A stretch of 64,000 nucleotides of DNA from Paludibacter sp. GTDB lineage: Bacteria > Bacteroidota > Bacteroidia > Bacteroidales > Paludibacteraceae. Made by a program: the position numbers and the translations under genes. Positions 1 through 64,000 of this stretch are shown piece after piece. Position 1 is the first letter of the stretch; each line of letters opens with the position of its first letter. Below the pieces are notes generated by a model. It searched no databases, was not told where the DNA came from, and worked only from the letters and a program-made list of their open reading frames with translations. The DNA lies in contig JAQVAV010000001.1 in NCBI GenBank assembly GCA_028690665.1, positions 248,001 through 312,000 of the forward strand. Reading direction: 5' to 3'.

Positions 1-80
1 TTCGTAAAACAATAAATGGAAATACCCGGAATATCCTCAAAAATGAAGGCTACGAAAAATCTAAAAATAATATCAAATTT

Positions 81-1535
81 ATGTACAAGCTAATCAATAA
101 AATCAAATTCAACACAGGTATTTTCATTTTTCTTCTGTTTTTCTCTGGCTGTGGAGATAATTCCGGAACAGGATGGACTCCGGCTGATCTTCCCAATGAT
201 TCAACAGAAGAAGAAGAAACGAATGATTCCCTTGGAATACATACCTATAAAGCACCCTTATATTGGAGTGTATATGAATATGCCTGGGTAGCCGAACAGG
301 CAGGTGCGAATAATATTGACATCTCCGAAGGAGAATGGGACAGAATAATCAACTGGGTGGCTGATAACCTGAAACCTTACGGTTACAACATGATTTGTAC
401 AGATGGATTTTTGGCCATGTTAGCCACCGATGATTCAGGATATATGACACAATACGGAAGTATGAATCTGAAAACTTTGATCACTAAATTAAAAGCTAAA
501 GGATTAAAGTTAGGGATTTACGACAATCCATTGTGGATTCACGGTTCTCTCGACACGAAAATTGAAGGTACTGCTCTGACTTTTCAGGATTTGCTGTATG
601 ACGAATCGGACATAAACGATGTTTTATATCCAAATAACAATGACATTTTTACATGGATTGTGCCAAGCCACAAAGGTGCAAAGGAGTATATCGATGGTTT
701 TTTTAAACATTATAAGGAATTAGGTGTGGAATTCATTCGTATGGATTTTCTTTGTTTATTCGAAAGTGCAAGTGGTGCTGGTGGAATGCCGAGCAAAGGC
801 TACGGTCGCAAAAACTATCAACTGGCATTTGAATATATTTGCGAAGCAGCTAAAAAGTACGGAATTTTTACTTCATTAGTCATGCCGAACCTATTTGAAG
901 ATGCCGAAATAGAAAAAAAATACGGCAATATGGTACGTATAGTAGCCGACACTTTTGGCGGAGGTTGGGATCATGTTTCTGGACGTTTGAGGGGAAATGT
1001 TTATGATGGCTGGCCTGCCTGTCATAACCAGTTCGACGGATTTATTCACTGGTCGCACATTGCCGGACACGGAAAAGTGATTATGGATGGAGATTTTATC
1101 CGTTTAAATACGCTTTCGAATGATAATGAAAAACAGTTTTCCATTTCGTTGCAGTTGATTGCCGGAGGACCGGTGGCCGTGGCGGATCAATACAACACCA
1201 TTAAAACCGGAGATCTGAAATTTTACCAAAACGAAGAAATGCTTGCTCTGAATACGGATAAATTTGTAGGCAAACCATTGTCAGAAAGTTTAACCGATGC
1301 AAAAAGCCAGATATGGTATGGACAAATGAGCAATGGCGACTGGATTATCGGGTTATTTAACCGGGAAGACAATTCTCAGTATCGCTCCATAAAGTTTTCT
1401 GATTTAGGCATAACTGGCAAAATGAATGTTCGCGACTTATGGAAACATGTCGACGAAGGAGAAACAGACAATGTAAGTGTAACATTAGAATCTCATAGTT
1501 GTAAAATTGTAAAATTGACAACTCCAGATAATTAA
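81..1535 (+). CDS. Lipoprotein glycoside hydrolase, clan GH-D/GH27-like TIM barrel (possibly isomalto-dextranase-like)
   Basis: 484 aa ORF; lipoprotein signal (FLLFFSGCG); TIM-barrel-like strings YGYNMICTDGF, KGLKLGIYDNPLW, GVEFIRMDFLC; C-terminal beta domain. Family placement is by motif resemblance only. Confidence 0.6.
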   Translation: MYKLINKIKFNTGIFIFLLFFSGCGDNSGTGWTPADLPNDSTEEEETNDSLGIHTYKAPLYWSVYEYAWVAEQAGANNIDISEGEWDRIINWVADNLKPYGYNMICTDGFLAMLATDDSGYMTQYGSMNLKTLITKLKAKGLKLGIYDNPLWIHGSLDTKIEGTALTFQDLLYDESDINDVLYPNNNDIFTWIVPSHKGAKEYIDGFFKHYKELGVEFIRMDFLCLFESASGAGGMPSKGYGRKNYQLAFEYICEAAKKYGIFTSLVMPNLFEDAEIEKKYGNMVRIVADTFGGGWDHVSGRLRGNVYDGWPACHNQFDGFIHWSHIAGHGKVIMDGDFIRLNTLSNDNEKQFSISLQLIAGGPVAVADQYNTIKTGDLKFYQNEEMLALNTDKFVGKPLSESLTDAKSQIWYGQMSNGDWIIGLFNREDNSQYRSIKFSDLGITGKMNVRDLWKHVDEGETDNVSVTLESHSCKIVKLTTPDN

Positions 1536-1570
1536 CAACCAATATCTCTATAATTTAAAATTAAAACATT

Positions 1571-2965
1571 ATGAAAAAAAATTACAAATTCATTCCTTTC
1601 GGAATCTTCGGAATGTTCATGTTCTTGTTTTGTGCAACATCAGCAAATGCTGCAAGTTCTACCCTCTATGGTTTAGGAACCGCCTTTGATCAATGGGACA
1701 GTAATAGTGGAATTTCAATTTCAGAATCAGAAGTATCCGGAATTTTCGTTTTTGAAAAAGAATTATCATACAATGGCGATAATAAACAATTCAAATTCAC
1801 ACTTTCACAGGGAAACTGGGATGCAGTTGATTACTTCATTCCAAGTGTAGTAGATTATAACGGAAACGTTCAACTTATCAGTGATGCCGGAGAATATGAT
1901 ATGACTATTTGTTCGCAAACTGCAGGCAATCTGGAAGACCATTTCTGGGGTATTAACGCGCTGACTAACGGCATTTACCGTATCACGGTTAATACAAATA
2001 CAAACAAACTCAGTGTGGAGTTAATGGAAAGCAAAAGCTCTCCACTTTACATCGTAGGAGATGCCGCATTATGTGGTTGGGATCCACAAGCCGCTTTCGA
2101 ATTGTATCAGAATGGTAATATATATACTTACACCGGATACTTCAATCAGGATAATGAGTTTAAATTTTTGACTACACACGATTGGGGAAAATTAGAATTA
2201 AGAAACGGAAATGCAGATGCTTCTACAAATGAATATTTAGATCTTACTGCCGGAGGGGCTCTTGCTTTAAAATCCGGAGATAATGAAGATTATAAATTCA
2301 AATTAGCCGAATCCGGTAATTATAAGATTACCTGCGATATTGATGCCATGACTCTCAACGCGGAAAAAATAACTTATCAGGATGCTCAAATCAAATATCC
2401 AGCCTTATATCTTGTTGGAGATGCAACTCCAGGAGGATGGTCTACTTCTGCTGCAACCCCTTTGTGGCGTCAGGATAATGAAGCAAATATGTTTACTTAT
2501 TCAGGAAAAGTACAATTAACTGCTGGTAATTTCAAAATTACAGTTGCTCCGGGAAAAGGATTTGACAATAGTTATTTTTATTTTAAAGATGCTTCAGATG
2601 AAGGAAAAATCAGTACAGATGCAACAGATGACCGACAATGGACCATCACGGAAACCGGAGACTATACGGTCACCATTGACTTAAATGCCATGACTATCAG
2701 CACTGTAAAAGACGTATCAACAGCATACAATCCTACAGATGATTTTCCGGGAGTAACCATTCAGTCTGTAGATAAAACAATTAATATTTCAAATGCTTCC
2801 GGTACTACATTTTATCTCTACTCTGTTCAGGGAGAATTATTGAAAAAAATGCTAATAAATACATCCCTCCAACAATTATCAGCCGATCATCTGAATGCCG
2901 GCATTTATATCGCTCGTTTATCAAAAGAAGGTAAAACTAAAACATACAAATTATTACTTAAATAA
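1571..2965 (+). CDS. SusE/SusF-type starch-binding-domain protein with T9SS C-terminal sorting domain
   Basis: Signal peptide; repeated SPLYIVGDAALCGWDPQAAFEL / PALYLVGDATPGGWSTSAATPL modules; tail FYLYSVQGELLKKM...GIYIARLSKEGKTKTYKLLLK is typical of T9SS type A sorting. Confidence 0.8.
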   Translation: MKKNYKFIPFGIFGMFMFLFCATSANAASSTLYGLGTAFDQWDSNSGISISESEVSGIFVFEKELSYNGDNKQFKFTLSQGNWDAVDYFIPSVVDYNGNVQLISDAGEYDMTICSQTAGNLEDHFWGINALTNGIYRITVNTNTNKLSVELMESKSSPLYIVGDAALCGWDPQAAFELYQNGNIYTYTGYFNQDNEFKFLTTHDWGKLELRNGNADASTNEYLDLTAGGALALKSGDNEDYKFKLAESGNYKITCDIDAMTLNAEKITYQDAQIKYPALYLVGDATPGGWSTSAATPLWRQDNEANMFTYSGKVQLTAGNFKITVAPGKGFDNSYFYFKDASDEGKISTDATDDRQWTITETGDYTVTIDLNAMTISTVKDVSTAYNPTDDFPGVTIQSVDKTINISNASGTTFYLYSVQGELLKKMLINTSLQQLSADHLNAGIYIARLSKEGKTKTYKLLLK

Positions 2966-3049
2966 AAAATAAATGCTAAATCAACCAGATCTTTCTTGAT
3001 ATTTAAATATTAAAAAGGATATAAGTAGGTTGTTGTTTGTTGCTTTCAC

Positions 3050-3083
3050 AAGAGTGTCCTGAAATTTTGGGGCACTCTTTTTT
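3050..3083 (+). terminator. Rho-independent terminator-like hairpin
   Basis: agagtgtcc...ggggcactct followed by T-run, downstream of the 1571-2965 CDS. Confidence 0.7.
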
Positions 3084-3147
3084 TTCACTTTCCTATATCC
3101 GGGCAATAATTTGGATTTGATAGTCTCACACAAATCAATAATTTCCC

Positions 3148-3155
3148 TATATTTG
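3148..3155 (+). promoter_or_regulatory. Bacteroidetes -7 box candidate (TATATTTG)
   Basis: Matches TAnnTTTG 38 nt upstream of the CDS at 3193; no clear -33 element at ideal spacing. Confidence 0.35.
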
Positions 3156-3192
3156 CGAAACTATTCTGTTATATTGAAAATTAAAATCCAAT

Positions 3193-4827
3193 ATGAAAAA
3201 AGGTTTTTTAATTATATTACTATCATTAGTTTCAATTTTTTATTCTTCGGCTAATAATGAACTGGACTCAATCTTAACAATACTGGATCAGACCATACAA
3301 AATAAAGACCTGTATATAAAGCAAAAGGAACAACGAATTGTCGACCTGAGACAACTGCTTAATATTTCCAAAATTACCCCGGAACAACAATATGACATTA
3401 ACAATAAACTTTATAACGAATACAAATCATTCATTCCTGATTCAGCAATTATTTACCTTCAAAAAAACATCCGGATTGCCACTCAATTAAATAATACCGA
3501 CTGGCTGAACGATTCCAAAATTGACCTTGCATTACTCTACTCCATAGCCGGAATGTTTTTAGATGCAGACAAATTATTAACTTCTATCAACACCCATGAT
3601 TTGCCAAACTGGTTGTTGCGCAAGTACTTCGATTCCTACAAACAACTTTTTTATTATTATCCGGCAAATCCGCTTAGCGAAAAGAACTATAAAATTTACA
3701 GAGATTCTCTGCTGACTCATATCGAACCCGAATCCAATGATTACAAAATAGTTTACGCTGAAAAACTTACACATTTAGGCGAATGTGAACAGGCGCGTAG
3801 CATATTACTACCCATGTTCAGAGAAGCCAAAGACGAAAACCACTGGAAAGCCGTACTGGCATTTGCCATTGGAGAGACATACCGGATTGACAGCAATTAC
3901 GAAATGCAAAAAAAATATTATGCTATTTCGGCCATTTCGGATATAAAAAATGTAATTAAAGAAAATGCTTCCATGCGGGCACTTGCCATGGCCCTGTACA
4001 AAACAAATGATGTTGAAAGGGCTTACAAATATGTACAAATCTCGATGGAAGATGCCATTTTTTCCAACGCCCGTCTTCGTACCATGGAAGTTTCACAGGT
4101 ATTTCCCATCATTGATAAAGTATACCAGCATAAAATGGAAGGACAGAAAAACAGGCTGGTTTTTTTGGTATTCTGTATCGGGTTACTTTCTGTATTCCTA
4201 ATTATTGCCGTCATTTATGTTTACGTTCAATTGAGAAGATTGGCAAAAGCCCGCCGGTCGCTGTCTGATGCCAATAAACAATTACAGGAACTGAATGCCG
4301 ATTTGCAAAACAGCAACCTGAAGATGAGCGAAATAAACAAAGAACTATCCGAAGCCAATCTATTAAAAGAAACTTATATCAGCCAGTTTCTGGACATTTG
4401 TTCCATGTATATCAATAAATTGGAAAAATACCAGAGTTCGCTCAATAAAAAAGCCATGGAACGTAAACTGGACGACTTGTACAGAATGCTCAGATCAAAA
4501 GACATGATTGAGGCTGAGCTGAAAGAACTTTACGAAATGTTTGATAATATATTTCTGCACCTATATCCTACTTTTGTTGAAGATTTTAATGATTTGCTAC
4601 TCCAGAAAGAACGTTTTGAATTAAAATCGAACGAACTGCTAAACCCGGAACTCCGGATTTTTGCCCTGATACGGTTAGGGATTAGCGATAGTTCTAAAAT
4701 TGCCGACTTTCTGCATTATTCCGCAACAACTATTTACAATTACCGCACCCGTGTTCGTAATAAAGCGGCTGTTCCAAGAGCCGATTTTGAAAAATTAGTG
4801 ATGAAAATTGGTGTAATTTCCAGATAA
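3193..4827 (+). CDS. TPR-containing regulatory protein with transmembrane segment and C-terminal HTH (DUF6377-like)
   Basis: Signal peptide, helical repeats, TM (LVFLVFCIGLLSVFLIIAVIYVYVQL), coiled coil, C-terminal LRIFALIRLGISDSSKIADFLHYSATTIYNYRTRVRNKA resembling an HTH. Confidence 0.75.
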   Translation: MKKGFLIILLSLVSIFYSSANNELDSILTILDQTIQNKDLYIKQKEQRIVDLRQLLNISKITPEQQYDINNKLYNEYKSFIPDSAIIYLQKNIRIATQLNNTDWLNDSKIDLALLYSIAGMFLDADKLLTSINTHDLPNWLLRKYFDSYKQLFYYYPANPLSEKNYKIYRDSLLTHIEPESNDYKIVYAEKLTHLGECEQARSILLPMFREAKDENHWKAVLAFAIGETYRIDSNYEMQKKYYAISAISDIKNVIKENASMRALAMALYKTNDVERAYKYVQISMEDAIFSNARLRTMEVSQVFPIIDKVYQHKMEGQKNRLVFLVFCIGLLSVFLIIAVIYVYVQLRRLAKARRSLSDANKQLQELNADLQNSNLKMSEINKELSEANLLKETYISQFLDICSMYINKLEKYQSSLNKKAMERKLDDLYRMLRSKDMIEAELKELYEMFDNIFLHLYPTFVEDFNDLLLQKERFELKSNELLNPELRIFALIRLGISDSSKIADFLHYSATTIYNYRTRVRNKAAVPRADFEKLVMKIGVISR

Positions 4828-4907
4828 CCAGGAGCAATCCTTTCTATATTTTTCAACAGGGGAGAAAGGATTCAAACGAGTTATACTCATATAGTTAACA
4901 ATGCTAT

Positions 4908-4939
4908 AAGTCTATATTTTATCTATATAGACTTTTTTT
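4908..4939 (+). terminator. Rho-independent terminator-like hairpin
   Basis: 10-bp perfect stem AAGTCTATAT/ATATAGACTT with 7-nt loop followed by T-run. Confidence 0.75.
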
Positions 4940-4955
4940 GTTATTATGTTGTTTC

Positions 4956-4963
4956 TACATTTG
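4956..4963 (+). promoter_or_regulatory. Bacteroidetes -7 box candidate (TACATTTG) upstream of susC
   Basis: Matches TAnnTTTG just after the terminator and about 210 nt upstream of the susC-like start. Confidence 0.35.
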
Positions 4964-5174
4964 TTTTGTTATTATGCTCAATTTAAAAGCTCAACAAGAA
5001 ACTTAAATTTAATTCTTATCCATCATGAAAGTCACTAAACAACCGCCCTGTTTTATGCCATTCCGGCATTTTATTTTTTCTTTCCGGAAATATTTTTCAA
5101 ATATATTCAAGTCAGAAAACAATTAACGCTTAATCTAAATTCAATAACTTTTAAATATAAAATTTAAATACAGA

Positions 5175-8162
5175 ATGAGAAACATGTTTAAAGTAAAGTA
5201 TTCCTCTTTGTGGCGTATTTTTCCGATTATAGCATTAATAATGCTGAATTCAGGAATTCAGGCGCAAAGTACAAAAACAATTACAGGAACAGTTGTCGAC
5301 TCCAATGGAGAAGCAATTATCGGAGCAGCAATTGCCGTAAAAGGAACAACGCAGGGAACCATCACCAATTATGATGGAAAATTCGCGTTACAAGCCAGTT
5401 CTAATGCGACATTATCAGTTTCCTACTTAGGATTTGAAACAAAAGAAGTTTCGATTCAAGGGAAATCTGATTTACGCATTATATTAAATGAAGACAAAAA
5501 AGTGCTCGACGAAGTCGTTGTTATCGGTTATGGAGTCGTCAAAAAGAAGGATTTAACCGGAGCTACCGTATCCGTCGGTAGTAAAACACTGAAAGACAAA
5601 CCTGTGGCCAATATAGCAGAAGCCCTTCAGGGACGTGCAGCCGGTGTTATGATTACCAATTCGGGTGCCCCAGGAAGTAATAGCACCATCCGTATTCGCG
5701 GTTTGGGTTCTATAAACGACTGCTCTCCCCTGCTCGTTATTGATGGCGTACCTACCGATTTGGGACTGAATTCTATCAATCAAAACGATGTGGAAACAGT
5801 CGACATATTAAAAGATGCTTCTGCTACGGCTATTTACGGTTCACGCGGAGCTAACGGGGTAGTACTTATCACCACTAAAAAAGGAAAAAATGAAAACGGG
5901 AATATCTCGTTCAGCGCAAATGCAGGCATACAAACCTCTACCGGAGCACCACAACTTTTGAATGCAAGTCAGTTCGCCTCGCTTCATAACGAAATGATGC
6001 TGAATGCCTCACAACCTCAGCGACCTGACTTTGCCGACCCCACTCTTTGGGGAGAAGGTACAGACTGGTACGATGCTTTGATCCAAACCGGAAACATGCA
6101 GAACTATTCTCTGTCATATTCAGGAGGCAGCGATAAGTCAAACTATTATGTATCGGGGAGTATTTTCAATCAGGAAGGAATTGTCATCAATACCGACTAT
6201 CGACGTTATACTTTCCAGTTCAACAACGAAGCCAAGGTTCTGAAATGGTTGAAGCTTGGTAATAATCTCACTTTCAGCCACGATGTAAAACAAAGTGGCG
6301 ATTATGATATTCTTTCAACATTAAAAGCCCTCCCTACACAGGACATTTACAATGAAGATGGTACTTATGCCGGCCCCGGCGACCGGGCTATATGGTACGG
6401 AGACATCCGCAATCCGATAGGTACAGCCACAATAGACAAAAACAAAACCACGGGATATAATCTTTTGGGGAATATTTATGGAGAAATTAATATTCTAAAT
6501 AAAGTTATTTTTAAAACAGTGGGAGGAGTCGATTATAAAGACTGGAACTCTACCTCTTTCGTGCCGAAATATGACTGGACACCAATAGCAGTGCCTTACT
6601 CATCGCGCGGCGAATCATGGAATAAAAGTATTACCTATTTATGGGATAACACAATCACTTATATGGATACTTTCGCTGAAAAACACAGTATTAATGTAAT
6701 GCTCGGTTCGAGTGCCCAGAATAATGTGTACCAATATATTTCAGGCAGTATTAAATCTTTCTTGTCAGATGATTATAACCAGTTGAACAACGGACTGCTT
6801 GATCCTCAGATAGGCGGTAGCCAAAGTGACTGGGCATTACTTTCGTTCTTCGGACGTGCCAATTATAACTACGACAACAAATATCTCCTGACCGCCACTG
6901 TCCGCAGGGACGGAACTTCACGCATTGCTCAAAACAACCGTTGGGGTACGTTCCCGTCTTTCTCCGCTGCATGGCGATTTACGGAAGAACCTTTTTATAC
7001 TAAAAACGATCTCTTCAGCGATGGAAAATTACGAATCGGTTACGGGGAAACAGGAAATCAGGGTGTTTTGGATACTTACGCCGCCATTACTCGTTTAAAA
7101 ACAGCACAATACGTTTTCAACGGGAAACCGGTATCAACATTGTATCCGCTGGTTATGCCCAGCACAGATATTAAATGGGAAAGCGTGAAACAATGGAACA
7201 TAGGTTTGGATGCGTCACTGTTCAAACAACGGGTAAACGTTACTATCGACGCTTATATTAAAAACACAAGCGACATGTTAGTATCCATGGCAGTGCCTAT
7301 CACTACAGGATATTCCGATATTTACACACCACAAATTAATGCCGGACAGGTACAAAACAAAGGTTGTGAATTTTCAATAACTTCCCACAATTTTACCGGT
7401 AAATTTGAATGGACAACTGACGCCAATGTTTCTTTCAATAAGAATAAAATCATTGAATTAGATGGAGATGTACCTATTTATTACGGTTATCAGACACATA
7501 CTGTCGGGAAACCGGTAGGTGCCTTCTACGGATATGTGACAAACGGTATATTCCAAACACAGGAAGAAGTCGACAATTACGCATTGCAGATTGCAGGCGG
7601 TACAGCTCCGGGCGATATAAAATTCAAAGATTTGGACAATAACGGAATAATCAACGAGAACGACCGTACTTATCTCGGCAATCCTACTCCATCATGGATA
7701 TTCTCCATGAACAATACCTTTAATTATCAAAATTTTGATTTGCAGATTTATTTTCAGGGAGTTGCAGGAAACCAGATATACAATGCCAACCGGGTAACGC
7801 TGGAAGGAATGTCAACCGTAGTAAATCAATCGGTTAAAGTATTAGACCGCTGGACAGGAGAAGGCACAAGCAATACCATGCCACGGGCGGTGTATGCTGA
7901 CCCGAATAACAATAACCGTAATTCCGACCGGTTCATTGAAGATGGTTCATATTTGCGATTGAAGAATGTTACTTTAGGATATACTTTGCCAAAAAATCTT
8001 TTATCAAAAGCTTATATTTCGAGTGCCAGATTCTATGTGTCGGGACAAAATCTATATACCCTGACTAAGTATTCGGGATTCGACCCGGAAGTATCGGGTG
8101 TTGATTCCGGAAACTATCCGCTTACCCGGACAATGAGTGTTGGTCTTGATATAAAATTTTAA
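5175..8162 (+). CDS. SusC/RagA-family TonB-linked outer membrane protein
   Basis: 995 aa; carboxypeptidase-like domain (ITGTVVDSNGEAIIGAAIAVKGTTQGTITNYDGKF), plug LDEVVVIGYGVVKKKDLTGA, beta-barrel; followed by SusD. Confidence 0.97.
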   Translation: MRNMFKVKYSSLWRIFPIIALIMLNSGIQAQSTKTITGTVVDSNGEAIIGAAIAVKGTTQGTITNYDGKFALQASSNATLSVSYLGFETKEVSIQGKSDLRIILNEDKKVLDEVVVIGYGVVKKKDLTGATVSVGSKTLKDKPVANIAEALQGRAAGVMITNSGAPGSNSTIRIRGLGSINDCSPLLVIDGVPTDLGLNSINQNDVETVDILKDASATAIYGSRGANGVVLITTKKGKNENGNISFSANAGIQTSTGAPQLLNASQFASLHNEMMLNASQPQRPDFADPTLWGEGTDWYDALIQTGNMQNYSLSYSGGSDKSNYYVSGSIFNQEGIVINTDYRRYTFQFNNEAKVLKWLKLGNNLTFSHDVKQSGDYDILSTLKALPTQDIYNEDGTYAGPGDRAIWYGDIRNPIGTATIDKNKTTGYNLLGNIYGEINILNKVIFKTVGGVDYKDWNSTSFVPKYDWTPIAVPYSSRGESWNKSITYLWDNTITYMDTFAEKHSINVMLGSSAQNNVYQYISGSIKSFLSDDYNQLNNGLLDPQIGGSQSDWALLSFFGRANYNYDNKYLLTATVRRDGTSRIAQNNRWGTFPSFSAAWRFTEEPFYTKNDLFSDGKLRIGYGETGNQGVLDTYAAITRLKTAQYVFNGKPVSTLYPLVMPSTDIKWESVKQWNIGLDASLFKQRVNVTIDAYIKNTSDMLVSMAVPITTGYSDIYTPQINAGQVQNKGCEFSITSHNFTGKFEWTTDANVSFNKNKIIELDGDVPIYYGYQTHTVGKPVGAFYGYVTNGIFQTQEEVDNYALQIAGGTAPGDIKFKDLDNNGIINENDRTYLGNPTPSWIFSMNNTFNYQNFDLQIYFQGVAGNQIYNANRVTLEGMSTVVNQSVKVLDRWTGEGTSNTMPRAVYADPNNNNRNSDRFIEDGSYLRLKNVTLGYTLPKNLLSKAYISSARFYVSGQNLYTLTKYSGFDPEVSGVDSGNYPLTRTMSVGLDIKF

Positions 8163-8182
8163 TTAAAAACATAAAAACAGAT

Positions 8183-9670
8183 ATGAAAAGGATATTATAT
8201 ATAATCACAATCTTTTTTGCAGCACTAGCAACTTCATGTTCCGGATATTTGGATAAATCTCCTTATGAAGATCCCGGAGCTGAAACCATAAACGACGAAG
8301 CAAGCGCCATAGCTCTCACCAATGCGGCTTACCAGCCTTTACAACGTCCTAAATTGTATAATATGCGTATATGGACTTTAGACATCATTGCCGGGAACAG
8401 TGAAGTCGGAGCCGGCGGCGGAAGCGATGGTATCGAAACTATTCAATTGGCCAATTTTACGGCCGATGCCGATAATTTTGCCACAATTGACTTCTGGAGA
8501 GGGCCAAATCCGGGAATTCTGTATTGTAACACGGTTTTAGCAAATGTACCGACAATGAATATCAGCGATGACATTAAAAACCGTTGTATAGGAGAAGCTA
8601 AATTTTTACGCGCTCATTATTATTTTCTGCTGGTTCAGTTGTACGGAGATGTGCCTCTGACCCTTACTCCTGCAAGTTCCAGCGATGACTTATATCCGAG
8701 AAGAGTTGGAAAAGATACCATTTATAATGAAGTTATTATTCCCGACCTGAAAGAAGCCATAAAATTACTTCCTACGCGCGAAGAATATGACGCTGAGGAC
8801 AAAGGAAGAGCTTCGAAAGGTGCTGCGTATGGTATGTTAGCTAAAGTTTACCTGACACGTTGTGAATACGACAGTTGTTTAACAATGTGTAATAAAGTAG
8901 CAGATTTAGGATACACACTGAATCCGGACTACAGCGACTGTTTCGGAGGAGAGGATAAAAACAAGAACACAGCCGAGTCATTATTTGAAGTGCAATATTA
9001 TGGAACAACAGATGCCGGATTTTGGGATGATGAAAATCAATCGTCATGGCTGAGTACTTTCATGGGACCACGTAATTCAGGCTTTGTTGCAGGAGGATAC
9101 GGCTGGAATCAACCTACTCAGGAATTTGTAGATCAATACGAAGACGGAGATGTGCGTAAGGACAAAACCATTTTATACGAAGGTTGTCCTTCTTTTGACG
9201 GACATCAGTACAAAGGCTCCATGTCCGGTACAGGATATAATGTCCGGAAATTTTTAGTTCCGGCTTCTATCTCAGCTGATTATAATACCTGTGCTGAGGA
9301 TTTCGTTATTCTTCGTTATGCCGATGTTTTATTAATGAAAGCAGAAGCTCTTAACGAGTTGGGACGTACTACCGAAGCAGAAGATCCGCTGTATGAAGTG
9401 CGTAAACGTGCCGGATTAACCAATAAGTCGGATGTAGAAGGACTAACTCAGGAAGAAATGAAGGAAAAAATTATTCATGAACGCCGCATTGAATTAGCCT
9501 TTGAAGGACATCGCTGGTTTGATATGATTCGTATCAACAACGGTCAGTATGCATTGGATTTTCTGCATTCAATAGGAAAAATAAATGCAACACGCAAACA
9601 TTTATTATTCCCGATTCCGCAAAAAGACATAGATTCAAACCCAAATCTTACTCAAAACACAGGCTATTAA
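8183..9670 (+). CDS. SusD/RagB-family nutrient-binding lipoprotein
   Basis: 495 aa lipoprotein (ATSCSGYLDKSP), RFLRAHYYFLLVQLYGDVPL, DVLLMKAEALNELG, RRIELAFEGHRWFDMIR, C-terminal NPNLTQNTGY. Confidence 0.97.
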   Translation: MKRILYIITIFFAALATSCSGYLDKSPYEDPGAETINDEASAIALTNAAYQPLQRPKLYNMRIWTLDIIAGNSEVGAGGGSDGIETIQLANFTADADNFATIDFWRGPNPGILYCNTVLANVPTMNISDDIKNRCIGEAKFLRAHYYFLLVQLYGDVPLTLTPASSSDDLYPRRVGKDTIYNEVIIPDLKEAIKLLPTREEYDAEDKGRASKGAAYGMLAKVYLTRCEYDSCLTMCNKVADLGYTLNPDYSDCFGGEDKNKNTAESLFEVQYYGTTDAGFWDDENQSSWLSTFMGPRNSGFVAGGYGWNQPTQEFVDQYEDGDVRKDKTILYEGCPSFDGHQYKGSMSGTGYNVRKFLVPASISADYNTCAEDFVILRYADVLLMKAEALNELGRTTEAEDPLYEVRKRAGLTNKSDVEGLTQEEMKEKIIHERRIELAFEGHRWFDMIRINNGQYALDFLHSIGKINATRKHLLFPIPQKDIDSNPNLTQNTGY

Positions 9671-9690
9671 CATACAAACACATTTGAACA

Positions 9691-11160
9691 ATGAAAACAT
9701 TCAATAAAATATTAGTAGCGGTAATACTTTCGGTTCCGACATTCTTTACTTCGTGTACCGAAGATATGATGGAGACAAGCAAAGGCGACAATGCTCTTGT
9801 TCTGTCAACCAATACAGACGACAGTGTCAGCCTTGATGTAGCATCTCCGACTGCTACCGCTATAAAATTCAGCTGGACTTCGGGTTCCAATCAAGGAACA
9901 AACGCAGCAATCACCTATGAATTTCAGTTAGGAAAAGTAGGCGATAACTTTTCAAATGCGATCGATACTGTTTTTGATAAAGGTTCTGTCAGCATTGAAT
10001 ATACAAACGAAGATTTCAACAATATTCTGTTGAATCATTTTGGAGTGGCTGTCGGTTCGAAAGCGGAACTGGAAGCCCGGATTATTGCCATTATTCATGC
10101 AAACGGAATTGAGCCGGACACATCGGCTGTCATAAACATGAGCGTTACTTCGTACAAACCAATATCAAAAACACTGTATATTATTGGTAGCGCGGCACCT
10201 AATGGCTGGAGTGCTGACAACGCGACAAAAATGAATTCTGTTTCAGGCGCAGCCGGGAGTTTTACATGGCAGGGACATCTCAGTGCCGGTGAACTGAAAT
10301 TTATTACAACTTTAGGTTCATTTGTACCATCATACAATAAAGGAGCTGATAACACATCTCTTTATTTCCGCGAATCGGATTCCGATCCTGATAATAAATT
10401 CACTATTTCAAGTTCAGGTATTTACAAAATAACGCTGAACATTATTACTCTTGCTATCAGTATAGATGTACTTGATGCTCCGGAGTATAGTCAACTCTGG
10501 TTCGTCGGAGGGTTTAGCGGCTGGAACTTTGTTGAAATGCGCAACGACTTATTGGATCCGTATGTTTTCCACTACAATGCAGAATTAAGTTCAACAAGCA
10601 GTTCTGATGAATTCAAAATAGCCACGGCACAAAGTTTCGATGACAATGTGATATATTTCCATCCGGCTGTTGATCAGCAGGGAACAGGAACGGATCTTAC
10701 CGTAGCAAAATGGTCTGCTGCCGAAAATGCAGATGATTATAAATGGAAAATAAATACCGGCGTATATAAAATTACATTTGATTTACAGAATATGAAAATC
10801 GACATTGTGCCTTTCACACCTTATTCATCAATGTATATGATTGGTTCGGCTACGTCGGTAGGTTGGGACATTGGTAATGCCCTGGCAATGACTGCCGTTA
10901 CAGGAAATCCTTATAAATTTACATGGACAGGAAGTCTGAGTACCGGTGAACTGAAATTCAGCTGTGACAAACAAAGCGACTGGGGTGGAGACTGGTTCTT
11001 GGCAAGTTCCTCTGGCCTTGAGCCAAGTGGTTCGGAAGAACAAATGATCTTCAGTGCTGGTGGTGCCAACCCGGATAATAAATGGAACATAACCACAGCG
11101 GGAACTTATACCATAGAACTCGACCAGTTACAGGAACTCGTAACAATTACATTACAATAA
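9691..11160 (+). CDS. SusE/SusF-like outer membrane glycan-binding lipoprotein with three tandem binding domains
   Basis: Lipoprotein signal (FFTSCTED); N-terminal SusE-like domain; repeats KTLYIIGSAAPNGW, SQLWFVGGFSGW, SSMYMIGSATSVGW. Confidence 0.9.
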   Translation: MKTFNKILVAVILSVPTFFTSCTEDMMETSKGDNALVLSTNTDDSVSLDVASPTATAIKFSWTSGSNQGTNAAITYEFQLGKVGDNFSNAIDTVFDKGSVSIEYTNEDFNNILLNHFGVAVGSKAELEARIIAIIHANGIEPDTSAVINMSVTSYKPISKTLYIIGSAAPNGWSADNATKMNSVSGAAGSFTWQGHLSAGELKFITTLGSFVPSYNKGADNTSLYFRESDSDPDNKFTISSSGIYKITLNIITLAISIDVLDAPEYSQLWFVGGFSGWNFVEMRNDLLDPYVFHYNAELSSTSSSDEFKIATAQSFDDNVIYFHPAVDQQGTGTDLTVAKWSAAENADDYKWKINTGVYKITFDLQNMKIDIVPFTPYSSMYMIGSATSVGWDIGNALAMTAVTGNPYKFTWTGSLSTGELKFSCDKQSDWGGDWFLASSSGLEPSGSEEQMIFSAGGANPDNKWNITTAGTYTIELDQLQELVTITLQ

Positions 11161-11171
11161 AAAAGCATCTT

Positions 11172-12938
11172 ATGAAAAAAGTAATATATATATCAATAAC
11201 ACTGTCAGCGCTTATTTTAAGCGCTTGCGGTGATTACTACGACACTCAGAATAATCCGGTTACATACGGAGAAACTTATCTGGACATGAAATTATCTACA
11301 GATAAGGCTTCTTATGCGCCGGACGAAACGGTTACTTTCACACTGAAAAACCTTCCTTCCGGAGCCAAAGTACGTTATTTTTATCTTGACGAAGCAATTG
11401 ATTCGGCTTCGCTGACAGACAAAACATGGACATGGACTCCACCAGCAGAAGACTATAAGGGTTACATGGCGGCAGTGTATACAACAAACAATAGTACTGA
11501 GGAGCTTTACACTTCCATTGCGGTGGATGTGTCTTCCGACTGGACTAAATTTCCACGTTATGGTTTTCTGTCAGACTATAGTAAAATGTCACAGGTATTT
11601 ATCGACAACAATATTGAAAGATTGAACCGCTACCATATCAACGGTTTGCAGTTTTACGACTGGCTTTATGACCATCAGCGTCCGTTGGCCGGAACCGCCG
11701 AAAATCCGGCTTCTTCGTGGTTGGATATTTTTGACCGTACAAACTACCTGTCTACCGTTCAGGGATATATTGCAGCAGCACAAAGCAAAAACATAAAAAC
11801 CATGTTTTACAATTTGTGCTACGGAGCCTTGGATGATGCAGCTTCCGACGGTGTAGAAGATGCATGGTATGTGTATACAGATCAGCAACATGGAAACAAG
11901 GATTACCATGAACTTTCAAGCGGTCGTAGCAATATTTATATTGTAAATCCGGCCAATACTGATTGGCAGCAATATCTTGTTAAACGTAACAACGATGTTT
12001 ACAGTGTCTTTGGTTTTGATGGCTATCACATCGACCAACTCGGTTACCGTGGAGACCGTTACGATTACGATGGAAACTCTATTAATATGACGGCAGGATA
12101 CGGATCATTTATTAATGCCATGAAAACAGCAGAACCAAACAAAAATCTGGTATTTAATGCTGTCGGTGGATATGGTCAGTCGGACATTGCTAATGCAGAT
12201 GTGGATTTTCTGTATGCCGAAGTTTGGGGTGCCCGTAGTGGAGATGAACCTGAAAATTCGTATGCAGATTTAATCTCACTTATGCGCGACAATGTTGCTC
12301 AAAGTAATTCTGAGAAAAACATAGTATTGGCAGCCTACATGGATTATGATATTTCAACAACATCGGGCTATGTCAACAAACCCGGAATATTATTGGCAGA
12401 TGCTTCTATTTTTGCCTGGGGTGGAGCTCACCTCGAGTTAGGAGAACATTACCTGACCAATGAATATTTTCCGAATGACAATTTACAAATGAAATCGGAT
12501 TTGGGACAGGCTTTGGTAAATTATTACGACTTTTTGGTGGCATACGAAAATCTGCTTCGCGATGGAGGAGAATTTCAGGCAGCGGATGTAACGTTTCTGA
12601 ACGAAAGCATAACAGCCGCCCGTTGGCCGGCAGATAAAGGACAGGTAGCTACAATCGGCAAAAAAGTAAACGGAAAGGATGTGATTCATCTGATTAATTT
12701 TACTGATGCCAACTCTATGCAGTGGAGAGATTCGAAAGGGACTCAGGCTGAGCCAACATTGATTACGGCGCCTTCTGTAAGCATCCCGGTTTCCGGAACG
12801 GTTTCAAAAGTTTGGTTTGCTTCTCCAGATATTAATAATGGCTTAGCTAACAACCTGCCGTTTACCCAAAGTGGAGATCAGGTTACCGTCACACTTCCAT
12901 CTCTTAAATACTGGGATATGATTGTAGTGGAATACTAA
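11172..12938 (+). CDS. GH66-family dextranase-like lipoprotein
   Basis: Start refined from track 11082 to the in-frame ATG at 11172 (MKKVIYISITLSALILSACGDYYD); FPRYGFLSDYSK, INGLQFYDWLYDHQRPL, FGFDGYHIDQLGYRGDRYDYDG are GH66-like strings. Confidence 0.85.
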   Translation: MKKVIYISITLSALILSACGDYYDTQNNPVTYGETYLDMKLSTDKASYAPDETVTFTLKNLPSGAKVRYFYLDEAIDSASLTDKTWTWTPPAEDYKGYMAAVYTTNNSTEELYTSIAVDVSSDWTKFPRYGFLSDYSKMSQVFIDNNIERLNRYHINGLQFYDWLYDHQRPLAGTAENPASSWLDIFDRTNYLSTVQGYIAAAQSKNIKTMFYNLCYGALDDAASDGVEDAWYVYTDQQHGNKDYHELSSGRSNIYIVNPANTDWQQYLVKRNNDVYSVFGFDGYHIDQLGYRGDRYDYDGNSINMTAGYGSFINAMKTAEPNKNLVFNAVGGYGQSDIANADVDFLYAEVWGARSGDEPENSYADLISLMRDNVAQSNSEKNIVLAAYMDYDISTTSGYVNKPGILLADASIFAWGGAHLELGEHYLTNEYFPNDNLQMKSDLGQALVNYYDFLVAYENLLRDGGEFQAADVTFLNESITAARWPADKGQVATIGKKVNGKDVIHLINFTDANSMQWRDSKGTQAEPTLITAPSVSIPVSGTVSKVWFASPDINNGLANNLPFTQSGDQVTVTLPSLKYWDMIVVEY

Positions 12939-12970
12939 TTGAAATAAAAAACATAATGATAATTTTCTGC

Positions 12971-13000
12971 AGAGGCTGTTTTTCGACAGCCTCTTTTTTG
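12971..13000 (+). terminator. Rho-independent terminator-like hairpin
   Basis: AGAGGCTGT/ACAGCCTCT stem followed by TTTTTT. Confidence 0.85.
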
Positions 13001-13115
13001 TGCGCAAATATCCGGTTTGTATCAAAACTACACGCTTATGTAACATTTCTTATACCCACAAATAAATAGTTGAAATATATTTGTATACCTCAAAATCTAT
13101 AAATACAAATGCGGC

Positions 13116-15761
13116 ATGAAAAAATTATTATTCACACTATTTTTCGGACTGTATGGTATCCCTGTCATTTTTGGACAAATAACCATTTATGATGGGGAAA
13201 CCGTGACTGCAGATTTTTGGGACATTGGAGGTGGTTTTGTAGATGGTGAATATACAGAGGGACCTAATGGAGCTGATTGTCATCAGGGGGAAGGTTGGAA
13301 ACTCTATGTTTCTGGTAAAATGGACATTCTTTCCGGAGATATTAACAATCCCGATTCTACAGGAGAAAACACAACGTCCAAAGTCATACGACTAATCAGA
13401 AATCCAAATGGTGAAGGCTGGGCTGGTGCGTATTGGGATATTTCTTCATACAATATAGATATAAGTACTAAAAATCATTTCAGCCTTTTGATAAAAAAAA
13501 CAATTGCAGGGAATGTAACCATGAAATTAGAAGGTGCGGGATCTCAAGAAGTCACAACTTATTATACTACCCCGAATGAATGGCAACAACTTGATTTTTA
13601 TTTTGACGCAACAAATTTTTCAGGGTCTCCAACTACACTTTTTGTTTTTCCTCATAATCAAACAGATCTGAGTGAAAATATTATTACTTATTTTGATGAA
13701 ATTTCTGTTTACGATGGAACAACTGCCAATGTTATTTTTGACGGTTCGGATGATAGTTCTTTAAATTTGCTTGATGGATATTGGTCTCCTAATGGAGATC
13801 TAAATAATTTAGAAACAGATTTATTTCCAAATCTCTATCAGGACAAAATAAACTCATCAAATCATGTAATACGATTTTTAAGAGCTATGGACGGTTATAA
13901 CTGGTGTGGCCTAGGAATTAATGATTTAGATATTGATCTGTCTGTCACTCCAGTTATTAGTCTTATGATAAACAAATCCATTGCAGGTACAGTTGGGCTG
14001 GAACTCGATGGAGCCGGCACAAAAGAATTATTTGCCGAATACACAACTCCTGGTCAATGGCAAAGACTTACCTTTAAATTCAAAAGTAGTGATTTTACCG
14101 GGAATCCTACAACTATGATTATTCACCCTCATTACGAAGAAACAGACCAGACAAACCTTAACTATCACACTCCAATATATATCGACAATATTTTATTAAG
14201 AGATACAGTTACATTCCCTACAGACTATTTCAGATCTGTATCGTCAGGAAACTGGAACAGTACTTCAACATGGGAATCATCGTATAACAATCAGGATTGG
14301 ATTGAATCTGAAACAGTTCCGAACAATCAGGCTACCGAAATTCACATAAGTACAGGCAATCTTGTAACAATACCTTCAAATTGTACTGCCTCTGAATTAT
14401 ATATTGATGCAGGGGGCAAACTTACTGTCAACGAAACCGAAAGCCTCAGTTGTGACTCATTATATATTTTAAGTGATGCAACATCAGGAACAGCAACTTT
14501 TATCAATAACGGGACAGCCAATATAAATTCTGCTAAAGTGAATCAATACCTGACTTATCGTTCGTGGTATATGTCGTCGCCAGTAAGTGAATCATATGCA
14601 TTATCAGAAACTGACCTTATAAAATATTACGATGAAACTACCAATACATGGAAGTCAAGTTCAACATTAGAACCCGGTAAAGGATATATTGTGAATCCTA
14701 CCAACGATGGAGATGAAAGCCTTTCATTCTGCGGAACATTGAATGATGGCGATCAATCCATATCACTCACTTATACAAATGGTGTAAACAAAGCAGGTTT
14801 TAATCTAATTGGTAATCCGTATCCGTCGTATTTAAAATGGACAGATGTCTATAATGCGAATCAGTCCTTTTTATCTACCTCTACAATGTGGTATCGTACA
14901 AAATATAACGGCATCTATTATTTCTGGACTGTGAACGGAGCTAGCGGGGAGACTATCGGCGATGAGGCCAGTCAGTATATTCCGCCAATGCAGGCTTTCT
15001 GGGTAAGGGCTTCAGCTTCGGGAAATCTGACACTGACCAATACCATGAGAAGTCATGCTCCGTCAAGTAATTTTTTGCTGAAAGCTCCTCAACTCCAATC
15101 ATCGGGAAAAATTTCAGTGAGATTAGTAGTAAGCAATGGGACCAATTCAGATGAAGCACTTATTTATACAAATTCTCAAGCCTCAGATGGTTATGACATT
15201 TATGATTCTCCGAAAATGAGTAACGAAAACAGTAAAATACCTGAAATATATACCGAAGTGACCGGACAACATTTAGCCATTAATGGAATGCAACAAATAC
15301 CATTAGATCAAGACATTACACTTGGGCTAGTTGAAGGAGAATCCACTGAACTCACCGTAAAAGCCTCTGAGTTAAACAATATATCGGATGGATGTAAGGT
15401 CATTTTAAAAGACAAATTATTAGATATCGAAACAGAGCTGGCTGATACAAATACTACTTACGATTTTGTTCCGGTGACTGATGCTCCAGACCGGTTTAGC
15501 GTTATTTTCAAAACATCGGGAACTGTAACGAGAACAAAAACTTTGAATAACAAGATGTTTGCATTCAGTAATAAAGGACAAATAACAATTGTTGATAATA
15601 CGGATCTGGATATTACAGAATTCGAAATTTACAACGCGTTGGGAAGAAAAATCACCACACAAATAAAAACAGGGAATCAAATAACAGTTGATACTGTATT
15701 TCCGACCGGAATTTATTTTATTCACTACGGAAATAATGTATTGAAAGTTATCGTAAAATAA
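13116..15761 (+). CDS. T9SS-sorted secreted protein with two tandem beta-sandwich/CBM-like modules
   Basis: 881 aa, signal peptide, two related modules (IKKTIAGNVTMKLEGAG... and INKSIAGTVGLELDGAG...), C-terminal FEIYNALGRKITTQI...FPTGIYFIHYGNNVLKVIVK sorting domain. Confidence 0.8.
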   Translation: MKKLLFTLFFGLYGIPVIFGQITIYDGETVTADFWDIGGGFVDGEYTEGPNGADCHQGEGWKLYVSGKMDILSGDINNPDSTGENTTSKVIRLIRNPNGEGWAGAYWDISSYNIDISTKNHFSLLIKKTIAGNVTMKLEGAGSQEVTTYYTTPNEWQQLDFYFDATNFSGSPTTLFVFPHNQTDLSENIITYFDEISVYDGTTANVIFDGSDDSSLNLLDGYWSPNGDLNNLETDLFPNLYQDKINSSNHVIRFLRAMDGYNWCGLGINDLDIDLSVTPVISLMINKSIAGTVGLELDGAGTKELFAEYTTPGQWQRLTFKFKSSDFTGNPTTMIIHPHYEETDQTNLNYHTPIYIDNILLRDTVTFPTDYFRSVSSGNWNSTSTWESSYNNQDWIESETVPNNQATEIHISTGNLVTIPSNCTASELYIDAGGKLTVNETESLSCDSLYILSDATSGTATFINNGTANINSAKVNQYLTYRSWYMSSPVSESYALSETDLIKYYDETTNTWKSSSTLEPGKGYIVNPTNDGDESLSFCGTLNDGDQSISLTYTNGVNKAGFNLIGNPYPSYLKWTDVYNANQSFLSTSTMWYRTKYNGIYYFWTVNGASGETIGDEASQYIPPMQAFWVRASASGNLTLTNTMRSHAPSSNFLLKAPQLQSSGKISVRLVVSNGTNSDEALIYTNSQASDGYDIYDSPKMSNENSKIPEIYTEVTGQHLAINGMQQIPLDQDITLGLVEGESTELTVKASELNNISDGCKVILKDKLLDIETELADTNTTYDFVPVTDAPDRFSVIFKTSGTVTRTKTLNNKMFAFSNKGQITIVDNTDLDITEFEIYNALGRKITTQIKTGNQITVDTVFPTGIYFIHYGNNVLKVIVK

Positions 15762-15777
15762 TTCACAAAAAGGAAAT

Positions 15778-15945
15778 ATGGAAATTCAACTAAAATCAAA
15801 AAAAACACGAAAGGAATACAATAAACCAACAATATATATGATTCAATTAGATAATCAGATTTCGCTGCAATTGGAGTCTGAACCTTCGATACCTCCCGAT
15901 GAAGTTTACAATACTCAACAAAAAGATCCATTCTATAATGCATAA
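15778..15945 (+). CDS. Small 55-aa protein (K-x-Y-x-K-P...DPFYNA type), not in ORF track
   Basis: My translation: MEIQLKSKKTRKEYNKPTIYMIQLDNQISLQLESEPSIPPDEVYNTQQKDPFYNA*, starting 16 nt after the upstream stop, with AGGAAAT upstream of ATG. Confidence 0.65.
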   Translation: MEIQLKSKKTRKEYNKPTIYMIQLDNQISLQLESEPSIPPDEVYNTQQKDPFYNA

Positions 15946-16180
15946 ATATAAAATATTTAACCCAATCAACATACTATAAAATTAAAATTCATGCATTTTT
16001 CATAGATACTCTCAGACAATATCAAACCAGAAGATAAACTAAAGTTATTCTATCTCAAACTTTTTCCAGGATAATATAATTCAGTACATTCCAATTTAAT
16101 TGAACATATAAAATAGTAGCCATAAAAAATCAACACTTTAGAATAAATTAAACAAGTATGAATCACAAATCTAATACATT

Positions 16181-17638
16181 ATGAAATATATTTCTACAAA
16201 AAAGCTTATTTCATTAATTCTATGTTTTTATATCATTACTACCCCTTTATTGGCAACACTCATTGATAATAGCTCAAACGAATTTAAGACAAATTCAATT
16301 GATTTACAATACAATATCGGAAGTTGGGAGGTAAATCAGGATGGATTGAATTGCTATATGGGAAGTTTGGGAGATGGTTTTCTGTTTTCAAATACAACGG
16401 CTCAAAATTTTATATTTGAAACTGATGTTGTATTTCATAGTACGAGCGAATCTGTAGCTTCATTGTTATTTGGCTCAAACAATGATCTTAATCAAAAGAA
16501 TATGTATGTAGCCAATATTAATCCCAATAATGGCGTAACTCGTCTGTTTAAGTTTCAATATAATTCAGTTGAGACACAGGCTTTTGATTTGGTGAGTAAA
16601 AAAAGTGTTGCACAAACAAATAACAACTCTTACCATTTGAGTGTGACAGTTATCGGCAAACATATTGTATTTAGGGTAAACGGAGAAGTAGTAGCCAATA
16701 CAGCCGACTATACAAGTACGGACATTTACGGACAAAATGACGCTTTTATAGGCAATTATCTTGGACTATTGTCGTGGAATGCCAACTGCACCCATCAAAA
16801 TTTATATGATGGCAGACCCTGAAAGAAGGAGGATGGAGTTATATTAGACTGGACAGAAGATTCTTTTTACAATGGTGTTTTTAGAGATCAAAAGTTTTTC
16901 GTTTCCAAAACAAGTGGCTTATGGTAATTGCAGGAGGCCCGTTAAGGATATATTCATCCGACAATTTACTCGACATCCTCTTATTCGAACATAGATGCCG
17001 AATGTCCTAACCTTGTGCGTTTACCGGTTATTGATAACGGACAGATTGTAGAATACAAATGGCTTCTAAGTCGTACCGGACGAATTTATAAAGCAGGTGA
17101 TTTTCTGCAACAAGATGGAAAATGGCAATTTGGTCCTGATTCCGAATACGAATCTGATAATGGCATAATGAACTTTGGAAAAGATGCTTATGCTCTGCAA
17201 ACTTATTATTAGGGCGAATTCGGCGAAGATCAATCAAGAATAATAGCTATTAGCTGGCTGAATAGCTGGGATTATTCCTCTCATGACGATCAGCCTTTTG
17301 GAAATGACATATATAATGGAAGTTTCACCGCCAATGTAGAAATTTATCCCCTGACAAGTATTTGGAACGAAAATAACACAACAGGAATAATCAATCATTA
17401 CGTTCAATTCGGGACAATTTTATTAACAAAAGAGAATAACGAAAATTATATAATCAAAGGAGTCGAGGAAGAAATTGCACAACTTCTTAATATTTCCGGA
17501 CAAATCATGAAAACGATTCCCATTGAAAATTATCAAACTACAATAAATCTTTCGGGGATAAAACAAAATATAATTTTAGTTCTTGTTATTACTAAAAATG
17601 AAACTGATGAAACTGAGACATTTAAAATATCAATATAG
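16181..17638 (+). pseudogene. Decayed GH32 levanase-like gene with N-terminal concanavalin-like domain and T9SS-like tail
   Basis: Intact signal and N-terminal domain to TGA at 16820; then VFRDQKFF / frameshift NKWLMVIAGGPLRIYSSDNL / frameshift back SSYSNIDAECPNLVRLPV...SDNGIMNFGKDAYALQTYY, TAG at 17210, then GEFGEDQSRIIAISWLNSWDYS...FKISI to 17638. Confidence 0.85.
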
Positions 17639-17842
17639 AACCTTATTAAACAATAAGTTAACATATTTGTTTTTAATAAAGAATCTTTATCAAAAATTAA
17701 GATGATGTATCAAAAATACTTGAATTTGAAACAAATATTATATAAATTGATGTAATACAACCATAATTTTGTATCAATAAATTGTGTAGCTACAATAATA
17801 TATTTAATCAACAAATCATTAACCATACATTAATCTAATATT

Positions 17843-20800
17843 ATGTATTGTCTAAAAAATCTCAATCATTTCAAAAGGCTTATACTGTCTTTACTAATAG
17901 CAGCAGCAAGTTCTTTTATTAATGCACAAACAAATAACATTTCAGGGTTAGTTACGGCAACTGAAGATGGGTTACCTCTTATTGGTGTTTCAATACAAAT
18001 TAAAGGAACAACATCGGGTACAATCACTGATATTGACGGGAAATACAACATCAAAGCAAACAGTGGTCAGACACTCGTTTTTTCGATGGTAGGCATGAAA
18101 ACCGAAGAAATTCAGGTAAAAAGCAAAACCGTCATCAATGTTACATTGGACCCCGATTCAAAAATGCTCGATCAGGTAATTGTTACCGGATATACCAGTC
18201 AGAAAAAAGCGGATCTCACAGGAGCAGTTTCGGTGGTAAAAGTAGACGAAATGATGAAATCTGCCGAAAACAATCCGATGAAAGCCTTACAGGGCAGGGT
18301 TGCCGGAATGACAGTAAGTGCCGATGGAAATCCGAGTGGTTCAGCAACTATCCGCCTGCGGGGTATCGGTACGCTGAACAACAACGACCCGCTGTTTATT
18401 ATCGATGGCATGCCTTCGAAAGCCGGAATGCACGAACTTAATTCGAACGACATTGAGAGCATTCAGGTACTGAAAGATGCTTCCGCTGCGAGTATTTACG
18501 GCTCACGTGCTGCCAATGGCGTAATCATCATTACCACCAAACAAGGGAAGCAGGGAAAAGTAAAAGTTAATTTCGACTCGTACCTTACTGCCTCATTTTA
18601 CACCCATCATTTGCAGACTCTCAACTCGAAAGAGTACGGACAAGCACTTTGGCAGGCAAACATAAACAGCGGTACCGACCCCAACAGCAATAATATCGGA
18701 TACAGTTATGACTGGAACTATGATGCGGATGGCAATGCTGTAATGAATAATCTCTATCTTCCCAAATATCTGGACAATGCAGGGACAATGTATTCGAGCG
18801 ATACTGACTGGTTCAATGAAGTTTCACGAACCGGTATCATTCAGTCTTACAATATGTCTGTGAGCAATGGTACCGACAAGGGAAACTATTATTTTTCATT
18901 GGGTTATTTTGATAATGAAGGAATCATAAAATATTCCAATTTCGACCGTATTTCGGCTCGTATTAACACCGACTACAAACTGCTTGGCGGTATGCTAACC
19001 ATTGGCGAAAATTTTACGCTGAACCACACTTCTGAAGTTCAGGCTCCGGGCGACGTATTGGATTTATCGTTGAAAGCCCTGCCGATGGTACCGGTACATA
19101 CCATCGACGGCGAAGGTTGGGGTGGTCCTACCAATGGAATGAACGACAGACAGAATCCTGTTAGGCTTATTACCTATAATAAAGACAATGCTTACAGTTA
19201 CTGGCGTACTTTTGGTAATGCTTTTGCCGATTTACAACCTTTGAAAAATTTACATTTCCGTACAAGTTTCGGAATTGATTATGGAAACTATTTTAAACGA
19301 TATATGGATAAAACCTATACATCCGGTTTCTTGAGCAATACAACAAGTGCTGTCAACTTAGAACAAAGCCATTCGATGAAATGGAATTGGGCAAATACCG
19401 TTACCTATAAAAAAACGATAGAAAAACACGATTTCGATTTGTTGGGAGGGATGGAAATGTTCCGTCAATCAGACATCAGTTTCAACGCCTACACTTCGGG
19501 GGTGAATGCCTTTGTGATAGAAACTCCTGAATATATGTGGCCAGGTGTAAGTACCGGGAAAGCGCAGGTAGGCGGAGGAGAAACAGGTTATTCGCTGCTG
19601 TCTTATTTCGGCAAAGCAAACTACGTTTATGACAACCGTTATTTGGCATCCGCTACTATTCGCCACGACGGCTCATCCCGTTTTGGAAAAAACAACCGAT
19701 GGGGTACTTTTCCCGCATTTTCGCTCGGATGGCGTATTTCCGAAGAAGCTTTTATGGAAAACACAAAAGGTTTTCTTTCCGATTTAAAACTACGCGCAGG
19801 CTGGGGACAAACAGGTAATCAGGAGATTGACAACTATGCTACTTACACTATTTTTGTTCCCGATTACGGCGTAGCCGATCCTACATGGGCGATTGTCAAC
19901 GGAACAGCTTACGATATTAACGGAAGCGGTTCGGGAACATTGCAGGCAGGATTCCGCAAAATTCAATCGGGTAACGACGACTTGAAATGGGAAACAACCA
20001 TCCAAACCAATGTCGGTCTTGATTTCGCATTTTTCAACAACACGCTTTACGGTTCGGCGGAATATTACATCAAGGATACGAAGGATATTCTTATCAAGCC
20101 TGCCTATCTTGGTGCCGTAGGTGAAGGAGGAGATCGTTGGGCAAATGGAGCTTCAATGGAAAACCGAGGTTTCGAAGTCCTTGCCGGATGCCGCAATAAA
20201 ACAAGTTTTGGTCTAAATTATGATATCGCTGCCAATATATCCGGATTCAGGAATAAAATTACCTACCTGCCTGAAGAGGTTGAAAATTCCTATGGAGGAC
20301 GCGCTGGTGATAATATACTCGGACACCCTTATGGCTCTTTTTACGGCTATGTAGCCGATGGAATTTTCAAAACTCAGGAAGAAGTGGATAATCATGTAAC
20401 TCAGGAAGGCAAAGCAGTTGGTCGTATCCGTTACAAGAACGTGTATGAAGAAGATGGAAAAAATGAAATAAATTCGATGGATCAGACATGGATCGGGAAT
20501 CCCTATCCCGATTTTTCTTACGGACTCAATATCAATTTAGAATATAAAAATTTTGATTTAAGTATTTTCTTTCAAGGGGTACAAGGCGTTGATATTGTCA
20601 ACAGTATAAAATATCAAACCGATTTCTGGAGTGTGGACGATGTCAATTCTAACAAAGGACAACGGGTATTAAATGCGTTCCACCCTGTAACAAATCCTGA
20701 TTCAGATATTCCGATGTTGCAAAGTACAAATACGAACAACGAAGGACGGTTTTCAACCTATTATGTAGAAGACGGTTCGTATATGAAACTACGGAATGTT

Positions 20801-20989
20801 CAGTTGGGTTATACGCTACCGTCAGATTTTACAACTAAAATTAAGATAGACAGGCTCCGTTTTTACATCAGCGGACAAAACTTGCTCACAATTCATTCAA
20901 AAGACTATACGGGTGTTGACCCGGAAAATTCAGGATTTGGTTATCCGATACCCACTACTTGTACATTTGGTTTCAATTTAACTTTCTAA
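17843..20989 (+). CDS. SusC/RagA-family TonB-linked outer membrane protein
   Basis: 1048 aa; ISGLVTATEDGLPLIGVSIQIKGTTSGTITDIDGKY; LDQVIVTGYTSQKKADLTGAV; barrel; followed by SusD. Confidence 0.97.
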   Translation: MYCLKNLNHFKRLILSLLIAAASSFINAQTNNISGLVTATEDGLPLIGVSIQIKGTTSGTITDIDGKYNIKANSGQTLVFSMVGMKTEEIQVKSKTVINVTLDPDSKMLDQVIVTGYTSQKKADLTGAVSVVKVDEMMKSAENNPMKALQGRVAGMTVSADGNPSGSATIRLRGIGTLNNNDPLFIIDGMPSKAGMHELNSNDIESIQVLKDASAASIYGSRAANGVIIITTKQGKQGKVKVNFDSYLTASFYTHHLQTLNSKEYGQALWQANINSGTDPNSNNIGYSYDWNYDADGNAVMNNLYLPKYLDNAGTMYSSDTDWFNEVSRTGIIQSYNMSVSNGTDKGNYYFSLGYFDNEGIIKYSNFDRISARINTDYKLLGGMLTIGENFTLNHTSEVQAPGDVLDLSLKALPMVPVHTIDGEGWGGPTNGMNDRQNPVRLITYNKDNAYSYWRTFGNAFADLQPLKNLHFRTSFGIDYGNYFKRYMDKTYTSGFLSNTTSAVNLEQSHSMKWNWANTVTYKKTIEKHDFDLLGGMEMFRQSDISFNAYTSGVNAFVIETPEYMWPGVSTGKAQVGGGETGYSLLSYFGKANYVYDNRYLASATIRHDGSSRFGKNNRWGTFPAFSLGWRISEEAFMENTKGFLSDLKLRAGWGQTGNQEIDNYATYTIFVPDYGVADPTWAIVNGTAYDINGSGSGTLQAGFRKIQSGNDDLKWETTIQTNVGLDFAFFNNTLYGSAEYYIKDTKDILIKPAYLGAVGEGGDRWANGASMENRGFEVLAGCRNKTSFGLNYDIAANISGFRNKITYLPEEVENSYGGRAGDNILGHPYGSFYGYVADGIFKTQEEVDNHVTQEGKAVGRIRYKNVYEEDGKNEINSMDQTWIGNPYPDFSYGLNINLEYKNFDLSIFFQGVQGVDIVNSIKYQTDFWSVDDVNSNKGQRVLNAFHPVTNPDSDIPMLQSTNTNNEGRFSTYYVEDGSYMKLRNVQLGYTLPSDFTTKIKIDRLRFYISGQNLLTIHSKDYTGVDPENSGFGYPIPTTCTFGFNLTF

Positions 20990-21001
20990 TATTTACATAC
21001 G

Positions 21002-22681
21002 ATGAAAAATATTAAATTCATATTTTCTATTTGCCTGTCAGTGTTCCTACTGTCAGCATGTTCCGATTTTCTGGACGAAAAAGCCAAAGGTATTCTTACC
21101 TCCGACGAGGTAAAAGACACTTACGAGGATGCGCTTACCGCAGCTTACTCCGCTTTGGGCAACGATCACTATGATGTTCCTCTCAGTCTCTGGCCATACG
21201 GCACGGTTCGTTCCGACGACGCCTACAAAGGAGGTTCAGGCGAACAAGACATTTCGACTTTTCATTTTTTTGAAGTGTCGAACAATATCACCACCGAATT
21301 CGGCGAGGTCGACAAGCTCTGGTATCAATGTTATGTAGCCATATCAAGGGCAAATTCGGCAATCAACGCGATTAACGCTGCCGACGATTTCGAAGGAAAA
21401 GGAGCAAAAATAGCTGAAGCGCGCTTCTTACGCGGACATTTTTATTTTCTGTTGAAGATTTTATTCAAATATGTTCCCTATGTAGATGAAACAACTCCTG
21501 TTTCCAATTACGGAACGATATCGAACAGGGCGTTGACAAACGATTCGCTTTGGCAAAAAATAGCCGACGATTTCAAATACGGAGTGGACAGTCTGCCGGC
21601 AACACAAACAGAAAAAGGCAGAGCCGACAAGTATGCCGCCGCAGCTTATCTGGCAAAAACATATCTATATAAAGCTTACCATCAGGATAATGAAGAATCA
21701 AATGAAGTTACTTCTATCAATGCCGACGATTTACAGAAGGTTGTTGATTATGCCGATATGGTAATAGGGTCGCCGTACAATCTCGAAAGTGATTTCGGGT
21801 TCAATTTTCTGCCCGGAGATTATGAAAATGGCATTGAATCTATTTTTGCCGTACAATATTCGGGCGAAGATGGCACAAAATTCGGTAGGGTAAATTTTGC
21901 CGACTTGCTTTCTGTACCAATGGGTTTGGGGTGTTGCGACTTTGTAAAACCTTCGCAAACACTCGTGAATGCATTCAGTACACAAAACGGATTGCCGGTG
22001 TTCGAGGGTTACAACACGAATGAGAGCGGATATGCTAACCAGAACGACCCCCGTCTGTTTCACACCGTGGCATTGCCCGGGCTGCCATACAAATACAACG
22101 AATCGCTGATATACGAAAACGACTGGAACCGCAATCCGACGACCTACGGCTATTATGCTTCGTTGAAAGAAAATGTTGACCCAACCTGCGATTGTTTTGT
22201 GGAAATGGTACCATTTTATGCCAATACTAAAAACAGAATACTGATTCGCTATGCCGATGTACTGCTAATGAAAGCCGAAGCTTTGATAGAATTGCATCGT
22301 TCGGGCGAAGCCTTGAATCTAATAAACGCTGTTCGCAACAGGGCAAAAAACAGTACTGTGTTAATTTCTTATGCATCAAAAAAAATAAACATCAGTTTGT
22401 ATCAAGACGGAGTTAATTGCACTTGGGACGAACCTTTTGCCCGTCAAGCCTTGCGCTGGGAACGGCGTCTGGAGCTTGCCATGGAAAACGGACGATTCTT
22501 CGATCTGGTACGCTGGGGCGTTGCACAAGATGTGATGAATGATTACTATAATGTTGAAAAAAATCGCCGATACTATTATAAGGACGCACAATTCAACAAA
22601 AACAGAAACGAATATCTACCGATACCCGAAGCGCAAATCAAGTTCAGCAAATATCTATACAAGCAAAATGTAGGATATTAA
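21002..22681 (+). CDS. SusD/RagB-family nutrient-binding lipoprotein
   Basis: LLSACSDFLDEKAKG; ARFLRGHFYFLLKILFKYVPYVDE; DVLLMKAEALIEL; ERRLELAMENGRFFDLVRWG; C-terminal YLYKQNVGY. Confidence 0.97.
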   Translation: MKNIKFIFSICLSVFLLSACSDFLDEKAKGILTSDEVKDTYEDALTAAYSALGNDHYDVPLSLWPYGTVRSDDAYKGGSGEQDISTFHFFEVSNNITTEFGEVDKLWYQCYVAISRANSAINAINAADDFEGKGAKIAEARFLRGHFYFLLKILFKYVPYVDETTPVSNYGTISNRALTNDSLWQKIADDFKYGVDSLPATQTEKGRADKYAAAAYLAKTYLYKAYHQDNEESNEVTSINADDLQKVVDYADMVIGSPYNLESDFGFNFLPGDYENGIESIFAVQYSGEDGTKFGRVNFADLLSVPMGLGCCDFVKPSQTLVNAFSTQNGLPVFEGYNTNESGYANQNDPRLFHTVALPGLPYKYNESLIYENDWNRNPTTYGYYASLKENVDPTCDCFVEMVPFYANTKNRILIRYADVLLMKAEALIELHRSGEALNLINAVRNRAKNSTVLISYASKKINISLYQDGVNCTWDEPFARQALRWERRLELAMENGRFFDLVRWGVAQDVMNDYYNVEKNRRYYYKDAQFNKNRNEYLPIPEAQIKFSKYLYKQNVGY

Positions 22682-22711
22682 CCATATAATTGTAAAAAAC
22701 ATGAAACCAAC

Positions 22712-22761
22712 ATGATTAAAATAATTATTAAACACCCGTAGGGAATGATTATTTTAATCAT
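22712..22761. repeat. 18-bp inverted repeat (1 mismatch) between susD and the SusE-position gene
   Basis: ATGATTAAAATAATTATT (22712-22729) pairs with AATGATTATTTTAATCAT (22744-22761), 14-nt loop AAACACCCGTAGGG. Confidence 0.85.
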
Positions 22762-22803
22762 CAAAGGTTCCATACGACCCGAAAAAAAATAAAAAATAAA
22801 CGT

Positions 22804-23898
22804 ATGAAAAACTTCAGATATATCATCATAGCATTCACATCATTAATTTTTTTAGCCGGATGTGAGAAATCCGACCGTGACACTGTTGATTTGAGCGGAG
22901 ATGTAAATATTTTATCTTTCACGGTAAACGGACACGAAGCCGTTGTGGACAATAAAGCTTTGACTGTAAAATTGCTGCTTCCTCCCGGAACAGATTTGAC
23001 ACAATTGAAACCGGTAGTTGAAATTCCCGAAGGAGCAACAGTTTCCCCAGCATCAGGTACAGAGCTGGATTTTAGCACTTCCGCGACAACTCCGATTGAA
23101 TATACAGTATATAATAAAAATGTATATAGCACCTACAAAGTTAAAATAGAAGAAATAAAGGCAAAAATAACCTTATTCAAAATAGGCAATACTGTCGGCG
23201 AAATCGATGAAGCCAATAAAACCATTACCCTGTACATGACAGAAGGCACTGATGTAAGCAATGTAATCCCGACTATCACATACACCGAAGGAGCAGAAAT
23301 ATCTCCTGCAATCGGCACGTCGATAGATTTAACTAATCCGGTAATTTACACGCTCACGTATGCCGGAACACAATTTACGTATACGGTCAGCGTTGAGTTC
23401 GGATCTGCTCCGGGCTTAGTTCTTTTCAATGGTGAAGATGTAAAACCTGAATGGGGCAGCATTGCAGCTATGGTAGAAAGTCCTTACGCTAACCCGAAAA
23501 CCGATGGCATCAACGCTACACCTTACTGCGCTTCCATTATACGCGATGGCAGCGATACCGATGCAGGTGGAAAACCATGGTCAGGAGGTGCGTTATGGAA
23601 TAGCTATAAAGTGAATATAGACCCTGCCCTTTATGGTAGTTTTACACTGATGGTATTAAAAAATGTAGCAGGTGATGTGCAACTCGAAATTCAGTCGGAC
23701 GGCGAGCAGAATAAAGACTGGTTGAAAGTGTGGTATTCTGAAGACAATTTGGGCAAATGGCAGAAACTGACCTTTGTGATTCCCGAAGGACGCACAGCTG
23801 TCATCAACAACATATTAGTAGCTCCTCATTGCCATGATGCCGGTACTTTTTCAACGCAACGGATGTATTGGGACGAACTGACCGCGATGCCAAAATAA
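22804..23898 (+). CDS. SusE-position surface glycan-binding lipoprotein: two DUF5018-like repeats plus C-terminal CBM-like module
   Basis: Lipoprotein signal (FLAGCEKSD); duplicated LSFTVNGHEAVVDNKALTVKLLLPPGTDL.../LFKIGNTVGEIDEANKTITLYMTEGTD...; C-terminal VLKNVAGDVQLEIQ...GKWQKLTFVIPEG...YWDELTAM. Confidence 0.8.
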   Translation: MKNFRYIIIAFTSLIFLAGCEKSDRDTVDLSGDVNILSFTVNGHEAVVDNKALTVKLLLPPGTDLTQLKPVVEIPEGATVSPASGTELDFSTSATTPIEYTVYNKNVYSTYKVKIEEIKAKITLFKIGNTVGEIDEANKTITLYMTEGTDVSNVIPTITYTEGAEISPAIGTSIDLTNPVIYTLTYAGTQFTYTVSVEFGSAPGLVLFNGEDVKPEWGSIAAMVESPYANPKTDGINATPYCASIIRDGSDTDAGGKPWSGGALWNSYKVNIDPALYGSFTLMVLKNVAGDVQLEIQSDGEQNKDWLKVWYSEDNLGKWQKLTFVIPEGRTAVINNILVAPHCHDAGTFSTQRMYWDELTAMPK

Positions 23899-23971
23899 TA
23901 AAACCCGGAATGAAACCCTCATGTATTTTTTACCTCTGGGGGGCATTCAACAATTAACAAACAGATCAGTT

Positions 23972-25516
23972 ATGAAATTTAATATTTCAATATTTATACT
24001 ATGGGCTTTGCTTTCTTGCTCCGCTTGTGGTGAAAATGGGCAGAATCCGGAAGAACCAACTATTGATGTATCGCTTGACAAACGCACGATACAGGAGGAT
24101 GGAGCTTATCAGATTTTTTATAAAACAGCCAATGACATTACCGGCGACCCAATGCCTTACTACAACGAACAGGACAAAACTATTTATGTGTTTTACCTTT
24201 CCACCGTTGTTGGAAAAAGCGGTGTATGTTTGACAAAAACAACAAATTTTGCCTCCTTTGGCGTTGCTTCCAACATAGTACAGGTTGGCGGCACAGGCAG
24301 TTGGGATACGGGCATCGGCACAGGTTCCTGCATTAAAAACGGTTCGCAATACGTGTTTTTTTATACCGGATTCAGCAATCAATCGCCTTCGTCGGTAGTG
24401 CTGAAAGCAGTATCAAACGATATGCGTACCTGGACAAAAGTACCTTCGTTCCGTATTGAAGCTCCGAACAATTTTGACCGGAATGAATTTCGCGATCCTT
24501 GTGTTTATTTCGACGATACACGCGGAAAGTATGTAATGCTCGTAGGCGGACGCAAATTGGGAAAAGCCTCTATTGTTCGTTTCGAATCTGCCGACCTAAA
24601 TGATTGGCAAGCGATAGAACCGCTTACAGCTACTACATCTGACAATCCACAAGTATATGAAGTGGAAACAGATACGGAGATACACGAGTGCCCCGACATT
24701 TTTAAAATGGGCGACAAATGGTACTTGGTTTTTAGCCGCATCAACCGAGATATGCACCGGAAAACCTATTACCGCATTGCCGACAATCCGAATGGTCCTT
24801 GGAAGATTGCACGCGATGCAGACGGACATCACGAAACCTTCGACGGGCTTTATCTATATGCCGGAAAAACCAGTTCTGACGGAACAGCCCGTTACGTTTC
24901 GGGATGGGCTTCGACAGGACAAAGTTTTAACGCAAGTAACGAATTGGACTGGGGTGGCTGTTTGGTAACACACGAGATTGTACAACAGTCAAATGGTAAA
25001 CTCTATCCGAAAATTTCCGATGCGGTCGACGCCAAATTTTCTAAGTCCGTTGAATATAAAGATATCAAACGTACGGGAAATGTATCTGGAAGTAATGGAA
25101 GTTTTTCGTTGAATGGTGGAAAAGTCATTTTCAACCGCAATGCTGCTTCTGTAAAAATAGAAATGACCATTAATGCTTCGCAGGTGACAAAAAATTTCGG
25201 AATTGCGTTTGGTGCATACGAAAATCAGCAGGATACTTACGATATTAAGTTCGATTTGACCGCAGAGAATCAATATGGTCTGCCTACGCTGTTTCTGTTC
25301 CACGACAGTAAAGAGCATAATTTTACGCCGCTCATCGTACCTCAAAATAAAATTTTTAATGTAAAAATCATTATTGAAAAATCGATTTGCGCAATGTATA
25401 TCAACAACAATGTGGCATTTACAAACCGGATAACGAATATGAATCAAAATCCGTGGATGATATTTGCCAACGAAGGCACCGTAAAATTTTCAGATATAAA
25501 AATATATAAGCAGTAG
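23972..25516 (+). CDS. GH32-family lipoprotein (divergent nucleophile motif)
   Basis: Start refined to the in-frame ATG at 23972; LLSCSACGEN lipoprotein; GDPMPYYNEQDKTIYVFYL, NEFRDPCVYFDD, EIHECPDIFKMGDKWYLVFS; C-terminal beta-sandwich. Confidence 0.85.
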   Translation: MKFNISIFILWALLSCSACGENGQNPEEPTIDVSLDKRTIQEDGAYQIFYKTANDITGDPMPYYNEQDKTIYVFYLSTVVGKSGVCLTKTTNFASFGVASNIVQVGGTGSWDTGIGTGSCIKNGSQYVFFYTGFSNQSPSSVVLKAVSNDMRTWTKVPSFRIEAPNNFDRNEFRDPCVYFDDTRGKYVMLVGGRKLGKASIVRFESADLNDWQAIEPLTATTSDNPQVYEVETDTEIHECPDIFKMGDKWYLVFSRINRDMHRKTYYRIADNPNGPWKIARDADGHHETFDGLYLYAGKTSSDGTARYVSGWASTGQSFNASNELDWGGCLVTHEIVQQSNGKLYPKISDAVDAKFSKSVEYKDIKRTGNVSGSNGSFSLNGGKVIFNRNAASVKIEMTINASQVTKNFGIAFGAYENQQDTYDIKFDLTAENQYGLPTLFLFHDSKEHNFTPLIVPQNKIFNVKIIIEKSICAMYINNNVAFTNRITNMNQNPWMIFANEGTVKFSDIKIYKQ

Positions 25517-25552
25517 CATTATTAAAACAATAATTTAAAAAAGAAAACTATT

Positions 25553-26263
25553 ATGAAAAAAACATTTTTACTTTCATTATTTTGTATTGCATTCTTAGGT
25601 TTGAATGCACAAACATTAGTTATCAGCAACGGTGAAGACACTGGTTTAAACTGGTGGCAGGCAGGTTCAACCGCAGTAGAAATTGTAGATTGGCATCCAA
25701 AAGAAGGTAACACATCAGAAAAATCCATGACAATCTGGATTAGTCCTATCAGTGATCAATGGTCCGGAGGTGGGCTTAGCGGATTAGATATAGACGTAAA
25801 CGTTTATAATACCATTTCAGTTTTAGTTTATAAAAATGTAACCGGTACAGTCCGTCTGGAATTACAAGATGGAACAGCTAATTACTTTGTAACAGCCGAT
25901 TATACCACTGCTAGTGTATGGCAAAAATTAGAATTCACTATTCCGAGCGAAATGGGCAATATCACAACACTTCTCATTGCTCCTTTTATTGATTATGATT
26001 TATCAACCATAACTGGCGAAGAAAGCCGTTGCTTTTGGGATGAAGTAATAGCCTACAATGACACTACTACAGGATTAAACGAAATACAGTCTGATAATTC
26101 AGCAATTGTTCGCACGGATATTTATACTTTGTCAGGTGATCTGATACACTCTGTTGCTGGCAACCAGAAAATAGATTCGTCTATTTTATCAAAAGGTTTG
26201 TACCTGATCAGACAAATAACCGAAACGGGAAACGTTACCTGCAAAAAAGTATGTATAAAATAG
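25553..26263 (+). CDS. Small T9SS-sorted protein with a single CBM-like module
   Basis: Signal peptide; VYKNVTGTVRLELQDG...WQKLEFTIPSE...FWDEVIAYND; C-terminal YTLSGDLIHSVAGNQKIDSSILSKGLYLIRQITETGNVTCKKVCIK. Confidence 0.8.
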   Translation: MKKTFLLSLFCIAFLGLNAQTLVISNGEDTGLNWWQAGSTAVEIVDWHPKEGNTSEKSMTIWISPISDQWSGGGLSGLDIDVNVYNTISVLVYKNVTGTVRLELQDGTANYFVTADYTTASVWQKLEFTIPSEMGNITTLLIAPFIDYDLSTITGEESRCFWDEVIAYNDTTTGLNEIQSDNSAIVRTDIYTLSGDLIHSVAGNQKIDSSILSKGLYLIRQITETGNVTCKKVCIK

Positions 26264-26331
26264 AGCCTTCCATTTCAGGTGGCTTCTTATTTGTTTGATC
26301 AATATGAGGATGTCCAATAAATGCTTATTCT

Positions 26332-26447
26332 GAACACAAATTCCGCAAATTTTCACAAATAAAACAGATTAATAAATTTAATATATTATTGAAATAGAAA
26401 TAATTATGATTTGTGAAAATTTGCGTTTATTTGCGAAATTTGTGTTC
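26332..26447. repeat. Intergenic inverted repeat of ATTTGTGAAAATTTGCG-type sequence
   Basis: Left arm gaacacaaattccgcaaattttcacaaat (26332-26360); right arm atttgtgaaaatttgcgtttatttgcgaaatttgtgttc (26409-26447); a further partial copy near 26498-26524. Confidence 0.75.
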
Positions 26448-26667
26448 TTCTTTCTTTTGAGATACCCTCTTATCACATTATCAGCAACTTTCAATTTGTA
26501 TTAATTTGTGGAATTTGCGTTTTTTTCTTTTAGACACCCTTTTTTACTCAAATTCCGATTATAAATAATCAGGATTTGAACTTACAAAATTTATAAAAAA
26601 ACTAACAATTGCATATTGGCATATTAACTCATTGGCACATTAATACAGCCATTATCTTATGTCTAAC

Positions 26668-26695
26668 ATCTTGGTTCTAATATCTTGGTTCTAAT
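26668..26695. repeat. Perfect 14-bp tandem duplication (atcttggttctaat x2)
   Basis: atcttggttctaatatcttggttctaat read directly. Confidence 0.9.
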
Positions 26696-26805
26696 AAATC
26701 CTTATTGTAACGAAATTGAAAGATTCTGAAACAAAATTTATAGTATTACGACATTGATGAATCTACTTTTGTAAATAGAATTCAGTTAGCTTTAATATAT
26801 ACTTT

Positions 26806-28566
26806 ATGAAAAAATACATTTTAGTTTTCATCCTTCCATTCATCCTTTTTTACACAAGTTGTAAATCACAAAGAAATCAGAATAATGAAGTGACCAAGGA
26901 ATACAAAATCACTTCTTCTTATATATTAATTCCGGTCGAAGAGAAATCCAAAGAAATTAAAATTGCGGTACAATTTCCGGATAAAAAAACAGCCGAATAT
27001 TATTGGATCCGAATTGCAGAAGACAAACCTGATTATTGGGTAAAACTGGATGTCGGAGAATATAAAAACAAAACTATTAAAATTGGTTTTGAAAACGCAA
27101 GCCAAGTTTCATCGGGAATTGAGGAAATCTATCAATCAGATAAATTCAATATCCAATATGAAGAAACTTACCGTCCTGATTTTCATTTCTCACCCGAATA
27201 TGGATGGATGAACGATCCTAATGGGCTTGTTTATCTTGATGGCGAATATCATTTATTCTATCAGTATAATCCATATGGCAACATGTGGGGCAACATGCAT
27301 TGGGGACATGCAGTAAGTACAGATCTGACATCCTGGACTTATTTACCGATAGTTCTGAAACCGGATACACTTGGCGATATTTTTTCAGGGAGTGCAGTTG
27401 TTGATGTAAATAACACAGCAGGTTTCGGCAAAAATGCGATCATAGCCATTTATACTTCCAACGGTAAGACTCAACAACAATCGATAGCTTATAGTACAGA
27501 TAAAGGACGAACATTTACAAAATATAATGGAAATCCAGTGATTCCGAATCCGGGGATTGTAGATTTTCGTGACCCCAAAGTATCATGGAACGCTGTTGCC
27601 AACCAATGGGTCATGACTTTAGCCACCAAACAGACCGTAACTTTTTACGGATCCGATAATTTAAAAACCTGGACAAAACTCAGTGAATTCGGAGATGGTA
27701 TCGGTTCACATGCCGGAGTTTGGGAATGTCCCGATTTATTCCCACTCGAATATAACGGACAAACAAAATGGGTGCTGACAGTAAGCCTTCACGGTGGTCC
27801 TAATGGAGGTACTGCCACTCAATATTTTATTGGAAATTTTGATGGAAAATCGTTTAAACCCGACATTCTCCCCTACCCCCTTTGGATGGACTATGGACGT
27901 GATAACTATGCCGGAATAACATGGAATAACATTCCGGATAAAGATGGGCGCAGAATATTTATAGGTTGGATGAATAACTGGGATTACGGAAATAACTTAC
28001 CTTCCAAATTCTTCCGTAGCTCAAACACTATTCCTTGTCAACTTTTTCTTAAAAATAACGGAAAACACATAATACTTGCATCATATCCCGTAAGTGAAAT
28101 AACGCTTTTGAGAGATAAAACATTTGACAAGCCCGACATACATGTTTCGGGAGAGTCATCTATCAACGAATTAATTCCGAATAACAACGGAAGTTATGAA
28201 CTAACTTTTGACATTGAAAATATCAATACAAATGAATTTGGATTTCAATTAATCAACAACAAAAACGAATTTCTTAAATACAACTTTGATTTATTATCAG
28301 GCACTCTATATTTAAACCGGGCACAAAGTGGTCTAACAAATTTCAATGATTTATTCTCACTGGGCATGGGAGCACCATTAGTTTTAGGTGAAAAATATAA
28401 TGTAAGATTACTTATTGATAAAGCATCCGCAGAACTTTTCGTAAACGAAGGTGATGTAACCATGACAAGCCTCTTTTTCCCGACAGAAGTAATGAACAAA
28501 CTTATTTTTTACACCAAAAACGGATCAATAAATATACATAACATAAAAGTCTATGATATAAAATAA
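26806..28566 (+). CDS. GH32 beta-fructosidase/levanase-like lipoprotein
   Basis: Lipoprotein signal (LFYTSCKSQ); FHFSPEYGWMNDPNGLVYLDGEYHLFYQYNP, VDFRDPKVSW, WECPDLFPLEYNG. Confidence 0.96.
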   Translation: MKKYILVFILPFILFYTSCKSQRNQNNEVTKEYKITSSYILIPVEEKSKEIKIAVQFPDKKTAEYYWIRIAEDKPDYWVKLDVGEYKNKTIKIGFENASQVSSGIEEIYQSDKFNIQYEETYRPDFHFSPEYGWMNDPNGLVYLDGEYHLFYQYNPYGNMWGNMHWGHAVSTDLTSWTYLPIVLKPDTLGDIFSGSAVVDVNNTAGFGKNAIIAIYTSNGKTQQQSIAYSTDKGRTFTKYNGNPVIPNPGIVDFRDPKVSWNAVANQWVMTLATKQTVTFYGSDNLKTWTKLSEFGDGIGSHAGVWECPDLFPLEYNGQTKWVLTVSLHGGPNGGTATQYFIGNFDGKSFKPDILPYPLWMDYGRDNYAGITWNNIPDKDGRRIFIGWMNNWDYGNNLPSKFFRSSNTIPCQLFLKNNGKHIILASYPVSEITLLRDKTFDKPDIHVSGESSINELIPNNNGSYELTFDIENINTNEFGFQLINNKNEFLKYNFDLLSGTLYLNRAQSGLTNFNDLFSLGMGAPLVLGEKYNVRLLIDKASAELFVNEGDVTMTSLFFPTEVMNKLIFYTKNGSINIHNIKVYDIK

Positions 28567-28610
28567 CATTGCTCATATAATTCTTTTAAACAGTCACTAA
28601 TACCATTTTT

Positions 28611-29951
28611 ATGCAAAACAAAAAATTTCTCTACTGGATCACTTTCGTAGCCATTAACGGAGGATTACTTTTCGGGTTGAATATGGCCGGAATCTCAGGC
28701 GCTGTTGATATGATCAAGTCTGAATTTTCGCTGACCGACAGCGGACTCGGCACAGTAGCCGCACTACTCACCATCGGTTGCCTGATCGGAGCTCTTTTCA
28801 CAGGTAATTTTACCGAAAAGTTCGGTCGCAAGAAAGTGATGATTTTTACTTCTTTATTGTACATTATCTCTGCTTTAGGCTGCGCATTGGCAGAATCTTC
28901 GGCCATGCTGACGGTTTTTCGCATTTTATCCGGATTAGCTGTAGGAGCCACTTCGGTAGTCGGCCCCATGTATATTTCCGAAATTTCACCGGCCCGCAAC
29001 CGTGGTATGTTAGTGTCTATGAATCAGTTTGCCATCACCATAGGTATTGTACTGGCTTATGCCATCGATTATTTATTCATGGATTTGGGAGATAACAGCT
29101 GGCGCTATATGATGGTAGTTCCTGCTGTTTTCGGAGTTTTATATTTCATTTTCTTATTGATACGGTTTCCCGAAAGTCCCCGCTGGCTGCTTGCCAAAGG
29201 GATGAAAGACGAAGCTTCTGCTGTTTTGAAAAAAATCGGAGGAAACGAGCTTGTCGAAGTAGAACTGCCCGAAATGGAAAAAACGTTGAAAACCGAAACA
29301 AAAGCTGAAAAAGTTTCGTTCGGAGAACTCTTCCGGGGAAAAACCGGAAAAATTGTACTTATCGGTACCCTGATTGCTGCTCTGCAACAGATCACAGGCA
29401 TCAACGCAATTATCATGTTTGCACCTGAAATGTTCAAAGCCGCGGGTTCGGCACAGAGCGATTCTATGATGCAATCATTAATTGTAGGCTTGGTCAATTT
29501 TCTGATGACTATTGTAGCTCTCTGGTTAGTTGATAAAAAAGGAAGAAAAACTTTACTCCTCTGGGGAGCCGTAGGAATGATTGTTTCTTTGGCCTATCTT
29601 ACTTTTGAGTTTTCGAAACCGGAACAGTTCGGCGTTGGCGTACTCATTGCCCTGCTTGTATACATTTCATTTTTTGCAGCATCTTTTGCCCCGGTTATGT
29701 GGGTAATTATTTCTGAAATTTATCCAAACCGTATCAAAGGATTGGCCATGTCATTCTCTACTGCTGTCAGCTGGCTGTGTACTTTCCTGACAGTGTATTT
29801 CGCACCTGTTATTCAGGGATCACTCGGATTGAACTATCTGTTTGGTATTTTCGGCATCTTCAGTATTATTGCTTATGTTTTTGTAAAAATATGGATACCG
29901 GAAACTAAAGGAAAAACATTGGAACAAATCGAAAAAGAATTGAAATTATAA
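28611..29951 (+). CDS. MFS sugar porter-family transporter (likely fructose/hexose)
   Basis: Twelve-TM-like protein; EKFGRKKVMI, FPESPRWLLAKG, QQITGINAIIMFAP, DKKGRKTLLLWG, WIPETKGKTLEQIE. Confidence 0.93.
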   Translation: MQNKKFLYWITFVAINGGLLFGLNMAGISGAVDMIKSEFSLTDSGLGTVAALLTIGCLIGALFTGNFTEKFGRKKVMIFTSLLYIISALGCALAESSAMLTVFRILSGLAVGATSVVGPMYISEISPARNRGMLVSMNQFAITIGIVLAYAIDYLFMDLGDNSWRYMMVVPAVFGVLYFIFLLIRFPESPRWLLAKGMKDEASAVLKKIGGNELVEVELPEMEKTLKTETKAEKVSFGELFRGKTGKIVLIGTLIAALQQITGINAIIMFAPEMFKAAGSAQSDSMMQSLIVGLVNFLMTIVALWLVDKKGRKTLLLWGAVGMIVSLAYLTFEFSKPEQFGVGVLIALLVYISFFAASFAPVMWVIISEIYPNRIKGLAMSFSTAVSWLCTFLTVYFAPVIQGSLGLNYLFGIFGIFSIIAYVFVKIWIPETKGKTLEQIEKELKL

Positions 29952-30844
29952 TGAAAAACGTAATTGTAGGTATAGGAGAAATTCTTTGGGACATGTTGCC
30001 CGGAGGAAAAGTGTTGGGAGGAGCTCCCGCTAATTTTGCGTATCATGTTTCTCAACTCGGATTTCATGGATATGCGGTCAGTGCCATAGGAAAAGATGAA
30101 TTAGGTGAAGAAATATCCGATTCATTAATTCAGAAAGATTTACGGCACGACATTCAGGCGATTAATTATCCGACCGGGACAGTTAAAGTAACTTTGGATA
30201 ATGAGGGTATTCCTCAATACGAAATTTGCGAGAATGTTGCCTGGGATAATATTCCTTTCTCGGCATCGCTGGAAGCTCTTGCATGCGAAGCCAAAACGGT
30301 ATGTTTCGGGTCATTGGCCCAACGGAATGAGGTATCGCGCAATACCATACAAAAGTTTTTGAATTTAGTACCGGATGATGCCTGGAAAATTTTCGATATC
30401 AATCTTCGTCAGCATTTTTATACGAAAGAAATTATTGAAACATCTCTTCATCTGTGTCATATTCTGAAAATTAATGACGATGAAATAAAAATTGTTGCCG
30501 AATTATGTGGATTAGACATTTCGGATGAAATAAAAATTTGTGATTACCTGATAAAAAAATATCAGCTTAGAATGGTTGTGCTAACAAAAGGTACCCATGG
30601 CAGCTTTGTTGTTACATCCGGTTTTGTTTCGTTCAAGCCAACACCTGTTGTAAATGTCGTCGACACGGTAGGAGCCGGAGATTCCTTTACTGCTGCATTT
30701 GTAGCCTCATTGCTTAAAGGAAAAAGTATTGAAGAGGCTCACGCACTTGCCGTGGAAGTTTCGGCTTATGTATGTACACAAAGTGGAGCTATGCCCGTTC
30801 TACCTCAAAAACTCATTGAAGAAAAAATTAATTCAGAAATATAA
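29951..30844 (+). CDS. PfkB-family carbohydrate kinase (fructokinase)
   Basis: GEILWDMLPGGKVLGGAPANFAYHVSQLG; VVDTVGAGDSFTAAFVASLL; start overlaps the transporter stop by 1 nt. Confidence 0.92.
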   Translation: MKNVIVGIGEILWDMLPGGKVLGGAPANFAYHVSQLGFHGYAVSAIGKDELGEEISDSLIQKDLRHDIQAINYPTGTVKVTLDNEGIPQYEICENVAWDNIPFSASLEALACEAKTVCFGSLAQRNEVSRNTIQKFLNLVPDDAWKIFDINLRQHFYTKEIIETSLHLCHILKINDDEIKIVAELCGLDISDEIKICDYLIKKYQLRMVVLTKGTHGSFVVTSGFVSFKPTPVVNVVDTVGAGDSFTAAFVASLLKGKSIEEAHALAVEVSAYVCTQSGAMPVLPQKLIEEKINSEI

Positions 30845-30900
30845 AAAAGAATTTGTGTACTTAGTTAATCGTAGCAATGAGGGAACTCATTCTCACAGGA

Positions 30901-30932
30901 GAAAACAACCCTGAAACGGTTGTTTTCTTTAT
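30901..30932 (+). terminator. Rho-independent terminator-like hairpin
   Basis: GAAAACAACC/GGTTGTTTTC, 7-nt loop, T-rich tail. Confidence 0.8.
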
Positions 30933-30984
30933 TTATAAAAAATAATCCGTTATTTTTGAACAAAATCGATAGAATCTGAACATC

Positions 30985-33747
30985 ATGCAAAAAATCGTTC
31001 CAGTTATCATCCTCACTCTGTTGTTATTTCTTCAGTCATGCTCGGATAGTTCCAAGAATCAGCAATTTCTGATCGGAGTATCGCAATGCAGCGATGATGC
31101 ATGGAGACGGAGCATGAACGAAGAAATGCAAAGGGAAGCTTCGTTCAATAATGGCATTGAACTGAAGATAAAAACCGCCTACGATTCCAATCAGAAACAG
31201 ATCAGGGATATTGAAAGTTTCATAGCCGACAGAGTCGATCTGCTTATCGTTTCCCCGAACGAAGCTGTACCTCTGACACCAGTTATAGAAAAGGCCATGA
31301 AAGCCGGCATTCCGGTAGTTTTAGTCGACCGGAAAACAAAATCGCAACAATACACAGCCTATATCGGAGCTGACAATTATCAAATTGGGAAAGAAGTCGG
31401 GATTTATGCAGCCAATCTTCTAAACGGGAAAGGAAATGTAGTCGAGATTCGCGGGCTTGCCGGCTCTACTCCTGATTTTGAAAGACATGCCGGATTTATG
31501 AGTGTCATTCAAAACTATCCGGAAATAAATATCATTTATTCGAACGACGGAGGTTGGTTGCGCTCACAGGCTAAAGAAAAAATGGCAGAAGCTCTCAAAC
31601 TTCAAAAACAGGTCGATTTAGTTTTTGCCCATAATGATGAAATGGGAACAGGTGCCCGTGAAGCCGTATTGGTTAACAATAAAATCAAAAAACCGGTCAT
31701 TATAGGCATCGATGCTTTACCGGGTACAGATGGTGGCATTCAAAAAGTTATTAACGGCACCCTCGATGCGACTTTCATTTATCCGACAGGTGGAGAAAAA
31801 GCAATACAAACAGCGGTAAGAATTCTGCATCATGAACCATTCGACCGTGAAAACAGTCTGTACACAGCAGTAGTGGATAAAACAAATGCCCGGGTTTTAA
31901 AATTGCAAACCGATCAGATTATAGAACATCAAAACCGGATCGGACTATTGAATCAGATATTAAACGACAGACTGTCTCAATATAAAACGCAACAAACATT
32001 TTTGACTTTTTCGCTGTTGGTTATCATTATAATATTAGTTCTTCTCGGATTGCTTTTCCGATCGAACAGGCATAAAAACAAAATCAACAAAGAACTGGAA
32101 CTAAATAACATTGCAATCAACAAGCAGAAAGAAGAACTGGCAGAACAACGCGATCAGTTGATAGCTCTCTCAAAAAGTTTAGAAGATGCAACACAGGCAA
32201 AACTTATATTTTTCACCAACATTTCACATGAATTCCGAACTCCGCTAACACTACTGCACGGGCCATTGATCAAATTGGCTCAAACAGAAAATCTGAGCCG
32301 TGAAGGAAAAATGCTGATAACACTCATGAGCCGTAACGTACAAATTCTGATGAAACTTATTGATCAGATTATTGAGTTCAGAAAATACGAAAACGGTAAA
32401 ATGAAAATGTTTTACACATTAGGAGATTTGAAAATTTTTCTGACAGAAATTACGAATTCTTTTGCAGAAATGTATCAAAAGAAACATATTCATTTCAATT
32501 TTCAAACAGATAATTCAGACTACACAGTCTGGTTCGATTCCGATAAAATTGAACAAATTTGCTACAATCTTATCTCCAATGCTATTAAATTCACTCCTGA
32601 AAATGGGAAAATACAAGTTTCATTAAGCAAAATAAGCTCTGTAACCGGCAATTTCGCAAAAATATCTGTAACAGATACAGGATGTGGAATTTCTGAAGAT
32701 GACCTGCAACATATTTTTGACCGTTTTTACAGGGTAAACGAAAACATCAGTGGTTCAGGTATCGGTCTGGCTCTGACCAAAATATTAGTGGAACAACACA
32801 ACGGAACCATTGATGTGGAAAGCAGGTCCGGCAAAGGAAGCTGCTTTGCAGTCACAATTCCGTTCAAACAAAAAAACATTGCTGTTCAGGAACAATTCCC
32901 TGTATTGGACAGTAAACATTTTGAGCCGGTTGAACTTGTTACATCCGACGAATATAATGAACAACCGGAGACCGCCGGAAAAAATGACAATCCGGTGTTA
33001 CTTATTGTAGAAGACAATGCTGACATGCGCAGTTATTTGAAACTGCTATTGCATGACGACTACACGGTTTACGAAGCAGAAAATGGGCAAAACGGGCTGC
33101 TGAAAGCCAAAAAACTATTGCCTGATCTCATCATAAGTGATGTCAAAATGGAGGTTATGGATGGATTTTCTTTCTGTAAAAATATAAAAGAGAATCTTGC
33201 TACAAGCCATATTCCGTTCATTTTACTAACAGCTTTTGCTTTGGATGAACAAAAAGTAGTCGGTTTTGAGAGTGGCGCTGATGCCTACATTCCTAAGCCA
33301 TTCAACGAAGAACTACTTAAAATTCGCATAAGGAAACTGATTGAAAGTAGGGAAAAAATCAAGATTTCTTTTCAGGAAAATCTGACATTTGGTGAGCGCA
33401 AAGACTCCGTGACCAAAATAGACAAAGCATTTATCACTAAATTCAGAGAAATTGTAGAGGAAAACCTGATTGAAAGTAATCTGAATGTCGACGAAATCGG
33501 GAAAAGTCTCGGTCTGTCACGTGTACAGTTGTACCGGAAAATCAAATCACTGACCAACTACGCTCCCAACGAACTCGTCCGAAATATCAGACTTAAAGCG
33601 GCCGAAAAAATGCTGATTAATTCCGAAAAAACAGTTTCGGAAATTGCATACGATACCGGGTTTACCTCTCCCTCCTATTTTACAAAGTGCTTCAAGGAAT
33701 ATTTCAACGAAAGCCCTACTGACTATTTAAAACGCATTAAGAATTAA
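30985..33747 (+). CDS. Hybrid two-component system: periplasmic sugar-binding sensor, histidine kinase, receiver, AraC output
   Basis: Type I periplasmic-binding sensor (FLIGVSQCSDDAWRRSMNEEMQRE), FFTNISHEFRTPLTLLHGP, FDRFYRVNENISGSGIGLALTK, VLLIVEDNADMRSYL, C-terminal AraC helices. Confidence 0.96.
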   Translation: MQKIVPVIILTLLLFLQSCSDSSKNQQFLIGVSQCSDDAWRRSMNEEMQREASFNNGIELKIKTAYDSNQKQIRDIESFIADRVDLLIVSPNEAVPLTPVIEKAMKAGIPVVLVDRKTKSQQYTAYIGADNYQIGKEVGIYAANLLNGKGNVVEIRGLAGSTPDFERHAGFMSVIQNYPEINIIYSNDGGWLRSQAKEKMAEALKLQKQVDLVFAHNDEMGTGAREAVLVNNKIKKPVIIGIDALPGTDGGIQKVINGTLDATFIYPTGGEKAIQTAVRILHHEPFDRENSLYTAVVDKTNARVLKLQTDQIIEHQNRIGLLNQILNDRLSQYKTQQTFLTFSLLVIIIILVLLGLLFRSNRHKNKINKELELNNIAINKQKEELAEQRDQLIALSKSLEDATQAKLIFFTNISHEFRTPLTLLHGPLIKLAQTENLSREGKMLITLMSRNVQILMKLIDQIIEFRKYENGKMKMFYTLGDLKIFLTEITNSFAEMYQKKHIHFNFQTDNSDYTVWFDSDKIEQICYNLISNAIKFTPENGKIQVSLSKISSVTGNFAKISVTDTGCGISEDDLQHIFDRFYRVNENISGSGIGLALTKILVEQHNGTIDVESRSGKGSCFAVTIPFKQKNIAVQEQFPVLDSKHFEPVELVTSDEYNEQPETAGKNDNPVLLIVEDNADMRSYLKLLLHDDYTVYEAENGQNGLLKAKKLLPDLIISDVKMEVMDGFSFCKNIKENLATSHIPFILLTAFALDEQKVVGFESGADAYIPKPFNEELLKIRIRKLIESREKIKISFQENLTFGERKDSVTKIDKAFITKFREIVEENLIESNLNVDEIGKSLGLSRVQLYRKIKSLTNYAPNELVRNIRLKAAEKMLINSEKTVSEIAYDTGFTSPSYFTKCFKEYFNESPTDYLKRIKN

Positions 33748-34106
33748 ATGTCACTTAATTGTAAATAAGATATGTAATACCATTGGAGATGGACTAAGCG
33801 ATCCATTCATGAGAGAATTATCCGATTCGATCAATAATTATCACAATTATATTACAAAGACATTACCATGTCCAACAACTCCCATATTAATATCGTCAGG
33901 AATAAATGTAAATCAACAATCATAAAATCAAACTATTTATCAATCCTCACAAAACGCTAGTTACAAGCACATTAAACCCAACACTTTCATTTATCTCTAT
34001 CTCTAATTCAAAGCTTATTTGTTACTAAAGTCTACACAACAATAATAAATTCGATATAAAAATTCTGTGACATATTACTCATAGCACTTATTTTTATTTT
34101 GCTGCC

Positions 34107-34131
34107 AATTAAAAGTCATGTACTTTTAATT
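34107..34131. repeat. Perfect 10-bp hairpin AATTAAAAGT-catgt-ACTTTTAATT
   Basis: Read directly; 5-nt loop. Confidence 0.85.
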
Positions 34132-34140
34132 ATGAAGTCG

Positions 34141-34273
34141 TCTTGACTTTTCGTGATAATTCTTTATTCTGATAATATTTAGATAATATAAGACTCCAGA
34201 TAGAATTCGGGAGTGTTTTCTGTCTAAAAAAGAAATATGACATTCTTAATTCTATCTGATTCAAAAGTCAAGA
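34141..34273. repeat. Nested inverted repeats
   Basis: Outer TCTTGACTTTT (34141-34151)/AAAAGTCAAGA (34263-34273), 11 bp perfect; inner AGATAGAATT (34198-34207)/AATTCTATCT (34248-34257), 10 bp perfect. Confidence 0.8.
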
Positions 34274-34329
34274 TAAGTTCTATAAGAAAACAGAATGCTG
34301 TCTTTATTCAACGCTAAATATTTTATCTT

Positions 34330-34914
34330 ATGTTTCACGATAACGATTTTGAGGATTACACCACCCGGCATCAGGAAATTAAAAATATGCCTTTGTATAA
34401 AAAAGCCAGTGAAATTATTGAGTTGGTACGCCAAATTTGTGATCTTTTCCCGGAAGACAACAAAAAACTGAATATCTTTAAACCTGACATACTGAGAGAT
34501 GCCTATACATTACAAGCCAAAATTACAGGAGCCGAAGCAACCGGATTATACGATATACGGATGGAAAACGCGACGCTGATTCGCATGGCTGCTAAAAATT
34601 TACACACACACATTCACACCCTGCGTATTTATAAATTTGAACACGCCGAGTACTTCCGCCTCGTGCGTCAGCTTATCGAAGAATTCCGGATTTTGTTTAT
34701 CGAGTGGGTAGCCGGATTTGATAAAAACAATTATATAATCGACCGTTGGGGGTTGTTTAATCCGGAAGGAGTCAGCCCGTTTGACGAGGATCAGGAAGAA
34801 CTATCAACGTCGGATATAAACAAAAATAAAACGTTCAACGAACTTTATTCCGTGCTTTTCGATGATGACGATGAGGATGATTTCGACGAGGAAGATGAAG
34901 AAGATGATTTCTGA
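34330..34914 (+). CDS. Conserved hypothetical helical protein with polyacidic C-terminal tail
   Basis: 194 aa; predicted helical; tail DDDDEDDFDEEDEEDDF. Confidence 0.75.
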   Translation: MFHDNDFEDYTTRHQEIKNMPLYKKASEIIELVRQICDLFPEDNKKLNIFKPDILRDAYTLQAKITGAEATGLYDIRMENATLIRMAAKNLHTHIHTLRIYKFEHAEYFRLVRQLIEEFRILFIEWVAGFDKNNYIIDRWGLFNPEGVSPFDEDQEELSTSDINKNKTFNELYSVLFDDDDEDDFDEEDEEDDF

Positions 34915-34996
34915 AACAACAACATTGCTAATTATCAATTATTCACTTCTGTGAATTATATAAATCCAAACTTTGGTGGACTATTTTCTATAAAAT

Positions 34997-35815
34997 TCAG
35001 GCCATATCATATACCTTTCTTTTCACCCATTCGGCCCACTCAGTCTGAGTTTTCGATTTGTCAAAAGTTTGCCAGGGGATTGACTTACCTATTTTTATAG
35101 TGAATCGATGTCCCCGCTGTTTAAATAATTCATCAGCCAGATACATCATTTCAATATTGAATTTAATGCGAAAAAATTTTCTCAGATTAGCCAGATTATA
35201 AAAAAAATTTGAATTACGACCTTCAAAATATACCGGTATTACATCCCGTTGATACTGAACGGACTTACTGATAAAGTTCTTTTTCCATTCCAGGTCGGCA
35301 ATCTTACCATGCACCTTGCGGGAACACATTCCTGCCGGATAAGTCAGCAGATGATAATCCGACTCATACAATTTCTGCATCTCTTCGGCATGTTGCCGGC
35401 TTTGACTTCCAACTTTATTCACCGGCACAAACATTTCGTTCATTGGATGAAGATTCATCAAAAGGTCATTCGAGAAAAATTTTATCTTCCCATCGTATTC
35501 TTTGCCCAGCAAATAACCCGTAGTAATTCCGTCAAGGCCTCCCAATGGATGGTTTCCCGCAAAAATATATTTTCCTCCTTTGGGGGGCAGATTTTCTTTT
35601 CCGATTACCGTCGTTTTTATATCCATGAAATGAAGGGCCTTTTCTATAAAATCCAAATTTTTAGATCCCGGATTTTTACTAAAAAACTGATTCAGTTCCT
35701 TTTCGTGGACAATTCTTTTCAAATAGTTGACAATAAATCCGGGCACCTTTGTTTTAGCGGCCCTTGTCCGGACTATTTGCTCTATATCTATTTTTAAAAT
35801 ATCATCTGTATCCAT
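34997..35815 (-). CDS. PlsC-like acyltransferase (1-acylglycerol-3-phosphate / ornithine-glycine lipid O-acyltransferase type)
   Basis: GNHPLGGLDGI (HxxxxD-like), FVPVNKVGSQSRQ, LLTYPAGMCSRKVHGKIADLEWKKNFI. Confidence 0.8.
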   Translation of the reverse strand: MDTDDILKIDIEQIVRTRAAKTKVPGFIVNYLKRIVHEKELNQFFSKNPGSKNLDFIEKALHFMDIKTTVIGKENLPPKGGKYIFAGNHPLGGLDGITTGYLLGKEYDGKIKFFSNDLLMNLHPMNEMFVPVNKVGSQSRQHAEEMQKLYESDYHLLTYPAGMCSRKVHGKIADLEWKKNFISKSVQYQRDVIPVYFEGRNSNFFYNLANLRKFFRIKFNIEMMYLADELFKQRGHRFTIKIGKSIPWQTFDKSKTQTEWAEWVKRKVYDMA

Positions 35816-36172
35816 AACTTTTAAAGCTAACCTTAATAACGACTACAAATGTACGAAAATAGGCCCGATTCAAAAAAGACAAGTCTTGTGTATTGAATAC
35901 TGTTTATAACAAAAGATCACAACATACTAAAAACAAGTCCCCACTTTACTACTCATCTTATTATTTTCGAAATATAATCATGATAAATGCATATAAATAA
36001 GATATTTAATTCAGACTAATAAAGATGAATAATCTGTTTATATAGTGTTTACATCTGGTTAATAACTCAATATTTTGTTCGTAAGAATTGTTCATAAATT
36101 TTTTGTGGGGAAAAGTGGGGAAATAAAAAATCTTTTTATACTTTTACACTTGCAAAACTGTAAAGTGCTTAT

Positions 36173-36649
36173 ATGTCAACATTTATCGGAAAATACGAGG
36201 CAAAAGCCGATGTAAAAGGAAGAATTTTTATTCCTTCGGTCTATCGCAAACTCTTACCCGATGGCGAGAGAGAGCGAATTGTTATGCATCGCGACTCTGA
36301 AAACGACTGTCTGATACTATATCCGGAACATGTATGGAATCATAAAGTTGCCCAGCTGAAATCCACACTTGACGAATGGAACCCGACGGATCAACTGATT
36401 TTAATGCAATTTATTTCGGCTGCCGAATGGCTCGATATCGATGCTCAAGGCAGAGTGCTGATTGCCAAAAAGCATCTGCAATCCATTGCTGTTGAAAATC
36501 AGGAAATATTGTTTGTCGGAATGATTGACAGATTTGCTGTGTGGGGCAAAACCCGTTTCGAACAAACGCTTATACCTCAAACTGATTTTGCTAAACTACT
36601 GAAAGAAAAAATGATGAAAAGCACCCTCAAATCTGAAGAAAAAATATAA
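36173..36649 (+). CDS. mraZ: Transcriptional regulator MraZ
   Basis: FIGKYEAKADVKGRIFIPSVYRKLL; first gene of the dcw cluster. Confidence 0.95.
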   Translation: MSTFIGKYEAKADVKGRIFIPSVYRKLLPDGERERIVMHRDSENDCLILYPEHVWNHKVAQLKSTLDEWNPTDQLILMQFISAAEWLDIDAQGRVLIAKKHLQSIAVENQEILFVGMIDRFAVWGKTRFEQTLIPQTDFAKLLKEKMMKSTLKSEEKI

Positions 36650-36663
36650 CCAATCCGTTTAGC

Positions 36664-37614
36664 ATGAAAAAAAAAGAGGGAAATATTGACGACATACAGA
36701 AATCCGGAGATGAAGCAGCATATCATATCCCGGCATTGCTCAACGAAACCATTGACGGCCTCAATATTAAACCTGACGGAATTTATGTTGATGTAACTTA
36801 TGGCGGCGGCGGGCACTCCAAAGAAATACTAAAGCGACTCGGACCAAAAGGCAAACTTTTGGGTTTCGATCAGGATCTGGATACAATTCACAATATCGTA
36901 AATGACAAACGCTTCATTTATGTAAGAAGCAACTTTAAATATCTGAAAAACTTTTTGCTTTACCACGGAATAGAAAAAATAGATGGTGTAGTAGCTGATC
37001 TGGGCGTTTCGTCACATCATTTCGATGAAGCCGAGCGTGGATTTTCATTCAGATTCGATGGAGCATTGGACATGCGCATGAATACCAGTTCACTACTGAC
37101 GGCGGCAAGCGTGCTGAATAACTACGAAGAAGACGCTTTGGCCAATGTATTTTATCTGTATGGAGAACTTCACAACTCCCGCAAAATTGCCCGGACTATT
37201 GTTCAGGCAAGGGCCAAAGAGCCTATCGAAAAAATTTTTCAGTTTATTGAAATTCTCAGGCCTTATTTCGGAAAAGAAAAAGAAAAAAAAGATATGGCGC
37301 GCGTTTTTCAGGCTTTACGCATTGAAGTAAATCACGAAATGGACGTTTTGGAAGATATGCTTTTACAGTGTGTAGAAATAATTAATTCGGGAGGAAGAAT
37401 TTCTGTACTGACCTATCATTCTTTAGAAGACAGGTTGGTAAAAAACTTCTTCAAAAGCGGAAATTTTGAAGGAAAAATAGAAAAAGATTTTTACGGAAAT
37501 ATCATTGCTCCAATCAGAGCTATAAATAATAAAGTAATCACTGCAAATACAGAAGAAGTAGAACGAAATCCGAGAGCACGAAGCGCTAAATTACGCATTG
37601 CAGAAGTTTTATAA
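36664..37614 (+). CDS. rsmH: 16S rRNA (cytosine1402-N4)-methyltransferase RsmH
   Basis: HIPALLNETIDGL, YVDVTYGGGGHSKEIL, VVADLGVSSHHFDEAERGFSFRFDGALDMRMN, YHSLEDRLVKNFF. Confidence 0.98.
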   Translation: MKKKEGNIDDIQKSGDEAAYHIPALLNETIDGLNIKPDGIYVDVTYGGGGHSKEILKRLGPKGKLLGFDQDLDTIHNIVNDKRFIYVRSNFKYLKNFLLYHGIEKIDGVVADLGVSSHHFDEAERGFSFRFDGALDMRMNTSSLLTAASVLNNYEEDALANVFYLYGELHNSRKIARTIVQARAKEPIEKIFQFIEILRPYFGKEKEKKDMARVFQALRIEVNHEMDVLEDMLLQCVEIINSGGRISVLTYHSLEDRLVKNFFKSGNFEGKIEKDFYGNIIAPIRAINNKVITANTEEVERNPRARSAKLRIAEVL

Positions 37615-37629
37615 ATAAAAACAGATAAA

Positions 37630-38022
37630 ATGAGTTGGTTCAAAAACATCTTAGAATCCATAAAAGGCAACGAGGATTTCTCCGACATCAAGTCGAGTAC
37701 TATCCGGGATGTTATCAACGGGAATATTTTTACTAAAAAATTTTTCCAGAAGCAATACGGGCTTTTAATCATGCTGGCCATACTCGCTTTTATGTACGTC
37801 GACAACAGGTATTATTGCGAAACACAATTAGCACAAGTCATTGAACTGAAAAAGAAAATCAAGGATGTAAAATACGAATCACTCACCATTTCGGCTCAAC
37901 TCATGGGTATCAGCAAACAGTCGAATATCGAAAAAATGATTATTGACCGGGGCATAGATTTGAAACAATCAGTCAGGCCCCCGATAACGATCGAAAAGCC
38001 AAAAGAAAACAAACAAGAATAA
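37630..38022 (+). CDS. ftsL: FtsL-like division protein
   Basis: Position between rsmH and ftsI, one TM segment (GLLIMLAILAFMYVDNRYYCE), short bitopic protein. Confidence 0.8.
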   Translation: MSWFKNILESIKGNEDFSDIKSSTIRDVINGNIFTKKFFQKQYGLLIMLAILAFMYVDNRYYCETQLAQVIELKKKIKDVKYESLTISAQLMGISKQSNIEKMIIDRGIDLKQSVRPPITIEKPKENKQE

Positions 38023-38031
38023 AAAGTAAAA

Positions 38032-40170
38032 ATGGCAGATAAACGAAAAAGTATAGTTTTACGATTTGGAATAGTATATTTCATCATACTGTTCCTTTTT
38101 TCGTTGATTATATACAGGATTGTTGTTCTGCAATTTATCGAAAAAGACCAATGGTTGGCTTTGGCGGCCAAAAACAAAAAATCAGATATTCGTGTACGAC
38201 CCAACAGGGGGAATATTTTTGCCTGCGACGGACGCATGATGGCAAGTTCCATCCCCACTTACTATATATACATGGATACCCGCGTACCGGCTTTACACGA
38301 AAAAGAAGGACAGTTATTCAAAGACAATATCGATTCTGTTGCAAAATCTTTGTCTGGTTATTTTGGCGATAAGTCTGAAGCTGCTTACAAAGCCATGATC
38401 AAAAAAGGATATCGCGAAAAAAAAGGCGAGCTTATGCTTTATCCGAAACGTATTACCTACGCACAACTTAAAGACTTAAAAAGAATGCCGCTTTTCCGTT
38501 TGGGCAGGAACAAAAGCGGACTAATTACCAAAGAACTACTTCGCAGGGTAAAACCTTTCGGGTCATTAGCTTCACGTACAATCGGAGACATCTATGCCGA
38601 AGAATCCAAAGGTGGTAAAAACGGACTTGAACTCTACTTCAACAAAGAATTGGAAGGAACCCCGGGTGTATCAATCCGACAGAAAGTAGCTAATCGGTGG
38701 GAAGAAACTGTTCAGGTTGAACCTGTTGATGGTCTGGACATAGTCAGCACCATTGATATTGATTTGCAGGATATGGCAGAAAAAGCCCTTCGTGACGGCG
38801 TAATAAAATTCGGAGCGGCAGAAGGTTACGCTATTTTAATGGAAGCTAATTCCGGAGAAATAAAAGCTATTGTCAATCTGCAAAGGAATTCGGATAGCTC
38901 CTACACCGAAAATCGCAACGGTTGTGTTGCCAACCTTACAGAACCCGGATCAACATTCAAAGTTGTGTCGCTCATGGCTCTGCTCGATGAAGGCAAAGCA
39001 AAACTATCCGACACAATCAACACATTCAACGGACGTTATCAATTTGAGAACCGAACCATGACCGACCATAATGCAAACCATGGCGGTTATCATAAAATTA
39101 CACTGGCTCAGGCTATTTACGCATCATCCAATATCGGTGTGTCAAGAATTGTGGATAAAGTATGGGGCAGCAATCCATCAGGATATGTTGACAAACTTTA
39201 TGAAATGAAACTCAACCAACCGTTTCATTTAGAAATTCCGGGAACAGCGGCACCCAACATAAGACACCCAAAAGATAAATCACGCTATTGGTCATCAACC
39301 ACTCTTCCGTGGATGTCCATAGGTTATGAAACACAAATTCCACCCATTTACACCTTAGCATTTTTCAATGCCATTGCCAATAACGGGAAATACATTCAGC
39401 CGTTTTTTGCGAAAGCGATTATGAAAAACGGACAGATTATCAAAACATTTCAGACAGAAGTAATTAATCCTCAAATCTGTAAACCTTCAACTTTAAAGGA
39501 GGTTCGATCTGCTTTGCTTGGAGTTGTTGAAGATAAATTCGGAACAGGCCAGAACGTCAAATCCGACTTTGTTCGTATAGCAGGAAAGTCAGGAACGGCA
39601 CAAATTTCACAGGGAAAAAAAGGATACCGGGCAGGAGGCGTTGCCAGACATCAGGTTTCATTTTGCGGATTTTTTCCTTACGAAAATCCACAATATACTT
39701 GTATTGTAGTTATGAAAGAACCATCAATCGGCTATCCTTCCGGAGGTCACATGAGTGGCTCCGTATTTAAGGAAATTGCAGAACAAACAATGGCTTTAAA
39801 AACTAAATTGACTCCGGACAGATTAACAAAAGACACTACAGACAAAAGTCCTTTTCTTCCTGAAATAAAACCGGGAAGATATAAAGACACCGAAGTAGTA
39901 ATGAACAATCTTCACTTGAGTCTTATCGGAGGTGATGCCAACTGGATAAAACCTGTAACAACTGACGAAAAAATAGAATCTGAAAATTTAGAAATAAGCA
40001 AAAATACAGTGCCAGATTTACAGGGCTTCGGGGCTAAAGATGCCATGTTCTTACTAAGCCGGCTCGGGCTAAGAGTCCAAATGACCGGTTATGGCAAAGT
40101 AATTTCTCAAAATATTCAGCCCGGAACAATTGTAAAAAAGGGACAAACAATAAAAATAACACTTGATTGA
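38032..40170 (+). CDS. ftsI: Penicillin-binding protein FtsI with C-terminal PASTA domain
   Basis: RPNRGNIFACDGRMMASS, EPGSTFKVVS (SxxK), SSN, KSGTAQ; C-terminal VPDLQGFGAKDAMFLLSRLGL...VKKGQTIKITLD. Confidence 0.96.
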   Translation: MADKRKSIVLRFGIVYFIILFLFSLIIYRIVVLQFIEKDQWLALAAKNKKSDIRVRPNRGNIFACDGRMMASSIPTYYIYMDTRVPALHEKEGQLFKDNIDSVAKSLSGYFGDKSEAAYKAMIKKGYREKKGELMLYPKRITYAQLKDLKRMPLFRLGRNKSGLITKELLRRVKPFGSLASRTIGDIYAEESKGGKNGLELYFNKELEGTPGVSIRQKVANRWEETVQVEPVDGLDIVSTIDIDLQDMAEKALRDGVIKFGAAEGYAILMEANSGEIKAIVNLQRNSDSSYTENRNGCVANLTEPGSTFKVVSLMALLDEGKAKLSDTINTFNGRYQFENRTMTDHNANHGGYHKITLAQAIYASSNIGVSRIVDKVWGSNPSGYVDKLYEMKLNQPFHLEIPGTAAPNIRHPKDKSRYWSSTTLPWMSIGYETQIPPIYTLAFFNAIANNGKYIQPFFAKAIMKNGQIIKTFQTEVINPQICKPSTLKEVRSALLGVVEDKFGTGQNVKSDFVRIAGKSGTAQISQGKKGYRAGGVARHQVSFCGFFPYENPQYTCIVVMKEPSIGYPSGGHMSGSVFKEIAEQTMALKTKLTPDRLTKDTTDKSPFLPEIKPGRYKDTEVVMNNLHLSLIGGDANWIKPVTTDEKIESENLEISKNTVPDLQGFGAKDAMFLLSRLGLRVQMTGYGKVISQNIQPGTIVKKGQTIKITLD

Positions 40171-40191
40171 AAACACTTTAACACCAACAGT

Positions 40192-41637
40192 ATGATATTA
40201 ACAGACTTACTACAAAATGTGATACTGAAAAAATATGCAGGCGACACCGATATAGAAATTGCCGACATACAGTTTGATTCACGCAAAGTGACTCAGGGAT
40301 CGGTGTTTGTAGCTACCCGTGGAACTGCTGCCGATGGTCACGACTTCATACCAATGGCTATTGAAAAAGGTGCCACGGCGATAGTTTGCGAAACTATACC
40401 GGAAGAAAAACCCGAAGAAATACTATTTATAGAAGTAGAAAATAGTGCTGAGGCTTTGGGACAAATGGCTTCTGCATTTTACGGATTTCCATCTTCGAAA
40501 CTTATTCTTGCAGGTGTAACCGGCACTAACGGAAAAACGACCATTGCTACATTATTATACAAACTCTTTCGTGAATTAGGATATAAAGCAGGTCTGCTTT
40601 CCACAGTAGTAAATTATATTAACAACAAAACTATTGAAGCGACACATACTACACCGGATGCTCTGGAGTTGAATGAACTGCTGGCAAGAATGGTAGATGC
40701 CGGTTGCGAATATGCATTCATGGAAGTCAGCTCTCATTCTATCGACCAGCGGCGTATTGCCGGATTGGAGTTTAACGGAGGGATATTTACCAATCTGACC
40801 CGGGATCACATTGATTATCATCTGACTTTTGAGAATTACCTCAAAGCAAAAAAACGTTTTTTTGATGATCTACCGGCAGATGCCTTTGCCCTTACCAATG
40901 CCGATGACAAAAACGGGTCAGTCATGTTACAAAACACCCGGGCTTCAAAATACTATTATTCCCTCCGGGGAATGGCCGATTTCAAAACCAGAATACTGGA
41001 ACACGGATTCGAGGGTATGCTACTGGATATGAACGGCCGGGAAGTAAATGTTTCGTTTATCGGTAAATTCAATGCAAGTAATCTGACCGCGGTCTTCGGG
41101 GCAGCAGTCTTACTCGGACAAGACGAACTGGAAGTTTTGCGTATCCTCAGTTCACTTCATTCGGTTGCCGGGCGATTTGAAACTTTTCATGCACCGGCAG
41201 GATATGCCGCTATTGTCGATTATGCCCATACACCGGATGCATTGAATAATGTAATAGGTACAATCAATCAGATACTCCAAAATAACGGACGGTTAATAAC
41301 CGTAGTTGGTTGCGGAGGAAACCGGGACAAAGGCAAACGTCCTATGATGGCCCGCGAGGCAGTGGATGGCAGTTGGAAAGCGATTCTCACCTCGGACAAT
41401 CCTCGTTTTGAAGATCCTCAGGAAATTCTGAACGATATGCTCGCCGGATTAGATATAACGCAAAGAACAAAAAGTTTAACAATCATAGACCGGCGGGAAG
41501 CCATAAAAATGGCCTGTGCATTGGCCCAAAAAGGAGATGTTGTATTAATTGCCGGAAAAGGCCACGAAGATTACCAGATTATTCAGGGAGTAAAACATCA
41601 TTTTGATGACCGGGAAGAGGTGAAAAAATGTTTCTGA
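40192..41637 (+). CDS. murE: UDP-MurNAc tripeptide synthetase MurE
   Basis: [67 protein letters not shown]. Confidence 0.97.
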
Positions 41638-41680
41638 GAAAAAGCTCTATTGTTATAAATCAAAATAAAACGTCCAAAGC

Positions 41681-42949
41681 ATGCTATACCACTTATTTTC
41701 ATATTTAGACAAAGCATTCGATTTTCCTGGTGCGGGAATGTTCAACTACATTTCCTTCCGTACCGGCATGGCCTTTATTCTGGCTCTATTGCTTTCTACT
41801 ATGTTTGGCCGGAAGATTATCGATTTTCTACAAAAAAAGCAAATCGGTGAAACCATCCGCGATTTAGGTCTGGAAGGACAAATGAGTAAAAAGGGCACTC
41901 CTACCATGGGAGGTATTATCATCATTATAGCGATTCTTGTTCCGACACTGCTTTTGGCCGCATTGAACAACATATACACTATATTAATGATTATCACCAC
42001 AATATGGTTAGGACTGATCGGTTTTTTGGATGATTACATTAAAGTTTTCAGAAAAAACAAGGAAGGGCTGAGCGGCAAGTTTAAAATCATAGGACAAGTA
42101 GGATTGGGACTCATTGTCGGACTAACCATGTATCTTAGCCCGGATGCCGTTATACGCGAAAACATAGAAATAAAAAGTAAAGATACTCAGCGTGTAGAAA
42201 ATGTTCTTTATGCCAAGAAGGATGTTAAATCGACCAAAACAACTATTCCTTTTTTCAAAAATAACAATCTCGATTATGCCGATGCCTTTAAATGGGCCGG
42301 TGAAAAAGCACAGGAATACGGTTGGATTCTGTATGTTGCAATCGTTATTTTCATTGTGACCGCTATTTCCAACGGAGCAAATCTGACAGATGGTCTTGAT
42401 GGATTAGCTACCGGAAGTTCCGCCATCATGGGGATTACGCTCGGTATTTTAGCTTATGTGTCAGGGAATATCAATTACTCAGGTTACTTAAATATTATGT
42501 ATCTGCCCGGAACCGGAGAGCTACTGATTTATGCCGGTGCTTTTATCGGCGCCACAATCGGATTCCTTTGGTACAATGCCTTTCCGGCACAGGTCTTTAT
42601 GGGAGACACGGGAAGCCTGACACTTGGCGGAATCATTTCGGTATTTGCCATCATTATCCACAAAGAATTACTAATTCCCATTTTGTGCGGTGTTTTTATT
42701 GTCGAAAATTTATCGGTAATGATTCAAGTAGGATATTTCAAATATTCCAAGAAAAAATATGGCGAAGGTCGACGTGTTTTTAAAATGGCTCCGCTACACC
42801 ACCATTACCAGAAACCAGGAAATGCAGGGATCCAGGCCATTTTACAAAAACCGTTACAAGCAATGCCGGAATCTAAAATCGTCATTCGTTTCTGGATTGT
42901 GGGAATAATTTTGGCAGCTATAACCATTATTACTTTAAAAATCAGATAA
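41681..42949 (+). CDS. mraY: Phospho-MurNAc-pentapeptide transferase MraY
   Basis: [68 protein letters not shown]. Confidence 0.98.
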
Positions 42950-42976
42950 AAAGAAATCTTTTTACAACGAAAATAT

Positions 42977-44311
42977 ATGAAAAGAATTGTCATTTTAGGT
43001 GGTGGTGAAAGTGGAACCGGAGCAGCAGTCCTGGCTCAAAAGAAAGGTTTCGATGTCTTTCTTTCGGATTTTTCCGAAATCAAAGATAAATACAAAACCA
43101 TGCTGAACGAGAACGGAATTGAATGGGAAGAAAAACAGCATACAGAAGCTAAAATTCTGAATGCCGATGAAATTATCAAAAGTCCGGGAATTCCGGAAAA
43201 AGCCCCTATTATTAAAAAGTTACGAAATCAGAACATTCCCATTATTTCCGAGATAGAGTTTGCCGGACGCTACACCCAGGCTAAAATGATTTGTATAACC
43301 GGCAGCAATGGTAAAACCACAACGACATCCCTGATATACCATATTTTAAAAAAAGCGGGTGTCAATGTAGGTCTGGCCGGAAATATCGGCGACAGTTTAG
43401 CGTTGCAGGTAGCCGATGACCGGCATGATTATTACGTTGTGGAACTAAGCAGTTTCCAATTAGACGGAATGACTGAATTCAAAGCCGATATTGCTATTTT
43501 ACTCAATATCACACCAGATCATTTAGACCGGTATGATTACAAATTCCAGAATTACATTGATTCTAAATTTCGCATTACGCAAAATCAAACCGAAGGAGAT
43601 GCTTTTATTTTCTGGGAAAATGATCCGGTTATCAAAGCCGAATTAGCCAAACGTAAAATTCAATCAACCATGTATCCGTTTGCTATCGAACGTACCGAAA
43701 AGACAAAAGCTTTTATTGAGAAAGATGAACTAATTATTAAAACCCTTAATGCTTTATTTTCTATGCCAACAAACGAACTATCACTTCAGGGTTTACACAA
43801 CACCTACAACTCCATGGCCGCAGGTCTGGCTGCTTCTATTATCGATGTCAAAAAAGAAACAATACGTGAGTCGCTGAAAGATTTTCAGGGAGTCGAACAT
43901 CGTTTAGAATATGTTGCGACTGTTCGCAATGTCAGGTATATCAACGACTCCAAAGCAACCAACGTAAATTCGTGCTGGTATGCTTTACAGAGCATGAAAA
44001 CTCCGACAGTGCTTATTCTGGGCGGAACCGACAAAGGAAATGATTATTCGGAAATCGAAGAATTAGTTCATAATAAGGTAACCGCTTTAATCTTTATGGG
44101 GATTGACAACAGTCCTTTACATAAATTCTTTGATGGTAAAAAGGAAACCATCATTGATGTAACATCAATGGAAGATGCTGTAAACGAAGCTTATAAATTG
44201 GCCAAGCCTGGGGAAACAGTTTTACTTTCGCCATGCTGTGCCAGCTTCGATTTATTTAAAAACTACGAAGATCGTGGCAAACGATTCAAAACCTGTGTAA
44301 GAAATCTGTAA
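42977..44311 (+). CDS. murD: UDP-MurNAc-L-Ala--D-Glu ligase MurD
   Basis: ILGGGESGTGAAVLAQKKG, ITGSNGKTTTTSLIYHIL, SPGIPEKAPIIK, LLSPCCASFDLFKNYEDRGKRF. Confidence 0.97.
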   Translation: MKRIVILGGGESGTGAAVLAQKKGFDVFLSDFSEIKDKYKTMLNENGIEWEEKQHTEAKILNADEIIKSPGIPEKAPIIKKLRNQNIPIISEIEFAGRYTQAKMICITGSNGKTTTTSLIYHILKKAGVNVGLAGNIGDSLALQVADDRHDYYVVELSSFQLDGMTEFKADIAILLNITPDHLDRYDYKFQNYIDSKFRITQNQTEGDAFIFWENDPVIKAELAKRKIQSTMYPFAIERTEKTKAFIEKDELIIKTLNALFSMPTNELSLQGLHNTYNSMAAGLAASIIDVKKETIRESLKDFQGVEHRLEYVATVRNVRYINDSKATNVNSCWYALQSMKTPTVLILGGTDKGNDYSEIEELVHNKVTALIFMGIDNSPLHKFFDGKKETIIDVTSMEDAVNEAYKLAKPGETVLLSPCCASFDLFKNYEDRGKRFKTCVRNL

Positions 44312-44316
44312 TTTTA

Positions 44317-45552
44317 ATGGATAACTTATTAAAAAAATATCTGAAAGGAGATGCCACCCTGTGGATTGTGTTCATCATGCTCTGCGTTGTTTCAATCATC
44401 GAAATGTACAGTGCATCCAGTACACTTGCCTACAAAGCGGCTAATCACACTGCACCTATGTTGCGCCACGTGAGCTTTCTTGCGGGCGGAGCACTGATTG
44501 CCGTAGGAGTACATCTCATACCCTATCGTTACATACGGCTCATGGCTTATGTCGGACTTGGGCTTTCGGTTATTCTGCTTATTCTCGTTCTTTTCAAAGG
44601 TCACAGCGAAAATGACGCATCCCGCTGGCTGGATATTGGTGGCATTCAGTTTCAACCTTCCGAATTAGCCAAGCTTTCCGTATTAATCGTAGCCGCGGAC
44701 TTTATTTCCAGAATCCGGGATCAGAAAAAGGATGAAAACAAATATTTCCGGAACACATTAATCATGCTGGCAATAGTTTGTCCGTTAATATTGCTCGAAA
44801 ATTTTTCAACGGCATTCATTCTCTTCGGAGTTGTTTATATCATGATGTTTATTGGTCGGGTTTCTCTGAAAAAGCTCGGATTACTTGCCAGTGCATTAAT
44901 ACTGGCTATGGCACTTGGATTTGCTATGATAAAAGTAGTACCTGAAAAATATATGCCATCGGTTTTTGATCGCGCTTATACGTGGGTAGCCCGTATCGAT
45001 CGATTTTCGTCGGACAAAGACAAGGAAACTAACAAATATGTAATTACAGATGAAAACCGCCAAGTACAGCACGGAAGAATTGCTATTGCGCGGGGCGGGC
45101 TTTTCGGAGTTATGCCCGGAAACAGTGTCGAACGTGATTATCTTCCACAAGCATATTCAGATTTTATTTATGCAATTATCGTTGAAGAACTCGGTTTATT
45201 CGGAGGAATATTTGTAATTTTACTTTATTTAATTTTACTTTTCAGAGCAGGTCGAATTGCGACGGAAAGTCCGACGGTTTTTCCGGCAGTTCTTGTAATA
45301 GGACTATCATTAATGATTGTTATTCAAGCATTTGTAAACATGTCGGTAGCAACAAGTCTTGGGCCGGTAACCGGTCAGCCTTTACCTTTGGTAAGTCGCG
45401 GAGGAACATCGATCCTTATCACCTGTATATATTTCGGTATTATCTTTGGAATAACGCGACAAATTAAAGAAGAGGGACAACCTGTAGATGAAAATATGGA
45501 CGAAAAACCGGAAGATGACATTCCAACAATTAATCTGGAAGAACTCGAATAA
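44317..45552 (+). CDS. ftsW: SEDS glycosyltransferase FtsW
   Basis: Multi-TM; QFQPSELAKLSVLI, LPQAYSDFIYAIIVEELGLFGG, LPLVSRGGTSI. Confidence 0.95.
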   Translation: MDNLLKKYLKGDATLWIVFIMLCVVSIIEMYSASSTLAYKAANHTAPMLRHVSFLAGGALIAVGVHLIPYRYIRLMAYVGLGLSVILLILVLFKGHSENDASRWLDIGGIQFQPSELAKLSVLIVAADFISRIRDQKKDENKYFRNTLIMLAIVCPLILLENFSTAFILFGVVYIMMFIGRVSLKKLGLLASALILAMALGFAMIKVVPEKYMPSVFDRAYTWVARIDRFSSDKDKETNKYVITDENRQVQHGRIAIARGGLFGVMPGNSVERDYLPQAYSDFIYAIIVEELGLFGGIFVILLYLILLFRAGRIATESPTVFPAVLVIGLSLMIVIQAFVNMSVATSLGPVTGQPLPLVSRGGTSILITCIYFGIIFGITRQIKEEGQPVDENMDEKPEDDIPTINLEELE

Positions 45553-45603
45553 TCAAACAGTCTGACAAGAACTGAATTACAGAATAAAACTTGACAAATA
45601 CTT

Positions 45604-46707
45604 ATGAAACATAAATTTATTGTTAGTGGCGGAGGAACCGGAGGACATATATTCCCGGCAATCAGCATTGCAAACGCATTAAAAGCAAAGTTCCCAGATG
45701 CCGAAATTTTGTTTGTCGGAGCAATCGGTCGTATGGAAATGGAAAAAGTTCCTGCAGCCGGTTATAAAATTGAAGGACTGCCCGTCAGCGGTTTCGACCG
45801 GAAAAATATGCTTAAAAATATCAAGGTACTGATTAACTTACTCAACAGCATGATAAAAGCCCGTGCAATTATTCGCCGATTCAAACCAGAAATGGCAATC
45901 GGAGTGGGAGGATATGCAAGCGGGCCACTGTTAAGAGCTGCTGCCGCACACGGAATCCCAACCCTGATTCAGGAACAAAATTCGTATGCAGGGGTAACCA
46001 ATAAGCTCTTGGCAAAAAAAGCCCAGAAAATTTGCGTAGCTTATGACAATATGGATCGGTTCTTCCCAGCCGAAAAAATTATCAAGACAGGGAATCCGGT
46101 TCGACAGGATTTGTTTAATGTTCCGCCAAAATCAAAAGAAGCCTACGACTTCTTCGGATTTAGTTCCGATAAAAAAACGTTACTGATAGTCGGTGGAAGT
46201 CTCGGTGCACGCACTGTCAATCAAAGTGTCATGGGTCACCTGCAGGCTCTTGCCGGATCAGAAATTCAGATTATCTGGCAAACAGGCAGGTTTTATATAG
46301 AAGAGGCCCGTAAAGCAGCGGAACCGTATCAATCGGTAAGCCTGCTTGTAACTGAGTTTGTATCTCGTATGGATTACGCTTATTCCATTGCCGATCTTGT
46401 AATTTCAAGAGCCGGAGCAAGTTCTATTTCGGAATTATGTCTTTTGGCAAAACCTGTGATTTTGGTACCATCCCCGAACGTTGCAGAAGATCATCAAACT
46501 CAAAATGCATTAGCTTTAGTCAAAAAAGATGCGGCAATTATGATTAAGGACATTGAAGCCCGGGAGCAATTAATACCAAAAGCATTGGAAATTATTGACG
46601 ACACAAATACATTGCAAAAACTTAGTAAAAATATATTACTTTTGGCTGAGAAGAATTCTGCCGAAAGAATTGCTAACGAAGTAATAAAAATTATTGAATC
46701 AAAATAA
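45604..46707 (+). CDS. murG: UDP-GlcNAc transferase MurG
   Basis: VSGGGTGGHIFPAISIANAL, GVGGYASGPLLRAAAAHGIPTLIQEQNSYAG, SRAGASSISELCLL. Confidence 0.98.
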   Translation: MKHKFIVSGGGTGGHIFPAISIANALKAKFPDAEILFVGAIGRMEMEKVPAAGYKIEGLPVSGFDRKNMLKNIKVLINLLNSMIKARAIIRRFKPEMAIGVGGYASGPLLRAAAAHGIPTLIQEQNSYAGVTNKLLAKKAQKICVAYDNMDRFFPAEKIIKTGNPVRQDLFNVPPKSKEAYDFFGFSSDKKTLLIVGGSLGARTVNQSVMGHLQALAGSEIQIIWQTGRFYIEEARKAAEPYQSVSLLVTEFVSRMDYAYSIADLVISRAGASSISELCLLAKPVILVPSPNVAEDHQTQNALALVKKDAAIMIKDIEAREQLIPKALEIIDDTNTLQKLSKNILLLAEKNSAERIANEVIKIIESK

Positions 46708-46760
46708 AAACCGGACATTTCACCCGAATTATCTGTGTGTTTAATTTAGTTTTTTTGAAC

Positions 46761-48155
46761 ATGAATAAATTTACTAAATACTATTTCTTAGGTATAGGAG
46801 GCATTGGCATGAGTGCTATTGCCAGATATTATAATGTAAAAGGTTATCTGGTTGCTGGTTACGACCGTAGTGAATCAAAAATCACAGACGATCTTCAGGC
46901 AGAAGGCATAAAAATTTCATTCGATGAAAATGTAAGTTCCATACCGGCTGAATTTCTTACGCCAAAATCCACGTTAATTGTTGTAACACCTGCTATTCCG
47001 GTAGATCATCATCAACTTTGTTATTTCAAAGAGCACGGTTATACGATCATGAAACGGGCACAAGTATTGGGTGATATTACCCGACAAAGTAAGGGAATCT
47101 GTATAGCCGGAACCCATGGCAAAACTACGACATCAACTATTACAGCCCACCTGTTATATCAATCACAGGTTACCTGCAATGCCTTTTTGGGGGGAATATC
47201 CAATAACTATAACACCAACCTTTTACTTTCACGCGACAGCAATTTAGTGGTAATTGAAGCCGATGAATATGATCGTTCCTTTCATCACCTATCGCCCTAT
47301 ATGGCTGTAATTACTTCGGTAGATGCAGACCATCTGGACATTTACGAGACACCCGAAGCATTCCGGGAAAGCTTTGAACACTTTACATCTCTTATCAAAA
47401 CAGGAGGCTCGTTAATTATACGCCATGGAATAAATATTCAGCCACAGTTGCAAAAAGGAGTCAAACTCTATACCTACTCTGCCGAAGAAGGAGGAGACTT
47501 TCACGCAGAAAACATCAGAATGGGTAATAGCGAAATACATTTCGATTTTGTAACACCAACAGAAACGATTGCGGATGTGCGCCTCGGCGTTCCGGTCAGA
47601 ATCAATATCGAGAACAGTGTTGCAGCTATGGCTCTTGCATGGTTGAACGGCGTAACAGCCGAAGAATTGCGCGTAGGAATTTCATCTTTTTCGGGCATAT
47701 ATCGGAGGTTCAATCTGGTATTCAAATCAGATAAAACAATATTTATTGATGATTATGCACATCATCCCAGTGAATTGAAAGCCAGTATCCGGTCGATACG
47801 GGAACTTTACGAGGGTCATAAAATTACAGGGGTATTTCAACCACATTTATATAGCAGAACAAGAGACTTCGCTTCGGATTTTGCTGAAGCATTATCTCAA
47901 CTCGACGAATTGATTTTATTGGACATTTATCCAGCTCGGGAACAGCCTATCGAAGGTGTAACCAGCGAGTTGATATTAAGTGAGGTTAAACTGAAAAACA
48001 AGACATTGTGCTCCAAGGAAAAACTCTTACCTTTGTTGAAAAATAAGGATTTGGATGTTTTGGTAACCTTTGGAGCCGGAGATATTGATAAGCTCGTACC
48101 CTTAATTAAAAATCAGCTCAAAGAAATTCACAATCAATTAGTTTCAAACGAATAA
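46761..48155 (+). CDS. murC: UDP-MurNAc--L-Ala ligase MurC
   Basis: Start refined to ATG 46761 (MNKFTKYYFLGIGGIGMSAIARYY); IAGTHGKTTTSTI; IEADEYDRSFHHLSP; DDYAHHPSELKASI. Confidence 0.97.
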   Translation: MNKFTKYYFLGIGGIGMSAIARYYNVKGYLVAGYDRSESKITDDLQAEGIKISFDENVSSIPAEFLTPKSTLIVVTPAIPVDHHQLCYFKEHGYTIMKRAQVLGDITRQSKGICIAGTHGKTTTSTITAHLLYQSQVTCNAFLGGISNNYNTNLLLSRDSNLVVIEADEYDRSFHHLSPYMAVITSVDADHLDIYETPEAFRESFEHFTSLIKTGGSLIIRHGINIQPQLQKGVKLYTYSAEEGGDFHAENIRMGNSEIHFDFVTPTETIADVRLGVPVRINIENSVAAMALAWLNGVTAEELRVGISSFSGIYRRFNLVFKSDKTIFIDDYAHHPSELKASIRSIRELYEGHKITGVFQPHLYSRTRDFASDFAEALSQLDELILLDIYPAREQPIEGVTSELILSEVKLKNKTLCSKEKLLPLLKNKDLDVLVTFGAGDIDKLVPLIKNQLKEIHNQLVSNE

Positions 48156-48175
48156 CAGTCAGAACATCTCATCCC

Positions 48176-48982
48176 ATGAAAGTGACAAAAATAGGCTATA
48201 TTTTCATCTCGCTGGGTACTATTATTATACTCGGATATTTGATCTTTGCCATATATAGTTTTTCGTCCAATCAAGATGGGATTGTCTGCAAGAACATGGA
48301 AATTAACTTGGTTGATAAAGATAAAATCACTTTGATTTCTCAAAACGAAATTGCACGTATCCTCGAATCTAATGAGTTGAACCCAATCGGAAAAGCTTAC
48401 AAAAGAGTTAAAACAGAAGCGATAGAAAAACAACTGATGAAAAATCCAATGATCAAATCAGTTGAATGTTACAAAACGCCTTCGGGAACAATTGATCTTA
48501 TTGTTAAACAACGAAATCCGAAATTTATTATAGCCGGCAACGAGAGTTTCTATGTTGACTCTGACCGGAAAATCATTCCGGTTTCTTTGAATTACGCGGC
48601 TTATCTTCCGGTTGTTTCCGGAACAATTACTCACAGTATGGCAACCGGAGTAATCTTTGATTTTGTAAGTTATATTGAATCTGACCCGTTCTGGAATGCC
48701 CAAATCGAACAGGTATACGTATCGAATGACTTAAACATAGAGCTTGTTCCAAGAGTAGGAGAAACAATTATTTCCCTTGGAAAATTAGATAATTATCAGC
48801 AGAAATTAGAAAACCTGCATACCTTGTACACTCAGGCATTCAACACAATAGGGTGGAACAAATATAAACGCATTGATCTCAGCTACGAAGACCAAATCGT
48901 TTGTGGAAAAAAGGCTATGGATTTTCAACATAAAACATTTGAAAACATACAGAAGAACGACAGTATAGTTAAGAAATTATGA
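48176..48982 (+). CDS. ftsQ: Cell division protein FtsQ-like
   Basis: N-terminal TM, POTRA/FtsQ-like region, position between murC and ftsA; 4-nt overlap with ftsA. Confidence 0.88.
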   Translation: MKVTKIGYIFISLGTIIILGYLIFAIYSFSSNQDGIVCKNMEINLVDKDKITLISQNEIARILESNELNPIGKAYKRVKTEAIEKQLMKNPMIKSVECYKTPSGTIDLIVKQRNPKFIIAGNESFYVDSDRKIIPVSLNYAAYLPVVSGTITHSMATGVIFDFVSYIESDPFWNAQIEQVYVSNDLNIELVPRVGETIISLGKLDNYQQKLENLHTLYTQAFNTIGWNKYKRIDLSYEDQIVCGKKAMDFQHKTFENIQKNDSIVKKL

Positions 48983-50277
48983 CATCAGATAAATACGTAG
49001 CCATAGACCTCGGAAGTTCCTGCATTTCGGCTATGGCCGCAGAAATACAGGAAAACGGTGCATTGAAAATACTTGCGGTTGAATCGAAGCCAACTACTCC
49101 TGAAGAAATTACCCACGGAATTATAACTCAGGTTTCAGGAACCGCATTTAAGATCAGTGAAATTATCAAACTGATTCAAAATAGTGCACGTATATCGGAA
49201 ATAGACCAGATTTCAATTAGTATTGGAGCAAGAAGTCTGAAAAATATAGGAGTTTCGGTAAGTCGCTTTGTAACTACCAACAAAATTGTAACGAGTTCAC
49301 TTATAGATGAAATGATTCTGGAATGCGAAAAAAAAGTTCAGGGGTCGAATGTCGCTATTTATGACATCATTCCTCTGAACTACGAACTCGATGGTCATAC
49401 AACCAACGAACCTATCAACCAGACAGCAACGCAAATTACAGGACATTATAACGTCATTTACGGAAGTGAAGTTATCGCTTTAGGCATAGACAAATGCTTC
49501 GATCGCACTCTTGGCATTGTGCTTGATCATGCACCACTCTCAATTGAAGCTCTATCGGCTGCTGTTCTCGATGAATCGGATCGCGAAGATGGTTGTGCAC
49601 TGATTGATTTTGGTGCGGCAACCACAACTCTGGGAATCTATAAGCACGGCGTTCTTCAACAATTATCTGTCATTCCGCTGGGAGGTAAAAATATAACGCA
49701 GGACATTCAGGAGCTGGGAATAAGTCTGACTCATGCCGAAAAATTCAAACACCTGAAAGGCTGCGCTATGGAAAATAAAATAGAAAATCCTGTCTATATC
49801 CAAATTCCGTCAATCGAAGCAGAAAAGCCTCCGGTAAAAATTTCCACTAAATTTTTAGCCACGATTATCGAGGCCAGGATTGAAGAAATTTTACAGCCGG
49901 TTTTTGAGGCTATTAACACCTATCCCGAAAGTCTTGAAGCTGGCATCGTTATAACAGGTGGTGCTTCTAAATTAAATAATCTGATAGATTATATTTTCGA
50001 AAAAACAGGCATGTACACCCGTTTCGGATCGCACGAAGAATGGTTGTCCGAAAAATCAAACCCAGAACTTGCAGATCCTGCATATTCTCAGTTAATCGGG
50101 ACAATAGCACTTACTCACGAATACCGGCAATTACATCCCAAAGTTGCAAATCCGGAAACCACAGAAACTGATGGCGGAAAAGCGAAAGAAAAAGAGAAAA
50201 AAAAGAAACGAAATCTGAAAGACACTATAGCATCAAAATTAATGATATTCTTTGGTGATGAGAACACAATGAATTAA
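48979..50277 (+). CDS. ftsA: Cell division protein FtsA
   Basis: YVAIDLGSSCISAMAAEI, CALIDFGAATTTLGIYKHG, VITGGASKLNNL, C-terminal amphipathic KDTIASKLMIFFGDE. Confidence 0.96.
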   Translation: MTSDKYVAIDLGSSCISAMAAEIQENGALKILAVESKPTTPEEITHGIITQVSGTAFKISEIIKLIQNSARISEIDQISISIGARSLKNIGVSVSRFVTTNKIVTSSLIDEMILECEKKVQGSNVAIYDIIPLNYELDGHTTNEPINQTATQITGHYNVIYGSEVIALGIDKCFDRTLGIVLDHAPLSIEALSAAVLDESDREDGCALIDFGAATTTLGIYKHGVLQQLSVIPLGGKNITQDIQELGISLTHAEKFKHLKGCAMENKIENPVYIQIPSIEAEKPPVKISTKFLATIIEARIEEILQPVFEAINTYPESLEAGIVITGGASKLNNLIDYIFEKTGMYTRFGSHEEWLSEKSNPELADPAYSQLIGTIALTHEYRQLHPKVANPETTETDGGKAKEKEKKKKRNLKDTIASKLMIFFGDENTMN

Positions 50278-50337
50278 AAATCAATCTGTTCATTTTTCAG
50301 AATTACCTCTGACTAAAAATTTAAAAAACTAAAATAT

Positions 50338-51627
50338 ATGGATTATTTAGACGATAACCTTCCATTGGAGTTACCCCTTGTCGATTCATCTATTATCAAA
50401 GTAATAGGAGTCGGTGGAGGTGGAGGAAATGCGGTGAATCACATGTACCGCCAGGGCATTACGGATGTATCATTTGTAGTGTGTAATACCGACAACCAGG
50501 CGCTGGTAAAATCTCCGGTACCAACAAAAATACAGCTTGGAGAAGACACTACCGCAGGCCTCGGAGCCGGAGGCAATCCAACAGTTGCACGTCAGGCTGC
50601 TGAAGAATCTATTGAAAAAATTCAAAATATTCTTCAGGACAATACTAAAATGGTATTTATTACAGCCGGAATGGGAGGAGGAACCGGAACCGGAGCATCA
50701 CCTGTCGTAGCTAAAGCGGCTCATGACATGGGTATCCTGACAGTAGGAATCGTCACTATTCCATTTGCTTTTGAAGGAAATCTAAAAATCAAACAAGCTC
50801 TGGAGGGAGTTGCTGCGCTCAGCGAACATGTTGATGCCATATTGGTTATCAACAACGAAAAATTAAAAGAAATATATCCTGATCTGGAACTCTCGAACGC
50901 ATTCGCCAAAGCCGACGATGTATTGACAAATGCAGCCAAAGGCATTGCGGAAATTATAACTGTACCTGGTTACATAAACACTGACTTTGCCGATGTGTAC
51001 AGCATTATGAAAGACGGTAACGTCGCCATTATGAATACCGGATTTGCCTCAGGCGAAAACAGAATCACGAAAGCAATTGCGGATGCTCTGAACTCTCCTC
51101 TGCTCAACACCAATGATGTAAGTGGAGCTAGCAAAGTACTTCTCAGCCTGTACTGTTCGACTACAAACCAGATCAGAATGGAAGAAGTGCAACAAATTCA
51201 TGACTTCATGGCCAAAGTTGGTGAAAACGTTCAGGTTATCTGGGGAGCAACTTTCGACGATTCATTGGAAGACAACGTGAAAATCACAATTATTGCTACT
51301 GGTTACGATGTAAGTGATATTCCGGGAATGCCTTCGAAAGCTGTAAAAGAGGCCTCAAAACCTACACCTCAAAAGGCGGAAGCTCCTGTTCTTGACAATG
51401 TAGCATCAGCGATTGAATCTCTAAAATCGGAAAAAGAACCGGTTGAGAAAGAACCGGAAGACGAAATCAAAAAAGCCATGGATCAATATTATGGCAAAAC
51501 CCAGAAAGAAGAAGAAAAACCTGAGGAACCTGAATTACCAATTTTCAATTTAGATGATTTGGATGATGAATCTACATTACAAAATGTAGAAAGTGTTCCT
51601 GCCTGGAAACGAAAATTTATGAAATAA
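50338..51627 (+). CDS. ftsZ: Cell division protein FtsZ
   Basis: KVIGVGGGGGNAVNHMYRQGI, GMGGGTGTGASPVVAKAA, C-terminal VPAWKRKFMK. Confidence 0.99.
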   Translation: MDYLDDNLPLELPLVDSSIIKVIGVGGGGGNAVNHMYRQGITDVSFVVCNTDNQALVKSPVPTKIQLGEDTTAGLGAGGNPTVARQAAEESIEKIQNILQDNTKMVFITAGMGGGTGTGASPVVAKAAHDMGILTVGIVTIPFAFEGNLKIKQALEGVAALSEHVDAILVINNEKLKEIYPDLELSNAFAKADDVLTNAAKGIAEIITVPGYINTDFADVYSIMKDGNVAIMNTGFASGENRITKAIADALNSPLLNTNDVSGASKVLLSLYCSTTNQIRMEEVQQIHDFMAKVGENVQVIWGATFDDSLEDNVKITIIATGYDVSDIPGMPSKAVKEASKPTPQKAEAPVLDNVASAIESLKSEKEPVEKEPEDEIKKAMDQYYGKTQKEEEKPEEPELPIFNLDDLDDESTLQNVESVPAWKRKFMK

Positions 51628-51696
51628 TTAAAAGTTCATACAGTCCTAAATTTATCTTAAACAAACAATAATCGATATATATTAAATAAAACAATA

Positions 51697-52152
51697 ATGG
51701 AAAAACTTTTTGAACAAATCAGTGCCGATATAAAAACGGCCATGCTTGCCCGCGAAAAAGTAACATTAGAGGCTTTACGTGGCATAAAAAAAGAATTCCT
51801 CGAAGCAAAAACAGCAAAAGGCAGTGATGGAACTTTACATGATGATGTGGCTATCAAAATTCTACAGAAAATGATAAAACAACGCAAAGAGTCCGCGGAA
51901 ATATATGCATCACAAAACAGACAGGACTTAGCGGAAAATGAACTGGCTGAAAGTACCGTCATTGAACGCTACCTGCCAGCTCAAATGAGTGATGCGGAAC
52001 TCGAAGCTGAAGTTGCAGCCATCATTGCACAGGTTGGTGCTGCCGGACCTCAGGACATGGGAAAAGTCATGGGAGTTGCGTCCAAACAACTTGCCGGTAA
52101 AACCGAGGGTAAATTAATCGCTGACAAGGTAAAAACCTTGCTCACAAAATAA
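51697..52152 (+). CDS. GatB/YqeY domain-containing protein
   Basis: EQISADIKTAMLAREKVTLEALRGIKKEFLEAKTAKG; IERYLPAQMSDAELEAEVAAIIAQVGAAGPQDMGKVMG. Confidence 0.95.
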   Translation: MEKLFEQISADIKTAMLAREKVTLEALRGIKKEFLEAKTAKGSDGTLHDDVAIKILQKMIKQRKESAEIYASQNRQDLAENELAESTVIERYLPAQMSDAELEAEVAAIIAQVGAAGPQDMGKVMGVASKQLAGKTEGKLIADKVKTLLTK

Positions 52153-52162
52153 GGTTCTCTAT

Positions 52163-52207
52163 ATAAATCATACCATTTCCCAATTATAAATAAATGGTAT
52201 GATTTAT
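52163..52207. terminator. Strong intergenic hairpin (probable terminator)
   Basis: 16-bp perfect stem ATAAATCATACCATTT/AAATGGTATGATTTAT, 13-nt loop; limited T-tail. Confidence 0.65.
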
Positions 52208-52256
52208 TCGATTACAAGTCCGACTCAATCAAGTTTAACAAAACGAATTCTATATT

Positions 52257-52817
52257 ATGAAATCAAAATTTATTCTTTTATCCATTCTATTGTCAGTTAC
52301 CACCATGACATTTGCTCAAGACGACAGTTCAACAACAAGTGAAAAAAATTTCTGGTATGGATTTAAATTCGGACTTGATGCAAGCTCAAAAACAACCACT
52401 TTCGAAAGTATTCAGGATCAACTAAAAGGAAACTACCAGATAGGAGCTTTTATGCAGTTTGGAAGAAAACTTTATTTCCAGCCAGAAATATATTATGCGT
52501 CCTATTCTGTTAACTCTGATTCCGGATCAACAAGTTCAATCGGATTTGTCAAAGCCCCTCTCCTAGTTGGACTTCAACTTTTTGACATTGGACTTGTAAG
52601 TGCACATATCAATGCAGGTACCACCTACGTAAAACAATTAGCCAATACTGAAACAAGCTCTTATTTTAAATGGACTATCGGTGTAGGAGCAAACGTTTTG
52701 GGGTTCATAAATGCAGACATCAGATATCTATTTAATAACAATATCGATGTTACAGAAGTGCAGGATGTAATAACCAACGGAGGAACCGTCAACCTCACAG
52801 TCGGACTACGATTATAA
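52257..52817 (+). CDS. Outer membrane beta-barrel (PorT-family-like) protein
   Basis: Signal peptide; FWYGFKFGLDASS, alternating beta pattern, terminal TVNLTVGLRL. Confidence 0.75.
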   Translation: MKSKFILLSILLSVTTMTFAQDDSSTTSEKNFWYGFKFGLDASSKTTTFESIQDQLKGNYQIGAFMQFGRKLYFQPEIYYASYSVNSDSGSTSSIGFVKAPLLVGLQLFDIGLVSAHINAGTTYVKQLANTETSSYFKWTIGVGANVLGFINADIRYLFNNNIDVTEVQDVITNGGTVNLTVGLRL

Positions 52818-52820
52818 AAC

Positions 52821-52856
52821 AAAAAACCGTTTATGTTGACATAAACGGTTTTTTAT
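52821..52856. terminator. Bidirectional rho-independent terminator
   Basis: 15-bp stem AAAAAACCGTTTATG-TTGA-CATAAACGGTTTTTT between convergent CDS and tRNA genes. Confidence 0.9.
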
Positions 52857-52861
52857 TTTCG

Positions 52862-52934
52862 TGATTCAGCTGGGGTTCGAACCCAGGACCCCATCCTTAA
52901 AAGGGATGTGCTCTACCAGCTGAGCTACTGAATC
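52862..52934 (-). tRNA. tRNA-Lys (anticodon TTT)
   Basis: Reverse complement GATTCAGTAGCTCAGCTGGTAGAGCACATCCCTTTTAAGGATGGGGTCCTGGGTTCGAACCCCAGCTGAATCA folds as a cloverleaf; anticodon loop CTTTTAA. Confidence 0.97.
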
Positions 52935-52970
52935 AACAACTTTGTATGCTGCTTTGTCTGAAAAAATAAG

Positions 52971-53043
52971 TGATTCAGCTGGGGTTCGAACCCAGGACCC
53001 CATCCTTAAAAGGGATGTGCTCTACCAGCTGAGCTACTGAATC
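52971..53043 (-). tRNA. tRNA-Lys (anticodon TTT), second identical copy
   Basis: Same 73-nt sequence as 52862-52934, separated by 36 nt. Confidence 0.97.
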
Positions 53044-53304
53044 ATTTTTTCAAAAGCGGTTGCAAAGATACGGTATTTTTTGAAAAATGCAAACTCTTTT
53101 TAAAAAAAAGCATGCTATACGGCATATCAAAACATACAAAACATTGATATAGGAATAATTACAATTCAATATCGATCAAAAGAGAAAACATAAAGCAAAA
53201 GAAACAGCCAACACATTCAATATCAAAATACGATTTATCTCCAACTTTCCCAACATCTTACTACAGAAACATTAAAAAATTTCTTTCAATTTATTGAGAT
53301 ATTG

Positions 53305-53312
53305 TATATTTG
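53305..53312 (+). promoter_or_regulatory. Bacteroidetes -7 box candidate (TATATTTG)
   Basis: Matches TAnnTTTG; it lies inside the track ORF start region, suggesting translation begins downstream. Confidence 0.4.
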
Positions 53313-53338
53313 CATACAAATATTTGAATATCCTACAC

Positions 53339-54595
53339 TTGGAAAACTTAATTTATATTTTTTGGTCATTACTTTTTTCAGCATTCTTCTCAGGAATGGA
53401 AATTGCGTTTGTGTCTTCAAACAAACTCCGGTTCGAACTCGACAGAAAACAAAAAAACCTGTCATCCTCTATAATATCTGTATTTTATAAAAATCCCCAA
53501 CAATATATTTCAACAATGCTGGTTGGCAATAACATCTCGCTGGTTATTTACGGTATGTTAATGGCTCAACTACTAGATCCGGCATTAGCTGTCTTAGGAA
53601 ACCAATTGCTTATCACTCTTGCTCAAACACTTATAGCAACCTCCATCGTACTGCTTACCGGAGAATTTCTGCCAAAAACAATTTTTCGAATCAATCCGAA
53701 TTTATGGCTGAGGGTATTTTCATGGCTGCTTTTCGTTTTCTATATAATCCTTTATCCGATTTCAAGTTTCAGCACGTGGATTTCAGTACGTATCATGAAA
53801 TTATTCGGGGTAAAAACAAGCTCTGACACGACGCAAAATATGTTTTCGAGAATAGACCTGAACTACTTAATTCAGGAAAGCATTGAGAACACTGAGAGCC
53901 AGCAAGAAATTGACAACGAAGTAAAAATTCTGCAAAATGCCCTTGACTTTTCTAAAGTAAAACTGCGGGACTGCTCCATTCCTCGAACAGAAATCATAGC
54001 ATTGGATTATAACACAGACGTAGAAACATTAAAACAAACATTCATCGAAACAGGATTATCAAAAATTCCTATTTACAAAAATGACATAGACAATATTGTT
54101 GGCTACATCCATTCATCCGAAATGTTTGAACACCAAAGAGAATGGAGAAAACACATCAATCAAATACCCATTGTCCCGGAAAACATGGCAGCACAAAAAC
54201 TCATGAAGCTTTTTATGCAACAGAAAAAGAGTATCGCTGTTGTAGTTGATGAATTTGGCGGAACTTCCGGAATTATCACCCTTGAGGATATTATGGAAGA
54301 GATATTTGGAGAAATCGAAGACGAGCACGACACAAGGGATTACATAGCTGAGCAAACAAATAAAAATGAATATCTTTTTTCTGGAAGGTTAGAAGTACGG
54401 GCAATTAACAGCAAATTCAATATAAACATCCCTGAATCTGACGATTACGAAACAATTGCCGGATTTATACTTCATTATCACCAACATTTTCCCAAAGTAA
54501 ATGAATTAATCAAAATAGAAAACTTTTCATGTAAATGCGTAAAAGTGACTAACAACAGGATTGAATTAGTAAGACTTGGGATAATTAACAATTAA
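53339..54595 (+). CDS. CNNM/CorC (HlyC)-family CBS-domain membrane protein, GldE-like
   Basis: FFSGMEIAFVSSNKLRFELDRKQ, SIPRTEIIALD, VVVDEFGGTSGIITLEDIMEEIFGEIEDEHD. Start uncertain; track starts at 53294, in-frame TTG at 53339. Confidence 0.88.
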   Translation: MENLIYIFWSLLFSAFFSGMEIAFVSSNKLRFELDRKQKNLSSSIISVFYKNPQQYISTMLVGNNISLVIYGMLMAQLLDPALAVLGNQLLITLAQTLIATSIVLLTGEFLPKTIFRINPNLWLRVFSWLLFVFYIILYPISSFSTWISVRIMKLFGVKTSSDTTQNMFSRIDLNYLIQESIENTESQQEIDNEVKILQNALDFSKVKLRDCSIPRTEIIALDYNTDVETLKQTFIETGLSKIPIYKNDIDNIVGYIHSSEMFEHQREWRKHINQIPIVPENMAAQKLMKLFMQQKKSIAVVVDEFGGTSGIITLEDIMEEIFGEIEDEHDTRDYIAEQTNKNEYLFSGRLEVRAINSKFNINIPESDDYETIAGFILHYHQHFPKVNELIKIENFSCKCVKVTNNRIELVRLGIINN

Positions 54596-54777
54596 ACAAG
54601 ATAAAATATATTTTACAACATACAAAATGTAATATATCACTGACAGCAAACAATATATAACAGGCATACAACATAATTAAAGAAGAAATTGCAATACTAA
54701 ACAGTTTTTTTTGTATATTCGTGCCCTCAAAATCTATAGAATAATAAATTTTAAAAAATACATTTTATATTACAGAA

Positions 54778-56892
54778 ATGGCTATTTTAGGAAAAATCAG
54801 GAGCAAAGGAGTTCTGTTATTGATCATTGTAGGATCGGCATTGCTCCTTTTCATTGTCAATGACGCTTTAACACAAGGGTCATCTTATTTCAACAAATCA
54901 AAAGAAAGAGTTGCAGAAATTGCAGGAGAAGACGTTAATATCAAAGATTATTCAGAGTTAATCGATCAAATTAATGATGTATACAAAATTGAATACAACA
55001 CTTCTGAATTGAATGAAGATGCTCAGGATCAGTTGAGAAATGCAGTCTGGGAATCGCTTGTAAACGAGAAATTACTAAATGCCGAGGCAAAAAAACTGGG
55101 ACTTAGTGTAAGCGAAGAAGAATTAACAGATCGTCTTATCGGAAATAACATTCATCCTATTATTATGCAACGTCCGGTATTTGTTGGGGAAAACGGGCGC
55201 TTTAGCAGAACAGCTCTGATGCGTTTTTATGAAACAATCAACCAAACTCCTGAAAACGAAGAACAACGCCAACAAATAGAAAGATATAAATCGTACTGGT
55301 TATACTGGGAAAGAACAGTAAAAAACCGTATTCTTCAGGAAAAATACAATGCCTTATTGGGTAAAGCCATTACTGCCAACAAACTTGATGCTCAATTTAT
55401 GTTTGATGCATCAAAAAACAACACAGATGTAAATTACGTTGAAAAACAATATTTTACAATTTCAGATTCTACGATTGCTGTATCTCAATCGGAAATCAAA
55501 GATCTTTACAACAAGAAAAAAACACTTTTCAAACAAGATGCAAACCGTGCAATCAGTTATGTGATGTTCAATGTAAAACCATCACCCGAAGATTACAAAA
55601 AGGCCGAAAATGAAATGAACAAACTGAGCGAGGAATTCAAGACCACCGATGATCCAGTTGCTTTTGTTAATCAAAATTCCGAAATCAGATTCGATGACAA
55701 TGGATACACAGCTGCGACTGTACCAGCTTCATTAAAAGATTTTGCTTTTGGTAGTGCAACTGGAGCTATTAACGGACCTTCTTTTGCAAACGACACATAC
55801 ACAATGGCTCGCGTTGTAGCAAATGGTATTATGGAATCCGACTCCGTTAAATTACGGCATATATTCCTTACAACTGCTGATGCTACAAAAACAGACAGTA
55901 TTGTAAACGCAATTAAAGCAGGAGCAAATTTTGCAGAACTGGCCAAAAAATATTCTGCAGTACAACAAACGGCGGCTAACGGCGGAGAAATTGGCTGGTT
56001 AGCGAGAGGAATGGCCGGACTTGACAAAGAAATCACAGCAAAAGCTTTTTCAAATGCTATAAACGGAATCTTCACAATTTCGAACAATCAGGGAACTCAA
56101 ATCATGCAGGTAATGGAAAAAACGCCTGCCCGTTCAAAAGTAAAACTGGCTATTCTGGAAATTAAAGTTTCAACAAGCAATACAACAGTTAGTAAAATAT
56201 ACAACGAAGCAAAACAATTCGCAGCGGAACTCAAAGGTTCTGAATTCGCTAAAAGAGCTCAGGAAAAAGGATATAATGTACGGATTGCAAATGAACTTAC
56301 TCCTGCAACCAATAAAGTTAACGATATTTCCCAGTCACGTCAGGTTATACGCTGGGCTTTTGAAAATGGCAAAGGAGATGTATCAGACGTATTCGACTGC
56401 TCAAATAAATTTGTAGTTGCTTATATAACTGAAATCAATGACAAGGGTGTCAAACCTGTTGAAAAAGTTGCAGACCAACTGAAAGCTGAGATTATACGGG
56501 ATAAAAAAGCTGACATCATAATTAAAGATTTGTCGGCACAGTTGAATAAAAATCCATCACTCGAAAATTTAGCTTCAACCTTAGGCACTGATGTAAAAAC
56601 AGCAACAGGCGTTAACTTTTCTGCGTACCAGTTCGGTGTAGCAGGTTTTGAACCGGCTGTTATCGGCAAAATTTCAACATTGGCTCCCAATAAAATTTCG
56701 GCTCCCATCAAAGGGAACTCAGGCGTATTTGTAGTTCTGCCTACAAATCAGCAAGCTAACGGAGCAACATTTGATGCTAATTTAGAAATCAGACAGTTGA
56801 ACTCCCGTTTAAGTTATTCATTACCATACATGGTTATGAACAATATTCGTGACAATGCAGATATAACTGATAACCGTTTGAATTTCTATTGA
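54778..56892 (+). CDS. PpiD/SurA-like periplasmic peptidyl-prolyl isomerase with N-terminal TM
   Basis: MAILGKIRSKGVLLLIIVGSALLLFIVNDAL; SurA-N-like region; parvulin motif KLRHIFLTT...FAELAKKYSAVQQTAANGGEIGWL. Confidence 0.92.
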   Translation: MAILGKIRSKGVLLLIIVGSALLLFIVNDALTQGSSYFNKSKERVAEIAGEDVNIKDYSELIDQINDVYKIEYNTSELNEDAQDQLRNAVWESLVNEKLLNAEAKKLGLSVSEEELTDRLIGNNIHPIIMQRPVFVGENGRFSRTALMRFYETINQTPENEEQRQQIERYKSYWLYWERTVKNRILQEKYNALLGKAITANKLDAQFMFDASKNNTDVNYVEKQYFTISDSTIAVSQSEIKDLYNKKKTLFKQDANRAISYVMFNVKPSPEDYKKAENEMNKLSEEFKTTDDPVAFVNQNSEIRFDDNGYTAATVPASLKDFAFGSATGAINGPSFANDTYTMARVVANGIMESDSVKLRHIFLTTADATKTDSIVNAIKAGANFAELAKKYSAVQQTAANGGEIGWLARGMAGLDKEITAKAFSNAINGIFTISNNQGTQIMQVMEKTPARSKVKLAILEIKVSTSNTTVSKIYNEAKQFAAELKGSEFAKRAQEKGYNVRIANELTPATNKVNDISQSRQVIRWAFENGKGDVSDVFDCSNKFVVAYITEINDKGVKPVEKVADQLKAEIIRDKKADIIIKDLSAQLNKNPSLENLASTLGTDVKTATGVNFSAYQFGVAGFEPAVIGKISTLAPNKISAPIKGNSGVFVVLPTNQQANGATFDANLEIRQLNSRLSYSLPYMVMNNIRDNADITDNRLNFY

Positions 56893-56919
56893 TTTTATTT
56901 TAAATCACTTTATATTCTA

Positions 56920-56955
56920 AAAACGGAATGAACAATTTCATTCCGTTTTCTTTTT
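56920..56955 (+). terminator. Rho-independent terminator
   Basis: AAAACGGAATGA/TCATTCCGTTTT 12-bp stem followed by a T-rich tail. Confidence 0.85.
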
Positions 56956-57011
56956 ATAGTAAGTATAAGTAAATTTACCACCAAAATAAAAAAAGAGCAA
57001 TCTATACAATA

Positions 57012-58043
57012 ATGGAAAAAATTCCTCTCATAGGAAAAACAACCGAAGAGCTAAAAACATTAGTTACTGAATTCGGTATGCCGGCCTTTACCGGGAAGCA
57101 AATTGCCGACTGGCTTTACAAAAAAAGAATCTTCAGTATTGAAGAAATGACGAATATATCTGCAAAGAACAAAGTTGTTCTGGCTGAAAAATATACGGTT
57201 GGAAGAGAATTACCTGATCAGGTTGCAGCATCTGTAGACGGGACAAAAAAATATCTTTTCAGGACACCCGACAATAATTTTATTGAGACTGTCTATATTC
57301 CGGAAGACGACAGACATACCCTATGTGTATCATCTCAGGTCGGATGTAAAATGAATTGTTTGTTCTGCATGACAGGGAAGCAGGGATTTACAATCAATCT
57401 CAGCACGGCTGAAATTCTGAATCAAATTCTTTCTGTTCCGGAAGCAGAAAAACTCACCAATCTGGTTTTTATGGGCATGGGAGAACCTATGGACAATCTT
57501 CCGAACCTTTTGCGCTCGTTGGAAATACTGACAGCAGATTATGGATATGCATGGAGTCCTAAACGCATTACGGTTTCGACGGTTGGCATTATTCCCAAAA
57601 TGAAAATTTTTCTTGAAAATACAAATTGCCATTTAGCGCTGAGTATGCACACTCCTTTTGCAGACGAACGGTTACGGTTAATGCCTTCACAAAAGGCTTA
57701 TCCACTTGAAGAAATCCTTAAAGAGCTAAAAAAGCATGATTTCAGCCATCAACGGAGAGTCTCGTTTGAATATATTATGTTCGACGGACTAAACGATACA
57801 ATGAGACACGCCGTAGAAATGGTAAAATTACTCAAAGGTATTGATTGCCGTGTCAACCTGATACGCTTTCATGCCATACCGGGCATAGATCTTAAAACAT
57901 CGAATGAGGAAAAGATGTTCTTTTTCAGGGATTATCTGACTTCAAACGGAATAATGAGCACTATACGAAAATCCCGCGGAGAAGATATTTTTGCTGCGTG
58001 CGGCATGTTATCAACCATGGAAAAGCAGAAACAGAAATCATAA
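57012..58043 (+). CDS. rlmN: 23S rRNA (adenine2503-C2)-methyltransferase RlmN (radical SAM)
   Basis: SSQVGCKMNCLFCMTGKQGF, NLVFMGMGEPMDNL, RKSRGEDIFAACGML. Confidence 0.97.
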   Translation: MEKIPLIGKTTEELKTLVTEFGMPAFTGKQIADWLYKKRIFSIEEMTNISAKNKVVLAEKYTVGRELPDQVAASVDGTKKYLFRTPDNNFIETVYIPEDDRHTLCVSSQVGCKMNCLFCMTGKQGFTINLSTAEILNQILSVPEAEKLTNLVFMGMGEPMDNLPNLLRSLEILTADYGYAWSPKRITVSTVGIIPKMKIFLENTNCHLALSMHTPFADERLRLMPSQKAYPLEEILKELKKHDFSHQRRVSFEYIMFDGLNDTMRHAVEMVKLLKGIDCRVNLIRFHAIPGIDLKTSNEEKMFFFRDYLTSNGIMSTIRKSRGEDIFAACGMLSTMEKQKQKS

Positions 58044-58057
58044 TATCTTTTATATTA

Positions 58058-59197
58058 TCAAATATCTTTTTCATCATTTTCAGGCTGATCAGGAATAATT
58101 TCGGACGCAAATGAAGGTTTACTTTCTTTCAACACAAAACGTTTGTAATATGAAATAAGCAAAGTGGTCAGTGGTAATGCCATAATTAAACCTATAACAC
58201 CCATAAGCGATCCCCACACCGATAATGAAAGAAGGATGACTGCAGGATTCAAGCCAGTAACATCTCCCATGATTTTAGGTACCAAAAAGAAATCTTCGAT
58301 TAACTGGACTACTACAAAAACAATCAGCATACTAAGAAGTACCGGAAAAAAACCATGTCCCGTTTCCACCGATTGTAAAAAGGCAAGAATAGTTCCCGGG
58401 ATAAGGGCTATCGTTTTAAGATACGGAACAAGATTCAGAACGCCGATAAACAATCCGAAAATTATTGCAAGCGGCAAACCCGTAATCATAAATCCGATTG
58501 AAAACAAAACGGCAACAATCAGCGCAATCAATGCCTGACCACGAAAGTAAGCATTCATGCCGACTTCAAGATCATGTAAAATTTCCGAAGCAAGCCCTCT
58601 GTATTTTTGCGGAACAATATGGAACATGCTTTCAGAAATATTTTCGTAATCTTTCAAAATAAAAAAGAGATACAAAAAGATAATTACTAACACCGTCAGC
58701 CCCCAGATAAAGCTTAATGAACTATTGAGCAACGACCAAATACGCGGAGCAATTTTTTTTACGACATCCATCAGTTTATCATCATTCAGGAGGGCCTGCA
58801 AATCAATTTTCGACAAATAATCACGAAGTTGTTCCTGCCATCTCAAAGGAATAAACGAATACACATCAACACTGTTAGTATAGTTTGAAATAATATCGGA
58901 CACTTTACTTATTTCGGCCGAAATCAATGGAAAAAACAAAAATCCGGCTCCCGTAAATATTAATCCGAAAAGCAACAAAGTACTAATTACAGAAAGTACC
59001 CGGTTTTTTAATTTAAGTTTGTATTGAAAAAAACTGACGAAAGGTTGCAACAAATACGCAATCAGCCAGGCAATAAAAAATGGCAATAGTACCGGACTGA
59101 GTTTTTTAATCAGGAAAAACAATATTACAAAAATAGTAAGTGCTATAAGCAGCCTTATGACCCGATCGAATGTATAAGGTTTTTCCGGACTCTTCAT
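58058..59197 (-). CDS. AI-2E family transporter (TqsA/PerM-like)
   Basis: Multi-TM; LPLAIIFGLFIGVLNLVPYLKTI, FFLVPKIMGDVTGLNPAVILLSLSVWGSLMGVIGLIMALPLT. Confidence 0.94.
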   Translation of the reverse strand: MKSPEKPYTFDRVIRLLIALTIFVILFFLIKKLSPVLLPFFIAWLIAYLLQPFVSFFQYKLKLKNRVLSVISTLLLFGLIFTGAGFLFFPLISAEISKVSDIISNYTNSVDVYSFIPLRWQEQLRDYLSKIDLQALLNDDKLMDVVKKIAPRIWSLLNSSLSFIWGLTVLVIIFLYLFFILKDYENISESMFHIVPQKYRGLASEILHDLEVGMNAYFRGQALIALIVAVLFSIGFMITGLPLAIIFGLFIGVLNLVPYLKTIALIPGTILAFLQSVETGHGFFPVLLSMLIVFVVVQLIEDFFLVPKIMGDVTGLNPAVILLSLSVWGSLMGVIGLIMALPLTTLLISYYKRFVLKESKPSFASEIIPDQPENDEKDI

Positions 59198-59209
59198 GTT
59201 GAATTATTT

Positions 59210-59794
59210 TTATTGTTGATTCTGAATTTTATTATAGCAATCCCGACATATAGGTTCATATTCGGACATTTCACCCAGCAACACCCTTTTATCGCTTTGC
59301 ACAAGTCGGTGAGATACATAAGCCAACGCACCGCAACGGACACAAATTGCATGTACTTTATAAACATCTTCAGCTACAGCGCAAAGAGCAGGCATAGGCC
59401 CAAACGGAATACCTTTGAAGTCCATATCCAACCCGGCTACAATCACCCGAACCCCCTGATTGGCTAATTGTGTACAAACTTCTACCAAACCATCATCGAA
59501 AAACTGTGCTTCGTCTATTCCAATCACATCAACTTCACCGGACATCAACAATATACTCCCGGATGACTCCACAGGAGTCGAACGAATTGCCGTCCTATCG
59601 TGAGAAACGACTTCATCTTCCGAATACCTTGTATCAACTTTAGGCTTAAAAATTTCAACCTTTTGTTTGGCAAACTGAGCTCTTTTCAACCGGCGTATCA
59701 ACTCTTCCGTTTTACCCGAAAACATGGATCCGCAAATCACTTCAATACTCCCCCTTCTCAACTGATTCGGATGGTTCTTCTCTGAATAAATCAT
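59210..59794 (-). CDS. tdk: Thymidine kinase
   Basis: [47 protein letters not shown], Zn-binding cysteines CVRCG...CRDC. Confidence 0.98.
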
Positions 59795-59932
59795 GTTATT
59801 TTATTGAATTTTAGTCTATTTTGTTTTAAAAAATCTTATGAAAAACACTAACTTTACAGCCGGATTATACTTTTCTGAAAAGCAAAGTTAAATAAAAAAA
59901 CAATTTGTATAATTGATTTTCACAAAAAAGAT

Positions 59933-60820
59933 ATGAACAGAAAACTATTAGTTACACTGCTCCACAAAAACATTGAAGAACTTAACATGATAACCGATGG
60001 TTTCATGGAAATGAACGAATACCCTGCACCTATTATTCTTCTTGCCAAAAGAAAAACAGAAGATATTCAAACAATTATTGATCAGCTTGCTTTGGTAAAA
60101 GAGAAGGATTCAACAGAATCTTCTGTTGAACAGGACATTAAATCATCATCACCTGATACATCCGAAGTAGTTGAAAATAAAGAAACTGAAATTATTGAAG
60201 ATACAGCCTCGACAGAGCCGGAAATAACCGAACCTGAAACAAATTCCGAGACAGAAATCAGTCTGCCTGCAGAAACGAATGAAATCGAGATAATCAATGA
60301 TTCAAAACCGGTTGAAGAAATAGAATCAGAAAATAAAACCGAGGAACCAGAAGAGAAGGCGGAAACTGTAATTGAAGAAACTACCGAAATTAATATTCCT
60401 GAGCAACAACCTGAAATTCAAGAAGAAATACAGGCAGAAGAAAAAAACTCCGAAACAGAGAATTATGCGGTCAAAGCTTCTTCGACCGAAGAGAAAAAAA
60501 CAATTATTGCTGATAAAATTATACAACCAACAATTTCCCGAAATGAGATATTATCTAAAGTAGACAACTCAATCAGCGCATCAATTGCCAATAAAAAAAT
60601 CAGTGATATCAAACAGGCTATCAGCATTGGAGACCGTTTCAGATTCCAGCGTGAACTATTCAAAAGCAACGGAGAGGATATGAATAAAACGCTGAACTAC
60701 ATCAACCAACTCGCTACATTTGAAGAAATATCCTCATTCCTGCGGTCGAAATACGGTTGGAACGATGATAGTGAAGCCGCTAATGATTTTTATCAGATTG
60801 TCCGTCGTAAATTTCTATAA
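59933..60820 (+). CDS. Conserved hypothetical with long acidic low-complexity linker
   Basis: Ordered N-terminus (NRKLLVTLLHKNIEELNMITDGF), roughly 110-residue E/T/P-rich linker, ordered C-terminus (SIGDRFRFQRELFKSNGEDMNKTLNYINQL). Confidence 0.85.
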   Translation: MNRKLLVTLLHKNIEELNMITDGFMEMNEYPAPIILLAKRKTEDIQTIIDQLALVKEKDSTESSVEQDIKSSSPDTSEVVENKETEIIEDTASTEPEITEPETNSETEISLPAETNEIEIINDSKPVEEIESENKTEEPEEKAETVIEETTEINIPEQQPEIQEEIQAEEKNSETENYAVKASSTEEKKTIIADKIIQPTISRNEILSKVDNSISASIANKKISDIKQAISIGDRFRFQRELFKSNGEDMNKTLNYINQLATFEEISSFLRSKYGWNDDSEAANDFYQIVRRKFL

Positions 60821-60832
60821 TACAGCCCATCC

Positions 60833-61504
60833 ATGAAACTTTACGTCGTCCCGACACCGGTTGGCAATCTCGAAGACATGACATTCAGAGCTGTCCGTAT
60901 TTTAAAAACTGTTGATTTAATTCTGGCCGAAGACACCCGAACCAGTGGTTTTCTTCTGAAACATTTTGAGATCAGCACACCTATGCAATCTCATCACAAA
61001 TTCAATGAGCATAAAACAGTAGAAGCTGTTGTCGAAAAAATCAAAGGAGGCCAAACAGTTGCACTAATCTCGGATGCCGGAACCCCGGCCATTTCTGACC
61101 CGGGTTTTCTAATAGTACGTCAATGTGTCGAAAACGGAATTGATGTAGAATGTCTTCCCGGAGCAACTGCTTTTGTTCCAGCACTTGTTACATCCGGTCT
61201 CCCCAATGAGCGTTTTTGTTTCGAAGGCTTTCTTCCACAGAAAAAAGGCAGGCAAACAAGATTAAACAATCTGAAAAACGAAACAAGAACAATGGTTTTT
61301 TACGAATCACCATACCGGCTGACAAAAACATTGATCCAGTTTTCAGAAATTTTCGGTTCAGAACGCCGCGTATCGGTTTCCCGTGAAATTTCAAAAATTC
61401 ATGAAGAAACTATCCGTGGAACATTAGCAGAAGTAATTGAGCATTTCAACACCCATCAACCTAAAGGAGAAATAGTTATTTCAGTTGCAGGATTTGAAGA
61501 ATAA
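60833..61504 (+). CDS. rsmI: 16S rRNA (cytidine1402-2'-O)-methyltransferase RsmI
   Basis: LYVVPTPVGNLEDMTFRAVRILKTVDLILAEDTRTSGFLLKHF; ALISDAGTPAISDPGF. Confidence 0.97.
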   Translation: MKLYVVPTPVGNLEDMTFRAVRILKTVDLILAEDTRTSGFLLKHFEISTPMQSHHKFNEHKTVEAVVEKIKGGQTVALISDAGTPAISDPGFLIVRQCVENGIDVECLPGATAFVPALVTSGLPNERFCFEGFLPQKKGRQTRLNNLKNETRTMVFYESPYRLTKTLIQFSEIFGSERRVSVSREISKIHEETIRGTLAEVIEHFNTHQPKGEIVISVAGFEE

Positions 61505-61597
61505 CACTAACTTTGCATCCAGATTCAACAAATAAAAGCATAAATCCGCATACGTCAACGAGAGTTAAACAGAACCTGTTTTTTCATTCAAAACTAT

Positions 61598-62470
61598 ATG
61601 AAAACTTTTTTCTCAATCATATTTATTTCGGTACTTATTATATTATCGTCGTGCGGTCAACACTCATCCGAATACAAGTCGCTTAAAGCTCAAAATGACT
61701 CGCTTATGCAGGCAAAACACAAGATGCAGGAAGAATTAGACGGCTATTTCTCAACCATGAATCAGATTGAGCAAAACATCGAAAAAATTAAAGATACGCA
61801 AGGTATTATAACAACCGAAAATGCTAATGAGGAACTGGATTCGGATGCTCGGGCAAAGATAAATGATGATCTCAACTACCTGAATGAAATGCTCAAGGCC
61901 AATAAAGAAGAATTAGCAAATCTGAAGGAAAAAATCAGGAAAAGCACTTTTAAATCAAACGAACTGGAACGGACTATCGAAAGATTGACAAAAGCACTGG
62001 AAACTGAATCGGAAAAAGTTGCGTTATTAGAGACTCAGATTGCCCAAAAAGACTCTATCATTGTTCAATTAGACAATACGGTCGAATCAATGAATGAAGA
62101 TATTCAGGAACTCAAAACAGATGTAACTGATAAGCAGAAAAAAATTTCGGAACAGGATGAAGCCATTCACACTGCCTGGTATGTCTTCGGTACCCGCAAA
62201 GAACTGAAAGAACAAAATATCATCACATCGGGCGGATTATTCGGAGGATCAAAGGTTTTGCAAAGCGATTTCAACAAAAATTACTTTGTAAGAATTGATG
62301 CCCGTAAAACTAAATCTATTCCATTGTATTCAACAAGAGCTAAAATATTAACTACACATCCTAAATCATCCTATACTCTTGAAAAAGAGAACGGAAATTA
62401 TGTGTTACTAATCGTTGATACAAAAGAATTCTGGAGCGTAAGCAAATATCTGGTTATAGAGGTAGATTAA
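61598..62470 (+). CDS. Coiled-coil lipoprotein of unknown function
   Basis: Lipoprotein signal (LILSSCGQH), long heptad-rich region, C-terminal beta-rich SKYLVIEVD. Confidence 0.8.
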   Translation: MKTFFSIIFISVLIILSSCGQHSSEYKSLKAQNDSLMQAKHKMQEELDGYFSTMNQIEQNIEKIKDTQGIITTENANEELDSDARAKINDDLNYLNEMLKANKEELANLKEKIRKSTFKSNELERTIERLTKALETESEKVALLETQIAQKDSIIVQLDNTVESMNEDIQELKTDVTDKQKKISEQDEAIHTAWYVFGTRKELKEQNIITSGGLFGGSKVLQSDFNKNYFVRIDARKTKSIPLYSTRAKILTTHPKSSYTLEKENGNYVLLIVDTKEFWSVSKYLVIEVD

Positions 62471-62500
62471 ACAACCTACCGATATATAAAGTTTATCATC

Positions 62501-62541
62501 AATGCGTTTCTAAAATATAATCCGGGAACGCATTTTTTTAT
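62501..62541 (+). terminator. Rho-independent terminator
   Basis: AATGCGTT/AACGCATT stem followed by a T-run. Confidence 0.75.
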
Positions 62542-62554
62542 TTTACATTTCCAC

Positions 62555-63259
62555 ATGAAGAAAAAAACATACCAATACGTATTTCTAGACTTAGACGACA
62601 CCATCTGGGATTTTCATGCCAATGCCAAATTATCCCTGCAGGATGTTTTTGAATACAGAAAATTATACAACTATTTTCAGAATTTTGAAGAATTTTTCAG
62701 TATCTACGAAAAAAAGAACACCGAACTTTGGGAAAGTTATGGCAAAGGAGAAGTAACCAAGGACTTTTTAATGGCCGAAAGATTCCGGTATCCTTTAGCA
62801 AAAATGGGGCTAAATGACCTGACACTTGCAGAAGAAATCGGAATTCAGTATCTTGACATATTACCTACAAAAAAAACTTTAGTTCCTCATGCGAAAGAAG
62901 TTTTGGATTATCTATCAAATAAATATCCACTGTCTATTATTTCAAACGGATTTGTTGAAGTACAGCATAAAAAACTCAACAGCTCTGGTATTAGGCATTA
63001 TTTCAAACACATTATTTTATCCGAAGAAGCAAAAGCGCTAAAACCGGACAAACGTATTTTCGAATACACTATGCAATTAAACGGAGCTACAAGACAAAAT
63101 TCAATCATGATAGGAGATAATTACGAAGCTGATATAAAAGGGGCTATCAACGCAGGAATTGATCAGATATATTTTCCACCTCATCCGATTAAAAAAAGCG
63201 CATGTCCACCATGCACTTTTCATATCAACAACCTAAAAGAAGTTTTTGATATTTTGTAA
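62555..63259 (+). CDS. YjjG-family noncanonical pyrimidine nucleotidase (HAD superfamily)
   Basis: VFLDLDDTIWDFHANAKLSLQDVF, SIISNGFVEVQHKKLNSSGI, KPDKRIFEYTMQ, IMIGDNYEADIKGAINAGID. Confidence 0.95.
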   Translation: MKKKTYQYVFLDLDDTIWDFHANAKLSLQDVFEYRKLYNYFQNFEEFFSIYEKKNTELWESYGKGEVTKDFLMAERFRYPLAKMGLNDLTLAEEIGIQYLDILPTKKTLVPHAKEVLDYLSNKYPLSIISNGFVEVQHKKLNSSGIRHYFKHIILSEEAKALKPDKRIFEYTMQLNGATRQNSIMIGDNYEADIKGAINAGIDQIYFPPHPIKKSACPPCTFHINNLKEVFDIL

Positions 63260-63285
63260 GTCAGTACCGTAAGTTAGTAAGTTAC

Positions 63286-63335
63286 CTCGTTATGCCCCGA
63301 AAAGTTTAAGACTTCGCTTCCCAGGGCATAACGAG
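63286..63335. repeat. 12-bp perfect inverted repeat with 26-nt loop
   Basis: CTCGTTATGCCC (63286-63297)/GGGCATAACGAG (63324-63335). Confidence 0.85.
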
Positions 63336-63508
63336 AACCTGATAAGTATTCCTACTTAAAAAATTCTTCGACAGAATACCTATGAGTGTGTTTACATAAT
63401 CAACCCATTCATTTATCTGCACATGTAAACGTTAACCAACAAATAATATTTTATCTTTCTCAGACTCTTTTTTAATTCATCTCAAGCATCTTATATATTA
63501 GCTTGATA

Positions 63509-64000
63509 TTAATATTGAAGTGATACATGAATTCCTTCCGGACTATTTTCAAAAGCCAAAAGACATGTTTTGCTTTTCGAATCCCAATTGTTGCTCACAG
63601 GCTTCAACTCGTTTCCATTACTGTCTTTTACTGTAATATTCTTCGGTTCGGCCGGTAAAAGAATTCTCACGACATTCATTGTGTTCACAGGGCTTTTTAC
63701 AACAAAAGAATATTCACCACTTGATTTTATCTCATTATAAACACGGGCAGCCGTTGCCAATACTTGAGGTTCTTTTTTATGCTCGATTCTATTAATATCA
63801 AACAAAAAAGCCTGTGAACCTGGCATCACTATTTTTTCAGTCAATACCGGCAATTCCGGATCGAACAAATCCACGAACAAGCCCCTGATTTTGTAAGGCT
63901 CATTACTTACGCTTTCGTCCAAAACGGATATAAGATCAAAATTGCCACGTTGTAAAAAGAAATTATTTTTAAAAATAAGTTTTCCTGCTTTGGCATTTTC
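63509..64000 (-). CDS. C-terminal part of an unknown protein, truncated by the window edge
   Basis: Track ORF 63509-63922 stays open in frame to 64000 (ENAKAGKLIFKNNFFLQRGNFDLISVLDESV...), so the track start is internal. Confidence 0.85.
   Translation of the reverse strand, partial: ENAKAGKLIFKNNFFLQRGNFDLISVLDESVSNEPYKIRGLFVDLFDPELPVLTEKIVMPGSQAFLFDINRIEHKKEPQVLATAARVYNEIKSSGEYSFVVKSPVNTMNVVRILLPAEPKNITVKDSNGNELKPVSNNWDSKSKTCLLAFENSPEGIHVSLQY

Follow-up and report, generated by a model that had tools for sequence, protein, structure and literature searches.

A predicted beta-jelly-roll module occupies the levan-domain position of a surface glycan-binding protein in a Paludibacter fructan PUL

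The window analysed here, a 64,000-nucleotide stretch of Paludibacter sp. DNA, encodes three proteins that together carry four copies of a module of ~150–180 aa. The module is probably a fructan-binding CBM, located at the tip of an SGBP and in two T9SS-exported proteins of one fructan PUL. This reading draws on the homology and predicted fold of the copies, on the linkage of their close relatives to GH32 genes, and on the replacement by the module of an unrelated domain, DUF4960, at the C-terminus of SGBPs.

Module copies, surface location and predicted fold

The module-bearing proteins and the four copies are located as follows.

13116–15761, plus strand: secreted protein 13116 (881 aa), composed of a signal peptide, copies A1 and A2, a beta-rich middle region and a T9SS type A sorting domain
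13179–13718, plus strand: copy A1, residues 22–201 of the 13116 protein, with an N-terminal insertion
13731–14207, plus strand: copy A2, residues 206–364 of the 13116 protein
22804–23898, plus strand: SGBP lipoprotein 22804 (364 aa), with lipobox LAGC (Cys20), two Ig-like domains extending to residue 204, and copy B at the C-terminus
23416–23895, plus strand: copy B, residues 205–364 of the 22804 protein
25553–26263, plus strand: secreted protein 25553 (236 aa), composed of a signal peptide, copy C and a T9SS type A sorting domain, and nothing else
about 25613–26065, plus strand: copy C, residues 21–171 of the 25553 protein

All six pairs among A1, A2, B and C are significant in BLASTP (E 3e-7 to 6e-29), with pairwise identities of 25–44%. 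Their pair scores lie 10 to 39 standard deviations (z) above those of shuffles, none of which equalled any real score, and 19 columns of the alignment are invariant in the four copies. A profile built from them matches just the same four copies in the 4.05-Mb genome. These results are in line with the initial annotation, which had aligned four copies by eye; the strings it quoted belong to real copies, but its module boundary was wrong, the true start lying farther upstream. Its description of the module as unannotated also holds, as Pfam and NCBIfam scans gave no model covering any of the four copies, and no match to a characterised family was found at curated thresholds. In the host proteins, Pfam and NCBIfam identify just the two T9SS tails, those of 13116 and 25553, and, near threshold, DUF5018 towards the N-terminus of 22804. 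A link to the hyaluronan-associated DUF4627/BT4411 was considered and dropped, NF058548 reaching just 15.9 bits against a cut-off of 220 and covering residues 1–63 only.

The sorting domain model TIGR04183 is matched above its cut-off by the 13116 protein (E 9.4e-7) and just above it by the 25553 protein (E 3e-5). SprA is encoded in the genome along with about 140 sorting domains of this type, so that both proteins combine a type A CTD with a T9SS that could export them. Together with the lipobox of 22804, these CTDs place all three proteins at the predicted cell surface. Elsewhere in the window, a SusE/SusF-like glycan-binding protein (1571–2965; PF16411 and Por_Secre_tail) likewise ends in a T9SS sorting domain and is not a lipoprotein.

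An AlphaFold2 model of copy C, built with 57 aligned sequences, is all-beta (pLDDT 94.3, pTM 0.89), and the module is confidently predicted to be a CBM-type beta jelly roll. The nearest solved folds found by Foldseek are CBM22, CBM11, CBM4, CBM61 and 8QX6. CBM4/9, CBM22 and CBM11 share the jelly-roll fold (TM about 0.55–0.67) but differ from the module in gene context. Sub-threshold matches to CBM_4_9 (PF02018) occur in 12 of 57 members, the best with E 0.0017; the model misses the window copies, and the scores of all relatives remain well below its gathering threshold of 25.9 bits. As a discrete, non-catalytic domain of predicted CBM-type fold in carbohydrate-active proteins, the module has the general features of a CBM.

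Gene context in the fructan PUL

The fructan PUL in the window spans from SusC at 17843 to the hybrid sensor at 30985–33747. The genes of this PUL and of the region upstream, apart from those listed above, are the following.

11169–12938, plus strand: GH66 (dextranase family) gene, PF13199 E 1.4e-201, in a neighbouring locus outside the module PUL
12971–12994, plus strand: hairpin resembling an intrinsic terminator, with 10 pairs followed by a T run, 3' of GH66 and 5' of 13116
16181–17638, plus strand: decayed GH32-like gene, detected by tblastn with the intact GH32 at 26806 (E 4e-6)
17843–20989, plus strand: SusC homologue, TIGR04056
21002–22681, plus strand: SusD homologue, PF07980 and PF14322
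23921–25516, plus strand: GH32 endo-levanase-like lipoprotein, a BT1760 homologue (E 1e-65 against 8a9y_E)
26806–28566, plus strand: GH32 fructan hydrolase, probably of exo type, PF00251 E 2.9e-94
28611–29951, plus strand: sugar (fructose) MFS transporter, PF00083
29951–30844, plus strand: fructokinase-like sugar kinase, assigned by sequence and position and syntenic in fructan PULs
30985–33747, plus strand: hybrid two-component sensor with a periplasmic sugar-binding domain, PF13407, PF02518, PF00072 and PF12833

The make-up of this PUL matches the levan PUL of B. thetaiotaomicron, a relative from the gut. In the GH32 at 23921, the nucleophile motif GDPMP and the RDP and ECPD motifs line up with those of BT1760, and the hybrid sensor has an arrangement like that of BT1754. 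The PUL is followed by an ordinary dcw cluster for division and cell wall synthesis (36173–51627; mraW, PBP, Mur ligases, ftsW, ftsZ).

Copies B and C lie within this gene set, while the 13116 gene adjoins a locus of GH66 type (SusC 5175, SusD 8183, SusE/F 9691, and GH66 ending at 12938). It starts ~178 bp past the end of GH66 on the same strand, an arrangement that would favour a single module shared by two PULs, one for dextran and one for levan, and serving both. The initial annotation had indeed placed the module across both PULs and considered that it might not be specific to one glycan. Four observations instead place 13116 with the fructan PUL. First, the terminator-like hairpin, a strong one that would close the GH66 operon, lies between GH66 and 13116. 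Second, a full-length relative of 13116 in locus L077 (48% identity) and a similar one in L083 are found just upstream of fructan SusC genes, with a single two-module protein intervening and no GH66. Third, the decayed GH32-like gene, which consists of a 213-aa N-terminal ORF with LamG-like similarity followed by GH32 fragments with frameshifts and stops, is situated between 13116 and the fructan SusC. Fourth, GH66 is absent in 14 of 23 module-bearing genomes, and in all 8 others besides the window genome it is on a different contig. The premise of two PULs therefore falls, and a role of the module in both dextran and levan use appears highly improbable. Searches for sigma-70 promoters at the locus gave matches at the shuffle mean, which were disregarded, and no Rfam element was found within 12900–34500. 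Judged from gene order and sequence comparison, all four copies are most likely part of a single fructan PUL of levan type.

Replacement of DUF4960 by the module

The 22804 protein resembles BT1761, the SGBP of the levan utilisome (8A9Y, 8AA2), in PUL type, gene order, lipoprotein nature and a homologous N-terminal Ig pair. Residues 6–202 match BT1761 (8a9y_T) with E 1.1e-22, and Foldseek aligns 22804 with 8aa2_G at E 9.9e-15. In BT1761, the Ig pair rests on SusC, and levan is bound by the ThuA-like domain at the C-terminus through W297 and W359, as demonstrated by ITC and cryo-EM (PMC7618045). Both proteins possess one C-terminal domain at the equivalent position; that of BT1761 is the ThuA-like DUF4960, the name carried by its PDB chain, whereas that of 22804 is an unrelated domain predicted to be a beta jelly roll. 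DUF4960 is absent from the 22804 protein and from the whole genome.

The same alternation is found among 54 SGBPs that share the 22804-type N-terminus: the module is present in 18 and DUF4960 in 36, whereas none has both and none has neither. The absence of SGBPs with neither domain is partly built in, as the loci were found via the module or DUF4960; the absence of SGBPs with both, and the common boundary, are not artefacts of locus gathering. The boundary between the Ig pair and the C-terminal domain lies at about residue 205 in the 54 SGBPs, except for a handful that are shorter at the N-terminus or shifted. The first SGBP tree requires two changes between DUF4960 and the module. A tree with a single clade of module SGBPs has higher likelihood and passes the AU test (p-AU 0.68). 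The data therefore call for no more than one swap, and a history of several was set aside. In addition, six DUF4960-type PULs (L010, L012, L085, L089, L090 and L106) encode a separate secreted module protein.

The distal position of copy B also bears on whether the module binds glycan at all. A spacer or protein-docking domain, organising surface proteins without glycan binding, would suit the occurrence of the module in tandem and in proteins that have no enzymatic domain. Such a role seems quite unlikely, since the lipobox and the T9SS CTDs already provide anchoring, the predicted fold matches CBMs, and the module sits in the distal ligand-binding slot of the SGBP. Moreover, it is more conserved than the Ig spacers, with 49 invariant columns in 160 residues of the module-type SGBPs compared with 19 in the 204 residues of the Ig part.

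As a fructan-binding CBM, copy B would make up the outermost part of the SGBP in a utilisome of levan type. The Ig pair of 22804 would dock on SusC in the manner of BT1761, while copy B may catch fructan chains for transfer to SusCD and to the GH32 endo-levanase encoded next to it. The proteins carrying A1/A2 and C, as predicted T9SS cargo retained on the cell surface, could provide additional fructan capture. The presence of copy B in the slot of the BT1761 levan domain suggests a possible new route of surface fructan capture.

Relatives of the module and the probable ligand

Relatives were sought in 300 genomes of the family, 393 of the order and 396 of the phylum, and they fall into two tiers. 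The high tier (above about 90 bits) is confined to the order, whereas the low tier (about 20–70 bits) is spread over the phylum. Comparison with hhalign shows the two tiers to be homologous (99.8%, E 3.5e-28). A branch with SH-aLRT 95 separates the high tier, together with a few long-branch members (L089, L090 and L106), from all other sequences of the tree. Within the high-tier clade, sequences group by protein type, namely SGBP copies, C-type copies, and first and second copies of two-module proteins; this grouping indicates that the duplication predates these species. A few copies from two-module proteins (L087, L089 and L090) fall outside their protein-type groups. A highly divergent module of unsure place in the tree is found in L106 (10172–10654, minus strand), in a 316-aa protein adjoining a BT1760-like GH32 and a DUF4960 SGBP.

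A GH32 gene is present in 19 of 21 high-tier loci and in 0 of 18 low-tier loci (Fisher p 3e-9, the loci being phylogenetically non-independent and many from one genus). The two high-tier loci without GH32 lie on short contigs, and both have a SusC of fructan type. Neither GH16 nor GH66 occurs in any of the 21 high-tier loci; the close relatives are GH32-linked and never accompanied by GH66 outside the window. In three of the module PULs (L083, L085 and L088) no clearly BT1760-like enzyme is found; these encode large GH32 proteins (758–774 aa) in which an insert interrupts the GH32 domain and the C-terminus resembles a T9SS tail. The fructan bound by the module may be of the beta-2,6 (levan) or the beta-2,1 (inulin) type.

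In the low tier, GH16 is present in 10 of 18 loci. GH16 accompanies the distant relatives in L099, L100, L101, L102, L103, L104, L107 and L109, and the module is fused to GH16 in L099, L101, L102 and L107. These low-tier relatives, located beside or in GH16 enzymes, are candidates for unannotated CBMs binding beta-1,3-glucan.

The profile of the 32 high-tier members has a sole significant match in the PDB, 8QX6 (E 2.8e-6), which the low-tier profile matches with E 1.3e-15. According to its PDB title, 8QX6 is a "Novel laminarin-binding CBM X584". The four-copy profile does not reach 8QX6 in the PDB, and searching the PDB with 13116 or 25553 as single sequences returned nothing meaningful. CBM X584 shares detectable sequence homology and the fold (TM 0.65–0.72) with the module, but the identity is ~16–18%, its context is laminarin rather than fructan, and the fructan-linked copies cluster separately from the relatives nearer to 8QX6. 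The predicted fold and the distant relationship to the structure of a laminarin-binding CBM agree with the earlier proposal of a CBM-like surface glycan-binding module, as do the lipoprotein and T9SS export signals and the occupation of the slot of a proven levan-binding domain.

The module may alternatively have kept an ancestral preference for beta-glucan, or alpha-glucan, with its presence in the fructan PUL being incidental. The laminarin-binding name of the nearest solved relative, the distant relatives in or beside GH16 enzymes and the GH66 locus next door in the window are consistent with such a CBM. Against it stand the separate clade of the fructan-linked copies with its GH32 linkage and lack of GH16 and GH66, the replacement of a levan-binding domain in SGBPs, and group-specific residues. 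Tyr97, in the numbering of copy C, is found in 32 of 32 high-tier members, whereas the low tier has mostly Q, N or T and rarely Tyr. Pro124 is followed by His in 26 of 32 high-tier members, copy C being without it, and by Asp in 21 of 21 low-tier members. These two positions are candidate specificity positions, and retention of another glycan preference is rather unlikely.

A fructan-binding module would represent a beta jelly roll derived from a broad Bacteroidota CBM lineage whose other members accompany beta-glucan enzymes. We lean slightly towards a scenario in which a CBM lineage that also includes binders of beta-glucan (laminarin) was retargeted to fructan in Bacteroidales, replaced the structurally unrelated DUF4960 in the levan-utilisome SGBP and was duplicated into T9SS-exported capture proteins; the module would then represent a new fructan CBM family, and its arrival in the utilisome a non-homologous replacement. 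CBM66 shares with the module the presumed ligand, fructan, and we take it to be a separate fold lineage. Neither CBM66 nor CBM38 is among the best 50 Foldseek matches listed or the PDB matches of the high-tier profile. CBM66 is the module through which SacC of B. subtilis binds levan (PMC6560043). A literature search of incomplete coverage found CBM66 and the BT1761 domain as the only characterised levan-binding modules, and the module, as a fructan-linked clade, looks new.

Characterised non-catalytic fructan-binding domains are few. If the module binds fructan, two different domains would be able to do the same work at one SGBP position of the utilisome, and the requirements for an SGBP tip would become testable through domain swaps. 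Moreover, fructan PULs would extend their SusCD/SGBP/GH core with binding proteins exported by the T9SS, and the module would serve as an annotation marker for the fructan PULs of Paludibacter-like Bacteroidales.
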